Assembly: GCA_949373095.1 (NCBI GenBank)
Contig: CASIBY010000002.1
Coordinates: 1-46,189, forward strand
Direction: 5' to 3'
Length of the DNA stretch: 46,189 nucleotides
Source of the DNA: Candidatus Poseidoniaceae archaeon
GTDB taxonomy: Archaea > Thermoplasmatota > Poseidoniia > Poseidoniales > Poseidoniaceae
Below are positions 1 through 46,189 of the stretch, piece by piece (the first letter of the stretch is position 1; each line of letters starts with the position of its first letter). The notes beneath the pieces are model-generated. The model ran no database searches, had not been told where the DNA came from, and saw only the letters and a list, made by a program, of their open reading frames with translations. The position numbers were made by a program, and so were the translations under genes.

Positions 1-708
1 GCATGACATAAGGTAGGCATGGAGGGCTTCTGGCGGCGCTGTAGCTGATGTCTCATAGACCAAGTCTCTGTTGACCGTTGTATTGAGTGCTGCAGCAACC
101 TGTAGCGCAGTGAGTGCCTTCCTGAGGTCACCCTGTGAAATTCGGGTTAGGGCCTCTACCGAGCCATCTTCCATCGTCAATCCTTCAAGTTGAGCGACAT
201 GGGCAACTTGTGAAGATACATCAGCGTCAGCAAGAGGTCGAAATCTGAACACTGCACAACGTGATTGAATGGGCTCAATGATTTTCGACGAATAATTGCA
301 CGAAAGAATAAATCGGCAGGTTTCTGCGTACTGCTCCATGATGCGACGTAATGCTCCTTGAGCATCATTGGTCAACGCATCGGCCTCGTCTAGAAAGATG
401 ATTTTGAAGGCTGCTCCACCGTAGGGTTGGGTGCGGGCAAATTGCTTGACTTTCGTTCGAATGCTCTCCAGTTTCCGTTCATCAGATGCGTTCATCTCAA
501 GAAGATTTTGTCGGTATTCTGGTCCGAATATGTCCTTGGTTAGGGCCATTGCTGCCGTGGTCTTCCCCGTTCCCGGTGGGCCGGCGAAAAGGAGGTGAGG
601 GAAATTCTTGGTTCCTGCGTAGGTTCCTAGCCGCTGAACCACTGCCGCTTGTCCACGAATTTGGTCAACCGATTGCGGGCGGTGTTTTTCGACCCAAAGT
701 TCACTCAT
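1..708 (-). CDS. rfcS: Replication factor C small subunit (clamp loader), C-terminus cut by window edge
   Basis: AAA+ subunit of the archaeal clamp loader, which opens the PCNA ring and places it on primed DNA. The reading frame stays open for 236 codons from the ATG at 706-708 to base 1. Reading from that ATG, the protein begins [12 protein letters not shown], the usual RFC start. It has Walker A GPPGTGKT at residues 43-50, Walker B with DEAD at 107-110, and the SRC arginine-finger motif at 149-151. The family is about 320 residues, so the collar domain lies outside the window. It is divergent from the giant surface-protein gene at 858. The family call is secure; small rather than large subunit rests on the N-terminal sequence and the compact spacing. 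Confidence 0.95.
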
Positions 709-857
709 GCTGTAGCCCCTCTGCGACGAGCCTCCTTCAACATTCGCATCAACTTTGGAATGAAACAACGCTGGAAATTACGCATTTTTGGAAGTAGCAT
801 CCATAGCCTGGGAGGGAAAAGACCGTATAACGGAGAGTCCTGTAAGGGACGAGTCCC
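709..857. promoter_or_regulatory. Divergent intergenic region between rfcS and the giant surface-protein gene
   Basis: This 149-base gap must carry promoters for both flanking genes. A TATA-like gtataac lies near 824-830, about 30 nt before the ATG at 858, which fits a very short or absent leader. Just before that ATG is a perfect inverted repeat GGGAC-ga-GTCCC (846-857). A further GTCC at 837-840 could pair with the same GGAC, giving two alternative stems. The positions are seen directly; a regulatory role is inferred. Confidence 0.35.
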
Positions 858-3800
858 ATGAGCAGTATTCCGTCAAACACTCGCAGCAGTACTGCGCTCC
901 TCCTTGTTATGATGTTCCTTCTTGCAGATCTTCTTCTGCCTCAAACTCTTGAAGGATGGACTGAACTTGATGAAGAAATATCCCCGCAGTACGTGGTTTC
1001 CATGCACAGCCCAACGGCTGACACATACATTAGTTTGGCCAATCCGAGCAGCACTTACAACACCTCCGCATCGGGGATACTCTCTTCAGGAGTTATGGCA
1101 GATTCAAGACTACTCTTGAGGTTCCCGATGAATTACACAACGAGCGATACCATTCACAGTGCAACCCTCAACCTGCAATGCACGACCGATGTTCTCGGTC
1201 CGTCCGTGATGTCGGTTTTCGCCGGAGAAATGAAGCGAACTTGGAACGGGTCATCTGCATCTTGGTCAGTTTTTGCTAGCAATCTGGTATGGGACGGATT
1301 GGGAGCAGATGGCGCATCTGACCGCGGCGTTTGGGAGCCTCCAGTTTACATAACTGGGAACGGAACGGTTGCACTCAACGTGACCTCTATAGCGCAAACA
1401 GCAGCACGTAGTAACTTGGGTAACCTTTCAGTCATCGTTTCCTCACTTGGTGCTCAATACGAATGTCATCTTCTTGAAACAACTTCTGCCTCTAACCGCC
1501 CCCAACTCGTGTTGAACACGACCAGCGGTGCTCCAAACGCCACCCCTACCGTGGAGACGGATCTGCCAATACCCGATGGGGCGCCTTGGATGGAAAGCGA
1601 TTTCCTCCTCATGCCGGTGAGTACCCCCTCGCTCTCATTTGACAACAACACGGGTTCCGATGTTGAAATCCAATTGAGCAATAGCGAGGATTGGCGATCT
1701 GCGACCGATCAGGAATGGTTCTTCTCCACCCTTACAACTTCATTTGGGTCAACTGGCACATCTGGCTTCTATGCGCTCCCCTCTTCATTATCCCTCACTA
1801 ACGGGTCTACAATGCACATGCGTGTTCGCTCGATTGACTCTACCGGCCAGATTGGGGCTTGGGATGTCACAAGTTTCCTCCTCCCTTCTCTTGATGTATT
1901 TGACAACGCAGATGGCACCGCGTCCATAACAATCGCACCGTCGGCCGTGGGTCTTGCAGAGGATTTCATACAAGACTCAACTGTAAGCGAAACCGCCAAA
2001 TCAGTGACCTATGGCGAATTAGCAACGCTCGAATCGAGCATGACTTCGAACAAAGAGCGATTGGTCCACCTGCGTGCCTCACTCGATCAACTTGGACTGC
2101 ATGATAACCTCACCATCGTTACAGCAAAGATGGATCTGACTCGCTCAGGTTATTCTGGAGACCCAGTTGTTTCATTGCACAGCATGGAAGATTCAGGTCT
2201 GTGGGATGAAGAAGAAATCACATGGAACAAGATGTCGGATACTGGCATCACTTGGTATGATGGAGGCCGGGGGAACGGGACTGCAACCGTTGCACTGGCC
2301 GACGGTAATCAAACATCATCGTCTTTTTCTTTTGATATCACTCAAGCCGTTCAGAACTACCTCGACAACGGGGATGAATTGCCTCTTGACATGATGCTTG
2401 CAGTTCGTGGAAAGTACCAAAGTTACACCAGTGGTGAGAGCATTCAATTCCACTCTACTGAAGCATTAAACACCGCTGACATGCCGTCCTTTTCACTGAC
2501 TTACAAGTGGGGTAATGGAACTCCTCCGACCCCAGTCCAACTCACTGCACCAGTTGACGGTCTTGCAATCTGGAACAAATCTGGCCACAACTTGTCAGGT
2601 AACACACAACCTTCCCTCAATTGGTCACAACCCTCTACCGGCGATGATATCATCTTTGAGATGGCTACCGATCAGGACTTCCGCCTACGAACATGGCGTG
2701 TTGACACCAGGACAGACAGCGACTTTTCAGCAACCGATGGAACACTGAACATGACGGGCGCCAAGACGCTTGAACTTGGGAACATGTACTTCTGGCGTAT
2801 GTCAACCGTGGACAGCGACGATCATTACGGCGAATGGGTAAGTTCTAGTTTCTTAATTTCCAACCTCGAAAGTATTCACTTGGGCAACGACCGATACGAA
2901 TTCCGCCTCAAGCATGGCAACGGTACAGATGACAACCAGTATCCTGAATGTATGGATACTTACATCGATAGCGGTGCTCCAAATGGTAATTACAATGGCG
3001 ACGAGGAAATTGTTGTTGATTACAACACTCTGCCGTCCGAGACAACTATTTTGCTTGGATGTAATCTTGTTTCTAACCTTCTCCCGGACGGTTATGCTGT
3101 CGAATCAGCTCAGCTCAGTATGATGCTAAGTTCGTCCCCATTCAATTCTCCAAATGTTGGGCTATGGGAAAGCAATCAAAACAACTGGTCTGACGATGAC
3201 GCAACCTGGTCCAGTTCCGATGGGTCCAATTCTTGGGCAACCGCCGGAGCAAAAGGTGCAGAACGTGGCTCACTCCTCGACAGTACATCGGTTGGAACGA
3301 CATACTACGAAGGCGACCGTGTGGAATGGAACGTCACTCTTGCAGTACAAAATGCCATGCGAGAAGATCGCCGGGTTGACTTTGTCGCAGGCATGCTAGG
3401 AACCGGATCAGGCGGTTCCCGAACTGCTTACTTTTACGCTGCAGAAGCAGATATGAGTGACAGGCCAGAACTTTCGTTTGTTTATGTGCCTGGTTCAGAC
3501 GCTGTACCTTCAAACCCCTCGCTTTCTCTGCCTCTGAACGGTTCCTGGTCTATTGGAACAGGCGTGGACATGACACCGATTGCTCGACCAACCCTCAACT
3601 GGTCCTTTTCAGGGGTCATGAATATCGGAGGATATTTGGTCCAACTTGATACTCAATCTGATTTCGCCTCGGTTAACGCCTTAACAGTTGCTTCTTGGAA
3701 CAATATTGGCTTTGATGCAACCAACCTTACCTACACGCCAGCATCTGATTTGGACAATGGAAGTACATGGTACTGGCGAGTGCGTGCAGTCTCGGCAACA

Positions 3801-6800
3801 AATCAGATTGGCAATTGGTCCAATGTATACCACTTCCAAATACCAGACCTCACGACAACGATCTACAATTCTACAAAAGCGTCCGTAGAACTACAACATC
3901 ATGGAGCACTTCCTCATCTTAATCTTCCAAACTTTGTTGACACCTATGTTATCGAGAACGGCAGTGGTTCAGACTCAACTCATGAAAATGCGACCAACTT
4001 ACTGGTTGGAGAAACAAGTTCCGGGTTCCAATCCGCAGCCCTCATACGCATTCCTCTAAGCGAGGTCCCTCAGCCAGCAAATTCTCGAGTCACTGGTGCT
4101 GAACTCAGCCTCTTCGCTGAATACGATTCGGTCGAAGGAGAACCAGTTGCAGTTCGTCCAGTATTACAGAGTTGGACGACGAGCGCAAATGCAACCACCT
4201 ATGACGGCGTCAATAATTGGTCGCTGCGTGGTGGTCGAGATATTGGTGTTGACATCGGCGGTTATGTTGACCTCATTGACAGCGTGAGTGATGATTGGAT
4301 GGACTTTGACGTTACCGAAGCAGTTCAGGGTGCACTTGCAAACGGACAAACGCATCTTTCGTTGATGGTTTACAGTTCATACACTCCTACGTCAGATTTG
4401 GTTAGATTCACTTCGACGCAAGGCAGTTCATCTGAACGCCCCTACCTCACATTAACTTGGGAAAACGGATTGGTCGCCACTCCAGTTTCGGCGGCTCAAA
4501 ATGTAGCTCCTGCATCCAATAGCATCGCTTGGAACGAAACATCACATGCACTCACTCCAGAGTTCCGACCAACCTTGTCTTGGAACTATACCGGCCTGTC
4601 AACAGTTACCGATTGGCGAGTATTCATTCTCGCAGATGCTGATGACGATATGTCCGGCTTAGTTACCTATGATTCACGTACAGATACATCCTCGTTTGAT
4701 CTCACGAACCTTACCTTTACCCCACCAAATGATTTGGATTTCACACAAGAAATTCGGTGGATGGTTCAACCTTTGAACAACGGAATGCTCGGGCCAAGAA
4801 GTTCTTCAACGAACTTCTTCATCCCCGAAGAACTTGGCTCTGAAATAAACTCTACTGATGCAACTCTTTCTATTCAAGAAGGAGCATATGTGTCTGACCT
4901 CGCATACCCTGCAGTCATGCAAGATACGTATTTGGACAGCGGTAATACCTTGGTTAGCAAGGGAAGTGATACAATCCTCTCAGTTGGCCGAAGTCAGTTA
5001 TCTTACAGCAATACAGCACTGCGAACGAGTTCATTGATTGATATTGATTTCTCAAACCTGCCAATGCCTGGAACTTATGAAGTGTTGAATGCAACGCTCG
5101 AAATGGATGTTTTGAGTGCCAATGGATTTGTCTTCATGACCGTCTCAGAAATGACAAGCTCTTGGAGTGAATCATCGGTTTGGGCTTACCCTGCCGGAAA
5201 CACAACCACATGGGCTGGTCCAGGTGCATACCACTCCGCAGATTCTGAAGCACCGTTCAATGGTGGATTTTGGGTCAACAATACCGGTTCATTTGCAGCC
5301 AATGTCACTGCACTCGTTCAACACGCTCTTGCTGGAGGGCAAAACGGAATCAATGTGATTTTGCAGCCAGAAGAAGTCAACTCGATTGTAAACGGACGCC
5401 TTACTCTTGCAAGCAGCGAACACCCGAGTGTTGATCTTCGACCCCGTCTGAACATCACCTACCGGATTACAAATCCATTCCTTGTCGTTGCACCAACCGG
5501 CCTTCAGCCTGTTGATGGCGCAACCCTATGGGATACTACACAACCTCGCCCCTCCGGACAAAATGAAACCGATTTCTCTTGGAATAGCACCGTCACGAAC
5601 GAATCGCAGATGGTTGCCTGTTTCGCTTCCAACGTTCGGTTTACAGAGGATTTAGAATGCTTCTCTACCGCCGAGTTGCTCAATGATTCAGTCGATAACG
5701 CGAGTTACGACGCTCAAAACAATACCGTCACGAACTCCGCGATGGACAAGGGCGATGAATGGGTATTCTGGCGTATCCGGTCGGACCAAAATGACCGCAT
5801 TGGCGAATGGTCAGCAACTCAAAAGTACCGAAATCCAGACGACTTTGGGACCGGCGATGGCGAAGGTAATCATTCAATTACTCTCCAACGTGGAAGTATC
5901 TTCACGGACACAACTGTCGTGCCTGCGGTTCCTGACCTTTCGATTGATTCACAAGCCACTGTTAACAACGGAGGTTCTGCGAATCTAATTCTAGGAACTT
6001 CTGTTGCTGGTGCGGGTGAAAGCCGTATTCTCATTGAATACGACCTATCAAGTCTTCCTTGGCCTGCAGCCATGACACCTACTTCAATGGTCATGCGACT
6101 TTACCAAAACACGTTCAGTGGAAGCGTATCCACGACCGTTTCTGCTCATGCATGCAGTCCATTCAGCGAATCTTCAACGGTTTGGGCTAACGCACCTACA
6201 TGTTCTTCCTCAGAGATTACTCGGACAACAATTCCAGCAATGGCTCCAAGTGGATGGGTTGATTGGGACCTTACCAGTCTCGCTCAGAGCAACATTGCAA
6301 ACGGAAACACGACCATGACCGTTATGCTCAAGCGAGTGGGCACATCATCGGCAACTTTGGTCTTTGATTCCTCCGATGCTTCGACTGCAACTCAGCGACC
6401 AACACTTGAACTGGAATACATCGATAACGTCAATGGTATCATCCCTCCGAGCCAGCCGGTACAGATTGCGCCGCTTGACGGTACTGTGCTTTATTCGGAG
6501 TCCGGGGGTGTACTCTCACCCCTTCAAAATCCAACTCTGTCATGGTCTCCACTCACGGGAGCTACAGGTTACATTCTCACCATAGCCAATGAATCCGGCG
6601 TCTACAAATACAACTCTTGGGAAGATTCTGAAATCAGTAATACGACCTTCCGTTTCAACAACAATTTGACAGCAGGGTCCTTATTCACATGGTGGGTTCA
6701 AGGTGTCAATCAGTCCATCCCTGGCCCTTCATCGTCTCGATGGAGTTTTGCGGTTGGCTCTCCAAATCACGTCGATAATAACGATTTGACATTTACCTAC

Positions 6801-9800
6801 ACTTTCCAGACAGGAAACGAAGTAGCAGCATATGGACACACCAACATCCAAGATGTTAGTTTGTACTCTGAATCTGGAAACGACAATTCTGGTAGTGACT
6901 CTTCTCTAGCAGTAGGGACTTTCTGTGGTATCTTGTGGACGGCCGAGTGCCGTGCTACCTTGTCGCTTGACACCGGTCAGATTCCATTCCCTGTCTATCA
7001 ACAGGTCCATTCTGCATCGCTTGGATTGTATGTCAACGGTTGGACTTCAGTGGGCGGGGCAACATCAGCTTCGTTTTCAATCCATGAAGTTTTGAATCCA
7101 AATTGGACTCACACCTCAGCAACATGGAACGGTTCCACTTCAGGTGTTAATTGGGCATCTCCTGGAATGCAAGCAGGTGTTGATTATGCAACATCGCCAA
7201 TCTCTACTACCGTTCTCAACGTGGACAGCACGGGATGGGCATGGTTCGATATTGGAGTTGAAGGAATGTCCGTTAACAGTCAGCACACATGGATTATTAT
7301 CGGGGCTGCCAATACAGGACATGCACATGCGTCGTTCGCATCAAGTGAATCTCTCTCTTTCGATTATCGGCCTAAGATGTTGGTTAATACCACAAATGTA
7401 ACTTCCATTGATATTGCCCCCACTGGCTCCGTAAGCACGGATGCCGATACCGCAGTCAACTTCAATTCAGTAGCATACGACCACTTGAGCATGGTTCAAT
7501 CACCACCAGTGTTTTGGACTTCAACATCGGGATCCATTGGTCTCAACGGACTTTTCAATCCGTCCACCGCAGGAACTCATCAAGTTCAGGCATGCTTTGG
7601 ATTGGTATGTGGTGTCCAGAACATCACTGTGACTCCTGGGGCTGCTGTAACGCTTGTTGTCTCACCATTAACTGCGACAATTACGGCTGATGAAACGCTT
7701 ACCATCACCGCTGAAATGGTTGACCAACATGGAAATGCAGTTCCCGGTGAACCGATTATCTACACGCCAACAAACGGAAGCATGAATGCAATAACTCCCA
7801 ATGTCTTCCAGCCATATTCGGCAGGAACACATATCGTTCAGGTTCGTCATGCAATCACTGGAGGTTCATTCGTTGATGTTAGCATTACGGTTACCAACGG
7901 GGCTCCTTCGTACTTTGAACTCAATGGCTGTGCAGGAACTGTACCTGCTGGCGTATGGTGCGACATTACTGCAGAAGTTTTCGACCAATTTGGAAACCAA
8001 CTTGACCTCGCAGAAGCGGGTAATTTGACGTGGACGACAACGAACGGTAACTATTCAGAATTAAATCAGCAATACTTCCCAGACCATGTTGGAACTTGGT
8101 GGCTCAACTTAACCTCAGTTTCTGGTGCTGCGGATGAAATGATGATTACCGTCGGCCATGGAGAAATTCAGTTCCTTGAACTCAATACTTCATCAACATC
8201 GGTGACCGCAGACGATAGAGTATACATCAACACAACACGAGTTGACGTTCGTGGTAATCGCCTAGCGGTGATTCTACCATCGGATAACTGGACCAAGAAG
8301 GCTGATGGGCAGTTGACTCCAGGTTCGCCAGCAATTTGGGACCCCGTCTCACGAGGTTCAAAAACCATTGAAGCACGTTATGAATCAACGCTTTCGGAGG
8401 TAGTGATTACCGTTGTTGAAGGTAAAATTCAGACCATGATTATCGTCGTTGATAACGTGGAGTCAACTTGGGAAACCTTTGACATCACAGCAGACGGGAC
8501 GATTGAGGCAAAGATAAGAGCTATCGATGCAAAAGGCAACAAGTGGGATGTCCAAGCGAATTGGAGCCTAGATCATCCGACGATGGGCGAATCCTCTTCG
8601 TTCCTCGAAAAGGTACTAGGTGATTCCACTGTATTCACTCCTTACTTCGCAAGTGATGATGCCTACATTATGACAGCAACTTACTTTGACGGCAACGTTT
8701 CACACGCAGTTTCAATTAACGTAACAGTTGCTAATGGCTTCCTTCATACTGTGACGATGACGGCTATTGCAACCAACCCTCAACAAACCACAGGTGCGAA
8801 CTTTGACATGACCGCGGATTACGGCGTTGATTTCAACGCTGAACTCTACGATTTGGACAGCAACAGAATTGATGCTAGTGAACTAACTTGGCTGGTTGAC
8901 TTGCCTAATGGTGAAACTATTGATGCAACAACGGATTTGCTACTTAGTGACATGAGTTGGATTCCAGAGAATGTTGGTACCTACACTGTGACTGCATACA
9001 GCATTAGCGGGACTGGCTACAATATCTCGGATTCAGTGAGTTTTACCGTATACCATGGTGTACCAACTACGGTCATGGCATCGGTTACAAACTCAAATCC
9101 GACTGCTGGTGATTTCATCCAATTTTATGTCAACGGTACTGACCAATATGGTAACGTCTTCTCTCAGAATGTGCAGTGGACCGAGAATGAAGGAGAAGTA
9201 GCAGGATTGGTTGCAGATGATGAAACAGATGGTGCATACACCTACGGCGCCGAAGTCGCAGGCATCCACACTCTTGTTTATCGTGTGAACACCAATGTTG
9301 AATCTGTATTGGAAGTGAATGTTTCCGCTCAGAGTTTGGTCAATCGACTTGAAGTCAACTTGACGAAAACAACATTGGAGCAACTCGCAACATTGGAAGT
9401 TAGCATTCGGGCATTTGACGCATTTGACAATGAAATTGCCGTTCCTCCAAGCATTAAGGTAGATGCATCGGGACGGGCAACGATTACCATGATAAGTTCA
9501 GAAGTTTGGAGCATCACTACCTTAGATGATGGTACCCAAACAATCAGTGTCAACGCGGGTTCAGTTCGTGTTGATTCCGACATTGAAGTGACTGGGACAA
9601 CAGCAGGTTTCTTTGAAGCAGGCGGAACATTGTATTATGTTGGAGCAGGTCTTCTTGGACTTGTAGTGATTGTGTTGCTGGTCTTGTTGGTCATGTTTAT
9701 GCGGTCTGGAAATGAAGGCTGGGATGAAGATGACTACGATGATGAAGATGAAGATGAATCACCAAAATCACGTCCAAGTGGTCAGGCATCGGGCCCAAGC

Positions 9801-10043
9801 GGTCCAGCTCCTGGCCCAAGCGGTCCAGCTCCTGGCCCAAGTGGTCCAGCGCCAGGTCCAAGCGGTCCGGCCCCAAGTGCCGCAGAACCAGAAGTCGAAG
9901 AAACAATCGAAGCTGAATCATCCGTTGAAGATGATGACAGTTATCGAGTTGACGAAGATGGTACTGAATGGTGGGAAGATGAGGAAGGCACGTGGTGGTT
10001 CCGACTTTCAGGCCAAGAAGAATGGGAAGAATGGACTGAATAA
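858..10043 (+). CDS. Giant membrane-anchored surface protein with seven DNRLRE-like units and Ig-like repeats (3061 aa)
   Basis: A predicted exported cell-surface protein. Residues 1-33 form a signal peptide with a long Leu/Met-rich core. Seven DNRLRE-like beta domains (DTY opening, LLRF strand, paired W positions) begin near residues 54, 368, 699, 1027, 1354, 1682 and 1996, a period of about 314-331 residues. The first six are each followed by a fibronectin-like module ending in motifs such as WYWRVRAVS and IGNWS. From about 2181 to 2910 there are roughly eight Ig-like repeats with a recurring D..GN motif. A membrane helix lies near 2925-2948, then an acidic stretch, a GPSGPAP repeat and a tail rich in W and E. 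Many N-x-S/T sites suggest N-glycosylation. The next surface-protein gene starts 15 nt downstream, so co-transcription is likely. Adhesion, S-layer or substrate-binding roles are possible; none is shown. Confidence 0.9.
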   Translation: MSSIPSNTRSSTALLLVMMFLLADLLLPQTLEGWTELDEEISPQYVVSMHSPTADTYISLANPSSTYNTSASGILSSGVMADSRLLLRFPMNYTTSDTIHSATLNLQCTTDVLGPSVMSVFAGEMKRTWNGSSASWSVFASNLVWDGLGADGASDRGVWEPPVYITGNGTVALNVTSIAQTAARSNLGNLSVIVSSLGAQYECHLLETTSASNRPQLVLNTTSGAPNATPTVETDLPIPDGAPWMESDFLLMPVSTPSLSFDNNTGSDVEIQLSNSEDWRSATDQEWFFSTLTTSFGSTGTSGFYALPSSLSLTNGSTMHMRVRSIDSTGQIGAWDVTSFLLPSLDVFDNADGTASITIAPSAVGLAEDFIQDSTVSETAKSVTYGELATLESSMTSNKERLVHLRASLDQLGLHDNLTIVTAKMDLTRSGYSGDPVVSLHSMEDSGLWDEEEITWNKMSDTGITWYDGGRGNGTATVALADGNQTSSSFSFDITQAVQNYLDNGDELPLDMMLAVRGKYQSYTSGESIQFHSTEALNTADMPSFSLTYKWGNGTPPTPVQLTAPVDGLAIWNKSGHNLSGNTQPSLNWSQPSTGDDIIFEMATDQDFRLRTWRVDTRTDSDFSATDGTLNMTGAKTLELGNMYFWRMSTVDSDDHYGEWVSSSFLISNLESIHLGNDRYEFRLKHGNGTDDNQYPECMDTYIDSGAPNGNYNGDEEIVVDYNTLPSETTILLGCNLVSNLLPDGYAVESAQLSMMLSSSPFNSPNVGLWESNQNNWSDDDATWSSSDGSNSWATAGAKGAERGSLLDSTSVGTTYYEGDRVEWNVTLAVQNAMREDRRVDFVAGMLGTGSGGSRTAYFYAAEADMSDRPELSFVYVPGSDAVPSNPSLSLPLNGSWSIGTGVDMTPIARPTLNWSFSGVMNIGGYLVQLDTQSDFASVNALTVASWNNIGFDATNLTYTPASDLDNGSTWYWRVRAVSATNQIGNWSNVYHFQIPDLTTTIYNSTKASVELQHHGALPHLNLPNFVDTYVIENGSGSDSTHENATNLLVGETSSGFQSAALIRIPLSEVPQPANSRVTGAELSLFAEYDSVEGEPVAVRPVLQSWTTSANATTYDGVNNWSLRGGRDIGVDIGGYVDLIDSVSDDWMDFDVTEAVQGALANGQTHLSLMVYSSYTPTSDLVRFTSTQGSSSERPYLTLTWENGLVATPVSAAQNVAPASNSIAWNETSHALTPEFRPTLSWNYTGLSTVTDWRVFILADADDDMSGLVTYDSRTDTSSFDLTNLTFTPPNDLDFTQEIRWMVQPLNNGMLGPRSSSTNFFIPEELGSEINSTDATLSIQEGAYVSDLAYPAVMQDTYLDSGNTLVSKGSDTILSVGRSQLSYSNTALRTSSLIDIDFSNLPMPGTYEVLNATLEMDVLSANGFVFMTVSEMTSSWSESSVWAYPAGNTTTWAGPGAYHSADSEAPFNGGFWVNNTGSFAANVTALVQHALAGGQNGINVILQPEEVNSIVNGRLTLASSEHPSVDLRPRLNITYRITNPFLVVAPTGLQPVDGATLWDTTQPRPSGQNETDFSWNSTVTNESQMVACFASNVRFTEDLECFSTAELLNDSVDNASYDAQNNTVTNSAMDKGDEWVFWRIRSDQNDRIGEWSATQKYRNPDDFGTGDGEGNHSITLQRGSIFTDTTVVPAVPDLSIDSQATVNNGGSANLILGTSVAGAGESRILIEYDLSSLPWPAAMTPTSMVMRLYQNTFSGSVSTTVSAHACSPFSESSTVWANAPTCSSSEITRTTIPAMAPSGWVDWDLTSLAQSNIANGNTTMTVMLKRVGTSSATLVFDSSDASTATQRPTLELEYIDNVNGIIPPSQPVQIAPLDGTVLYSESGGVLSPLQNPTLSWSPLTGATGYILTIANESGVYKYNSWEDSEISNTTFRFNNNLTAGSLFTWWVQGVNQSIPGPSSSRWSFAVGSPNHVDNNDLTFTYTFQTGNEVAAYGHTNIQDVSLYSESGNDNSGSDSSLAVGTFCGILWTAECRATLSLDTGQIPFPVYQQVHSASLGLYVNGWTSVGGATSASFSIHEVLNPNWTHTSATWNGSTSGVNWASPGMQAGVDYATSPISTTVLNVDSTGWAWFDIGVEGMSVNSQHTWIIIGAANTGHAHASFASSESLSFDYRPKMLVNTTNVTSIDIAPTGSVSTDADTAVNFNSVAYDHLSMVQSPPVFWTSTSGSIGLNGLFNPSTAGTHQVQACFGLVCGVQNITVTPGAAVTLVVSPLTATITADETLTITAEMVDQHGNAVPGEPIIYTPTNGSMNAITPNVFQPYSAGTHIVQVRHAITGGSFVDVSITVTNGAPSYFELNGCAGTVPAGVWCDITAEVFDQFGNQLDLAEAGNLTWTTTNGNYSELNQQYFPDHVGTWWLNLTSVSGAADEMMITVGHGEIQFLELNTSSTSVTADDRVYINTTRVDVRGNRLAVILPSDNWTKKADGQLTPGSPAIWDPVSRGSKTIEARYESTLSEVVITVVEGKIQTMIIVVDNVESTWETFDITADGTIEAKIRAIDAKGNKWDVQANWSLDHPTMGESSSFLEKVLGDSTVFTPYFASDDAYIMTATYFDGNVSHAVSINVTVANGFLHTVTMTAIATNPQQTTGANFDMTADYGVDFNAELYDLDSNRIDASELTWLVDLPNGETIDATTDLLLSDMSWIPENVGTYTVTAYSISGTGYNISDSVSFTVYHGVPTTVMASVTNSNPTAGDFIQFYVNGTDQYGNVFSQNVQWTENEGEVAGLVADDETDGAYTYGAEVAGIHTLVYRVNTNVESVLEVNVSAQSLVNRLEVNLTKTTLEQLATLEVSIRAFDAFDNEIAVPPSIKVDASGRATITMISSEVWSITTLDDGTQTISVNAGSVRVDSDIEVTGTTAGFFEAGGTLYYVGAGLLGLVVIVLLVLLVMFMRSGNEGWDEDDYDDEDEDESPKSRPSGQASGPSGPAPGPSGPAPGPSGPAPGPSGPAPSAAEPEVEETIEAESSVEDDDSYRVDEDGTEWWEDEEGTWWFRLSGQEEWEEWTE
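9792..9875 (+). repeat. In-frame 21-bp tandem repeat encoding GPSGPAP x4
   Basis: Four consecutive 21-base units encode GPSGPAP in the juxtamembrane cytoplasmic tail of the 3061-residue protein. The first two units are identical, and the last two differ at mostly third-codon positions. This looks like a Pro/Gly spacer between the acidic segment and the Trp-rich end. Copy number is likely to vary between strains, because such repeats expand and contract by slippage. Confidence 0.9.
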
Positions 10044-10058
10044 CTGGATTGGATTTAG

Positions 10059-12674
10059 ATGCAGGGTAAGAACGTCTTGATTGTGTTGCTGATTGCAGCA
10101 ACGATGATTGCTCCTTCACTTCATTTGAATACGCCTTCCGAACTTGAACATTCTCATCTTCTTGCTCACGCAGGTACGACCGACAGAGTGGTTGTAGACG
10201 GTTCTCCACCAGACATGTCTGCCGACGAGGTCATTCAGTTTGAGGCTATCATTTACGATGCCGTAAACACGGTCATCGTTGGAGATGTGAATTGGTCCGT
10301 ATCAAACGGGACCATTAGCGATGAGGGGTGGTTCTACCCTTGGTCTTCCGGGACGGTTGAAATTACAGCTGAACACGAAGGTATTGAAGGCAGTTCTAAC
10401 ATTACAGTGACCCCCGGTGTTGCGACATCAATTGAAGTGACCAGCACACAATTCTTAGCAAAAGAAGCCGCTCCACTAACTGCTGATTTAATCGACAGTC
10501 GTGGAAATCGTATGGCCGGAAATGAAGGAATGGTATGGGACCTCAATGGTATGTATTTCGGTCAAGGTACGCCTATGTTTACTCCGCAAAGTACCTCACC
10601 ATTTGAATTGAAAGTTCGGTTTAATCAACTTGAAGATTCAGTCAATGCGACAGTATCTGCTGGGTCTCCACATGCATTTGTTTTCAGCCAAAACATGCAA
10701 GTTCGTGCAGGAACAATCACGCTTATCCAACCCACATTAGTTGATCAAAATGGATATGAAATGCCTCTGTCCTTCACACCATCAATTGGCTGGTATGCCG
10801 AGAATGGTTCATTCAATGCGCAAGGTGAGTACTCGGCAACCAATACGGGCCGATGGGCCATTAACGCAACCTCGGGAAACATCACTGGAAGTGGCTTTAT
10901 TGACGTGATTCCTGGTGATGCGGTTGCTTCTGAACTCAAGTTTGTAGATGACCCTGAATTATTTGTCGCTGGAGAGCGTTATGAAGTCGTTTTTGACCGA
11001 AGAGATGAGAACGGATACATCGGCTTTGTGACTCCTGAGATTGATTCCTTGTCAACAGACTCAGGAGGCTTGTCAACTGATGATGGGCATGTTTACTGGA
11101 GTCCTTCTGAAGTAGGCACGGCAACGCTCACCGGCACTGATGGAAGCGTTCCGACTCAACTTGTTGTTGAAGTCGTGCACGGACAAGCAATTGAATTGGT
11201 CATGGCGATTGAGCCAGCCGTTGCTTTTGCTGGAGACCAAGTAGCGATTGTTCTCAATGCTCTTGATGTAAAGGGAAATACTTGGGTCGTTAACGGTACT
11301 ATCAACATGAATATGGGGAATGCTTCACAAATTTCCGACATGGGGACATACCAACTGATACAAGCTACGACGATTCAATCTTGGTATTTTGAGGGGAATT
11401 GGTTTGACAATGAAACAGGTTCGATGTTTGTAGCAACATACGGCTTCGATGTACAACCAGGGCCGCTAGCTTTCATCATGCTTGCAGGGGATGGGGAACA
11501 GGTTCCTGCCGACGGTGAGATTGACCTTTCTCCAGAGTTTTATGATGCATATGGGAATCAACTCTCTGAAATTGATTTGAATTGGACCCTTGATGACTCA
11601 GATATCACTCTTGAAATGATGCTCAATTCCAACCGTTGGGTTGCAACGTCTGTTGGAGGGCACGAGATAAGAGTCAATGCGGATGGTGTCTTCGCAACGA
11701 TCCGACTTACAGTGACCGCAGGAACGGCCCACGGGCTTGTTACAGACATGGATGCTGGCCTCCTAGTAAAAGCTGGAGAGCCCACTGACCTTTTCGTGCA
11801 AGTGGTTGATATTCATGGAAATCTTGCCGAAGCAACTGCAGTTACAACTCCTTTGAACTCTAGCCTTGGTGAACTTGAAGCCTCACCTACTGGTTTGGGA
11901 TTCTGGCAATTTACTGGAAAAGAAAGCGGTTCATATGAACTGATTCTTCAAGAAGAAAACGCCCTGCATGTTATCCCTCTTACTGTTGTTGCAGGCGAAC
12001 CTATCCGTATTCAAGCCAGTTTGAACCGTGAGACGATGGCTGAAGGAGATGTTGTTCTTCTGGAAGCCTTTGGGATCGATGAGTTTGGAAACATCGTTGC
12101 TATAGAAGGGGAAAATACATCGATTGAATGCAATGCAGGAAATGCGAATTTCGTCACCGAAGGAACATGGGAACTCAGTTTGACCGATGGTGGAACGGAC
12201 CGGACATGCACACTTCGATGGAATGGACTGCTTGCTCAAACATTCTTTGACGTCGATGAAGTTCTTCTCGGTGGGGCTGTTGGCTCCACGAATACAGCAA
12301 TGGGCATGGCTGCATTGTTGCTTTGTTTGATTCTTGCAGTCCTCGTCGTTCTCGCTCGAAAGGCTTCCTCTGCTGAAGTTACAGATTGGGTCGATGATGC
12401 GTTTGATGATGAGGATGAGGATGGGGATGGGGATGAGGAGTATGATGAAGAATTCTCTAAAGATCCTGAAATTGTAGATGATGCGCCGTTGACAGAACGC
12501 CACGGCCTGTCTCCAGAAGGTATTGCAGAACTTGCGAAAGAGGCTGGGGCGGTCGGCGTTATGCAAGCTACTCCTTCGACCGAGCAAGGGCAAACTGGTT
12601 GGTATGTTGATGTCTCAGAAGAACTCCAGTATTGGGAAGTTACACCCGAAGGCGAATGGATTCGCCACGAGTAA
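10059..12674 (+). CDS. Membrane-anchored Ig-like repeat surface protein (871 aa)
   Basis: An exported protein paralogous in style to the C-terminal half of its upstream neighbour. A short signal peptide (about 1-20) precedes seven or eight Ig-like/Big-type repeats of about 90-100 residues. Each has an Asp-x-x-Gly-Asn type motif (DSRGN, DVKGN, DAYGN, DIHGN, DEFGN) also present in the 3061-residue protein. One membrane helix lies near 748-768. The cytoplasmic part is strongly acidic (D/E run at about 780-810) and ends in a Trp-containing tail (GWYVDV, QYW, GEWIRHE). It begins 15 nt after the preceding stop, so the two genes probably form one transcript and may act together at the cell surface. 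No enzymatic motif was seen. Molecular function is unknown. Confidence 0.87.
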   Translation: MQGKNVLIVLLIAATMIAPSLHLNTPSELEHSHLLAHAGTTDRVVVDGSPPDMSADEVIQFEAIIYDAVNTVIVGDVNWSVSNGTISDEGWFYPWSSGTVEITAEHEGIEGSSNITVTPGVATSIEVTSTQFLAKEAAPLTADLIDSRGNRMAGNEGMVWDLNGMYFGQGTPMFTPQSTSPFELKVRFNQLEDSVNATVSAGSPHAFVFSQNMQVRAGTITLIQPTLVDQNGYEMPLSFTPSIGWYAENGSFNAQGEYSATNTGRWAINATSGNITGSGFIDVIPGDAVASELKFVDDPELFVAGERYEVVFDRRDENGYIGFVTPEIDSLSTDSGGLSTDDGHVYWSPSEVGTATLTGTDGSVPTQLVVEVVHGQAIELVMAIEPAVAFAGDQVAIVLNALDVKGNTWVVNGTINMNMGNASQISDMGTYQLIQATTIQSWYFEGNWFDNETGSMFVATYGFDVQPGPLAFIMLAGDGEQVPADGEIDLSPEFYDAYGNQLSEIDLNWTLDDSDITLEMMLNSNRWVATSVGGHEIRVNADGVFATIRLTVTAGTAHGLVTDMDAGLLVKAGEPTDLFVQVVDIHGNLAEATAVTTPLNSSLGELEASPTGLGFWQFTGKESGSYELILQEENALHVIPLTVVAGEPIRIQASLNRETMAEGDVVLLEAFGIDEFGNIVAIEGENTSIECNAGNANFVTEGTWELSLTDGGTDRTCTLRWNGLLAQTFFDVDEVLLGGAVGSTNTAMGMAALLLCLILAVLVVLARKASSAEVTDWVDDAFDDEDEDGDGDEEYDEEFSKDPEIVDDAPLTERHGLSPEGIAELAKEAGAVGVMQATPSTEQGQTGWYVDVSEELQYWEVTPEGEWIRHE

Positions 12675-12702
12675 TGATTCGTAATTTATTGGATTACATG
12701 GG

Positions 12703-12753
12703 TTTATGAATTGGACCCCCTCACGGAAGCACAGAGATGATGGCCAACATCAT
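12703..12753 (+). promoter_or_regulatory. Candidate promoter and inverted repeat before the ferritin-like gene
   Basis: A TATA-like tttatgaa at 12703-12710 would place transcription initiation near 12735. An inverted repeat ATGATG-gccaa-CATCAT at 12737-12753 lies right there, 16 nt before the ATG at 12770. This geometry would suit an operator, for example for a metal-responsive repressor, but six-base arms can occur by chance. Confidence 0.3.
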
Positions 12754-12769
12754 ACCAGGATGGATTTGA

Positions 12770-13189
12770 ATGGATACAGAACGACTAATTGAACAACTGA
12801 ATGATGCATTGGGATGGGAGATCCGTGCAGTTAACATGTACGCACACTATGCTGCAAACATCCGTGGGATTCACCGACTTCAACTCTCTCCAATGTTCAC
12901 TACAGAATCAACAGAATCGTTGACACATGCTGACATCGTTCGCCGAGCAATCGTCAAGCTAGGTGGTATTCCCGTTACTGAGCGGAATCCTCATGAAATC
13001 GTCCACAGTGTTGATTTTAGTGAAATGCTTCAGGGAAGTTTGGAAACTGAAACTAAGGCTGCAGAAGTCTATGGGGGGATTATGAACACCATCGGAGATG
13101 GCGGTGATCAAGAAATGTACGACGCTATTGAGCAGATATACCTTGCAGAACTTCGAAGTCTCGAATCGCTCCGCCTGCTCTTGTCTTGA
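12770..13189 (+). CDS. Ferritin-like / bacterioferritin-family protein with incomplete di-iron ligands
   Basis: A 139-residue all-helical protein of the ferritin-like fold. It has two pseudo-repeated E-x-x-A-x-x-x-Y motifs (E17-Y24, E94-Y101) and a THAD motif (H53), as in bacterioferritins and related iron or redox proteins. At the positions where a canonical ferroxidase site would have Glu three residues before H53 and His three residues after E127, I see Ser50 and Ser130. The di-iron centre may therefore be absent or altered, although E46 and E49 lie nearby. The family's typical length is about 155, so this one is slightly short. It has its own upstream intergenic region and faces the catabolic locus convergently with a 15-nt gap. 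Iron storage or oxidative protection is the family role; activity here is uncertain. Confidence 0.7.
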   Translation: MDTERLIEQLNDALGWEIRAVNMYAHYAANIRGIHRLQLSPMFTTESTESLTHADIVRRAIVKLGGIPVTERNPHEIVHSVDFSEMLQGSLETETKAAEVYGGIMNTIGDGGDQEMYDAIEQIYLAELRSLESLRLLLS

Positions 13190-13204
13190 GGCAAGTTGCT
13201 TCCA

Positions 13205-14617
13205 TCATTCTCCAAGATGAACGATAACTTTCATCTCAACTGCAATGGGAGTTGGTAGCGCATCAATCGCTAACGTGGTCCGAGTCGGGCCTACCTTTCC
13301 AAGTGTCTCAGCCCATACTTCATTGTAGCCCGAAAAGTCGCGCTTCATATCGATCAAGAACGTAGTAACATCAACAACTTGGTTCATCGTACCACCCGCT
13401 TCTTCAACTACTCGGCGAACGTTTTCAACCACTGCGTGAGTTTGAGCCTTGATGTCGTAATTTAGCGGCTCACCGTTTTCATCATGGATTGGACCGCCGG
13501 GGATTGCATTCGTGCCTGGTTGTCGTGGGCCAACGCCGGAGAGGTAGAGCATGTTTCCAACCCTTCGAGCATGGGGATAAGCTCCCACAGGTTTGGGGGC
13601 ACTATCGGTATTAACAGAACCTTCTCTTTCGGTCGGCTCCCAGAGTTCAGGTCCACTGTTCTGATTCGAGGCAGGTGTGAGTTCTTCAGCTTGAATCTCT
13701 TCAGCAGCGTCTAGAACGCCACGCTCACCGTGGAAATATTCAATGTCTTCTTCATCGTATTCCTTGTCTCCGACACCAGATGGTGTCGGGTCAAGATGGA
13801 CGACTGCTCCACCTGCACCGTGAATGGCTTCGTAAGCCATGACGTTTCCAGTCAAGTCGTTGCGGTTTCCATTCATGGCAGAAAGCCACCACATAGGCTT
13901 GAATGCAACAACTTTCTGAACACGGATTTGTTGCTGAATTGTACGGGAGAGTTGTCCAACATCTTCCAAGCGCCCTTGTCTAAGGAATTCAAGGATTTTT
14001 TGATTCCATTCATGGTCTTTGAGTGAGTGAATCTTATCTTCGGACGGTTCAATGAAGTCAGTGAACATACGGTTTGATAGCGACATTGCAGTGACTGCTA
14101 CAACCTTTTTCCCTTGAGCCTTAATTACGTCGAGGCATGCTTTTGCCATCACGGTTGTCTCGGAACGGTTTGCATAGACATTGGAGGATACGATTACAGC
14201 GGGAATTTTATTGTCGGGATTGAGCAATGTCAAAGCAACAACTGAACCCACGTCAATTGGAAACCCCTTGTAGTTGACGCAACGACTCTGCAATCCTCTG
14301 GCCTTGTTCGCTTCGTCCCATGCATGAGCAAATTTTTGGTCAATATTGAACGAATATGGGATGGAGCCTAGGTCGTGAAAATCATGGTCAACCATGACCC
14401 ATTCTGGGTTTGGGTCAGATTGAATTTGGTGGCCGATCACAGAGGGCCAGGTAGTTGAGTAAACAACGATCAAATCCGCATCAAGTTCACGAATAGTTTG
14501 AGCTGCTTGGTCAAAGGCTTCCCTGAGTCTTTTCCATCCCGGGTTTTGGTCTGGAGCAAGGACTGTATGAGGGTGTACCGGGACAACAAAAGATGCTACA
14601 ATCTCACCTTCGCTCAT
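13205..14617 (-). CDS. LigB-type extradiol dioxygenase non-catalytic subunit fused to 2-aminomuconate-deaminase-like RidA domain
   Basis: A two-domain protein of 470 residues. Residues 1 to about 305 match the LigB fold of the catalytic neighbour, with parallel segments. The metal His of the neighbour's SPHW is Thr here (STTW), and its SHRH catalytic region is SNRM. This resembles the non-catalytic alpha subunit of 2-aminophenol 1,6-dioxygenase (AmnA). After an acidic linker, residues 339-470 are a RidA/YjgF domain with R446 and E461 at the family's carboxylate-binding Arg and Glu positions. Its GVGPRQPG and ALPTPIAVE segments are, as I recall, typical of 2-aminomuconate deaminase (AmnD/NbaF). 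Its ATG overlaps the neighbour's TGA (ATGA) and follows a GGAGG ribosome binding site 7 nt away, so the two are translationally coupled. The fusion would join ring cleavage to the later deamination. Substrate is inferred, not proven. Confidence 0.85.
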   Translation of the reverse strand: MSEGEIVASFVVPVHPHTVLAPDQNPGWKRLREAFDQAAQTIRELDADLIVVYSTTWPSVIGHQIQSDPNPEWVMVDHDFHDLGSIPYSFNIDQKFAHAWDEANKARGLQSRCVNYKGFPIDVGSVVALTLLNPDNKIPAVIVSSNVYANRSETTVMAKACLDVIKAQGKKVVAVTAMSLSNRMFTDFIEPSEDKIHSLKDHEWNQKILEFLRQGRLEDVGQLSRTIQQQIRVQKVVAFKPMWWLSAMNGNRNDLTGNVMAYEAIHGAGGAVVHLDPTPSGVGDKEYDEEDIEYFHGERGVLDAAEEIQAEELTPASNQNSGPELWEPTEREGSVNTDSAPKPVGAYPHARRVGNMLYLSGVGPRQPGTNAIPGGPIHDENGEPLNYDIKAQTHAVVENVRRVVEEAGGTMNQVVDVTTFLIDMKRDFSGYNEVWAETLGKVGPTRTTLAIDALPTPIAVEMKVIVHLGE

Positions 14618-15516
14618 TCATCTCCCTCCTCATGAGCATGGCACGGCCATTCCACAATTGCATTTCCAGTTCCGATGATGGTTCCATAGCCGTGAAGAAT
14701 AGCAGGGTAGTCGGGTACATTCAGTGTTGAAAGCAACCATGAAAATGCCCCTCCGTCACTTTCCGCGATGGCTTGTTCAGTAAATTCAGGCATTTCATCC
14801 AAGATACGCTGACTTTGTCCTTTGACCATGTAATCGATCATGCGCATGTCCCATAGATGCATGGCGTGGCTCGTAATGTGCTCTTTGCTCATATCTTCAG
14901 GAACCTCTGATTCGGTCGTGAAATGTCGGTGTGAAAGAGAGTTACTTGCGATAACAACGACCCTCTTTCCACTCTCCTCAATCGCTTTCCGTGTGACCTT
15001 TCCAAGTTCAATCATCATGTCTTGCATCACTTCAACGGAATAGTATTGGCTCGAGCGGTTGCTTGAAATGACCACCATGGGTTTGTCCCATGAGGGGTTG
15101 AACATGTGTCCTGTTACAATGGTTCCATAGTCGACTCTGAAGTCGGGGTTCTCCATTAGTTTAACAGACAATCCAGAGGCTTGTGCTTCGTTGTGGATTG
15201 CTTTTGTGAGGTCAACATCAATGTTCAAATCGTAGTGATAACGGAATAGGTTTGGAAATACTGGGTCAACTGAAAGTCCTTCGAAATGAGGAAGTCCGAG
15301 AAAATGTGTTCCTACATAGGTTTGCCAGTGAGGTGAAAGTACCACGATAGCGTCATATTCAACATCGGCTAATGAAGCACGAAGACGTTCATATCCCCAT
15401 CGGAGTTGTTCCCAACCACCTTCAGCAGTGGGCTCATTTTGAGGTGGATTTTCAGCGTAAACCAAATGTGGTGGATGCGGAGCAAGACATCCTGCAACAA
15501 TTTTTCCTTTCCCCAT
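14614..15516 (-). CDS. LigB-type extradiol ring-cleavage dioxygenase, catalytic (beta) subunit
   Basis: A 300-residue class III extradiol dioxygenase of the LigB/AmnB type, which uses non-haem Fe(II) and O2 to open a dihydroxy- or aminohydroxy-benzene ring next to its hydroxyl. Predicted iron and catalytic residues are present: PHPPH (H14, H17) near the N-terminus, SPHW with H63, and SHRH in the second half. A Glu in the AESDGG segment is a candidate third iron ligand. I chose the ATG at 15514-15516 because the protein then starts MGKGKIVAGC as in relatives; the frame is open 15 codons further upstream. It is the first gene of a two-gene unit with the fused alpha-RidA partner. A palindrome at 15536-15547 lies 20 nt upstream. 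Homologues act on protocatechuate, homoprotocatechuate or 2-aminophenol; the fused deaminase favours an aminophenol. Confidence 0.88.
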   Translation of the reverse strand: MGKGKIVAGCLAPHPPHLVYAENPPQNEPTAEGGWEQLRWGYERLRASLADVEYDAIVVLSPHWQTYVGTHFLGLPHFEGLSVDPVFPNLFRYHYDLNIDVDLTKAIHNEAQASGLSVKLMENPDFRVDYGTIVTGHMFNPSWDKPMVVISSNRSSQYYSVEVMQDMMIELGKVTRKAIEESGKRVVVIASNSLSHRHFTTESEVPEDMSKEHITSHAMHLWDMRMIDYMVKGQSQRILDEMPEFTEQAIAESDGGAFSWLLSTLNVPDYPAILHGYGTIIGTGNAIVEWPCHAHEEGDE

Positions 15517-15535
15517 GATTATCCCATACTGAACT

Positions 15536-15547
15536 GCCCTAAAGGGC
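15536..15547. promoter_or_regulatory. Palindrome GCCCTAAAGGGC upstream of the dioxygenase genes
   Basis: Five-base arms around AA, ending 20 nt before the dioxygenase ATG. The CCCTAAAGGG core recurs at 38248-38257, 22 nt before the lonB ATG (21 nt if the full palindrome is counted). The centre lies about 25 nt upstream of the start, where the TATA box of a leaderless archaeal transcript would sit. It could therefore be a promoter element, or an operator overlapping one. Confidence 0.4.
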
Positions 15548-15604
15548 CATCGGATTTGCATTCTGTTTGCTCTCTACAAGCCAAGTCTCAAACACCACGA
15601 AGAT

Positions 15605-16144
15605 TTGGAGAGATATGTGTCAGAGGTAGGGGATGATGACGCTCCTGTTGATGGAGAGACTGTAAGTCATGAAATCCCGGTCTCTGGAGAATTCGTGTTA
15701 CCAACCTCCGCCGATTGGAACGAAACTTGGACCAATGTAGGCATTCCCACCTTCTTCGGAGCGATTGTAGGCGCGATTTGGCAATTACAGATTCAGGCTC
15801 GTTTGGGCACCGTTTGGCCCAATCCAGTTCAAGCAGCCTTACTCGCTATGTTGCTGTTTTCTCCTCTTTTCCATCGTTGGCTTACGCCTCATGAACAATC
15901 CAAATGGATGCAGTATTCCCTTGGCGTTCTTCTCCCTATAACCTATCTCGTCGGGATATGGTTTGTCCCTGGACTGACCGGTATGTTCTGTGGAGGGTAT
16001 CTTGCTTCCATCCTATGGATTTGGATGTGCACATCCTGGTGGCGTTTCAATCTCCCACCGTTCCGAAGTGCTCTGTGGCACACATTGGGCGTTAACATTG
16101 GGGCTTTGGGTGGCTCTGTGCTGACGTACAATCTCTTTCTGTGA
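15605..16144 (+). CDS. Hypothetical multi-pass membrane protein
   Basis: A 179-residue protein with an acidic soluble N-terminus (about 1-40) and four or five predicted hydrophobic segments (about 46-62, 76-92, 105-125, 127-147, 158-178). I do not recognise a family. There is no ATG near the front: the start is TTG at 15605 or GTG at 15617. It sits divergently from the dioxygenase pair and runs head-on into panB. Its TGA ends at 16144 and the panB stop begins at 16145, leaving no spacer. Its place between the two halves of a catabolic locus allows a transport or membrane-association role, but nothing in the sequence shows one. Confidence 0.65.
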   Translation: MERYVSEVGDDDAPVDGETVSHEIPVSGEFVLPTSADWNETWTNVGIPTFFGAIVGAIWQLQIQARLGTVWPNPVQAALLAMLLFSPLFHRWLTPHEQSKWMQYSLGVLLPITYLVGIWFVPGLTGMFCGGYLASILWIWMCTSWWRFNLPPFRSALWHTLGVNIGALGGSVLTYNLFL

Positions 16145-16966
16145 TCAGGACGTGTAGGATTCATCTTCGTTCGGGAATTGGCCCGAGCGAACATCACTGC
16201 AATACGACTTCAATGCTCCATCGATTTCTTCCGCTAGATTGAGATAACGACGGAGGAAACGGGGTGAGAAATCCATAGTGATTCCAAGAACATCATGGAG
16301 GACGAGAACTTGTCCGTCAACATCAGGTCCCGCTCCGATTCCAATCGTTGGAATGTCAATGGCTTCAGTAACTCGCTTTGCGAGTTCCCGGGGAATCTTT
16401 TCAAGCACGATAGCGAAACAACCTGCTTCCTCAAGAATTTTAGCATCTTCAATGAGTTTCTCAGCTTCTTCATCTTCTTTTGCACGGACAGAATAGGTTC
16501 CAAACTTGTATATCGACTGAGGTGTCAATCCTAGGTGGCCCATGACGGGAATGCCGGCGGTGAGGATACGTTGAACGGATTCAACGATTTCAGCCCCTCC
16601 TTCAAGTTTAACAGCATGGCCGCTTGATTCTTTCATGATGCGGATGGCTGACTCAAGAGCGTTCTTAGAATTTCCTTGATAGGTGCCAAAGGGCATGTCA
16701 ACCACCAAGAGTGCTCTGTCAACGGCCCGTTCCACACACTGCGCATGGTAGATCATGTGGTCAAGCGTCATGGGTACAGTTGTTGCTTGCCCGGCCATGA
16801 CATTGGAGGCCGAATCTCCGACCAAAATGACGTCAACTCCTGCTTGGTCAACAAGCCGAGCCAAGGAATAATCGTAGGCTGTAAGCATGGTGATTTTTTC
16901 ACCAGCACGCATCATTTCTTGAAGCGTGTTGGTCGTCACTTTGCGTGCCTTTCCATGAACCGACAT
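16145..16966 (-). CDS. panB: 3-methyl-2-oxobutanoate hydroxymethyltransferase (ketopantoate synthase)
   Basis: PanB transfers a hydroxymethyl group from 5,10-methylenetetrahydrofolate to 2-oxoisovalerate, making ketopantoate for pantothenate and coenzyme A. The 273 residues match the family length. Expected TIM-barrel motifs are seen: LTAYDY, VGDS with D51, VVDMPFGTY with D90, and the K120-L-E122 pair; these correspond to the metal- and substrate-binding residues of bacterial PanB. Glycine-rich IGIGAG and DVLG segments follow. It is 72 nt downstream of the ALDH in the same direction, so read-through from the catabolic run is possible, though a biosynthetic gene may have its own promoter in that gap. 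Function call is firm. Confidence 0.95.
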
Positions 16967-17038
16967 GGTTCTCCCACTGGCCCAGTTGATTTGAATGCCT
17001 CGCTTTGACTTTCGGGGGACAATTCTGCCAGTTTTAGT

Positions 17039-18487
17039 CTAAGGTTGCATGACACAAACATTGGTCATTTCAGAAAAGAAACTCATTGACCATGTGCCGC
17101 CTTCTCGTCCAACACCAGATTGTTTGACGCCTCCGAAAGGCGTCCGTAGGTCACGGTTTAACCATGTGTTCACCCATACAATTCCAGTTTCCATACGCTC
17201 TGCAAAGGCTCGGCCGCGCTCAATATCAGCCGTCCAAACCGAGCCAGCAAGTCCGTAATCCGTACAGTTAGCCATCATTACAGCCTCATCTTCATCTTTG
17301 TAGGCATGAAGGGTGACAACGGGACCAAAGATTTCCTCAGTTGCGGTACGAGCGGTATGGGGAAGTCCTCCAATAACAGTCGGGCGTAGGAATGCTCCGT
17401 CGGGATGAACTCCAGATGCTCCAGAATTTGCCTTTGTACCACCAGTTAGGAGCATCCCGCCTTCTTGAATCCCAAGTTGGATGTAAGATTCAACTTTTTC
17501 AAGATGTGCAAGCGAAATAACAGCTCCCATTTGGGTGTCATCATCCAGCGGGTTTCCAAGTTTGAGACGTTCAACACCCTCAACGAACTTCGCTGAAACT
17601 TCGTCGTACATAGAGTGAGGAATGAGTACTCTTGAGCCACACAAGCAAACTTGCCCTGAGTTTGTGAACGAGGCGCGGACGAGGTCGTCTACGATGTCAT
17701 CGACTGGGGCATCGTCAAGGAGAATCGTGGCATTTTTCCCGCCAAGTTCTAGTGAGAGTTTCTTGAACATCGGTGCAGCAGTGGCGGCAACAATTCTTCC
17801 TGTTGCAGTTCCTCCAGTGAAAGAGATTGCCTTGATGTTTGGATGTTCAACGATGGCTTGCCCAACTTCCGGTCCAAGTCCATGTACGAGATTGAATACT
17901 CCAGCAGGCAAGTTGAGTTCATGAAGTGTCTCAGCGAGCAAGTTCGCAGTCAAGGGTGTCATTTCAGACGGTTTGGCTACGATGGTATTTCCCATCAATA
18001 AGGCAGGTGCGACCTTCCATGTAAGGAGATAAAGCGGTAGATTCCAAGGAGTGATGAGCCCAACACATCCAACTGGAGAGCGATGGACGTAATTGATGGC
18101 ACCGTGGGCTTCAAATTCCATGGGCTCTTGTTCTCTTGCATAGTTTGCAAAGAAACGAAAATTGCTTACTGACCTTGCAGCGTCCACACGCCGAGAAAGG
18201 GAAATTGGTTTTCCAGTATCCTTTGTTTCAAGTTGGGCAATTTGCTCAGCCTTCGCCTCAAGGGCATCAGCGATACGGTCAAGCCATAGAATTCGGTCTT
18301 CAAATGTGGTTGCTTTCCAAGACGCCTCCGCTGCAGCCGCAGCAACGGTGGCTTTGTTGACATCGGTTGATGATGAACGAGGAATGGTGGTGATGATTTC
18401 GTTGGTGGCTGGATTGATGTTTTCCAACGTTTTGGCCGAATCAGCCTCTACAAACGAACCACCGATGTAGTTGAGGAGTGGTTTCAT
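17039..18487 (-). CDS. Aldehyde dehydrogenase, 2-aminomuconic/2-hydroxymuconic semialdehyde dehydrogenase type
   Basis: A NAD(P)-dependent aldehyde dehydrogenase of 482 residues. Catalytic residues are in place, counting from the preferred ATG at 18485-18487: TPWN with N149, LELGG with E247, and the nucleophile C281 in NSGQVC. The C-terminal VNTWLNRDLRTPFGG and SGVGREGG signature resembles the ALDH8/AmnC/HMS-dehydrogenase group that oxidises ring-cleavage semialdehydes. The frame is open to an ATG at 18535, but that would overlap the asparaginase-like gene by 46 nt. The chosen start gives the normal family N-terminus two bases after that gene's TGA. It would oxidise the semialdehyde made by the LigB pair and hand the product to the RidA domain. 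Exact substrate is inferred. Confidence 0.88.
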   Translation of the reverse strand: MKPLLNYIGGSFVEADSAKTLENINPATNEIITTIPRSSSTDVNKATVAAAAAEASWKATTFEDRILWLDRIADALEAKAEQIAQLETKDTGKPISLSRRVDAARSVSNFRFFANYAREQEPMEFEAHGAINYVHRSPVGCVGLITPWNLPLYLLTWKVAPALLMGNTIVAKPSEMTPLTANLLAETLHELNLPAGVFNLVHGLGPEVGQAIVEHPNIKAISFTGGTATGRIVAATAAPMFKKLSLELGGKNATILLDDAPVDDIVDDLVRASFTNSGQVCLCGSRVLIPHSMYDEVSAKFVEGVERLKLGNPLDDDTQMGAVISLAHLEKVESYIQLGIQEGGMLLTGGTKANSGASGVHPDGAFLRPTVIGGLPHTARTATEEIFGPVVTLHAYKDEDEAVMMANCTDYGLAGSVWTADIERGRAFAERMETGIVWVNTWLNRDLRTPFGGVKQSGVGREGGTWSMSFFSEMTNVCVMQP

Positions 18488-18489
18488 CT

Positions 18490-19605
18490 TCAGACCTCGG
18501 TTTCGTAGTTCCAACGGTCTCTGTCCGGATCCCATTCATCCCATGTTGGTACGGTTTCAAGAATGTCAACATAGGCTTCCGGAACGATTCCAGGTACAAT
18601 GAATGCTTTCTGTCGGTGAAGTGGATATGGATTCCTCAAGTTAATTCCCAGCACTCCAAGAAGAGCGCGAGCAACATACCAAGTTGCCTGAGAGTTCCAT
18701 CCATGTGCAATTTTGACAACAATGCCCAATCCCTTGGGGTAATCGGGATGTTCAATTGCCATGCCGAGAAGGCCGTCAGCTCCTTCTTTTGCGATGACCC
18801 TTCCTTCACCTGCTTTGAGGATAGTTGAATCCAATCGGTTGAATCCACCAACAAGGTCAGGGTGTCGAATCATGGACTCCCAAATCCAATCGTCATCTTT
18901 GTCACGAACCAAACCAGCATAGATTTTTGCGAGTTCAGACACCGTATTGGATACAGTAGGTAGACCACAACCGTCCTTGGCGATGCGAAGGGGCTTCCAG
19001 TCCTGACCGAGATAGGTTCGGAGTTGTTCCATGTAAGCACCAAACACCTCATGCGATGGGAGTGTGTATCCTGCTCTCTTCCACCCCTTGAGTTTACATC
19101 CGCGAAGAATTGCAGCATGCTCTCCAGAACAGGTGTGGAACCATCGGCGAGGCCGACGAACCTGCCGTCCAAATTGAATGAGTGGTACGTCAAGCGGAGT
19201 GAGCATCAAGGGCCATTCTGCTTGGGAAAGAAGAGATTGAGCTGCAGCGACGTGCTCGGTATCGCCATTATGGGAAGCGACTGCGATGGCCTTTTGCTCC
19301 CAACTACAATCTGCGAGTTCCTCCGTGAATGCTTTGAGCATGAAGGGTTTCATCATTGAGCGGCCATAGCAGAGAACGTTTCCGCCAAAGGAGTGAATCA
19401 CTTCGTCACCGTGGGCCCATGCGACTGCTCCGTGAATTGTGGTCTCAGAGACACCGTTTCGTCGGTAGTCCACAAGAGGCTCCCAAGCCACTTCACGGCC
19501 TGTTGGGATCCCCTCTACTCGCTCACCGAGAGGAGAAGTTGGATACATGGCAGAGCCTGGTTTTCCCGGTTGAACGGCTGAGAATGTGTCGTGATGAATG
19601 CCCAT
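18490..19605 (-). CDS. Asparaginase II family protein
   Basis: A 371-residue protein of the L-asparaginase II family, which is distinct from the classical type I/II bacterial asparaginases. Recognisable family segments are RSMMKPF, SHNGD.EH, CSGEHAAIL and DGCGLPT, in the expected order. The family hydrolyses the side-chain amide of asparagine in the few studied cases; most members are untested. The gene lies inside a tight run (9 nt after the flavin monooxygenase, 2 nt before the ALDH). It may act on an amide or cyclic-imide intermediate of the pathway, or simply release ammonia from asparagine. The family call is good; the role here is open. Confidence 0.82.
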   Translation of the reverse strand: MGIHHDTFSAVQPGKPGSAMYPTSPLGERVEGIPTGREVAWEPLVDYRRNGVSETTIHGAVAWAHGDEVIHSFGGNVLCYGRSMMKPFMLKAFTEELADCSWEQKAIAVASHNGDTEHVAAAQSLLSQAEWPLMLTPLDVPLIQFGRQVRRPRRWFHTCSGEHAAILRGCKLKGWKRAGYTLPSHEVFGAYMEQLRTYLGQDWKPLRIAKDGCGLPTVSNTVSELAKIYAGLVRDKDDDWIWESMIRHPDLVGGFNRLDSTILKAGEGRVIAKEGADGLLGMAIEHPDYPKGLGIVVKIAHGWNSQATWYVARALLGVLGINLRNPYPLHRQKAFIVPGIVPEAYVDILETVPTWDEWDPDRDRWNYETEV

Positions 19606-19614
19606 GTTCGTCCC

Positions 19615-20862
19615 TCATTCGTTTAGCATTGATTCCACTTTAGGTACGACCTGTTCCATGTAGGCTGTCATGTTGCGGCACACACGGTCAGAGTCGTGAT
19701 TGAAGAAATCAAACCACGCCATGATCCGGTCTTGTGGGTGGAAACGCTCAACCATTTGTTGTGCGATTTGTTCAACATTTCCGATAAGTGCGTTATTGGT
19801 GGCCCGTTCAACTTTTGAGGGGTCAATGGTTCCTTCAAGAGCGTTCCAATAGGCGTTGAGTGCTACTCTTGCTTCTTCTTTAGCGGCTTCTGATTGCTCT
19901 TCTGCAGTAAGCCCGTCTTCCGCGTTCAGGAATACAAAAGATGTACGGGGCATATCCCTTCTCTGCCAAGAGCCCCCGTTTGGGTGGTAGACTTCAGCCA
20001 TGCGTTGATGGGTGGAGTCAATGATTTCAGGGGCAGTGATGGAGAGGTTAAACACCTTGACAGGCAGGATGGAATTGACAAAAGTTTGTGCTCTTGGGTC
20101 GTGGCTTCCGATGATGAGTTCGAGAAGTTCCCGGCGGAAATTTTGGGGGATGATCTTCAACGATTCAAATGTATAACGGGGTGGGATTTCTATGGATTCA
20201 GGACGGTCATGCAGGCCTTCAAATTCAATTGCTGCGGATTGAACAGTTTCCCAATCATCATCGCTTCTAAAATTCGCACGAGTTAGGATCGTCGGATTGA
20301 TGTCCTCGGTGCTGATAACGTCGCCTCGTAACAAACGAAGGAAGATTTCGGCGGCTTCCATGAACACCTGACCACGTAGCGCAGGCCAAGCGGCTTCTTC
20401 GATCGAGTTGCGAGGAACGACGCCGTAAGGGCGCGCCATGAATTCAAATCGACCGGCAGAAAAGCCAACATGGAGCTTACGGTGTTCATTTGGGTTCATG
20501 CCCAGGTATGTGAGGACGTTCCCGATTCGCTCGGCTTGAGCAATCGGTCCGCCAGAGGCCAATATCGCCATGACTGCGCTTCCCATCTCAATGTTAGAAG
20601 TACGCCGAAAGGACTCAAGAGCAAGTTGAGGGAAGTCAGTGCAGAGGCCTACCTCACCCTGCCAGTGTGGGACAACCGGCCTTGAATTCGATTTTTGCTC
20701 CTCGGTAGAAAGGTGGGCTTGAGCGAGCCAACCGACGTTGAAACCGAGACGGTCGGCGCATTCTAATTGTTGAAAGTAATTCTGAAACATGGTTGCTTCT
20801 GAAGGAATGTGCCCATTTTCATCGGGGGTTTGAGAAATTGAAAAGAAAATGTCATGTTCCAT
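19615..20862 (-). CDS. Luciferase-like flavin-dependent monooxygenase (LLM family)
   Basis: A TIM-barrel protein of 415 residues resembling bacterial-luciferase-like monooxygenases, which use reduced FMN or F420 for oxygenation or hydride transfer. Family features are the N-terminal IFFSISQTP strand, a conserved GSAVMAI segment followed by AQAERIG, and an HVGFSAGRFEF segment in the barrel. I start at the ATG at 20860-20862 because GGTGG lies four bases before it; an in-frame ATG five codons upstream (20877) is the alternative. Position in the operon suggests it hydroxylates or opens the pathway substrate, as RutA does in pyrimidine breakdown, but no substrate signature is visible. Whether it uses FMN or F420 is undecided. 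Confidence 0.8.
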   Translation of the reverse strand: MEHDIFFSISQTPDENGHIPSEATMFQNYFQQLECADRLGFNVGWLAQAHLSTEEQKSNSRPVVPHWQGEVGLCTDFPQLALESFRRTSNIEMGSAVMAILASGGPIAQAERIGNVLTYLGMNPNEHRKLHVGFSAGRFEFMARPYGVVPRNSIEEAAWPALRGQVFMEAAEIFLRLLRGDVISTEDINPTILTRANFRSDDDWETVQSAAIEFEGLHDRPESIEIPPRYTFESLKIIPQNFRRELLELIIGSHDPRAQTFVNSILPVKVFNLSITAPEIIDSTHQRMAEVYHPNGGSWQRRDMPRTSFVFLNAEDGLTAEEQSEAAKEEARVALNAYWNALEGTIDPSKVERATNNALIGNVEQIAQQMVERFHPQDRIMAWFDFFNHDSDRVCRNMTAYMEQVVPKVESMLNE

Positions 20863-20912
20863 TTGTCCACCATCCATTCCATATCGCCTTGGCTCATAAT
20901 TCGTGCGTTCCG

Positions 20913-21764
20913 CTATTGTGAACCTTCATCCCCTTTCTGCGCAGATGGTTTGAGTTGCGTTAAGGCTTCAATGCGCACTTTTACTTGCTGTGGAGCGGGC
21001 AGGCCTTCAGCCATGTACACGTGGAGTAAATCGGAGAGAACCAGCATAGCAGATTCGTAATCTTCCCCAATTTCAGCAAGGTCAGCAAGCCCCCATCGGG
21101 CAACAAGTTGGCCAGAAATACTACCAAGTTCAACAGCTTGTTCGAGTGAATCGTTGTAGAGTTCTCGTGATGCCTCAAATTCACCAATTGTCGCTTTACA
21201 GTGAGCGAGTTCTGCAACTGCTTCCATCTGGGCAACGTGCTTATCGAGTTTAGTGACCAATTCCAGTCGCTCGGTACCGAGTGTGATTGCGGTTTCAAAA
21301 TCGTTTTGTTTCTTCGCAATGGCCATCAATAAAGCAAGACCGTAGGCCATACCATTGAGGTCTTGGAGTTGCTCTCGCAAACGAAGAGATCGGGTGGCGA
21401 TGGCTCGTGCTTCATCCAATGCTCCATTCGACATGTGCAGCAAAGCAACGTGATGGTGGACAGCAGCGGCAAGTTGATTTCCGAGGTCCATTGTTTCAGC
21501 ACTTTCAGCAAGGACAAGCATATTCTTTGCTGATGCCTTCAAGATTTTCATTCCCTCAAACCGTGCCCAACCACGCTCAATATCGTCTTCAGCGACATCG
21601 GATGCGTGATCTAAGAGTCGGTTGACGAGTTCATCATCTCCTAATTCCGATGCAAGTGGTATGAGTCGGAGGGCTAGGGATGTATTGATTCCGTCCATGG
21701 CTCCACCATGAGTTAGCATGTCCAACACTTGTCGTGCACGTTCTGGAGACAGTTCATTGACCAT
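20913..21764 (-). CDS. TPR-repeat protein in the catabolic operon
   Basis: A 283-residue, wholly alpha-helical, cytoplasmic protein with no signal or membrane segment. From about residue 95 it has four or five tetratricopeptide-like helical pairs, with A/L/Y spacing such as GALDEARAIA, NDFETAITLG, GEFEASRELY and EDYESAMLVL. The first 90 residues are helical but less regular. The start is supported by GGTGA four bases before the ATG. It sits 9 nt after the SDR gene and about 50 nt before the monooxygenase gene, so it is part of the same transcript. TPR proteins are scaffolds or regulators. Here it may organise the enzymes or sense a ligand, which is a guess. Confidence 0.7.
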   Translation of the reverse strand: MVNELSPERARQVLDMLTHGGAMDGINTSLALRLIPLASELGDDELVNRLLDHASDVAEDDIERGWARFEGMKILKASAKNMLVLAESAETMDLGNQLAAAVHHHVALLHMSNGALDEARAIATRSLRLREQLQDLNGMAYGLALLMAIAKKQNDFETAITLGTERLELVTKLDKHVAQMEAVAELAHCKATIGEFEASRELYNDSLEQAVELGSISGQLVARWGLADLAEIGEDYESAMLVLSDLLHVYMAEGLPAPQQVKVRIEALTQLKPSAQKGDEGSQ

Positions 21765-21773
21765 GATTTCACC

Positions 21774-22589
21774 TCAAATAGAGCGAAGGCGACCACCATC
21801 AACTGCTAGGCTAACACCGCGGATTCCGCCTGAAGCGGGCAGGGTCAAGAAGACGATCGCACTTGCAGTTTCCAGGGGGTCAATCAAGCGCTTTATCGGT
21901 ACTTGCGAGAGCCATGTGTCCTGCACTTCATCTGCTGTTTTTCCTGTTCGTTCCTGAATGGATTGAGCAAGTGAATCCAAACGGGAGGTGTTGGTGAATC
22001 CAGGAAGAACGTTGTTGATTGTGATGGACGGATGCAATTCATTTGACAGAGATTTCGCCCAAGAGGCCATAGCGCCACGGAGAGTGTTTGAGAGCCCAAT
22101 GTTGGGGATAGGTTCCTTGACAGAGGTCGAGATGATTTGGATAATGCGGCCGAATCCTTGTTCTTCCATTTGAGGTGCAAGTGCTTGAACAAGTGTGTGA
22201 GCGGCGTGAAGATGGCGCCTGAATGGCACTTCGAAATCACCAACCTTGTTGTTCATAAGAGGGCCCCCTGGAGGTCCCCCCGCATTGTTGATGAGAATAT
22301 GGACGGGGCCTGATGATTCGATCAAGGAGTTGACGGCGGAGTTTAGGTTCTCCGTGTCTTCAAGGTCGAGTTGGAGGGCAGTATGTTTCCCTTTTCCGAG
22401 GGTGTTCAATTCTTCTACGAGTTCTCTGAGGGCTGATTCATTTCTAGCACAAACAGTAACATTTGCACCAGCCTTTGCCATCATTTTTGCTGTAGCAGCA
22501 CCAATTCCTTTACTGGCTCCACAAACCAAGGCGTGCTTACCGCTGAGGGCACCTTGGGCGTATGGGAAGTCTGTTCCAAGCAGGTCCAT
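21774..22589 (-). CDS. Atypical short-chain dehydrogenase/reductase family protein
   Basis: A Rossmann-fold SDR protein of 271 residues. The cofactor motif GASKGIG (24-30) and NNAGG (101-105) are intact, and the R50 after the second strand suggests NADP(H). A Ser is present in IISTS (about 154-156). The usual catalytic Tyr-x-x-x-Lys is replaced by S167-N-T-L-R171. That replacement occurs in a known divergent SDR subgroup with an LSN...R motif, so the protein may reduce its substrate by another mechanism or may mainly bind it. It lies 35 nt after the hydrolase gene and 9 nt before the TPR gene. A dehydrogenase step in the aromatic pathway is the likeliest role. Confidence 0.82.
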   Translation of the reverse strand: MDLLGTDFPYAQGALSGKHALVCGASKGIGAATAKMMAKAGANVTVCARNESALRELVEELNTLGKGKHTALQLDLEDTENLNSAVNSLIESSGPVHILINNAGGPPGGPLMNNKVGDFEVPFRRHLHAAHTLVQALAPQMEEQGFGRIIQIISTSVKEPIPNIGLSNTLRGAMASWAKSLSNELHPSITINNVLPGFTNTSRLDSLAQSIQERTGKTADEVQDTWLSQVPIKRLIDPLETASAIVFLTLPASGGIRGVSLAVDGGRLRSI

Positions 22590-22624
22590 GCCTTGCCCAT
22601 GAAGCCGATGGTCATAGCCCTTCG

Positions 22625-23371
22625 CTACAACCAGTCAAGAATTGCGTTGAGCTGAACCAACCAATCATCACTTGCTACATCAATAATATCATAGTGGTTC
22701 CCTGGAAGCCAAATTTTCTGAACATCGGCACCTTTTGCCTTCATAATTCGGGCATATGTTTCGGATTGGAGAAGAGGTACGTCGGTATCTTCTTCACCGT
22801 GAAACAAGAGAACGCTGGTCTTAGGTGGATGGTCAACGGGATTGAGGCGTGACCATGTTTCAGGGTTTTCATCAGGTGAACAACCCAACCATTTCCGCAC
22901 GGCGTCTCCTTCATCCGAAAGACGAGCATGGTCTGCACCTACGAGGTCGGTAAGAGGTGCCTGGGCGATGGCGAGCCAAGGTTTCCGGTCTGCTTTTGCA
23001 GCCAGAATTAGAGCGAGTTGACCCCCAGCGGAGTGCCCCATTACCATAGAACGAGTGATGTCAATTCCTGGAAGGAGTGCGAGTTGCCCCCAAGCACGCA
23101 ATACATCAGACAAAGTATCCATCCAAACGCCTTCATCACCATCAGTCCAGCGCTTGAATTCCACGTTCCAAACAGCAACTCCTGCCTCGGCCAAGTCTTC
23201 AGCGATGGGTTGCATCAAATCTAGCGTATACTCTTCTTTCCAAAAACCGCCGTGAATTAGCATAATGCAAGGAACCCCGACATTCCGTTGAAATGGCGAC
23301 GGGTCGTCGGGCATGTAGAGATCAGCATACTGCCATTCTTCCGCTCCCCACTGCATACGGTCAACGGGCAT
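22625..23371 (-). CDS. Alpha/beta hydrolase, kynurenine formamidase-like
   Basis: A cytoplasmic serine hydrolase of 248 residues. HGGFW at 40-44 forms the oxyanion hole and is the HGGxW signature of animal-type kynurenine formamidases and related carboxylesterases. The nucleophile elbow is GHSAGG with S114, and the rest of the triad is D195 (HGEEDTDVP) and H226 (GNHYD). Kynurenine formamidase releases formate from N-formylkynurenine. With the downstream aminomuconate-type enzymes, an aryl-formamide or aryl-ester hydrolysis is plausible, but general esterase activity cannot be excluded. It is the first gene of the long minus-strand run, with a 13-nt palindrome directly before its ATG. A start five codons later (M6) is possible. 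Confidence 0.8.
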   Translation of the reverse strand: MPVDRMQWGAEEWQYADLYMPDDPSPFQRNVGVPCIMLIHGGFWKEEYTLDLMQPIAEDLAEAGVAVWNVEFKRWTDGDEGVWMDTLSDVLRAWGQLALLPGIDITRSMVMGHSAGGQLALILAAKADRKPWLAIAQAPLTDLVGADHARLSDEGDAVRKWLGCSPDENPETWSRLNPVDHPPKTSVLLFHGEEDTDVPLLQSETYARIMKAKGADVQKIWLPGNHYDIIDVASDDWLVQLNAILDWL

Positions 23372-23384
23372 GTGAGTGACTCAC
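23372..23384. promoter_or_regulatory. Perfect palindrome GTGAGTGACTCAC before the catabolic operon
   Basis: Six-base arms around one base, immediately upstream of the hydrolase ATG and in the 32-base gap to the divergent lipase frame. On the minus strand a TATA-like tcataggg lies about 27 nt before the ATG. The palindrome would then cover the transcription start, a common operator position for archaeal repressors. Sequence is seen; function is inferred. Confidence 0.4.
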
Positions 23385-23403
23385 TGCGGCGGCCCTATGA
23401 CTG

Positions 23404-26241
23404 TTGCGAAGTGAATGCCGTGGGAAGACCTTTCAACCTAAAAGAACTAGCAGCACCGTGAGATGGCACATTTGGGCACTTCTCTTCGTTTTGCTGTCCC
23501 CTTCATGGGTGGCGGCAGCAGGCGATAGTGGCCGAGCAATGAACACCGATGTTTCATTGCAACGTTTCGATTGGTTTTCAAATGAAACCGTCATCATTGA
23601 TTATTCGCTACGCGATGCTCCTTTCCAGCAATCTCTTACTGCTTCATGGTCTCTTCTGGATGAAGATGGTTCTCAACTTCTCAACGGAACCCATCACTTC
23701 CAAGCTGCAGGGACATTCACCACGTTTGAGGTTGAGTTAGAAGCCTTTTACAGTGGCTCTCACTTCTACTCATATGAGACTGAAATTCGATCCCAAAATG
23801 GAAACATCATCGGGGAAGAAACAGTTGAATTCATGGTTTTTGAACAGGCGATGATGCCAAATGTTGCAACTCTTCTCTCGTTTGGAGACTCATTGTCCGA
23901 CATGGGGAACGCAAAGAATTCATTTCTCAACACCCCCGATGTACCACCATACTGGCAAGGGCGGTTTTCAAACGGTGAAGTTTGGTTTGGCTACATGGAT
24001 GATGCTTACGGTACGACAGTGAGCATTGGCTCAGGGATAGCAGCAGGAGATAACCGAGCATTTGGGGGGGCGCAGACAGGAAGTGGTTATGCATATCTTG
24101 TGATACCGAATGTCGGGACTCAAATTACAAATTACCTTGGAAGCGTTCAATCAACGATACCTTCGAATGCTGTGGTCTCACTTTGGGCGGGGGGAAATGA
24201 CTTCCTCTACGGCACTGCGAACGCCAATACAATCTCCGCCAATATGGAATCCCACATCCGACAATTGCATGGCGCCGGTGCTAGCACTCTCATTGTTCCA
24301 AATCTACCACCTCTTGAGATGACTCCCGAAATACTGAGCAAAAGTGCTTCGCAGCAAGCCACTATTCGTGATGAAGTCATTGATTACAATACCAAATTAG
24401 ACACTATCGTTACAGATTTACGCATCGAATTAGGAATGACCATTCACACCATTGATGCATGGTCTATTTTCCACGATATCGTCCTCCACAAGGAAGCCCT
24501 CGGGCTTACCAATACTCAAGATGCAGCCTGTTCAGGAAGCTCTACTCTGTTGCCCCTCCCCATATGTGACAGTGCAAGCACAATTGCTCCCAATCCGGAC
24601 GAGTACCTCTTTTTTGACAAAGCCCACCCCACTAGGGTGATGCACAAATTTATTGCAAGGTATGCCGTTGAATCAATTGGTACTCCTGACCGAGATGGCG
24701 ATGGTATTGTGAACTCTTTCGACCAATGCCCATGGACCGATGAAACAGAACAGACCAATCAACAAGGGTGTTCATGGAATCAATTGGATGACGATTCGGA
24801 TGGTGTCGTTAACGGCCTTGATGCCTGCCCAAATACTGCCGAAGGAGATAGTGTCAACGCAGCGGGTTGCTCCGCAGTACAGCGAGATTCGGATAACGAC
24901 GGGCTCAACGACTTCGAAGACCCCTGCCCGTTTAGCCCCTCACTCAACGATTACGATTCTGATGGGTGTTCAAACAGTGAGGACGACGATGACGATAACG
25001 ATGGCGTCATGGATGTTGCTGACACTTGCCCACAAGGAATCATTGGAACCCACCTCTATGACTTAGATGGTGACGGATGTTCTGACCTTGAAGACAGTGA
25101 TATCGACGGAGATGGCCTGGATAATGCCGCTGAAGAAGCAATCGGTAGTGACCCGCTCAATCCCGATACAGACGGCGATTCTTATCTGGATGGAGAGGAT
25201 AAATTCCCACTTGACCCAAACGAGTGGAGCGATATTGACCTAGATGGATGTGGTGATAATGGGGATGAATTCCCATTCGACCGAACTGAATGTCTTGACT
25301 CTGACAAGGATGGCTACGGAGACAATGCAGACCGTTTTCCAGAAGATGAGGATGAATGGATGGATTCAGATGACGACGGAATCGGAGATAATGGGGATGC
25401 ATGTTTCCTGCTTTACGGGCTGTCTTTGTATCCGCTAGGATGTCCGGATCGTGACGGAGATGGCTTTGCTGACACCAATGACCGCTTCCCAAACGATGCT
25501 AGCGAATGGAACGATACCGATGAGGACGGCATTGGTGATAACAGTGATTTATTCCCACAGGATTCAACGGATTGGGCCGACAAAGACAATGATTCCTACG
25601 GAGATAATCGTGACGCTTTCCCATCAGACCCTAATGAATGGAACGATACCGATGGAGAGGGCGTGGGAGATAATGCCGATGTCTTCCCCGAAGATGCTAC
25701 TGAATGGATTGACACCGATGGAGATGGATGTGGTGATAACGGAGACGTGTTTCTAAACGACTCAACCGAATGTCTTGACAGTGATGTTGATGGTGTTGGC
25801 GATAACGCAGATGCCTTTCCTGACAGTGCCTACGAATGGCTTGATTCCGATGGCGACGGTCTTGGAGATAATGCTGATAAATTCCCCTTTGATGCTCAGG
25901 GGAAGTACGATACCGATGGTGATGGCATTGCAAATGCTTTGGATACATTTCCAAATCAAGCATCACTTGATTCATGGTTTGATGTAATCCTCCGATTGAT
26001 GCTTTTGATAGTTCTAATCGGTGCTGGAGGATTTTACTACAAGCATTCTCAATCCGATGATGATATGAATTCTATCGGCTATCTCAACGATTTCCATCAA
26101 GAAACGCTTCTTACAGATGCCACTATACCCCTCGCACCTCCCTCAATGGATTCCTTTTCCACACCTGTTTCGCATGAATTAGAAACTGCTGAATCAGTGG
26201 AGCATGACCCCTATCCATACTTGCCTCCACCAAAGGTGTGA
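23404..26241 (+). CDS. Secreted GDSL/SGNH esterase with thrombospondin type-3 calcium repeats and C-terminal anchor
   Basis: An exported hydrolase of 945 residues. After a signal peptide (hydrophobic core about 22-39) comes a beta-rich segment. A GDSL lipase domain follows, with block I FGDSLSD (S163), block III GGND (263-266) and block V DKAHP (D405, H408), as in the phospholipase/lecithinase/hemolysin group. Residues about 429-858 are a long run of Asp-rich thrombospondin type-3-like repeats (DTDGDGxGDNxDxFP), which should bind many calcium ions and stiffen the stalk. A membrane helix lies near 861-880, with an 65-residue cytoplasmic tail. The longest frame starts at TTG 23404; GTG at 23458 gives a tighter signal peptide and is equally likely. 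It probably cleaves lipid or polysaccharide esters outside the cell. Confidence 0.88.
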   Translation: MRSECRGKTFQPKRTSSTVRWHIWALLFVLLSPSWVAAAGDSGRAMNTDVSLQRFDWFSNETVIIDYSLRDAPFQQSLTASWSLLDEDGSQLLNGTHHFQAAGTFTTFEVELEAFYSGSHFYSYETEIRSQNGNIIGEETVEFMVFEQAMMPNVATLLSFGDSLSDMGNAKNSFLNTPDVPPYWQGRFSNGEVWFGYMDDAYGTTVSIGSGIAAGDNRAFGGAQTGSGYAYLVIPNVGTQITNYLGSVQSTIPSNAVVSLWAGGNDFLYGTANANTISANMESHIRQLHGAGASTLIVPNLPPLEMTPEILSKSASQQATIRDEVIDYNTKLDTIVTDLRIELGMTIHTIDAWSIFHDIVLHKEALGLTNTQDAACSGSSTLLPLPICDSASTIAPNPDEYLFFDKAHPTRVMHKFIARYAVESIGTPDRDGDGIVNSFDQCPWTDETEQTNQQGCSWNQLDDDSDGVVNGLDACPNTAEGDSVNAAGCSAVQRDSDNDGLNDFEDPCPFSPSLNDYDSDGCSNSEDDDDDNDGVMDVADTCPQGIIGTHLYDLDGDGCSDLEDSDIDGDGLDNAAEEAIGSDPLNPDTDGDSYLDGEDKFPLDPNEWSDIDLDGCGDNGDEFPFDRTECLDSDKDGYGDNADRFPEDEDEWMDSDDDGIGDNGDACFLLYGLSLYPLGCPDRDGDGFADTNDRFPNDASEWNDTDEDGIGDNSDLFPQDSTDWADKDNDSYGDNRDAFPSDPNEWNDTDGEGVGDNADVFPEDATEWIDTDGDGCGDNGDVFLNDSTECLDSDVDGVGDNADAFPDSAYEWLDSDGDGLGDNADKFPFDAQGKYDTDGDGIANALDTFPNQASLDSWFDVILRLMLLIVLIGAGGFYYKHSQSDDDMNSIGYLNDFHQETLLTDATIPLAPPSMDSFSTPVSHELETAESVEHDPYPYLPPPKV

Positions 26242-26245
26242 TTTG

Positions 26246-26938
26246 ATGAGTGATGTCTCTCGACGAAATTCCCTTCTTGCCTTAGTATTGGTAGGGATCG
26301 CCCCTACGGTTTCCATTTTCGCCTCATTTGGCTCAGGTAACGGACTTGTAGGACAACTTGCATGGGTCACTTCCAAGGCATGGATGCTTGGCCTTCCGCT
26401 GATTTGGATGCTCTATGTGGATAAGAAGCCGTTTTCTTGGTCACTCCCCAAGCAAGGTGGCCTCGCTGTTGGATTTGGAGTAGGTGTGCTGTTCAGTGCT
26501 GTTATGGTACTCGCTTGGATCTTCATTGGCCAATCTAGAGTGGACCAGGATACATTCCGTGCAACACTGGAACCTTTTGGGCTCACGGTTCAAAGCACAT
26601 ACATTGCAGCAGCCATCTTTTGGACGGTTGGTAATTCCGTTCTTGAAGAATATGTATTTCGCTGGTTCATTGTTGAGAAAGCAGAAGCTCTGTTGGGTGA
26701 AGGATGGGCTACTGTGTCTCTTTCTGCTGGGGTTTTCGTACTCCATCACTTCTTTGCACTGTGGTTCCTAGGTTTCGCAATTGAAGCCAACCTTCTGGCG
26801 TGTCTCGGCCTGTTTATTGGTGGGGCAACCTTCAGTTGGCTCTACATGAAATACCGCAGCATTTGGGTGCCTTACATCACCCATGCTTTGTGCGACATAG
26901 TTGTGTTTGGTGTCGGGTATTTACTTTTGTTCGGATGA
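26246..26938 (+). CDS. CPBP-family intramembrane metalloprotease (CAAX/Abi type)
   Basis: A 230-residue multi-pass membrane protein with the three CPBP motifs: EE at 134-135 with R139 (EEYVFR), F164-x3-H168, and H213-x3-D217. These line the intramembrane active site of the Rce1/Abi family, whose members cut prenylated or other small membrane-associated substrates. The ATG at 26246 is four bases after the esterase stop, so the two genes are likely co-transcribed; a longer frame from 26204 would overlap the esterase. The coupling may mean processing of a surface protein, but no substrate is evident. It ends two bases before the convergent aspS stop. Confidence 0.88.
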   Translation: MSDVSRRNSLLALVLVGIAPTVSIFASFGSGNGLVGQLAWVTSKAWMLGLPLIWMLYVDKKPFSWSLPKQGGLAVGFGVGVLFSAVMVLAWIFIGQSRVDQDTFRATLEPFGLTVQSTYIAAAIFWTVGNSVLEEYVFRWFIVEKAEALLGEGWATVSLSAGVFVLHHFFALWFLGFAIEANLLACLGLFIGGATFSWLYMKYRSIWVPYITHALCDIVVFGVGYLLLFG

Positions 26939-26940
26939 AC

Positions 26941-28347
26941 TCAAGGACAGAATCGTTTTCGGTCACGGGGGAACAATACGGTTTCTCGGACGTTCTTAGC
27001 GCCGGTGAGTTTCATCAAAATACGCTCAACTCCGAGCCCCCATCCAGCGTGTGGAGGTACGCCATGGCGGAATCCTGCAACATAGAATTCAAACTCTTCT
27101 GGGTCAAGTTCCATGTTCTTCAAGTTGTCAATAAGTACGTCAATTCGGTGCTCTCGTTGACCGCCTGATGTCATTTCATCCCTTCCAAAGTTGAGGTCAA
27201 ATCCTCGGGAGAGTTGCTGATCAGTGCTGCCGATTTCACCTTCTACATGATGGATGTAGAACGGTTTGAGTGACATTGGCCAGCGTGGTAGGAAGTAAAA
27301 TTGAGGAAGGTCTTCTGCTAGAAGGTCCGAGTTCTCTGCGTCAATATCATCTCCCCATTCGATGGTTCCTCCTTTTTCTTTGATGATGCGAATAGCATCA
27401 CAGTATTCCATACGTGGGAACGGGAGTTCAGGTACGACCACTTCGATGGCTTCCTCTTCTTGAGTGGCGCGATAAGCATTAATCGTAGCAATGAGTCCTT
27501 GAGATTCTTCCTCCTCAGCAATAGACTTCCATATGTGGTGGAGCATGCGTTCGAGCACTCCCATGACGTCGTCATCGTTGGCCCAACTGCACTCAATATC
27601 AAAGGAAATAAATTCGTTGAGGTGGCGGTAAGTGTCGTGCTTTTCGGCCCGGAAAGCGGGTCCAATTTCGAAGACTCGTTCCAATCCTCCACTCATGCAC
27701 AACTGCTTGAACAATTGTGGTGACTGATTGAGATAGGCTGGGGTTTCAAAATATTGCATAGGGAAGAGATCGGTTCCACCCTCAGTTGCGGTGGCTACGA
27801 TTTTGGGTGTATGGGTTTCAATGAAACCTTCAGTGATAAGGTGTTGGCGGCCAAACTGCAAAACCTTGCCTCGGAGCCGGAACATGGCGTTGACATGGGC
27901 TCTGCGCAAGTCAAGGAACCGATTGTCTAAACGGGTGTCAAGTTCAACATTTACTGTGTCTGTTACACCCAATGGAAGTGGCGCCTCGGCTCGTGCAATC
28001 ACTTCTACGGAAGTTGCAAGAACCTCGTAGGCAGGAGGGGGAGTCGGTTCACCTTCCTTGACCTTAGGCGGTCGCTTTAGGGAAACCGTACCGGTGAACT
28101 GGAGCGTTGACTCACGGGTCATTCGTTGAACAACATCCAAAGATTCAGCACCGATGTTATCTGCTTTAAGAAACACTTGAGTGGTTCCAGTTCCGTCTCG
28201 TAGGTCAACAAAACAGATGGCTCCCTTACCTCGGTTTGCCTCCATGAATCCTGCAACGGTCACGATTTGGTCAATGAGATCAGCACCCAGTGTCTGGATT
28301 TCTCCAAGAGTATGCGTTCGGTAAGCGGTTGGAACCCAAGTGGTCAT
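26941..28347 (-). CDS. aspS: Aspartyl-tRNA synthetase, archaeal type
   Basis: A class II aminoacyl-tRNA synthetase of 468 residues that charges tRNA-Asp. The N-terminal OB-fold anticodon-binding domain (about 1-130) contains VTVAGF and FVDLRDGTG. The catalytic domain has motif 2, FRAEKHDTYRHLNEF, with its Arg and the archaeal-type loop, and motif 3, GWGLGVERIL, near the C-terminus. The archaeal enzyme is often non-discriminating and also charges tRNA-Asn, which cannot be decided here. I start at the ATG at 28345-28347, giving the normal family N-terminus; the frame is open 24 codons upstream. It is divergent from metK across a 120-base gap. Confidence 0.95.
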   Translation of the reverse strand: MTTWVPTAYRTHTLGEIQTLGADLIDQIVTVAGFMEANRGKGAICFVDLRDGTGTTQVFLKADNIGAESLDVVQRMTRESTLQFTGTVSLKRPPKVKEGEPTPPPAYEVLATSVEVIARAEAPLPLGVTDTVNVELDTRLDNRFLDLRRAHVNAMFRLRGKVLQFGRQHLITEGFIETHTPKIVATATEGGTDLFPMQYFETPAYLNQSPQLFKQLCMSGGLERVFEIGPAFRAEKHDTYRHLNEFISFDIECSWANDDDVMGVLERMLHHIWKSIAEEEESQGLIATINAYRATQEEEAIEVVVPELPFPRMEYCDAIRIIKEKGGTIEWGDDIDAENSDLLAEDLPQFYFLPRWPMSLKPFYIHHVEGEIGSTDQQLSRGFDLNFGRDEMTSGGQREHRIDVLIDNLKNMELDPEEFEFYVAGFRHGVPPHAGWGLGVERILMKLTGAKNVRETVLFPRDRKRFCP

Positions 28348-28467
28348 GGGTGGTGGGCTGCGGTGGAGAACATGAAGCATTCGCCCTTGGTTTATGATGT
28401 GATTGAACCGATTTCCCATCAGGAATCATGCGTTTCATTCTTAAGGGGCGCATTCGGGCCATTGGTC
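28348..28467. promoter_or_regulatory. Divergent promoter region between aspS and metK
   Basis: For metK, an AT-rich tttcattctta at 28431-28442 is centred about 30 nt before the ATG, consistent with a TATA box and a leaderless transcript. For aspS, a TATA-like cataaa on the minus strand lies near 28395-28402, about 50 nt upstream. No strong palindrome was noticed. Confidence 0.35.
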
Positions 28468-29703
28468 ATGGTCCACTACTTCAGTTCTGAGTCAGTGACC
28501 AGCGGCCATCCAGACAAAATGTGCGACCACATATCAGACGCCATTGTCGATGCTTGTCTCGCTATTGACCAAAATGCTCGTGTTGCAGTTGAAACCTGTG
28601 TCAAAGGAAAATCAGACGTTGGAATTATCATTCTCGCTGGAGAAGTATCACTCGACGGGCCTGCCCCTAATTATGAAGCCATTGCTCGAAAGGCAGCTGC
28701 TGAAATCGGTTATACCTCCCACTCCATTGGAATGGACGCATCCTCGAAATTAACGTGTGATGTCCAAGTTCACATTACCACACAAGCCGCTAATATCGCT
28801 CAGGGTGTGAACCGAACTGGAATGGAACAGGGTGCTGGAGACCAAGGAATCATGTTTGGTTATGCATGCCTGGAAACCGAAGATTTTGATGAACTCAAAG
28901 GTCGCTACTTCCCTCTTGCCGCAGCCCTTGCACAACGCATTACTCGTCGTCTCACCATGGTCCGAGAAAAAGGCATTCTTCCATGGGCTCGTCCTGACGG
29001 CAAATCCCAGGTCACTGTCGAATATGACGAAGATGGAAACATCACCCGTGTTCATACTGTTATCGTTGCTATCCAGCACGATTCTTCGCTCAAGGATCAG
29101 TTCAACGGTTCTGAACAAGAAGAACATTCATATGTTCAGGCCGAGATTCGCCGAGAAGTGATTGAGCACGCTATTCCAGCCCAACTTTTAGACGACGACT
29201 GCGCCATTATTGTCAACGGAACTGGGCGATTCGCAGACCCTGGCGGTCCTTACGCAGATGCGGGGTTGACCGGACGTAAAATCATCGTGGATACATACGG
29301 TGGCATGGGTCGTCACGGAGGTGGAGCGTTTTCCGGAAAAGACCCTTCGAAAGTTGACCGCTCGGCTGCATATGCACTTCGCTGGGCTGCAAAACACGTC
29401 GTTGCTTCCGGTCTTGCAGAGCGCTGTGAACTTCAACTTGGATATGGAATTGGGGTGGCTGAACCAGTAAGTTTCCGAGCTGAATCGTTCGGGACATCCG
29501 ACCTTTCAGCATCTGAGTTAACTCAACGAGTTTCTCGTGTCTTTGATTTCCGACCTGCTGCCATTGCTGCATCGCTGCAATTGAATCGGCCAATTTACTC
29601 TATTACCGCTTCAGGTGGTCACTTTGGAAGAGTTCCCTTTGACCAATGTTTCCCATGGGAACGTTTGGATGATGCATTGCTTCAGGCACTTACCGAAGCG
29701 TGA
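28468..29703 (+). CDS. metK: S-adenosylmethionine synthetase, bacterial type
   Basis: Makes S-adenosylmethionine from methionine and ATP. The 411-residue protein carries the signatures of bacterial/eukaryotic MetK: SESVTSGHPDKMCDHISDA at the N-terminus, GAGDQGIMFGYA, GGMGRHGGGAFSGKDPSKVD and, near the end, ASGGHFGR. Most archaea instead use a distinct, highly divergent MAT, so this gene is probably of bacterial descent in this lineage. The ATG at 28468 is chosen because the family begins directly before the SES motif; the frame is open 67 codons upstream across the aspS start region. Base use is not visibly different from its neighbours, which argues against very recent transfer. Confidence 0.96.
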   Translation: MVHYFSSESVTSGHPDKMCDHISDAIVDACLAIDQNARVAVETCVKGKSDVGIIILAGEVSLDGPAPNYEAIARKAAAEIGYTSHSIGMDASSKLTCDVQVHITTQAANIAQGVNRTGMEQGAGDQGIMFGYACLETEDFDELKGRYFPLAAALAQRITRRLTMVREKGILPWARPDGKSQVTVEYDEDGNITRVHTVIVAIQHDSSLKDQFNGSEQEEHSYVQAEIRREVIEHAIPAQLLDDDCAIIVNGTGRFADPGGPYADAGLTGRKIIVDTYGGMGRHGGGAFSGKDPSKVDRSAAYALRWAAKHVVASGLAERCELQLGYGIGVAEPVSFRAESFGTSDLSASELTQRVSRVFDFRPAAIAASLQLNRPIYSITASGGHFGRVPFDQCFPWERLDDALLQALTEA

Positions 29704-29758
29704 ATTTTTCGGCCCTCACGGCCCGAAGTCTCATGAAGAGGTTCCCGCTGGTCTTTCT

Positions 29759-32700
29759 ATGTCCAACCGACCTGTTCGCGCTCTAGCCTTCACGCTCTTG
29801 CTTTTGCTCACTGGTCTTTCACCGCTGGTAATGACGGTCTCGGCCGACCCGAGTATCCATCTTTCCGTTGATTCTAGCCACGTGATTCTGGCACCAGGTC
29901 AAACGACCAATGTCACCCTCACCGTTAACAACAACGGTTCAAGCATTGAGAACTATAATCTCAGCATTGATGACTCAGGTCTTTCACCTTACTGGGACAT
30001 TGTTCCCGTAGAATCTAGTGTTGACAATGTCTTCCCTACTTGGTCGAAAAATACCACTGTTGTTGTTCGCCTGAGTGAAGGAGCAACAACAACCGACAGT
30101 GGCTCATTTGACATCACGATCACCGAACCTGACCAGGATTTGAGTTCGACTATTACCGTATATCTCAGCGTAGCACCCCATTATCAACCCTCATTGAGCG
30201 CCGATAGCTCCTCCCTAGTTACAGTCCTGGCGGGTGGGAATCTGTCATTGACCTATACTGCGGACAATCTCGGTAGTGTTTCAGACACCTTCCTCCTTGA
30301 TGTTGAAGTTGAACCGGATTTGTCCGGATGGTGGGCAAATCAAACCAATTCGCCTAATGGGACGAACTCTTCAACTGGGAATGGAACCAATTCCACTGAC
30401 AATTCAACCAACCAAAGCAACTCTACCTCATCGCTTGCTGTTCTTATGTACGGCAACAGTTACACCTCAGCAAATACCTTGGATGTGCTTGTTGAAGGCA
30501 TCGTTGACTCCGCAGGAATCAACGGAACCGTTGATGCTAACACTGGAGGAGGTATGGATATTGCAGACCATCGGCAAAATATAGGAATGATTGGGAATCA
30601 ATGGAATACCTCATTGCATGGCTCTGATTGGGATTATGTCGTTCTTCAAGACCAGAGTCAAATTCCTTCTCTTCCAACTAATGATTCAAACTGGCAGGCA
30701 AGCAAGAATGGTGCAGTCAATATCAGTACCGAAGTTGAGGCAGAAGGTGCAGAAACTGTCCTGTTTATGACTTGGGGGCGACGGAGTGGGGAATCTGCTA
30801 ACGAATGGCATCAATACAACAATATCAATCAAAACTTCACCTCAATGCAGGAACGACTAACTGATGGATATACGAGATATGCTGAGAACATCACAACTGC
30901 TGGAAATACGGTTTGGATTGCTCCAGTAGGGCTTGCGTTCAAATCCATCCATGATGCAGTGGAGGCTAACGGAACGAATGCTAGTCAAGCCGGGAACTTA
31001 TTCTATGATTTGTACACTGCTGACGGAAGCCATCCTTCGCTCAAAGGGTCATACCTTGCAGCATGTGTCATGTTCTCAACCATGAGCGGTGAGTCTTGTG
31101 TTGGCAGTAGTGATTCGGTTGCAATTTCTTCTTCTGTGAAACTTGAACTTCAGCAAGCAGCTGACGACACGGTATTCAACCAAACGTCTGGTATGTCCTA
31201 CTATCCGTGGGAAGTGAGTGGAGCATCAGCTTTCGGAATGGGTGCTTCCATCCCCAACGGTTGGTATCTTCAATGGGTTGATGACGAAGTAAGTAATCTT
31301 GCAGCAGGTGCTAGTCAAACGGTTACCCTCAATCTCTCTGTGCCCTCTGACTCTGCACCTGGATATTACGGGTACAGGCTGACAATCGGTTCAACAAACG
31401 GTAACGTCACATCATCAACGCTTCTCGTTGTTCAAATTGAAGCAGAAAATGCACTGAGCATGTCGTTCACTTCTCAAGGAGATTTCTTCTTCCCAGGCCA
31501 GACCACTTTGACCGAAGTTAATGTCACAAATACCGGTAATGGCGTTTTGGACATCGATTGGTTTGCTGGCCTCTATGCAGGAGGATTCTGTCAGGTCGCT
31601 TTGCCGGTTCCACAAAATCTTGGAGTACAACCGGGTGATGTCATATCGGTTCCTTTAGCGGTAACTGTATTCCAGGAAGCGAATTCCAGTATGGGTTGTC
31701 AGGTGCTTCTGGGCGCGGATATTGGTTTCTCGGAAATCATCCCAGGAAGTTTGTTAGCCGTTGACATTTATTTTGATGAATTCGTTAATTATTCACTTTC
31801 AGGCCCGTCAACAATTGTTGATTTGGTGCCTGAACAAGGTACGAATTATGAAGTTCGCGTTACCAATGGAGGGAGCGAAGAAGCTACATATTTCCTTGAC
31901 CCGGTTCAACACTCGAACCTTACCACGTCGCTCGTGTCGTCTTCTGGCGTAACCGTAGCCCCCGGCGAGGTCGGTATTTGGACCGTTAATACAAAATCAC
32001 CTTCAGGAATTCTCGGCCAACTTCAGCAAGGGTTTTCAGTATCTTATGGAGGTGTGACCGAGGTACTGGATGTTGAATTAAATGTCCTTGAAGTCCCCGA
32101 AATTTCAGTAGCCGGCCCAACAGATGGTCGAATCCTTATCACCCCAGGTCAATCGGTTGTTACGCCTATCGAGGTGTCAAATTTAGGAACTTCAAGCCTG
32201 GAATTGACTGCCAGTATTCTCGGGCTTCCCGCCAATATCAATGCAGAACTGAGCGATATTACCCTTGTTCTTAGCCAAGGCGAATCAGCAACAGTCAACC
32301 TCACCCTGTCCGCTTCCTTGTCTGCTATGGCTTCCAACAGTGGATTTACACTTTCCTTTGTAGATGGGGATGCGGAAGGTGTTCTCTCAATCGGCCTTAT
32401 CGTAAATGACCGTCAAGATGTCGTCATAAATGGAGTGGAAAATAGGATCTATGCCCACCCTCAGGGTGATTCCAATCTCACAGTTCAAGTGACCAATTTG
32501 GGTACAGCAAGCGATACTTATCTTGTTGAATTAACTCCTTCACAAAGTAACAGCTGGTTCACATTCAGTCTTTCACACCTCACCTTCTCGCTAAATCCTG
32601 GTGAGACCAAAGCAATTACGATTTCCGCTCGTGAAACAAGTTTAGGGGCGATTGGAAGCGTCGGTTACACCCTTAACGTGACTTCAACTTCAACTGGTGA

Positions 32701-33763
32701 AATCGGAGACACCTTTGCAATCATTGTCAGTTCCGTGGTTGCAGGGGGGGAAATCACCTTGCTCGGAGATATCGCTAGCGCTAAACCGGGCGATTCCGTA
32801 TCTGGAAGTATTATCCTGACCAATACTGGCTCAGGTGAAGACACATTCACATTGAGTTCAATCGGTCAAGACTGTGGGCTTTCGGTCTCGGTGACTCTTT
32901 CCCCTGGGGTTTCGTCAGAAGCACTTCCATGGTCGTGCATAGTTCCAGAGGATGCAAATGCTGGACTGAAGAGCATCACATTCAGGGCAGTCAGTGCAAT
33001 GCGTAGTAATGTTGTCATCAACCAAGCGGTGGGATACCAAGTTGAACCTGCATGGCCCAATGACGCATTGGTTGCGGTAAGTTTGGAGGACAGCAGGATT
33101 TCCTTGGGCGTGGACAGTTCAACAAGTACGATCATCACACTACAGAATATGGGTAATGTCGAAGTCACAGGTCAGTTGGATACACTCGGAACTGATACTG
33201 GTCTTCTGCGTATGGAGTGGACAAGGATGAGCGATGATAGCCTCACCAATGAATACACTCTGACTCCAGGCTCGTCCGCTGATTTCAAACTCACCATCAC
33301 ATCTAACACCGCTCGTGCGGCTACAGTAACGGTCACCGTCAAGGCTTCATCGCTTGGAGGCATAGTCTTAGCGACCGATGAATCAGTTGCAATGACTGTT
33401 CAAATTGAAGGGCCTGCCCTCCCTCCTAACGGACTTTCATTACCGTTGGGTCTGAGTGTTAGTCAACCTGCAACTCTTGCGACTATGGGTCTTGGATGGC
33501 TCATCGCCTCACTTGCAGTTCTATTACTGCGCCGCTCCCGAAGAAATGATTCGGAAGAATCTGTGGATGCAGAGGATGACGTGGAAGAGGGTGAAGAAGA
33601 GAAAGAACCTACGGATTTAGGCTTCAACGAGTGCCGCCTTGACGGAGACAGCAAAGTCAATTGTCCCGAATGTGATGCTCGCTTGGGAGTTCCTCGGGGA
33701 AGCGAACCACCGTTCCGGTTCACATGTCCAAAATGTGATACCAAAATTAGAGTTGTGGAATAA
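29759..33763 (+). CDS. Surface protein with embedded SGNH hydrolase domain and C-terminal zinc ribbon (1334 aa)
   Basis: A signal peptide (about 1-26) leads into CARDB/NEW3-like Ig-type repeats. At about residue 195 a repeat stops after LSGWW. An Asn/Ser/Thr-rich linker follows, then an SGNH hydrolase domain (about 226-470) with GNSYT (S234) and DGSHPSLKG (D422, H425). The repeat sequence resumes at NGWYLQW, so the enzyme seems inserted into a beta domain. Further repeats run to about 1225. A membrane helix (about 1240-1258), an acidic segment and a CPEC...CPKC zinc ribbon follow, placing the ribbon in the cytoplasm. The ATG at 29759 is 55 nt after metK and begins MSNRPVRALAF; the longer frame overlaps metK. 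Esterase or deacetylase activity on surface glycans is a reasonable guess. Confidence 0.87.
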   Translation: MSNRPVRALAFTLLLLLTGLSPLVMTVSADPSIHLSVDSSHVILAPGQTTNVTLTVNNNGSSIENYNLSIDDSGLSPYWDIVPVESSVDNVFPTWSKNTTVVVRLSEGATTTDSGSFDITITEPDQDLSSTITVYLSVAPHYQPSLSADSSSLVTVLAGGNLSLTYTADNLGSVSDTFLLDVEVEPDLSGWWANQTNSPNGTNSSTGNGTNSTDNSTNQSNSTSSLAVLMYGNSYTSANTLDVLVEGIVDSAGINGTVDANTGGGMDIADHRQNIGMIGNQWNTSLHGSDWDYVVLQDQSQIPSLPTNDSNWQASKNGAVNISTEVEAEGAETVLFMTWGRRSGESANEWHQYNNINQNFTSMQERLTDGYTRYAENITTAGNTVWIAPVGLAFKSIHDAVEANGTNASQAGNLFYDLYTADGSHPSLKGSYLAACVMFSTMSGESCVGSSDSVAISSSVKLELQQAADDTVFNQTSGMSYYPWEVSGASAFGMGASIPNGWYLQWVDDEVSNLAAGASQTVTLNLSVPSDSAPGYYGYRLTIGSTNGNVTSSTLLVVQIEAENALSMSFTSQGDFFFPGQTTLTEVNVTNTGNGVLDIDWFAGLYAGGFCQVALPVPQNLGVQPGDVISVPLAVTVFQEANSSMGCQVLLGADIGFSEIIPGSLLAVDIYFDEFVNYSLSGPSTIVDLVPEQGTNYEVRVTNGGSEEATYFLDPVQHSNLTTSLVSSSGVTVAPGEVGIWTVNTKSPSGILGQLQQGFSVSYGGVTEVLDVELNVLEVPEISVAGPTDGRILITPGQSVVTPIEVSNLGTSSLELTASILGLPANINAELSDITLVLSQGESATVNLTLSASLSAMASNSGFTLSFVDGDAEGVLSIGLIVNDRQDVVINGVENRIYAHPQGDSNLTVQVTNLGTASDTYLVELTPSQSNSWFTFSLSHLTFSLNPGETKAITISARETSLGAIGSVGYTLNVTSTSTGEIGDTFAIIVSSVVAGGEITLLGDIASAKPGDSVSGSIILTNTGSGEDTFTLSSIGQDCGLSVSVTLSPGVSSEALPWSCIVPEDANAGLKSITFRAVSAMRSNVVINQAVGYQVEPAWPNDALVAVSLEDSRISLGVDSSTSTIITLQNMGNVEVTGQLDTLGTDTGLLRMEWTRMSDDSLTNEYTLTPGSSADFKLTITSNTARAATVTVTVKASSLGGIVLATDESVAMTVQIEGPALPPNGLSLPLGLSVSQPATLATMGLGWLIASLAVLLLRRSRRNDSEESVDAEDDVEEGEEEKEPTDLGFNECRLDGDSKVNCPECDARLGVPRGSEPPFRFTCPKCDTKIRVVE

Positions 33764-34549
33764 TCACAACCGCTGAGCAATGAGTAAGAATGCGGTATGT
33801 CCAAACGGACCGTTTACGGGGCGCATGCCACCTTTTGATGCGCGTCCCCACTGGCGTTCCATCAATTCGCCAGCCCATTCAACATTCAAACCAGCTTCTT
33901 CACATGCTTCCCATGCACGCTCGAGTTGCTGGGTCACCGGGCAATAGCAAGCAATACGTCCACCTATGGCGAGCATTGGAGCTACCGCAGCGATGGCTGG
34001 AGGATGGTCTGGGAGGTCCAATATAATAGCGTCAAAATCTCCGCAATGAGATAGAATCGTTTCTGTTACCTCTTCGATAGCGCCCTCTACATGATGATGG
34101 GTTGGGAACTCAACCCAACTTTCTCTTGCTCTGCGTAAATTCTCCAAACCAACCTCAGCATGTTCAGCACGTGGCTCAACAGTGATGTGAGTTCCACTCC
34201 CACCTAGTGCCCTTGCAAGATGGAGGGACAAACCTGCACTTCCTATTCCTGCTTCGAGGACGCGGTCTCCCGAACCGATACCTAAGCGTGCGGTAAACCA
34301 ACCTGCATCCTTTGAGCTGATTGTCTGTGCCCTACGTAACATTCCTTTGTTGAGCTCAGGGAGACGGGTAGGCAATCTCGTGAGTAATTTTTGACCGATG
34401 GCGACTTTCTCACCAATTGCGACTGGTGTGATTATTTCTAGCGGGTCAAATACTCCCAATCCTTTGATTTTACGGGAACCCGAAGTCATCTCAACAACAT
34501 GGACTTTCCCATCTTCTTCCACAAGTACGGCCCAAGCCTCATTGGTCAT
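33764..34549 (-). CDS. trmI: tRNA (adenine-N1)-methyltransferase, TrmI type
   Basis: A Rossmann-fold methyltransferase of 261 residues that makes m1A in the T-loop (and in some archaea at position 57) of tRNA, using S-adenosylmethionine. The N-terminal beta domain (about 1-65) precedes the RRAQTISSKDAGW segment typical of TrmI. The cofactor motif LEAGIGSAGLSLHLA comes next, followed by an acidic VEPR after the second strand and the ILDLPDHP motif IV. An SD-like GGTGG lies about 10 nt before the ATG, with a TATA-like tttaa further upstream. Its stop abuts the preceding plus-strand stop with no spacer. The family call is firm. Confidence 0.93.
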   Translation of the reverse strand: MTNEAWAVLVEEDGKVHVVEMTSGSRKIKGLGVFDPLEIITPVAIGEKVAIGQKLLTRLPTRLPELNKGMLRRAQTISSKDAGWFTARLGIGSGDRVLEAGIGSAGLSLHLARALGGSGTHITVEPRAEHAEVGLENLRRARESWVEFPTHHHVEGAIEEVTETILSHCGDFDAIILDLPDHPPAIAAVAPMLAIGGRIACYCPVTQQLERAWEACEEAGLNVEWAGELMERQWGRASKGGMRPVNGPFGHTAFLLIAQRL

Positions 34550-34685
34550 GTTTTCCCCACCTTCTTCCTAGCCTTAAACTTACAACGAGTGTATCGAATT
34601 AATAATTTAAACTATCATTCTTAGTAATGTTGTTTTTTGACATCCATGCGGGTATTTCATATACTGTCCTAATCTTCCGATAAGT
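34550..34685. promoter_or_regulatory. AT-rich divergent promoter region (trmI / thioredoxin-like surface protein)
   Basis: This 136-base region is clearly richer in A and T than its flanks. On the plus strand, ttcatata near 34656-34663 lies about 26 nt before the ATG at 34686, fitting a leaderless transcript. On the minus strand, agtttaagg near 34573-34581 is at the same distance from the trmI ATG, and a second tttaaatt lies near 34600-34607. Confidence 0.45.
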
Positions 34686-37600
34686 ATGAAAGGAACTGTC
34701 CGCACCATGGCTCTCTCAATCGTTTTGCTGTTTTTCATTAGCACCTTGACTGGATTGACCACTGATTTGAATCCTCTTGAGACACAACAATCGTTGGACA
34801 ACGAGCCTGTCGTCTACAGCGCTGCAACGTCTCCAGGTCACGTTGTATTTGCACAATACATCTCTTCAGACAATTGCCCACACTGCTACAAAGCAGGTGG
34901 CGGCTCTGCTGCACATCACAAACTCAAGGTCGACTTCCCTGACGAGTATGTTTACGTCACTTACATGTCGGCTTCATACGGCTCTACCAACTCCGCACGT
35001 GCTGGTAACGTCGCTCCATACTCGTGGCAGTGGCCTACTGGCGGCGCACCTGATGCATATTTCGGGGACCGTACAGACATCCGTCAGTCTGGTGCATCAT
35101 CAAACTCTGACTCCTATGATGACGAATTCACCGCAGGGGGCGGAATGCACACCTCTACCAACGATTATGGTATGACCGCTGCAATATCTGCTAACGGTGG
35201 TACATTTGACATTGATATCTCATACAAGTACACAGGCTCAGGTTCAGCTGCATCAAACATGAAGCTGTACGCAGCTGTCGTTGAGGAAGAATGCACTACA
35301 TACACCTACTCAAGTAGCGGTAGTGCGCTACCACACGGATACAACTGCTGGATGAGTTGGCTCACTTCAGGAGACACCTACAAAACAAAGAGCACCGGTT
35401 CAGGAACCTCGTTTGCAAGTGTTTCTCCCTCATCTTCCCAACAGTCCCTCTCATGGACAAGTGTTCCTACCAGTCTGATCGCAGGTGGTTCGTCAAACGC
35501 AGTTGTTGTTGCGGCGCTTATCAGTGGGAACCAAGTCAGCGTTGGAGGGACGAGTCCCCACGTCTATCATGCAATCGACTCAACCATGGGTCCAAAAATG
35601 GATATCGGAATCACTGATTTCTCAGTGGCTAACCCCATGGGTGACCCCACATACATGACCGGTGACATCGTCACATTGAGTGCTGATGTCAAAAACACTG
35701 GTGATTTGGATTACACCGACGGTGGCCAAGTAGAATTCTACTACAAGAACGGGGTTTCAACAACTGTCATTGATTCAGTATCTGTTCCATCTCTAAACGT
35801 TGCATCAGGTTCGTCGTACTTGTCGGCTACAGCAGACTTTGACACCTCATCCCTTCCAAGCAACGCATGGAAGACCACCTTCGGTAGTCGTTTGGTTAGC
35901 CTTACCGGAGACATGGCTGCAAGCAACAACATGCAAGAAAAACAACTTGACCACGACCGCCCACCACTCGCAAAGAAAGCACAAGTTATCGATACCAATG
36001 TTGTAGAGCGAGGAAGCCATTTGACGATTCTTGCCAAGGGAAGTGCAGACGATAACATCGACACGATTGATTCAATGACATTTGAGGTTGAAGTTTCTCC
36101 AACCGGTCTGAGCCAGTGGGATGCCAGCATTGTTTCGGGCGGCGACTCTATCGTCTACCGTGACACACCTAACGAAGGACGCCAATACGTGATTTCTCCA
36201 ACACTAGAAATGCCGTCTGGTGTTTATGACATCCGTTCTCGGACCGTAGACGCACGAGGGCAAACCAGTAACTGGGCTGTCTCCGAAGGTTCCGATGGAT
36301 TTGAACTCGCTAACGGTGAGCCTACTGTCGTTGCAGACCCAGTTCCCTCGGTCATGTGCGATGTCAGCACCAAGGTAAGTATGATTGGGCATATTTCTGA
36401 CCCTGAAACACCACTTTCACAGTTGATCATAACCTCAAGCAATCCTAATTTCGTAGCATGGCATGCTGCAACCCAAGAAGTGGAAGTCCTCTTCCCTTAC
36501 GATGAGGGATGTCCATTGGGCCAAAAAGGAATTGAAGTTACTGTGGATGATGGCGGAGATTACTCCGACACCGGCATTACGCCGTATGGAACTCTTCTGT
36601 TTAACGTAATTGAAAACGGTCAACCACGATGGTCAGGGCTTCCGCTACAACTCATTGATGAATCTGGAACCGGTTCGCTAATCCTTAACCAGTATGTAAC
36701 CGATACGGATTCAAACGGAGCCACTGTAAATGCTGCAGAACTTGACATCGAGGTCATCTCCCAGACCAACCCAGATGCTCTCACCGTCGACCTTGTCAAA
36801 ACATCGAATGGTGCTACTCTCAATTTCAGGACGCTTGATGACGATGTTAACGGAGAATCCGTTGTTACCCTTCGCGCAAGTGACGGAGAACAATTCTCTG
36901 ACCAAACAATTACCATTCGCATCAATCCAGTTAACGACGCTCCAAGGATTGATCTTACCGATATTGAAGACTTCCAACTCAAGCGTGGAAAGCAGATGAT
37001 TATCAATCTCAAAGCTCGTATGACAGATATAGACAGCCCTGTTGAACAGGCGTTCATCACCGTCACTCCATCTGAACCAGGAGCAGCTCGTTACAATATT
37101 CTAGATGGAAACATGATTCTTCTCTTTGATGAAACCGGAGAACATACCGTGTCGGTTGTTGCTACTGATGGATTTGCTACAAATGTCTACACCATTACAG
37201 TAGACGTATTTGACGCATATCCATTCACGCTTTCAACTGAGGACGACGGAAGTGGATTGATGTTTATCAATTTGGATGGTACCTATGTTGGCCAAACCCC
37301 AACGGCAACAATGATGCTTACCGAGTCCGCACCTGTTTTCACCACAATTGATATCACCTGGAATCTTTGCAGCGACCTTACAGGAACCTGTGAGGGTCTG
37401 CGTGAAACCTCCCTTAATGTTGCAAAGTCAAATGTTGGCTGGTCCGAAGAACTTGATATCAAGTCCATCTTCAACGAAGATGATTTGGCTCGTCCGAGCG
37501 GTTCAAAGTACATGGACTACTACAAGATAGAAATCTCCGGTGTTAGCGATAACGGCGACGAATACCGTTCTTTGGACGGTGGGATGAAGTTCTCCATCAC

Positions 37601-38204
37601 CGAAGAAATGCCAGCGCCCGTTGATATGGGTGACGAAATGTTGGTTGATTACATCACGGAGTTGTCTTCAAAGATCGAAACCCTTGAGGCTTCCATTGAA
37701 TCGGAAGATGGCGATACTGATGCTATGGAAGCAGAACTTGTCGAGCTCAACGCTGATTTCAAACTTGCTTGTGAAGATGAAAGAGCTGACTGTCCGTCAG
37801 ATAACGTCATGAGCGCGAATGATACGGATGAGTCCGGCGGCCTTGATACCAACGTCATTATCATGGTCATCGGTATTCTTATCGTCGCTTCACTGCTTGG
37901 TTTGATGTTTATGCGAAGCGGCAAGGATGATGTCATAGAGACCAAATGGAACGAAGCATCTCTTCCTGCCCACGATGCAATTGCAAACTCAATGTACGGT
38001 GGCGCCCAAGAGATTTTCCAACAACCCGTTGCTTACGTGGCTCCAGCGGCTGTTTCACAACCCGTTGCTCAGCCCGTCGTCATGCCTGCTCCTGCACCAG
38101 TCGCAGGTCCGGCATTACCTCCAGGTGGGCTTCCTGCCGGATGGACCATGGAACAATGGACATACTATGGGCAACAATATCTTGACCAGATGAATCAATA
38201 CTGA
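34686..38204 (+). CDS. Surface protein with N-terminal CxxC thioredoxin-like segment (1172 aa)
   Basis: A signal peptide (about 1-25) is followed by a strand and SSDNCPHCYK with C64-P-H-C67, a thioredoxin/DsbA-like redox motif facing outside. The next 60 residues (DEYVYVTYMS, APDAYFG) fit a thioredoxin-like fold. Beyond are CARDB- and cadherin-like beta domains (about 310-960), including an RINPVNDAPRID motif typical of cadherin-like repeats. A predicted coiled coil (about 985-1030) precedes the membrane helix (about 1055-1075). The cytoplasmic tail is Pro/Ala/Val-rich and ends in GLPAGWTMEQWTYYGQQYLD. It stands alone behind its own promoter. Disulfide exchange or disulfide-stabilised binding at the cell surface is possible; the substrate is unknown. 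Confidence 0.87.
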   Translation: MKGTVRTMALSIVLLFFISTLTGLTTDLNPLETQQSLDNEPVVYSAATSPGHVVFAQYISSDNCPHCYKAGGGSAAHHKLKVDFPDEYVYVTYMSASYGSTNSARAGNVAPYSWQWPTGGAPDAYFGDRTDIRQSGASSNSDSYDDEFTAGGGMHTSTNDYGMTAAISANGGTFDIDISYKYTGSGSAASNMKLYAAVVEEECTTYTYSSSGSALPHGYNCWMSWLTSGDTYKTKSTGSGTSFASVSPSSSQQSLSWTSVPTSLIAGGSSNAVVVAALISGNQVSVGGTSPHVYHAIDSTMGPKMDIGITDFSVANPMGDPTYMTGDIVTLSADVKNTGDLDYTDGGQVEFYYKNGVSTTVIDSVSVPSLNVASGSSYLSATADFDTSSLPSNAWKTTFGSRLVSLTGDMAASNNMQEKQLDHDRPPLAKKAQVIDTNVVERGSHLTILAKGSADDNIDTIDSMTFEVEVSPTGLSQWDASIVSGGDSIVYRDTPNEGRQYVISPTLEMPSGVYDIRSRTVDARGQTSNWAVSEGSDGFELANGEPTVVADPVPSVMCDVSTKVSMIGHISDPETPLSQLIITSSNPNFVAWHAATQEVEVLFPYDEGCPLGQKGIEVTVDDGGDYSDTGITPYGTLLFNVIENGQPRWSGLPLQLIDESGTGSLILNQYVTDTDSNGATVNAAELDIEVISQTNPDALTVDLVKTSNGATLNFRTLDDDVNGESVVTLRASDGEQFSDQTITIRINPVNDAPRIDLTDIEDFQLKRGKQMIINLKARMTDIDSPVEQAFITVTPSEPGAARYNILDGNMILLFDETGEHTVSVVATDGFATNVYTITVDVFDAYPFTLSTEDDGSGLMFINLDGTYVGQTPTATMMLTESAPVFTTIDITWNLCSDLTGTCEGLRETSLNVAKSNVGWSEELDIKSIFNEDDLARPSGSKYMDYYKIEISGVSDNGDEYRSLDGGMKFSITEEMPAPVDMGDEMLVDYITELSSKIETLEASIESEDGDTDAMEAELVELNADFKLACEDERADCPSDNVMSANDTDESGGLDTNVIIMVIGILIVASLLGLMFMRSGKDDVIETKWNEASLPAHDAIANSMYGGAQEIFQQPVAYVAPAAVSQPVAQPVVMPAPAPVAGPALPPGGLPAGWTMEQWTYYGQQYLDQMNQY

Positions 38205-38246
38205 TTGCATGTTTTTATTGGGTAAGCAATTCTTGTCCAAAGCATA

Positions 38247-38258
38247 CCCCTAAAGGGG
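38247..38258. promoter_or_regulatory. Palindrome CCCCTAAAGGGG upstream of lonB
   Basis: Five-base arms around AA, ending 20 bases before the lonB ATG. It shares the ten-base core CCCTAAAGGG with the palindrome before the dioxygenase genes (15536-15547), at almost the same distance from the start codon. A separate TATA-like tttttatt at 38212-38219 would put initiation near 38241, making the palindrome a possible operator instead of a core promoter. Confidence 0.4.
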
Positions 38259-38278
38259 AGCACAACTGAGGTTAGAAT

Positions 38279-40333
38279 ATGGCTAATGAAGACGCTCTAG
38301 AACCAGCGGCCCCCGCTGCTCAAGAGGATGTTGATGAGGCTCCTGTTGAAGAAGTCACAGTTTGGGCCCCTGAAGCGGGTGGTAGTGATGAAGTCCTCAA
38401 CTCATCCGTGAGCGACTGGATCTCAACAGTAGATTTCGAATCCACCGAGGATGTACCTATGCCGGAACGTCTTGTAGACCAAGTCATTGGACAAGAGGCA
38501 GGCTCTCTAGTCATCAAGAAAGCAGCAGAACAACGCCGTCACATGCTGATGATAGGGGACCCTGGCACTGGAAAGTCTATGCTCGCCCGTTCAATGACAG
38601 ATTTGCTTCCTCGTGATGCCCTCGAGGATGTTCTTGTCTACCCGAACGAAGACGATGAGAACGTACCTCGGGTTCGCACCGTGCCTTCTGGCCGTGCTGA
38701 CAAAATTGTAAAGGTCCAGAAAGAAGCAATTCGTCAACAACGTGAAAAATCTCAGAAGATGTTGTTCATTGCTTTTGCCGCAATTGGCTTTTTGATTCTC
38801 ATTGCAGCTCTTCAATCCGGAGATTTATTCACGCTGCTTTTCGGTGGATTCCTTCTCGTGTTTGGATACATGTTCATCCGTAGCCGTCTCGGGTCTGTTG
38901 ATAATAGCCGTATCCCGAAAGTACTCGTAAAGCATGAGCCAAATGCTCTTCCATCTTTTATCGATGCAACTGCTACACTATCTGGTTCACTGCTCGGAGA
39001 TGTTCGTCACGACCCGTTCCAGTCAGGTGGCATGGAAACTCCTGCCCACGACCGAGTTGAACCTGGAGCCATCCACCGCGCTCACAAGGGAGTTCTATAC
39101 ATCGATGAGATTAACCTTCTTCGTCTAGAGGAGCAGCAAGCTCTACTCACAGCAATGCAAGAGCGTGCATTCCCTATTTCGGGACGGTCAGAGCGCTCAT
39201 CAGGTGCTTTGACAAAGACCGAGCCAGTTCCTTGTGACTTCATTTTGATTGCAGCAGGGAATCTCGATGCAATACAAGGAATGCACCCTGCCCTTCGAAG
39301 TCGTATCCGTGGATACGGTTACGAGGTCTATGTGAATTCTGAAATGCCGGACACATCTAGGAATCGCCGCCGCTTGATTCGCTTTATTGCTCAAGAAGTT
39401 CGCCGGGATTTGGACACCGTCCGTGAAATACCTCACTTTGACAAGAGTGCGGTAGCTATTATTTTGCGAGAAGCTCAACGCCGAGCTGGTCGTCGAGGAA
39501 AACTATCTCTTCGCCTACGTGAACTTGGCGGACTCGTTCGTATCGCTGGAGACCTCGCTGTTGAAGCAGGTGCCCCACTCACATCCGCAGAACATGTTCT
39601 CGGGGCACGTAACATTGCAAAGCCGCTCGAACAACAAGTCGCAGACCGAATGATTGAGCGTCGTCAAGATTACGCAATGCTGGTCAATACTGGAGAACGA
39701 ATTGGTCGTGTCAACGGTCTTGCTGTTCTCGGGGCTAATTCCGGGCTTTCAGATTTCAGTGGAATTATGTTACCTGTTGAGGCACTTGTCACTCCATCGC
39801 TTGGCGGTGGAGGTAAGATTCACGCTACGGGCGGTCTTTCTGACCTCGCTAAGGAAAGCGTAACCAACGTCAGTGCAGTCATCAAGAAACTTACTGGCAA
39901 GGATATTTCGGATTATGATATCCACATCCAATTCGTTGATACTCATGGCGTCGACGGTGATTCTGCCTCGATTACTATTGCAACCGCTATCATCTCAGCC
40001 CTAGAAAGCATCCCGATTCGCCAAGATCTGGCTATGACTGGTTCCCTATCAGTGCGTGGAGAAGTTCTTCCAATTGGTGGAGTCACCGCCAAGATTGAGG
40101 CAGCAGCTCGTTCGGGTGTGAAAACTATCGTTGTACCCCGAGCAAACATGCAAGATGTTCTTCTTGATGAGCGATTTGAAAAGATGGTTGAAGTCGTCGC
40201 TGTGGACACACTGGATGAAGTCATGAAGTATGCGCTGATTAAGCACGAACAAAAAGCAGGTCTCGTGGAGCGATTGGAAGCGGTTATTGACCGACTCACT
40301 CCTGAGGTTCAAACTAAGATTTCGCTTGTCTGA
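38279..40333 (+). CDS. lonB: Membrane-anchored ATP-dependent protease LonB
   Basis: Archaeal Lon protease of 684 residues, the main membrane-bound quality-control protease. The AAA+ module has Walker A GDPGTGKS (93-100) and Walker B with IDE (275-277), split by an insertion holding two membrane helices (about 161-178 and 183-200), the hallmark of LonB. The C-terminal protease domain carries the Ser-Lys dyad S562 (DGDSAS) and K605 (GGVTAK). The first 60 residues are acidic and low in complexity, longer than usual. The ATG lies 20 nt after a CCCTAAAGGG palindrome. Stress regulation is plausible but not shown. Confidence 0.97.
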
Positions 40334-40339
40334 AAGGTT

Positions 40340-40356
40340 ACTCAAAATATTTGAGT
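40340..40356. promoter_or_regulatory. Inverted repeat ACTCAAA-ata-TTTGAGT between lonB and the MFS gene
   Basis: A perfect seven-base inverted repeat with a three-base centre, six bases after the lonB stop and 60 before the transporter ATG. There is no T-run behind it, so a simple terminator is not obvious. The AT-rich middle could be a TATA region, making an operator for the transporter the alternative. Confidence 0.4.
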
Positions 40357-40416
40357 CGCCCAAATACCAGTAGTGGACTAGAAAAATAAGGCTGAACTGG
40401 AAAGGACGGTGAGTTG

Positions 40417-41760
40417 ATGGAACAAGAAGATGCATCAACAACCGGCAAGGCTGCATTATTTGTTTTGTTCATGGTGACCATGATCGATATGATCGGTTTT
40501 GGAATTATTATTCCGTTTTTGACCTATCTTGTCAAGGACCTCGCCGAAGCACAAGGGATCGTCCAAATTGGACTTTGGGTCGGATTGTTGATGACCTCAT
40601 ATTCTGCCGCCCAGTTTCTCTTTTCGCCCTTCTGGGGGGCACTATCAGACCGAATTGGACGTCGGCCCGTATTGATGATTGGACTTGTGGGGAATACCGT
40701 TTTCTTTACGGCGTTCGGTTTTTCCAACACCCTCATGTTCGCGTTTGGCGCTCGTTTCCTCGCAGGTGTGTTTAACGGAAACATAGCCGTAGCCCGAGCA
40801 TATATTGGAGATGTGAGCACACCTCAACAACTAGCCACTCGCATGGGTCTTATCGGGGCGGCATTTGGCCTTGGATTTACCATCGGTCCATTTTTGGGAG
40901 GAGAATTTTCAAGCCCGGCAGAACGATGGGACTTTTTCGTTGGGACTGTATTCGACACCTACCCCTACCTTTTGCCCTGTGTGATTGCAAGCGTTCTTTC
41001 AACTGGTTCGTTTATTCTTGCCCTTCGATACCTTCCCGAATCTCTTGATTTGAGTGCACAGTCAAAACATGACCGACGCTCATGGGGCGAAGAAATGAAG
41101 GGAATGTTCACGAACTCGCTCTCAATGCTCAGGAAAGGTAGTGTTGGAGCCATGATTTGGGTCACCATGTTGTTCACACTCGGATTTACAGTCATGCATG
41201 CAGTGTTCATTCTCTATACGGAAATGGATGTAGCTAACGGAGGTTTAGGGTTTAGCGAAAAAGACAACGGCAGAGTGTTCGCAATGATAGGTCTCTTCGG
41301 AATCTTCACTCAAGGGGCACTTATTGGACCCCTCACTCGGAAATTTGGGACTCGCCGTCTAATTCCTTACGCCGCTATGACCACAGGACTTGGGCTGGTT
41401 TTGGTACCTTATACTCAAGCAGGTAGTGCTTGGCTTGGGCTCCTTGTGGTATGTTCCTTAATTGCTATCGGGAACGGTATTTTCCAACCTTCCTCTTCTA
41501 CCTACTTGACTCAGATTGCTCGCAATGAAGGATATGAACTAGGTTTGGTGATGGGTGCTCAAGAGTCATTGGGAGCGTTCGCTCGAATTCTTGGGCCTTT
41601 GACGGGTGGGATCGTATGGGAATTGACCGTTCGTGGAACATTCCCATGGGATTACCACACCGCCTTTCACTTGTGTGGATTCCTAATGATTGTCTCCACC
41701 CTACTTACATGGCGCCTGCCCCATTTGGACCTTCCTGAAGCGCACTCATCTGAAGAATAA
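40417..41760 (+). CDS. MFS transporter, drug:H+ antiporter-1 (TetA-like) type
   Basis: A 447-residue protein with about twelve membrane segments. The N-terminal half has motif A, GALSDRIGRRPVL, in the loop between helices 2 and 3, and an antiporter-type motif C, GFTIGPFLGG, in helix 5. These are hallmarks of 12-helix proton-coupled exporters such as TetA and Bcr. The ATG at 40417 follows GGTGAG; a TTG one codon earlier is unlikely. The gene is downstream of lonB behind an inverted repeat and 43 nt before an AI-2E family permease gene. Export of a small hydrophobic compound is likely; the substrate cannot be read from sequence. Confidence 0.9.
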   Translation: MEQEDASTTGKAALFVLFMVTMIDMIGFGIIIPFLTYLVKDLAEAQGIVQIGLWVGLLMTSYSAAQFLFSPFWGALSDRIGRRPVLMIGLVGNTVFFTAFGFSNTLMFAFGARFLAGVFNGNIAVARAYIGDVSTPQQLATRMGLIGAAFGLGFTIGPFLGGEFSSPAERWDFFVGTVFDTYPYLLPCVIASVLSTGSFILALRYLPESLDLSAQSKHDRRSWGEEMKGMFTNSLSMLRKGSVGAMIWVTMLFTLGFTVMHAVFILYTEMDVANGGLGFSEKDNGRVFAMIGLFGIFTQGALIGPLTRKFGTRRLIPYAAMTTGLGLVLVPYTQAGSAWLGLLVVCSLIAIGNGIFQPSSSTYLTQIARNEGYELGLVMGAQESLGAFARILGPLTGGIVWELTVRGTFPWDYHTAFHLCGFLMIVSTLLTWRLPHLDLPEAHSSEE

Positions 41761-41803
41761 TTGGTTGAGATGTCTTGAAGTGGTCATAGGCATTGGAGCA
41801 AAC

Positions 41804-43237
41804 ATGGAAGAGAAGAGTCGCATATGGGACAGCAATCATTTCCGTCACCGCCTCGGTATGTTCTCACATGCAGCTATATTGATGACATTGGTGACCATCT
41901 GGCTCATCTATCTGATTGATGTTCTCCAACCGCTATTCATTGCCTTGGGAATCTATTTTGTCCTCAAGCCTGGTGCGAATACCTTGTCAAAACAAGGATT
42001 TCCTGTCATGCTATCCTACATCACGATGCTTTTGCTAGCCATCCTTGTAGTGCTAAGTGCCGGCTTCTTTGCGTACGAGCAAGCAGCAAATCTCGCCGAT
42101 AATGATGTGAGGATGGCAGAATATACAGAGTCCCTGAACGATCGTTGGTATGACCTAAAAAACTCCTCACTTTTTGGCGATGCTATCATGGATTCGGGTG
42201 CAACTGTAACTGGAACCTTTGAGCAGGATATGGCTACAATGGGCGTATTCTCAGATGGGTCTGAACTATCAGACCTCTTCGGTCAATTGCTCTCTAGTGT
42301 TGGTTCGTTGTTCATCATGGGAATCACTGTGATATTCTTCCTTCTGTTCATCATCTTTGAAGCGAGTTTACTTCCAGGACGTATTGAGCGAGCATGGCCT
42401 GGCGGTGCTAGTGAACGTGTCCATATGATACGAGACCAGATTGAAGCCAGTGTCAACACGTATGTTGTTGTCAAAACTGGAGTCGGCCTAGGTACCGCAG
42501 TTTGTGCGGGGATTGTCATGTTATTCTTCGGAATCGACTTATGGTTTACTTGGGCGCTCTTGACGTTTTTACTAAATTATGTCCCTTACATCGGTTCATT
42601 ACTTGCAACGATTCCACCGCTGATTATTGGATTCATTTTCCTTGACCCTACAGCCGTAGTATTTTTGTCGGTTTTACTTCTGTCGAATCAGCAACTCTGG
42701 GGTAATGTGATTGAAACACGGTGGGCAGGCCGTGCATTGGATATCTCCCCAGTATTGCTCCTCGTCGTGACAGCATTCTCTTTCTGGCTTTGGGGTATCA
42801 TTGGTATGATTCTCTCCATTCCACTTGTGGTTATCTTGAAAATTGTGTTAGAAAATATTGAGGCAACTCGGCCGCTGGCAATTCTCCTATCCGAACGTGC
42901 GCCAACGCTGGAAGAGGCTTGGCGAGAAGCCATCAAAGACGGTCGTATCACGGCTTATGAGGAACGAATGCTCAAGGAACTGCAAACTGTTCTTGGCTAT
43001 ACTGACCAACAAGTCGCAATTATGTCTGCTCGTGTCGCTGCTGAATACGCCCTTCGTAGAGGGCGTCTGAGTCTTGATCAAATTAGTCTCATCAACATCG
43101 GTATTGGATTAATGCCGGCCTCTCGGAAATGGCAGAACCAGTTTGATGATATCGTCACAGAGGGTAAACTAAGTGTCATGGAACGTGTGTTCCTAGGAAA
43201 ACTTGTGTTCGCCTTGGACGATGATGAAGAAGAGTGA
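41804..43237 (+). CDS. AI-2E transporter family (PerM-like) permease
   Basis: A 477-residue multi-pass membrane protein of the AI-2E exporter/PerM family. It has two N-terminal helices, a soluble loop, and a hydrophobic core with YVPYIGSLLATIPP and the downstream NQQLWGNVIETRW segment, the family's conserved region. Members range from autoinducer-2 export to sodium/proton exchange, so the name does not prove a signalling role. About 110 C-terminal residues (from about 370) are soluble and helical, longer than the core family. I chose the ATG at 41804 because it removes overlap with the MFS gene; the frame is open further upstream. It ends two bases before the convergent UPF0147 stop. Confidence 0.85.
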   Translation: MEEKSRIWDSNHFRHRLGMFSHAAILMTLVTIWLIYLIDVLQPLFIALGIYFVLKPGANTLSKQGFPVMLSYITMLLLAILVVLSAGFFAYEQAANLADNDVRMAEYTESLNDRWYDLKNSSLFGDAIMDSGATVTGTFEQDMATMGVFSDGSELSDLFGQLLSSVGSLFIMGITVIFFLLFIIFEASLLPGRIERAWPGGASERVHMIRDQIEASVNTYVVVKTGVGLGTAVCAGIVMLFFGIDLWFTWALLTFLLNYVPYIGSLLATIPPLIIGFIFLDPTAVVFLSVLLLSNQQLWGNVIETRWAGRALDISPVLLLVVTAFSFWLWGIIGMILSIPLVVILKIVLENIEATRPLAILLSERAPTLEEAWREAIKDGRITAYEERMLKELQTVLGYTDQQVAIMSARVAAEYALRRGRLSLDQISLINIGIGLMPASRKWQNQFDDIVTEGKLSVMERVFLGKLVFALDDDEEE

Positions 43238-43239
43238 AT

Positions 43240-43506
43240 TCACAGTACGGCTGTGAGAATACGCTCAAGCTCTGTGTTAATCGTAAGAATGAGGGTTCCA
43301 AATTCCGGTGGGATATTTGGGTCCTCATACAGTTCTTCAAGTTTGGATTGGGCCATTGCGATACGCACATCGAGTTTCTTTCCTTTATTGAGCAACCAAT
43401 TATCACAAGCTTCTTTGGCTTGACGACGAATGTTTCGGGGGACCTTGGGGTCGTCAATTTGGTTGATGACGCTGGCGACTTGTTGTAATCGTTCTTCGAT
43501 ATCCAT
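43240..43506 (-). CDS. UPF0147 family protein (archaeal conserved)
   Basis: A small all-helical cytoplasmic protein of 88 residues, highly charged. The sequence from MDIEERLQQVASVINQI through PRNIRRQAKEACD matches the archaeal UPF0147 family, whose function is unknown. The ATG at 43504-43506 is supported by GGTGA four bases upstream and by family length; the longer open frame of 119 residues adds an unrelated N-terminus. Its presence is good evidence for an archaeal host. Confidence 0.88.
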   Translation of the reverse strand: MDIEERLQQVASVINQIDDPKVPRNIRRQAKEACDNWLLNKGKKLDVRIAMAQSKLEELYEDPNIPPEFGTLILTINTELERILTAVL

Positions 43507-43549
43507 ATTCTCACCAGTTGGGGGTAAAGTTAGGTCGTCGGTGACCGTC

Positions 43550-43559
43550 TTTAAATTGA
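43550..43559 (+). promoter_or_regulatory. TATA-like element before the prepilin-peptidase-like gene
   Basis: ctttaaattg is centred about 25 nt before the ATG at 43579, the spacing expected for a leaderless transcript. The promoter looks intact although the gene behind it is broken. Confidence 0.35.
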
Positions 43560-43578
43560 TGGCCTTCCTCCTCTGCTC

Positions 43579-44587
43579 ATGGAGGTCACCACAGACCATG
43601 TGCTGGGATGGACCCGTGTCGGAGTTTTACTGCTCGGGATGGCTTGGGCTGCATGGATGGACCACAAAGATCGCCGAGTTCCAAATGAGCACTGGATTGT
43701 ATGGGCAAAACCTGCCATCTTTCTTTGGGGTCTTGACCTCATGGTTCAAGGTGCAGACTGGACCATCTACCTCACGGCTTTCGGCGTTGTCGCCTATGCG
43801 GGTGTGTCGGTATTCGGGCAGACCAACGCTACGAGATGCCCGAGCTGGTTCCGGAATGGACCGAGTGTTCATTGCTTGGTACCTTGTATCCGCTGATTGG
43901 GTTCATTGCCGGTGCAATCCGATACCAAGCGACCAGCTCCAATTAGAGGTGATTCTCGGCGAAGGTGATGAACTCGGAATGCTCTGGTGGAGGACGGCCT
44001 CAGTCTTCTTGGTCATTCTCGTCATTGACGTTGCCTGGCGGCTTGCGGCTTCTTGCACGGGGGTGCAGATGCAAAAGCCCTCATGTGGGTTGCACACTCG
44101 TCTTTCCCTTCGTGGGCGACCGTTCCAACACCATTCTCCTCCGTGATGGGGGAAACGCTGGTAGCTCTACCGGTCGCAGTGGCTCTGCTGATGTGGGGCG
44201 GACTTGCCTTCTTGCTGATACCATTCATCATGCTCATTCTAAACCTCAAGAAAGGAACCCTTCGTTCCTTCGGAGACCTACGCCTTGCGTGGCATGCCAC
44301 TACAAATTCCAATCGATGAGGTCATGCAACGCCACGTATGGATGTTGACGACGACAATGGTACGGCCAGACGGCGAGGGTGAGGTCATCCACCGCTCAAG
44401 AGCACCTCGGCGTACGCCGAACTGAAGAAGAACTCCAACAACAAATCAAGACTTCTCAAAGCACTCGGCGTCGAAGCACGTGTGGGTGAGTTTCAAGATG
44501 CCTCTGCTGGTCTTTTTGTTCCCAGCAGTACTGCCACTGGTGCTCTTGGGTGAACCCACAGCACTCGTAATGACCTGGCTGGGCTAA
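43579..44587 (+). pseudogene. Archaeal prepilin/preflagellin peptidase-like gene with multiple frame changes
   Basis: The pieces together look like one A24-family aspartic membrane peptidase, the enzyme that trims class III signal peptides of archaeal pilins and archaellins. The first catalytic region, AWMDHKDRRVPN, is in frame 1 (43579 to about 43810). GRPTLRDARAGSGMDRVF is in frame 2, LIGFIAGAIRY in frame 3 (from 43893), and EVILGEGDELGMLWWRTAS in frame 2 again. The second catalytic motif, HGGADAKALM, and two membrane helices are in frame 1 (about 44032-44290). Then come PIDEVMQRHVWMLTTTMVRP (frame 2), RTEEELQQQIK (frame 3), LKALGVE (frame 1) and KHVWVSFKMPLLVFLFP to the TAA at 44585-44587 (frame 2). 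At least eight frame changes are needed. Well-kept protein motifs point to recent decay or local sequencing indels. Confidence 0.75.
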
Positions 44588-44601
44588 GTTTGAGAGAGAC
44601 A

Positions 44602-44751
44602 TCATGCGCCTTTGCGCTCGATGTTCTTGGGACGGAGTCCCTTGTAACTGCACTTGCGGCAGCGGGCGGCACGAACGGCGTTGCGTGCGTTACATCGCAT
44701 GCAAATCTTGCGGTGGAGCAAGCGGGCTTCTGCTTCTGGGAATCGTGCCAT
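44602..44751 (-). CDS. rpl40e: Ribosomal protein L40e
   Basis: A 49-residue zinc-ribbon protein of the large ribosomal subunit in archaea and eukaryotes. From the ATG at 44749-44751 it begins [20 protein letters not shown]. It has CMRC (C17, C20) and CRKC (C31, C34) as the zinc ligands, followed by [13 protein letters not shown] and a TGA. Length and sequence match archaeal L40e throughout. A TATA-like attaaata lies about 25 nt upstream on the same strand. It is intact, although it directly adjoins the broken peptidase gene. Confidence 0.96.
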
Positions 44752-44772
44752 GGTGGGGCCACCGAATTCCCC

Positions 44773-44780
44773 TATTTAAT
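44773..44780 (-). promoter_or_regulatory. TATA box of the L40e gene
   Basis: On the minus strand attaaata followed by gggg is centred about 25 nt before the L40e ATG. This is the spacing of a leaderless archaeal promoter and the clearest single TATA element in the window. Confidence 0.5.
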
Positions 44781-44868
44781 CACAACCTCAGCGCTTCGGA
44801 GGCGGTCGCGGGTTGACTTGATGCTAACCTGAGCCATCGGGTATGTTGAAGTTCTGCGTCCTCCTCCG

Positions 44869-45639
44869 ATGAACGACATGAAGGTTGTCAGGCTTCCTGC
44901 CATCCATCACGACGGCAATGCTGTCATCGTATCGGGGCGGTTGGGGAGCCTGCTCATCGATGCAGGGACCTCGTGGTATCAGTCCCTTCAGGTTGAACGA
45001 ATCCGAGGGCAACTCGGAGAGAAGCCTCTCGATCGAATCGCTTTAACCACCCGTCGCTATCCGTGTTCAGGAGGTGCCAAACACATTTCAGAATCGTTCG
45101 GCAACATTCCAGTCCACATTCACGGCGTAGGACAAGCCGCTCTCGAAACAGGAGATTTCTTCACCACATGGGCGAACCGGTACGATTCCGACATGCCTCC
45201 AACCCAAACTACTGCAATTGAAAATAACGAAGTGTTTGCGCTTGGTGACGGTGATGTAGAGGCCATCTGGCTCCCAGGGCATGCTCCAGAGGGAATGGGA
45301 TTCTTGATTCCACACCTTTCAACACTCATCGTTGGCCCCCTTTTGCCTCGGGCCGACCGACCTACGAGATGGGACTTACCTGGCGGTTCGCTCATTGACC
45401 TCATCAAGAGTTTTGAAACAATCAAGCGGCTCCAACCTACATCGATTGTACCCTTTCAAGGTCCAGCGATTCGGGGCAAAGCGCACATACAAGATGTTCT
45501 AGGCCGACATATTGAATTTTTCAATCAGGCTGTTGCAAATGATGGCAAGCCGCCAGCAACATGGCACAGACCTGCACCAACTGCTCTTTGGCTTACGCCC
45601 ATCTCTCCATGGCCTCTTGATGAAAAGGAATCGGTCTAA
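44869..45639 (+). CDS. Metallo-beta-lactamase-fold protein lacking the metal ligands
   Basis: A 256-residue protein with the shape of an MBL-fold hydrolase: LLIDAGTS at 28-35, an LTxxxxxxSGG segment, LPGHAPEGMGF and a C-terminal helical part. The zinc signature HxHxDH is replaced by T61-R-R63-Y-P65-C66. The bridging Asp of the usual GD is P157 (IVGPLLP), and the last His position (normally PGHGP) reads PFQGP. Only H138 remains of the usual ligands. The frame is intact and the flanking Gly-rich motifs are kept. It therefore looks like a maintained pseudoenzyme, perhaps a binding or structural protein, rather than a decaying gene. Its relatives are LACTB2- or glyoxalase II-like. It overlaps the convergent downstream gene by four bases. 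Confidence 0.8.
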   Translation: MNDMKVVRLPAIHHDGNAVIVSGRLGSLLIDAGTSWYQSLQVERIRGQLGEKPLDRIALTTRRYPCSGGAKHISESFGNIPVHIHGVGQAALETGDFFTTWANRYDSDMPPTQTTAIENNEVFALGDGDVEAIWLPGHAPEGMGFLIPHLSTLIVGPLLPRADRPTRWDLPGGSLIDLIKSFETIKRLQPTSIVPFQGPAIRGKAHIQDVLGRHIEFFNQAVANDGKPPATWHRPAPTALWLTPISPWPLDEKESV

Positions 45640-46189
45640 GCGAGTTGAACAGAGCCGATGGCATAGGAACGATCCAATCTCTTGTGTCCACCACGAGAGT
45701 AATCTTTCGCCGTATCATCTTCACTGATTTGGGAACCATCCCATGCATGCATATGATGAATCCATCCACTCCGAACATGGACGATGCCATTCTCTAGGTG
45801 AAGGCTTGATACGGGGCCTGTAATGTTGAATAGAACTTCTTGTCGTTCACTTTTACGGTCATCAAGGCACCATACGCTCCCCTTTTGGGTTCCAACAAGG
45901 AGATTCAAACTCCCTTGATCAATCAAGGATAGTGCTCGGATACATCCGCCGTCCAATATGTATTTTGAAATCATTTCCAACCTGGGAAGGGTGAACACGA
46001 GTACTTCGCCTCGAGCGTTACCTACAATCGCTGTATCGATAGTGTCCATCGGGCCCCGGACCACCAATAAGACGGTAGGAATGGCCTCAAGCCGTATACG
46101 TTGAGCTCTCCCATTCATCGGTTTCCAAGCAAGAAGCCCATCATCCATCGCTACGAGTGTTCCTTCTGACGTTGTGAGGCTGCGGACAA
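45636..46189 (-). CDS. Beta-propeller-like (WD40/PQQ-type repeat) protein, N-terminus outside the window
   Basis: The frame is open from the window edge to a TAG at 45636-45638, giving 184 codons. The sequence shows repeated four-strand blades with patterns such as GTLVAMDDGLLAWKP, AIVGNARGEVLVFTLP, LLVGTQKGSVWCLD and GIVHVRSGWIHHMHAWD. An internal ATG at 46148 is not the start, because repeat sequence continues upstream of it. No enzymatic motif is visible. Beta-propellers usually mediate binding; partner and cellular location are unknown. Confidence 0.65.
   Translation of the reverse strand, partial: VRSLTTSEGTLVAMDDGLLAWKPMNGRAQRIRLEAIPTVLLVVRGPMDTIDTAIVGNARGEVLVFTLPRLEMISKYILDGGCIRALSLIDQGSLNLLVGTQKGSVWCLDDRKSERQEVLFNITGPVSSLHLENGIVHVRSGWIHHMHAWDGSQISEDDTAKDYSRGGHKRLDRSYAIGSVQLA

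What the first reader, a model, noticed from the sequence alone, without database searches (positions are those of the whole stretch)
13205..23371. Archaeal locus resembling a 2-aminophenol / kynurenine-type meta-cleavage pathway
Seen: a LigB-type dioxygenase pair, a RidA domain of the 2-aminomuconate deaminase type, an ALDH of the aminomuconic/hydroxymuconic semialdehyde dehydrogenase type, an HGGxW hydrolase, an LLM flavin monooxygenase, an SDR and an asparaginase-II-family protein, nearly all on one strand with small gaps. Known: AmnAB, AmnC and AmnD act in this order on 2-aminophenol in Pseudomonas, and HGGxW is the kynurenine formamidase signature. Inference: a marine archaeon breaks down an aminated aromatic this way. 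I know of no described archaeal pathway with this gene set. Decarboxylase, hydratase and aldolase genes for the later steps are not in the window.
Basis: partly seen in the sequence, partly recalled or inferred. Interest (0 to 1): 0.85.

Follow-up and report, generated by a model that had tools for sequence, protein, structure and literature searches.

The report
Kynureninase-free tryptophan ring-cleavage gene cluster
A gene cluster kept by most marine Poseidoniia archaea, and found again in bacteria of several phyla, appears to break tryptophan down through kynurenine and 2-aminophenol without the usual enzyme kynureninase, a route I could not find described.

Summary
LigB-beta, the alpha/RidA fusion and the ALDH each have aminophenol or aminomuconate enzymes as nearest solved structures. 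The cluster's LLM flavoprotein occurs in 263 of 292 genomes of the class.

Relatives reveal the substrate. In another family of the class (named members: Marine Group III) one operon reads TDO-SDR-LLM-AspII-ALDH-LigB-LigA-RidA-formyltransferase. Six of 47 bacterial loci have that order with KynB at the end. Kynureninase exceeds its cut-off in 0 of 24 genomes with such loci outside actinomycetes and in 1 of 59 relatives.

I infer: tryptophan -> N-formylkynurenine -> kynurenine; LLM makes a Baeyer-Villiger oxygen insertion; the asparaginase-II-like enzyme releases aspartate and 2-aminophenol; AmnBA-, AmnC- and AmnD-like steps give 4-oxalocrotonate. Both ends rest on homology and synteny; the middle is chemical inference, untested. 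The SDR, the flavin reductase and the fate of 4-oxalocrotonate in these archaea are unexplained. Ten paper searches found no description.

The parts
13205..14617 (-). fusion: non-catalytic alpha subunit of an aminophenol-type dioxygenase (about residues 1-280) + RidA domain of 2-aminomuconate-deaminase type (about 334-469)
14614..15561 (-). catalytic beta subunit (LigB) of an aminophenol-type 1,6-dioxygenase; homology starts at residue 16
17039..18535 (-). 2-aminomuconate 6-semialdehyde dehydrogenase type ALDH; homology starts at about residue 18
18490..19605 (-). class-3 (R. etli-type) asparaginase-II homologue, proposed beta-aspartyl ester/anilide hydrolase
19615..20877 (-). LLM (luciferase-family) flavoprotein, proposed kynurenine Baeyer-Villiger monooxygenase
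20913..21764 (-). TPR protein, role unknown; found between SDR and LLM in several relatives, not in the bacterial operons
21774..22589 (-). atypical SDR with SNxxR where YxxxK is expected; constant partner, role unknown
22625..23371 (-). HGGFW alpha/beta hydrolase, proposed N-formylkynurenine deformylase
16145..16966 (-). PanB, ketopantoate hydroxymethyltransferase: an adjacent gene kept in place in these archaea, probably not part of the route

Best explanation
The locus is most of a tryptophan-degrading pathway that bypasses kynureninase. (1) TDO, in this genome on another contig (G000:C1:152523-153527), makes N-formylkynurenine. (2) A deformylase gives kynurenine: the HGGFW hydrolase here, a Formyl_trans_N protein in sister lineages, KynB in bacteria. 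(3) The LLM flavoprotein inserts oxygen between ketone and ring (type II Baeyer-Villiger), giving the 2-aminophenyl ester of aspartate, which could rearrange to the o-hydroxyanilide, an N-aryl asparagine. (4) The asparaginase-II homologue hydrolyses that beta-aspartyl bond to L-aspartate + 2-aminophenol. (5) LigB/LigA cleave 2-aminophenol to 2-aminomuconate semialdehyde. (6) ALDH oxidises it to 2-aminomuconate. (7) RidA deaminates it to 4-oxalocrotonate. Steps 1, 2, 5, 6 and 7 are inferred from homology and operon structure; steps 3 and 4 are inferred from chemistry, gene content and the lack of kynureninase. No step is shown by experiment.
For: Operon in family f3: TDO-SDR-LLM-AspII-ALDH-LigB-LigA-RidA-Formyl_trans_N, co-directional with small gaps. 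In bacteria six of 47 loci have TDO-SDR-LLM-AspII-ALDH-LigB-LigA-RidA-KynB in that order on one strand, and a groundwater Thermoplasmata (L133) has all nine with SDR last. Seven KynB-position proteins match TIGR03035 arylformamidase at 191.6-214.0 bits, E 1.6e-56 to 2.2e-63. Kynureninase over cut-off: 0 of 24 non-actinomycete genomes with these loci, 2 of 2 actinomycetes with a lone LLM, 1 of 59 relatives; no kynureninase-like hit in 80 loci. 3-HAO over cut-off in 4 of 73 genomes, clearly in two only, G041 and G318, which also have kynureninase. Nearest solved structures: beta, alpha, ALDH and RidA all point to the aminophenol route. Beta ligand positions H13/H62/E251 are kept in 62 loci. AspII catalytic Ser-Lys pairs are kept in 44 of 44, and its identity across archaea and bacteria is 68-77% against at most 32.1% in the ten listed ordinary asparaginases. 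Type II BVMOs are luciferase-family proteins (abstract of PMC4631483). Three unrelated families fill the deformylase slot.
Against: No enzyme activity, cofactor or structure was determined; the structure job was not collected. The LLM is far from every solved structure (no single-sequence hit at E<=10; profile best 5.9e-5 to an alkanal monooxygenase alpha chain). No flavin reductase gene was recognised in the operon, though none was searched for in the genomes. The SDR, constant in 33 of 33 archaeal and 35 of 47 bacterial loci, has no step in this scheme. AspII is missing from 17 of 47 bacterial LLM loci, among them stretches of 19 kb or more (L097, L098, L111, L114, L117, L119, L139, L141, L152). 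TDO was found near LLM in only 16 of 47 bacterial loci; it is missing from G039 and G050 (91% and 90% complete), which carry the LLM and LigB. All seven KynB and all five TDO proteins tested score below their NCBIfam cut-offs. DmpG is over cut-off in 4 of 73 genomes, none of them archaeal.
Confidence: 0.62

Rival explanations
1. 3-hydroxykynurenine route: the LLM hydroxylates the kynurenine ring at C3 (a KMO analogue), the LigB/LigA enzyme cleaves 3-hydroxykynurenine itself, and the hydrolases remove the side chain afterwards.
For: TDO and formamidase in the operon and no kynureninase fit equally well; 3-hydroxykynurenine is also an o-aminophenol (recalled chemistry).
Against: Asparaginase-type enzymes cleave C-N amide, not C-C, bonds (ReAV passages). 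Beta, ALDH and RidA match 2-aminophenol and 2-aminomuconate enzymes, which do not carry the side chain.
Confidence: 0.15
2. An unrecognised enzyme replaces kynureninase and yields anthranilate; the LLM then hydroxylates and decarboxylates anthranilate to 2-aminophenol; AspII does something else, such as asparagine use.
For: Weak class-V aminotransferase-like matches exist in many genomes (24 of 59 at E<=0.001; 6 of the 24 non-actinomycete genomes).
Against: AspII lies directly after LLM in most clusters and is unusually conserved; those weak matches also ring in 10 of 14 control genomes; nothing else in the operon resembles a PLP enzyme.
Confidence: 0.12
3. A plain 2-aminophenol pathway of the Pseudomonas/Burkholderia amn kind acting on external aminophenols, as first suggested; the TDO association is by chance.
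For: AmnB, AmnA, AmnC and AmnD counterparts are all present.
Against: TDO plus a formamidase or formyltransferase share the operon in many lineages. The five amn operon betas form a separate 100/100 clade. LLM, AspII and SDR would have no role; the two annotated amn loci with a lower pathway that I fetched show dmpG or FAH genes instead.
Confidence: 0.08

Closest known systems
amn/cnb 2-aminophenol pathway (Comamonas CNB-1 pCNB; Burkholderia xenovorans LB400, abstract seen in PMC3790839)
   Same: Catalytic beta + non-catalytic alpha dioxygenase, aminomuconate-semialdehyde dehydrogenase, RidA-type deaminase
   Different: Here with TDO, deformylase, LLM, AspII and SDR; alpha is fused to RidA in the window; decarboxylase, hydratase and aldolase absent from the window; beta outside the amn clade
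Kynurenine-anthranilate pathway (TDO, formamidase, kynureninase; passages of PMC10384668)
   Same: TDO and formamidase steps
   Different: Kynureninase is missing over cut-off in 58 of 59 relatives and in 24 of 24 non-actinomycete genomes searched
Tryptophan to 2-aminomuconate by way of 3-hydroxyanthranilate (Colabroy and Begley 2005; only its reference line seen, paper not held, content recalled)
   Same: Would converge on 2-aminomuconate semialdehyde, dehydrogenase and deaminase (recalled)
   Different: Needs KMO, kynureninase, 3-HAO and ACMSD (recalled); clear 3-HAO hits in only 2 of 73 genomes; KMO and ACMSD not searched
Type II (FMN, luciferase-family) Baeyer-Villiger monooxygenases such as 3,6-diketocamphane monooxygenase (PMC4631483, abstract and section list)
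   Same: Luciferase superfamily; ketone to ester chemistry proposed here
   Different: No direct sequence match; substrate and cofactor unknown
Class 3 L-asparaginase ReAV (PMC8602277, passages)
   Same: Same family; Ser48-Lys51 and Ser80-Lys263 counterparts kept in 44 of 44
   Different: Zinc ligand Lys138 position is Glu in 38 and Gln in 6 of 44; 6 of 44 also lack both Cys counterparts; 68-77% identical within the clade, at most 32.1% to the ten listed plasmid asparaginases

Membership tests
2-aminophenol 1,6-dioxygenase (AmnBA/CnbCbCa) | Catalytic beta with metal ligands at H13, H62, E251 of CnbCb (ligand numbers recalled) | tested here: met
   63 of 63 rows (62 loci, window counted twice; some loci are the same contig)
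2-aminophenol 1,6-dioxygenase (AmnBA/CnbCbCa) | Homologous alpha subunit without the metal ligands | tested here: met
   Positions 62 and 251 show other residues among the commonest letters listed; 2 of 64 rows have His at position 13; best solved hits are the alpha subunits
2-aminophenol 1,6-dioxygenase (AmnBA/CnbCbCa) | Beta groups inside the clade of amn operon betas | tested here: not met
   Five amn rows are one clade (100/100) without the other 43 rows; nearest relative all the same
2-aminophenol 1,6-dioxygenase (AmnBA/CnbCbCa) | Cleaves 2-aminophenol | not testable with these tools
   needs purified enzyme
2-aminomuconate 6-semialdehyde dehydrogenase | Nearest characterised relatives are AMSDH | tested here: met
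   Top seven solved-structure hits, E 1.1e-140 to 2.3e-131, before 9.9e-119 for the next; below the cut-off of the nearest NCBIfam model (534.8 of 693.25 bits)
2-aminomuconate deaminase (RidA type) | Nearest solved relative is a 2-aminomuconate deaminase | tested here: met
   6izh E 2.7e-24; next RidA 4.2e-20
Tryptophan 2,3-dioxygenase | PF03301 over cut-off | tested here: met
   265 of 292 class genomes, own genome included; 15 solved matches to L053, all named TDO; below NCBIfam TIGR03036 cut-off in the five proteins tested
Kynurenine formamidase, AFMID/HGGxW type (window ABH) | Match to a solved kynurenine formamidase | tested here: not met
   Ten solved hits, mainly esterases, none named kynurenine formamidase; HGGFW in 6 of 6 loci; role inferred from place
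Kynurenine formamidase KynB (bacterial operons) | TIGR03035 equivalog over cut-off | tested here: not met
   Seven proteins at 191.6-214.0 bits, cut-off 223.05; sole family hit in each, E<=1.6e-56; PF04199 over cut-off in the three tested
Kynureninase route | Kynureninase TIGR01814 over cut-off | tested here: not met
   1 of 59 relatives; 0 of 24 non-actinomycete genomes and 2 of 2 actinomycetes
Type II Baeyer-Villiger monooxygenase | Luciferase-family fold | tested here: inconclusive
   PF00296 15 bits in the window protein, under its cut-off; 59 of 59 relatives match at E<=1; profile hit to an alkanal monooxygenase 5.9e-5; model not obtained
Type II Baeyer-Villiger monooxygenase | Ketone to ester activity with FMN | not testable with these tools
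   needs purified enzyme
Class 3 L-asparaginase | Two Ser-Lys tandems (Ser48/Lys51, Ser80/Lys263) | tested here: met
   S83, K86, S111, K273 in 44 of 44, mapped by the alignment; ReAV roles from passages
Class 3 L-asparaginase | Zinc site Cys135, Lys138, Cys189 | tested here: not met
   Lys position is E in 38 and Q in 6; Cys pair kept in 38 of 44; the zinc is reported as non-catalytic
Classical SDR oxidoreductase | Catalytic YxxxK (motif recalled) | tested here: not met
   Y position is S in 93 and G in 1 of 94 rows; K position is R in 94 of 94

The most novel reading that the evidence does not exclude
Kynurenine is not cleaved by kynureninase but by a two-enzyme Baeyer-Villiger/asparaginase relay: an LLM flavoprotein turns the aryl ketone into 2-aminophenyl beta-aspartate (or its N-aryl asparagine rearrangement product), and a dedicated asparaginase-II relative frees aspartate and 2-aminophenol for ring cleavage. 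This would be a previously undescribed route of tryptophan catabolism, shared by Poseidoniia archaea and bacteria of several phyla, and the five sampled amn (xenobiotic aminophenol) dioxygenases would be its close cousins.
Probability: 0.55. Interest if true: 0.92.

Novelty: new variant of a known kind. Interest (0 to 1): 0.83.

Why it matters
Poseidoniales are described as the most abundant planktonic archaea of ocean surface waters and have no cultured representatives (abstract of PMC6461757, search listing). Near-universal retention of this route would make tryptophan, or another kynurenine source, a standing carbon and nitrogen supply for them; aspartate release would feed central metabolism directly. 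It would also give functions to two uncharacterised enzyme subfamilies and offer genes that can be tested at once in E. coli. Of ten paper searches, nine bore on novelty and none returned a description (one search was about the asparaginase). Three Poseidoniales papers searched for terms hold no mention of tryptophan, kynurenine or dioxygenase in their main text. Only openly licensed papers are held, so print elsewhere is not excluded.

Tried and rejected
Lower meta-cleavage genes: FAA_hydrolase PF01557 is in 52 of 59 relatives, one match each, domain hits of about 180-195 residues, and not in the window's own incomplete genome; I did not work out what it does. DmpG over cut-off only in G295, G300, G314 and G318 of 73. 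So the fate of 4-oxalocrotonate in the archaea stays open.

TDO versus cluster co-absence: among the 271 f1+f2 genomes (negatives that were not listed were worked out by subtraction), LLM is missing in 24, TDO in 20, both in 7 (1.8 expected if independent). Not corrected for genome completeness (65-80% in those seven), so I do not lean on it. Thirteen f1/f2 genomes have LLM without TDO, and 17 TDO without LLM. In f3, where TDO is in the operon, G059 (97% complete) lacks LLM and TDO (by subtraction), LigB and a strong formyltransferase match.

PanB as a pathway enzyme: rejected; it scores as ordinary PanB and was not looked for in the bacterial operons. Streptomyces clavuligerus: 48% identical LLM, but none of the other query proteins within 31 kb. 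First beta tree: one Novosphingobium row was out of frame; rebuilt correctly. My ORF caller keeps the longest non-overlapping frame and misses genes in GC-rich loci, so bacterial gene content comes from tblastn. The 80 genome-contig loci are the best 80 of 417 relatives, ranked by likeness to the S. clavuligerus LLM, so their proportions are not a census. KMO, ACMSD, flavin reductases and F420 genes were not searched.
Full report
What is there. Between 23371 and 13205 on the minus strand lie, in reading order, an HGGFW alpha/beta hydrolase, an SDR, a TPR protein, an LLM-like flavoprotein, an asparaginase-II homologue, an aldehyde dehydrogenase, PanB, a LigB protein and a LigB-RidA fusion. Gaps are mostly 9 to 72 bases and some frames overlap. 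No tRNA or known RNA family was found in the window.

The lower half is an aminophenol route. The LigB protein matches solved 2-aminophenol 1,6-dioxygenase beta subunits over its whole length (E 2.2e-109, 1.5e-104 and 4.2e-93), while the only other type listed, a homoprotocatechuate enzyme, is at 3.1e-10. In plasmid records five hits are 51-56% identical and the next listed is at 27% or below (30 of 45 listed). The positions of the metal ligands (numbers recalled) are His, His, Glu in all 63 rows (62 loci, the window twice); the alpha subunit has lost them, as in the known enzyme, apart from His at position 13 in two of 64 rows. The alpha part matches solved alpha subunits best (4.5e-40), and the RidA part matches 2-aminomuconate deaminase 6izh (2.7e-24) ahead of any other RidA. 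For the ALDH the seven best solved structures are all 2-aminomuconate 6-semialdehyde dehydrogenases. A tree of 48 betas puts five amn-operon betas in one clade (100/100) apart from the tryptophan-type betas, so the window enzyme is AmnB-like but not of that clade.

Conservation in the class. LigB was found in 56 of 59 relatives, LLM in 263 of 292 genomes of the class and TDO (PF03301) in 266, of which 265 are over cut-off. In family f1 (window) the genes form one cluster; in f2 there are two clusters, [Formyl_trans_N]-SDR-LLM-AspII-ALDH and LigB-LigA-RidA, though in some f2 genomes they stand together (L038, L043, L047, L049). In f3 a single co-directional operon reads TDO-SDR-LLM-AspII-ALDH-LigB-LigA-RidA-[Formyl_trans_N]: TDO stands next to SDR-LLM in 9 of the 14 f3 stretches, and the other five are short or cut near that end. 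Loci whose record titles say Marine Group III show the same operon (L142, L164), which is how I place f3; family names are otherwise not given by the tool. In the window's own genome TDO is on another contig.

Outside the class. A scan of GTDB genomes with an LLM alignment gave 417 relatives, of which the best 80 were kept: 47 bacterial and 33 archaeal by record title. In the 47 bacterial loci I found AspII 30, ALDH 32, SDR 35, LigB 19, LigA 18, RidA 15, TDO 16 and KynB 15 times; 13 have SDR, LLM, AspII, ALDH, LigB, LigA and RidA together, under record names of Acidobacteriota, Planctomycetota, Myxococcota, Pseudomonadota and Krumholzibacteriota; six have all nine in the same order on one strand (L099, L100, L110, L118, L124, L150). 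L133, a groundwater Thermoplasmata, has all nine with SDR at the end. Many loci are cut by contig ends, and 17 bacterial loci have no AspII, nine of them in stretches of about 19 kb or more. KynB-position proteins match arylformamidase TIGR03035 just below its cut-off (191.6-214.0 of 223.05 bits, seven proteins).

Three deformylases. The slot for N-formylkynurenine deformylation is filled by KynB in bacteria, by a Formyl_trans_N protein in f2, f3 and three f1 genera, and by the HGGFW hydrolase in the window's genus. A whole-genome search with the f2 formyltransferase gave strong matches in 20 of 20 f2 genomes (one a fragment of 60.5 bits), 9 of 10 f3 genomes (not G059) and 3 of 25 f1 genomes (G030, G033, G034); elsewhere only matches of 45 bits or less. 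The hydrolase was found in the window, L035, L050-L052 and L080, none from those three f1 genomes; it was not searched for genome-wide. No one of these is proven to deformylate, but unrelated families meeting at one place argue for that reaction.

No kynureninase. TIGR01814 is over cut-off in 1 of 59 relatives (G041; 24 of 59 show any match at E<=0.001) and in 0 of 24 genomes of non-actinomycete LLM loci (23 with AspII beside LLM, plus L141; six have weak matches), while both actinomycetes with a lone LLM have it. The same weak matches ring in 10 of 14 control genomes. G041 also has 3-HAO, as has one of the actinomycetes, G318; two further 3-HAO hits barely pass the cut-off (26.3 and 25.5 against 25; 4 of 73 in all). 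Completeness of the bacterial genomes is not told, so single absences carry little weight; their agreement carries more.

The middle step. Between kynurenine and 2-aminophenol stand LLM, AspII and SDR. The acyl side chain of kynurenine is a beta-aspartyl group (recalled chemistry). A Baeyer-Villiger oxidation would give the 2-aminophenyl ester of aspartate, and O-to-N acyl shift would give an N-aryl asparagine; an asparaginase-type hydrolase would then release aspartate and 2-aminophenol, the substrate of the next enzyme. Type II Baeyer-Villiger enzymes are luciferase-family proteins (abstract of PMC4631483). AspII keeps the two Ser-Lys tandems that are catalytic in R. etli ReAV (S83, K86, S111, K273, 44 of 44; with the alignment and the passages), but its zinc ligand Lys138 position is Glu (38) or Gln (6), and six rows lack the Cys pair. 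It is 68-77% identical between the window and archaeal or bacterial members and at most 32.1% to the ten listed plasmid asparaginases. This argues for a dedicated substrate.

Loose ends. The SDR carries S-N-x-x-R in place of YxxxK (S in 93 and R in 94 of 94 rows); a Burkholderia structure (5vps) shows the same letters in its alignment. It may not be a dehydrogenase, and I cannot place it. The fate of 4-oxalocrotonate in the archaea is open. A Myxococcales locus (L141) has FAH, DmpF, DmpG, FAH, SDR, LLM, ALDH together, which ties LLM to the meta-cleavage lower pathway in one bacterium. An amino-acid permease with an EF-hand domain lies beside the alpha/RidA gene in L051; similar-sized frames in other relatives were not identified.

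Novelty. Searches for MGII with kynurenine, Poseidoniales with dioxygenase, kynurenine with Baeyer-Villiger or 2-aminophenol, and tryptophan routes through aminophenol returned no description of this route (listings and, for some papers, passages). The Rid family survey PMC4433059 mentions 2-aminomuconate deaminase only in its introduction and references (passages). Three Poseidoniales papers have no hit for tryptophan, kynurenine or dioxygenase in the main text (one mentions aromatic amino-acid synthesis). Known parts at both ends and a new middle make this a new variant of aerobic tryptophan catabolism; if the middle chemistry is right, that step itself is new.

Noticed in passing
L141 (Myxococcales, genome contigs) 5733-12660: FAH, DmpF, DmpG and FAH genes directly before SDR-LLM-ALDH, with no AspII or LigB in the 21 kb.
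   Followed up: partly
L097, L098, L139 and S. clavuligerus L067: Actinomycete relatives of the LLM (44-48% identical to the window protein) without the operon; L098 has a TDO-like gene directly upstream of LLM and its genome has kynureninase. Perhaps natural-product tailoring of kynurenine.
   Followed up: partly
L053 1423-3802; G000:C1 (L061) 7227-9591: In the window's genus TDO lies beside a gene like formate-using FAICAR synthetase (PurP family, 483.8 bits, cut-off 603), so formate released from N-formylkynurenine might be reused for purines.
   Followed up: no
window 21774-22589 and 94 rows: SDR subfamily with invariant N and R in SNxxR in place of the YxxxK motif, constant companion of the LLM.
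   Followed up: partly
G041 (L057 1483-2724 and C44:106547-106987): The one relative with clear kynureninase and clear 3-HAO, in addition to the cluster.
   Followed up: no
L051 6673-8334: Amino-acid permease with C-terminal EF-hand domain beside the alpha/RidA gene.
   Followed up: no
L033 1174-2622 and L039 2862-4301: Sodium/hydrogen exchangers that also end in EF-hand domains.
   Followed up: no
L085 and L086 (both G084): Two copies of the cluster in one genome with 6% contamination: duplication or mixed bin.
   Followed up: no
L113: Record titled Klebsiella pneumoniae MAG carries SDR-LLM-ALDH like environmental bacteria; probably a mislabelled bin.
   Followed up: no
window 858-10043 and 10059-12674: Two neighbouring long proteins (3061 and 871 aa); each has matches of 22-27% to proteins related to the other in relatives' loci.
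   Followed up: no
window 23404-26241: GDSL lipase domain followed by thrombospondin-type-3-like repeats.
   Followed up: no
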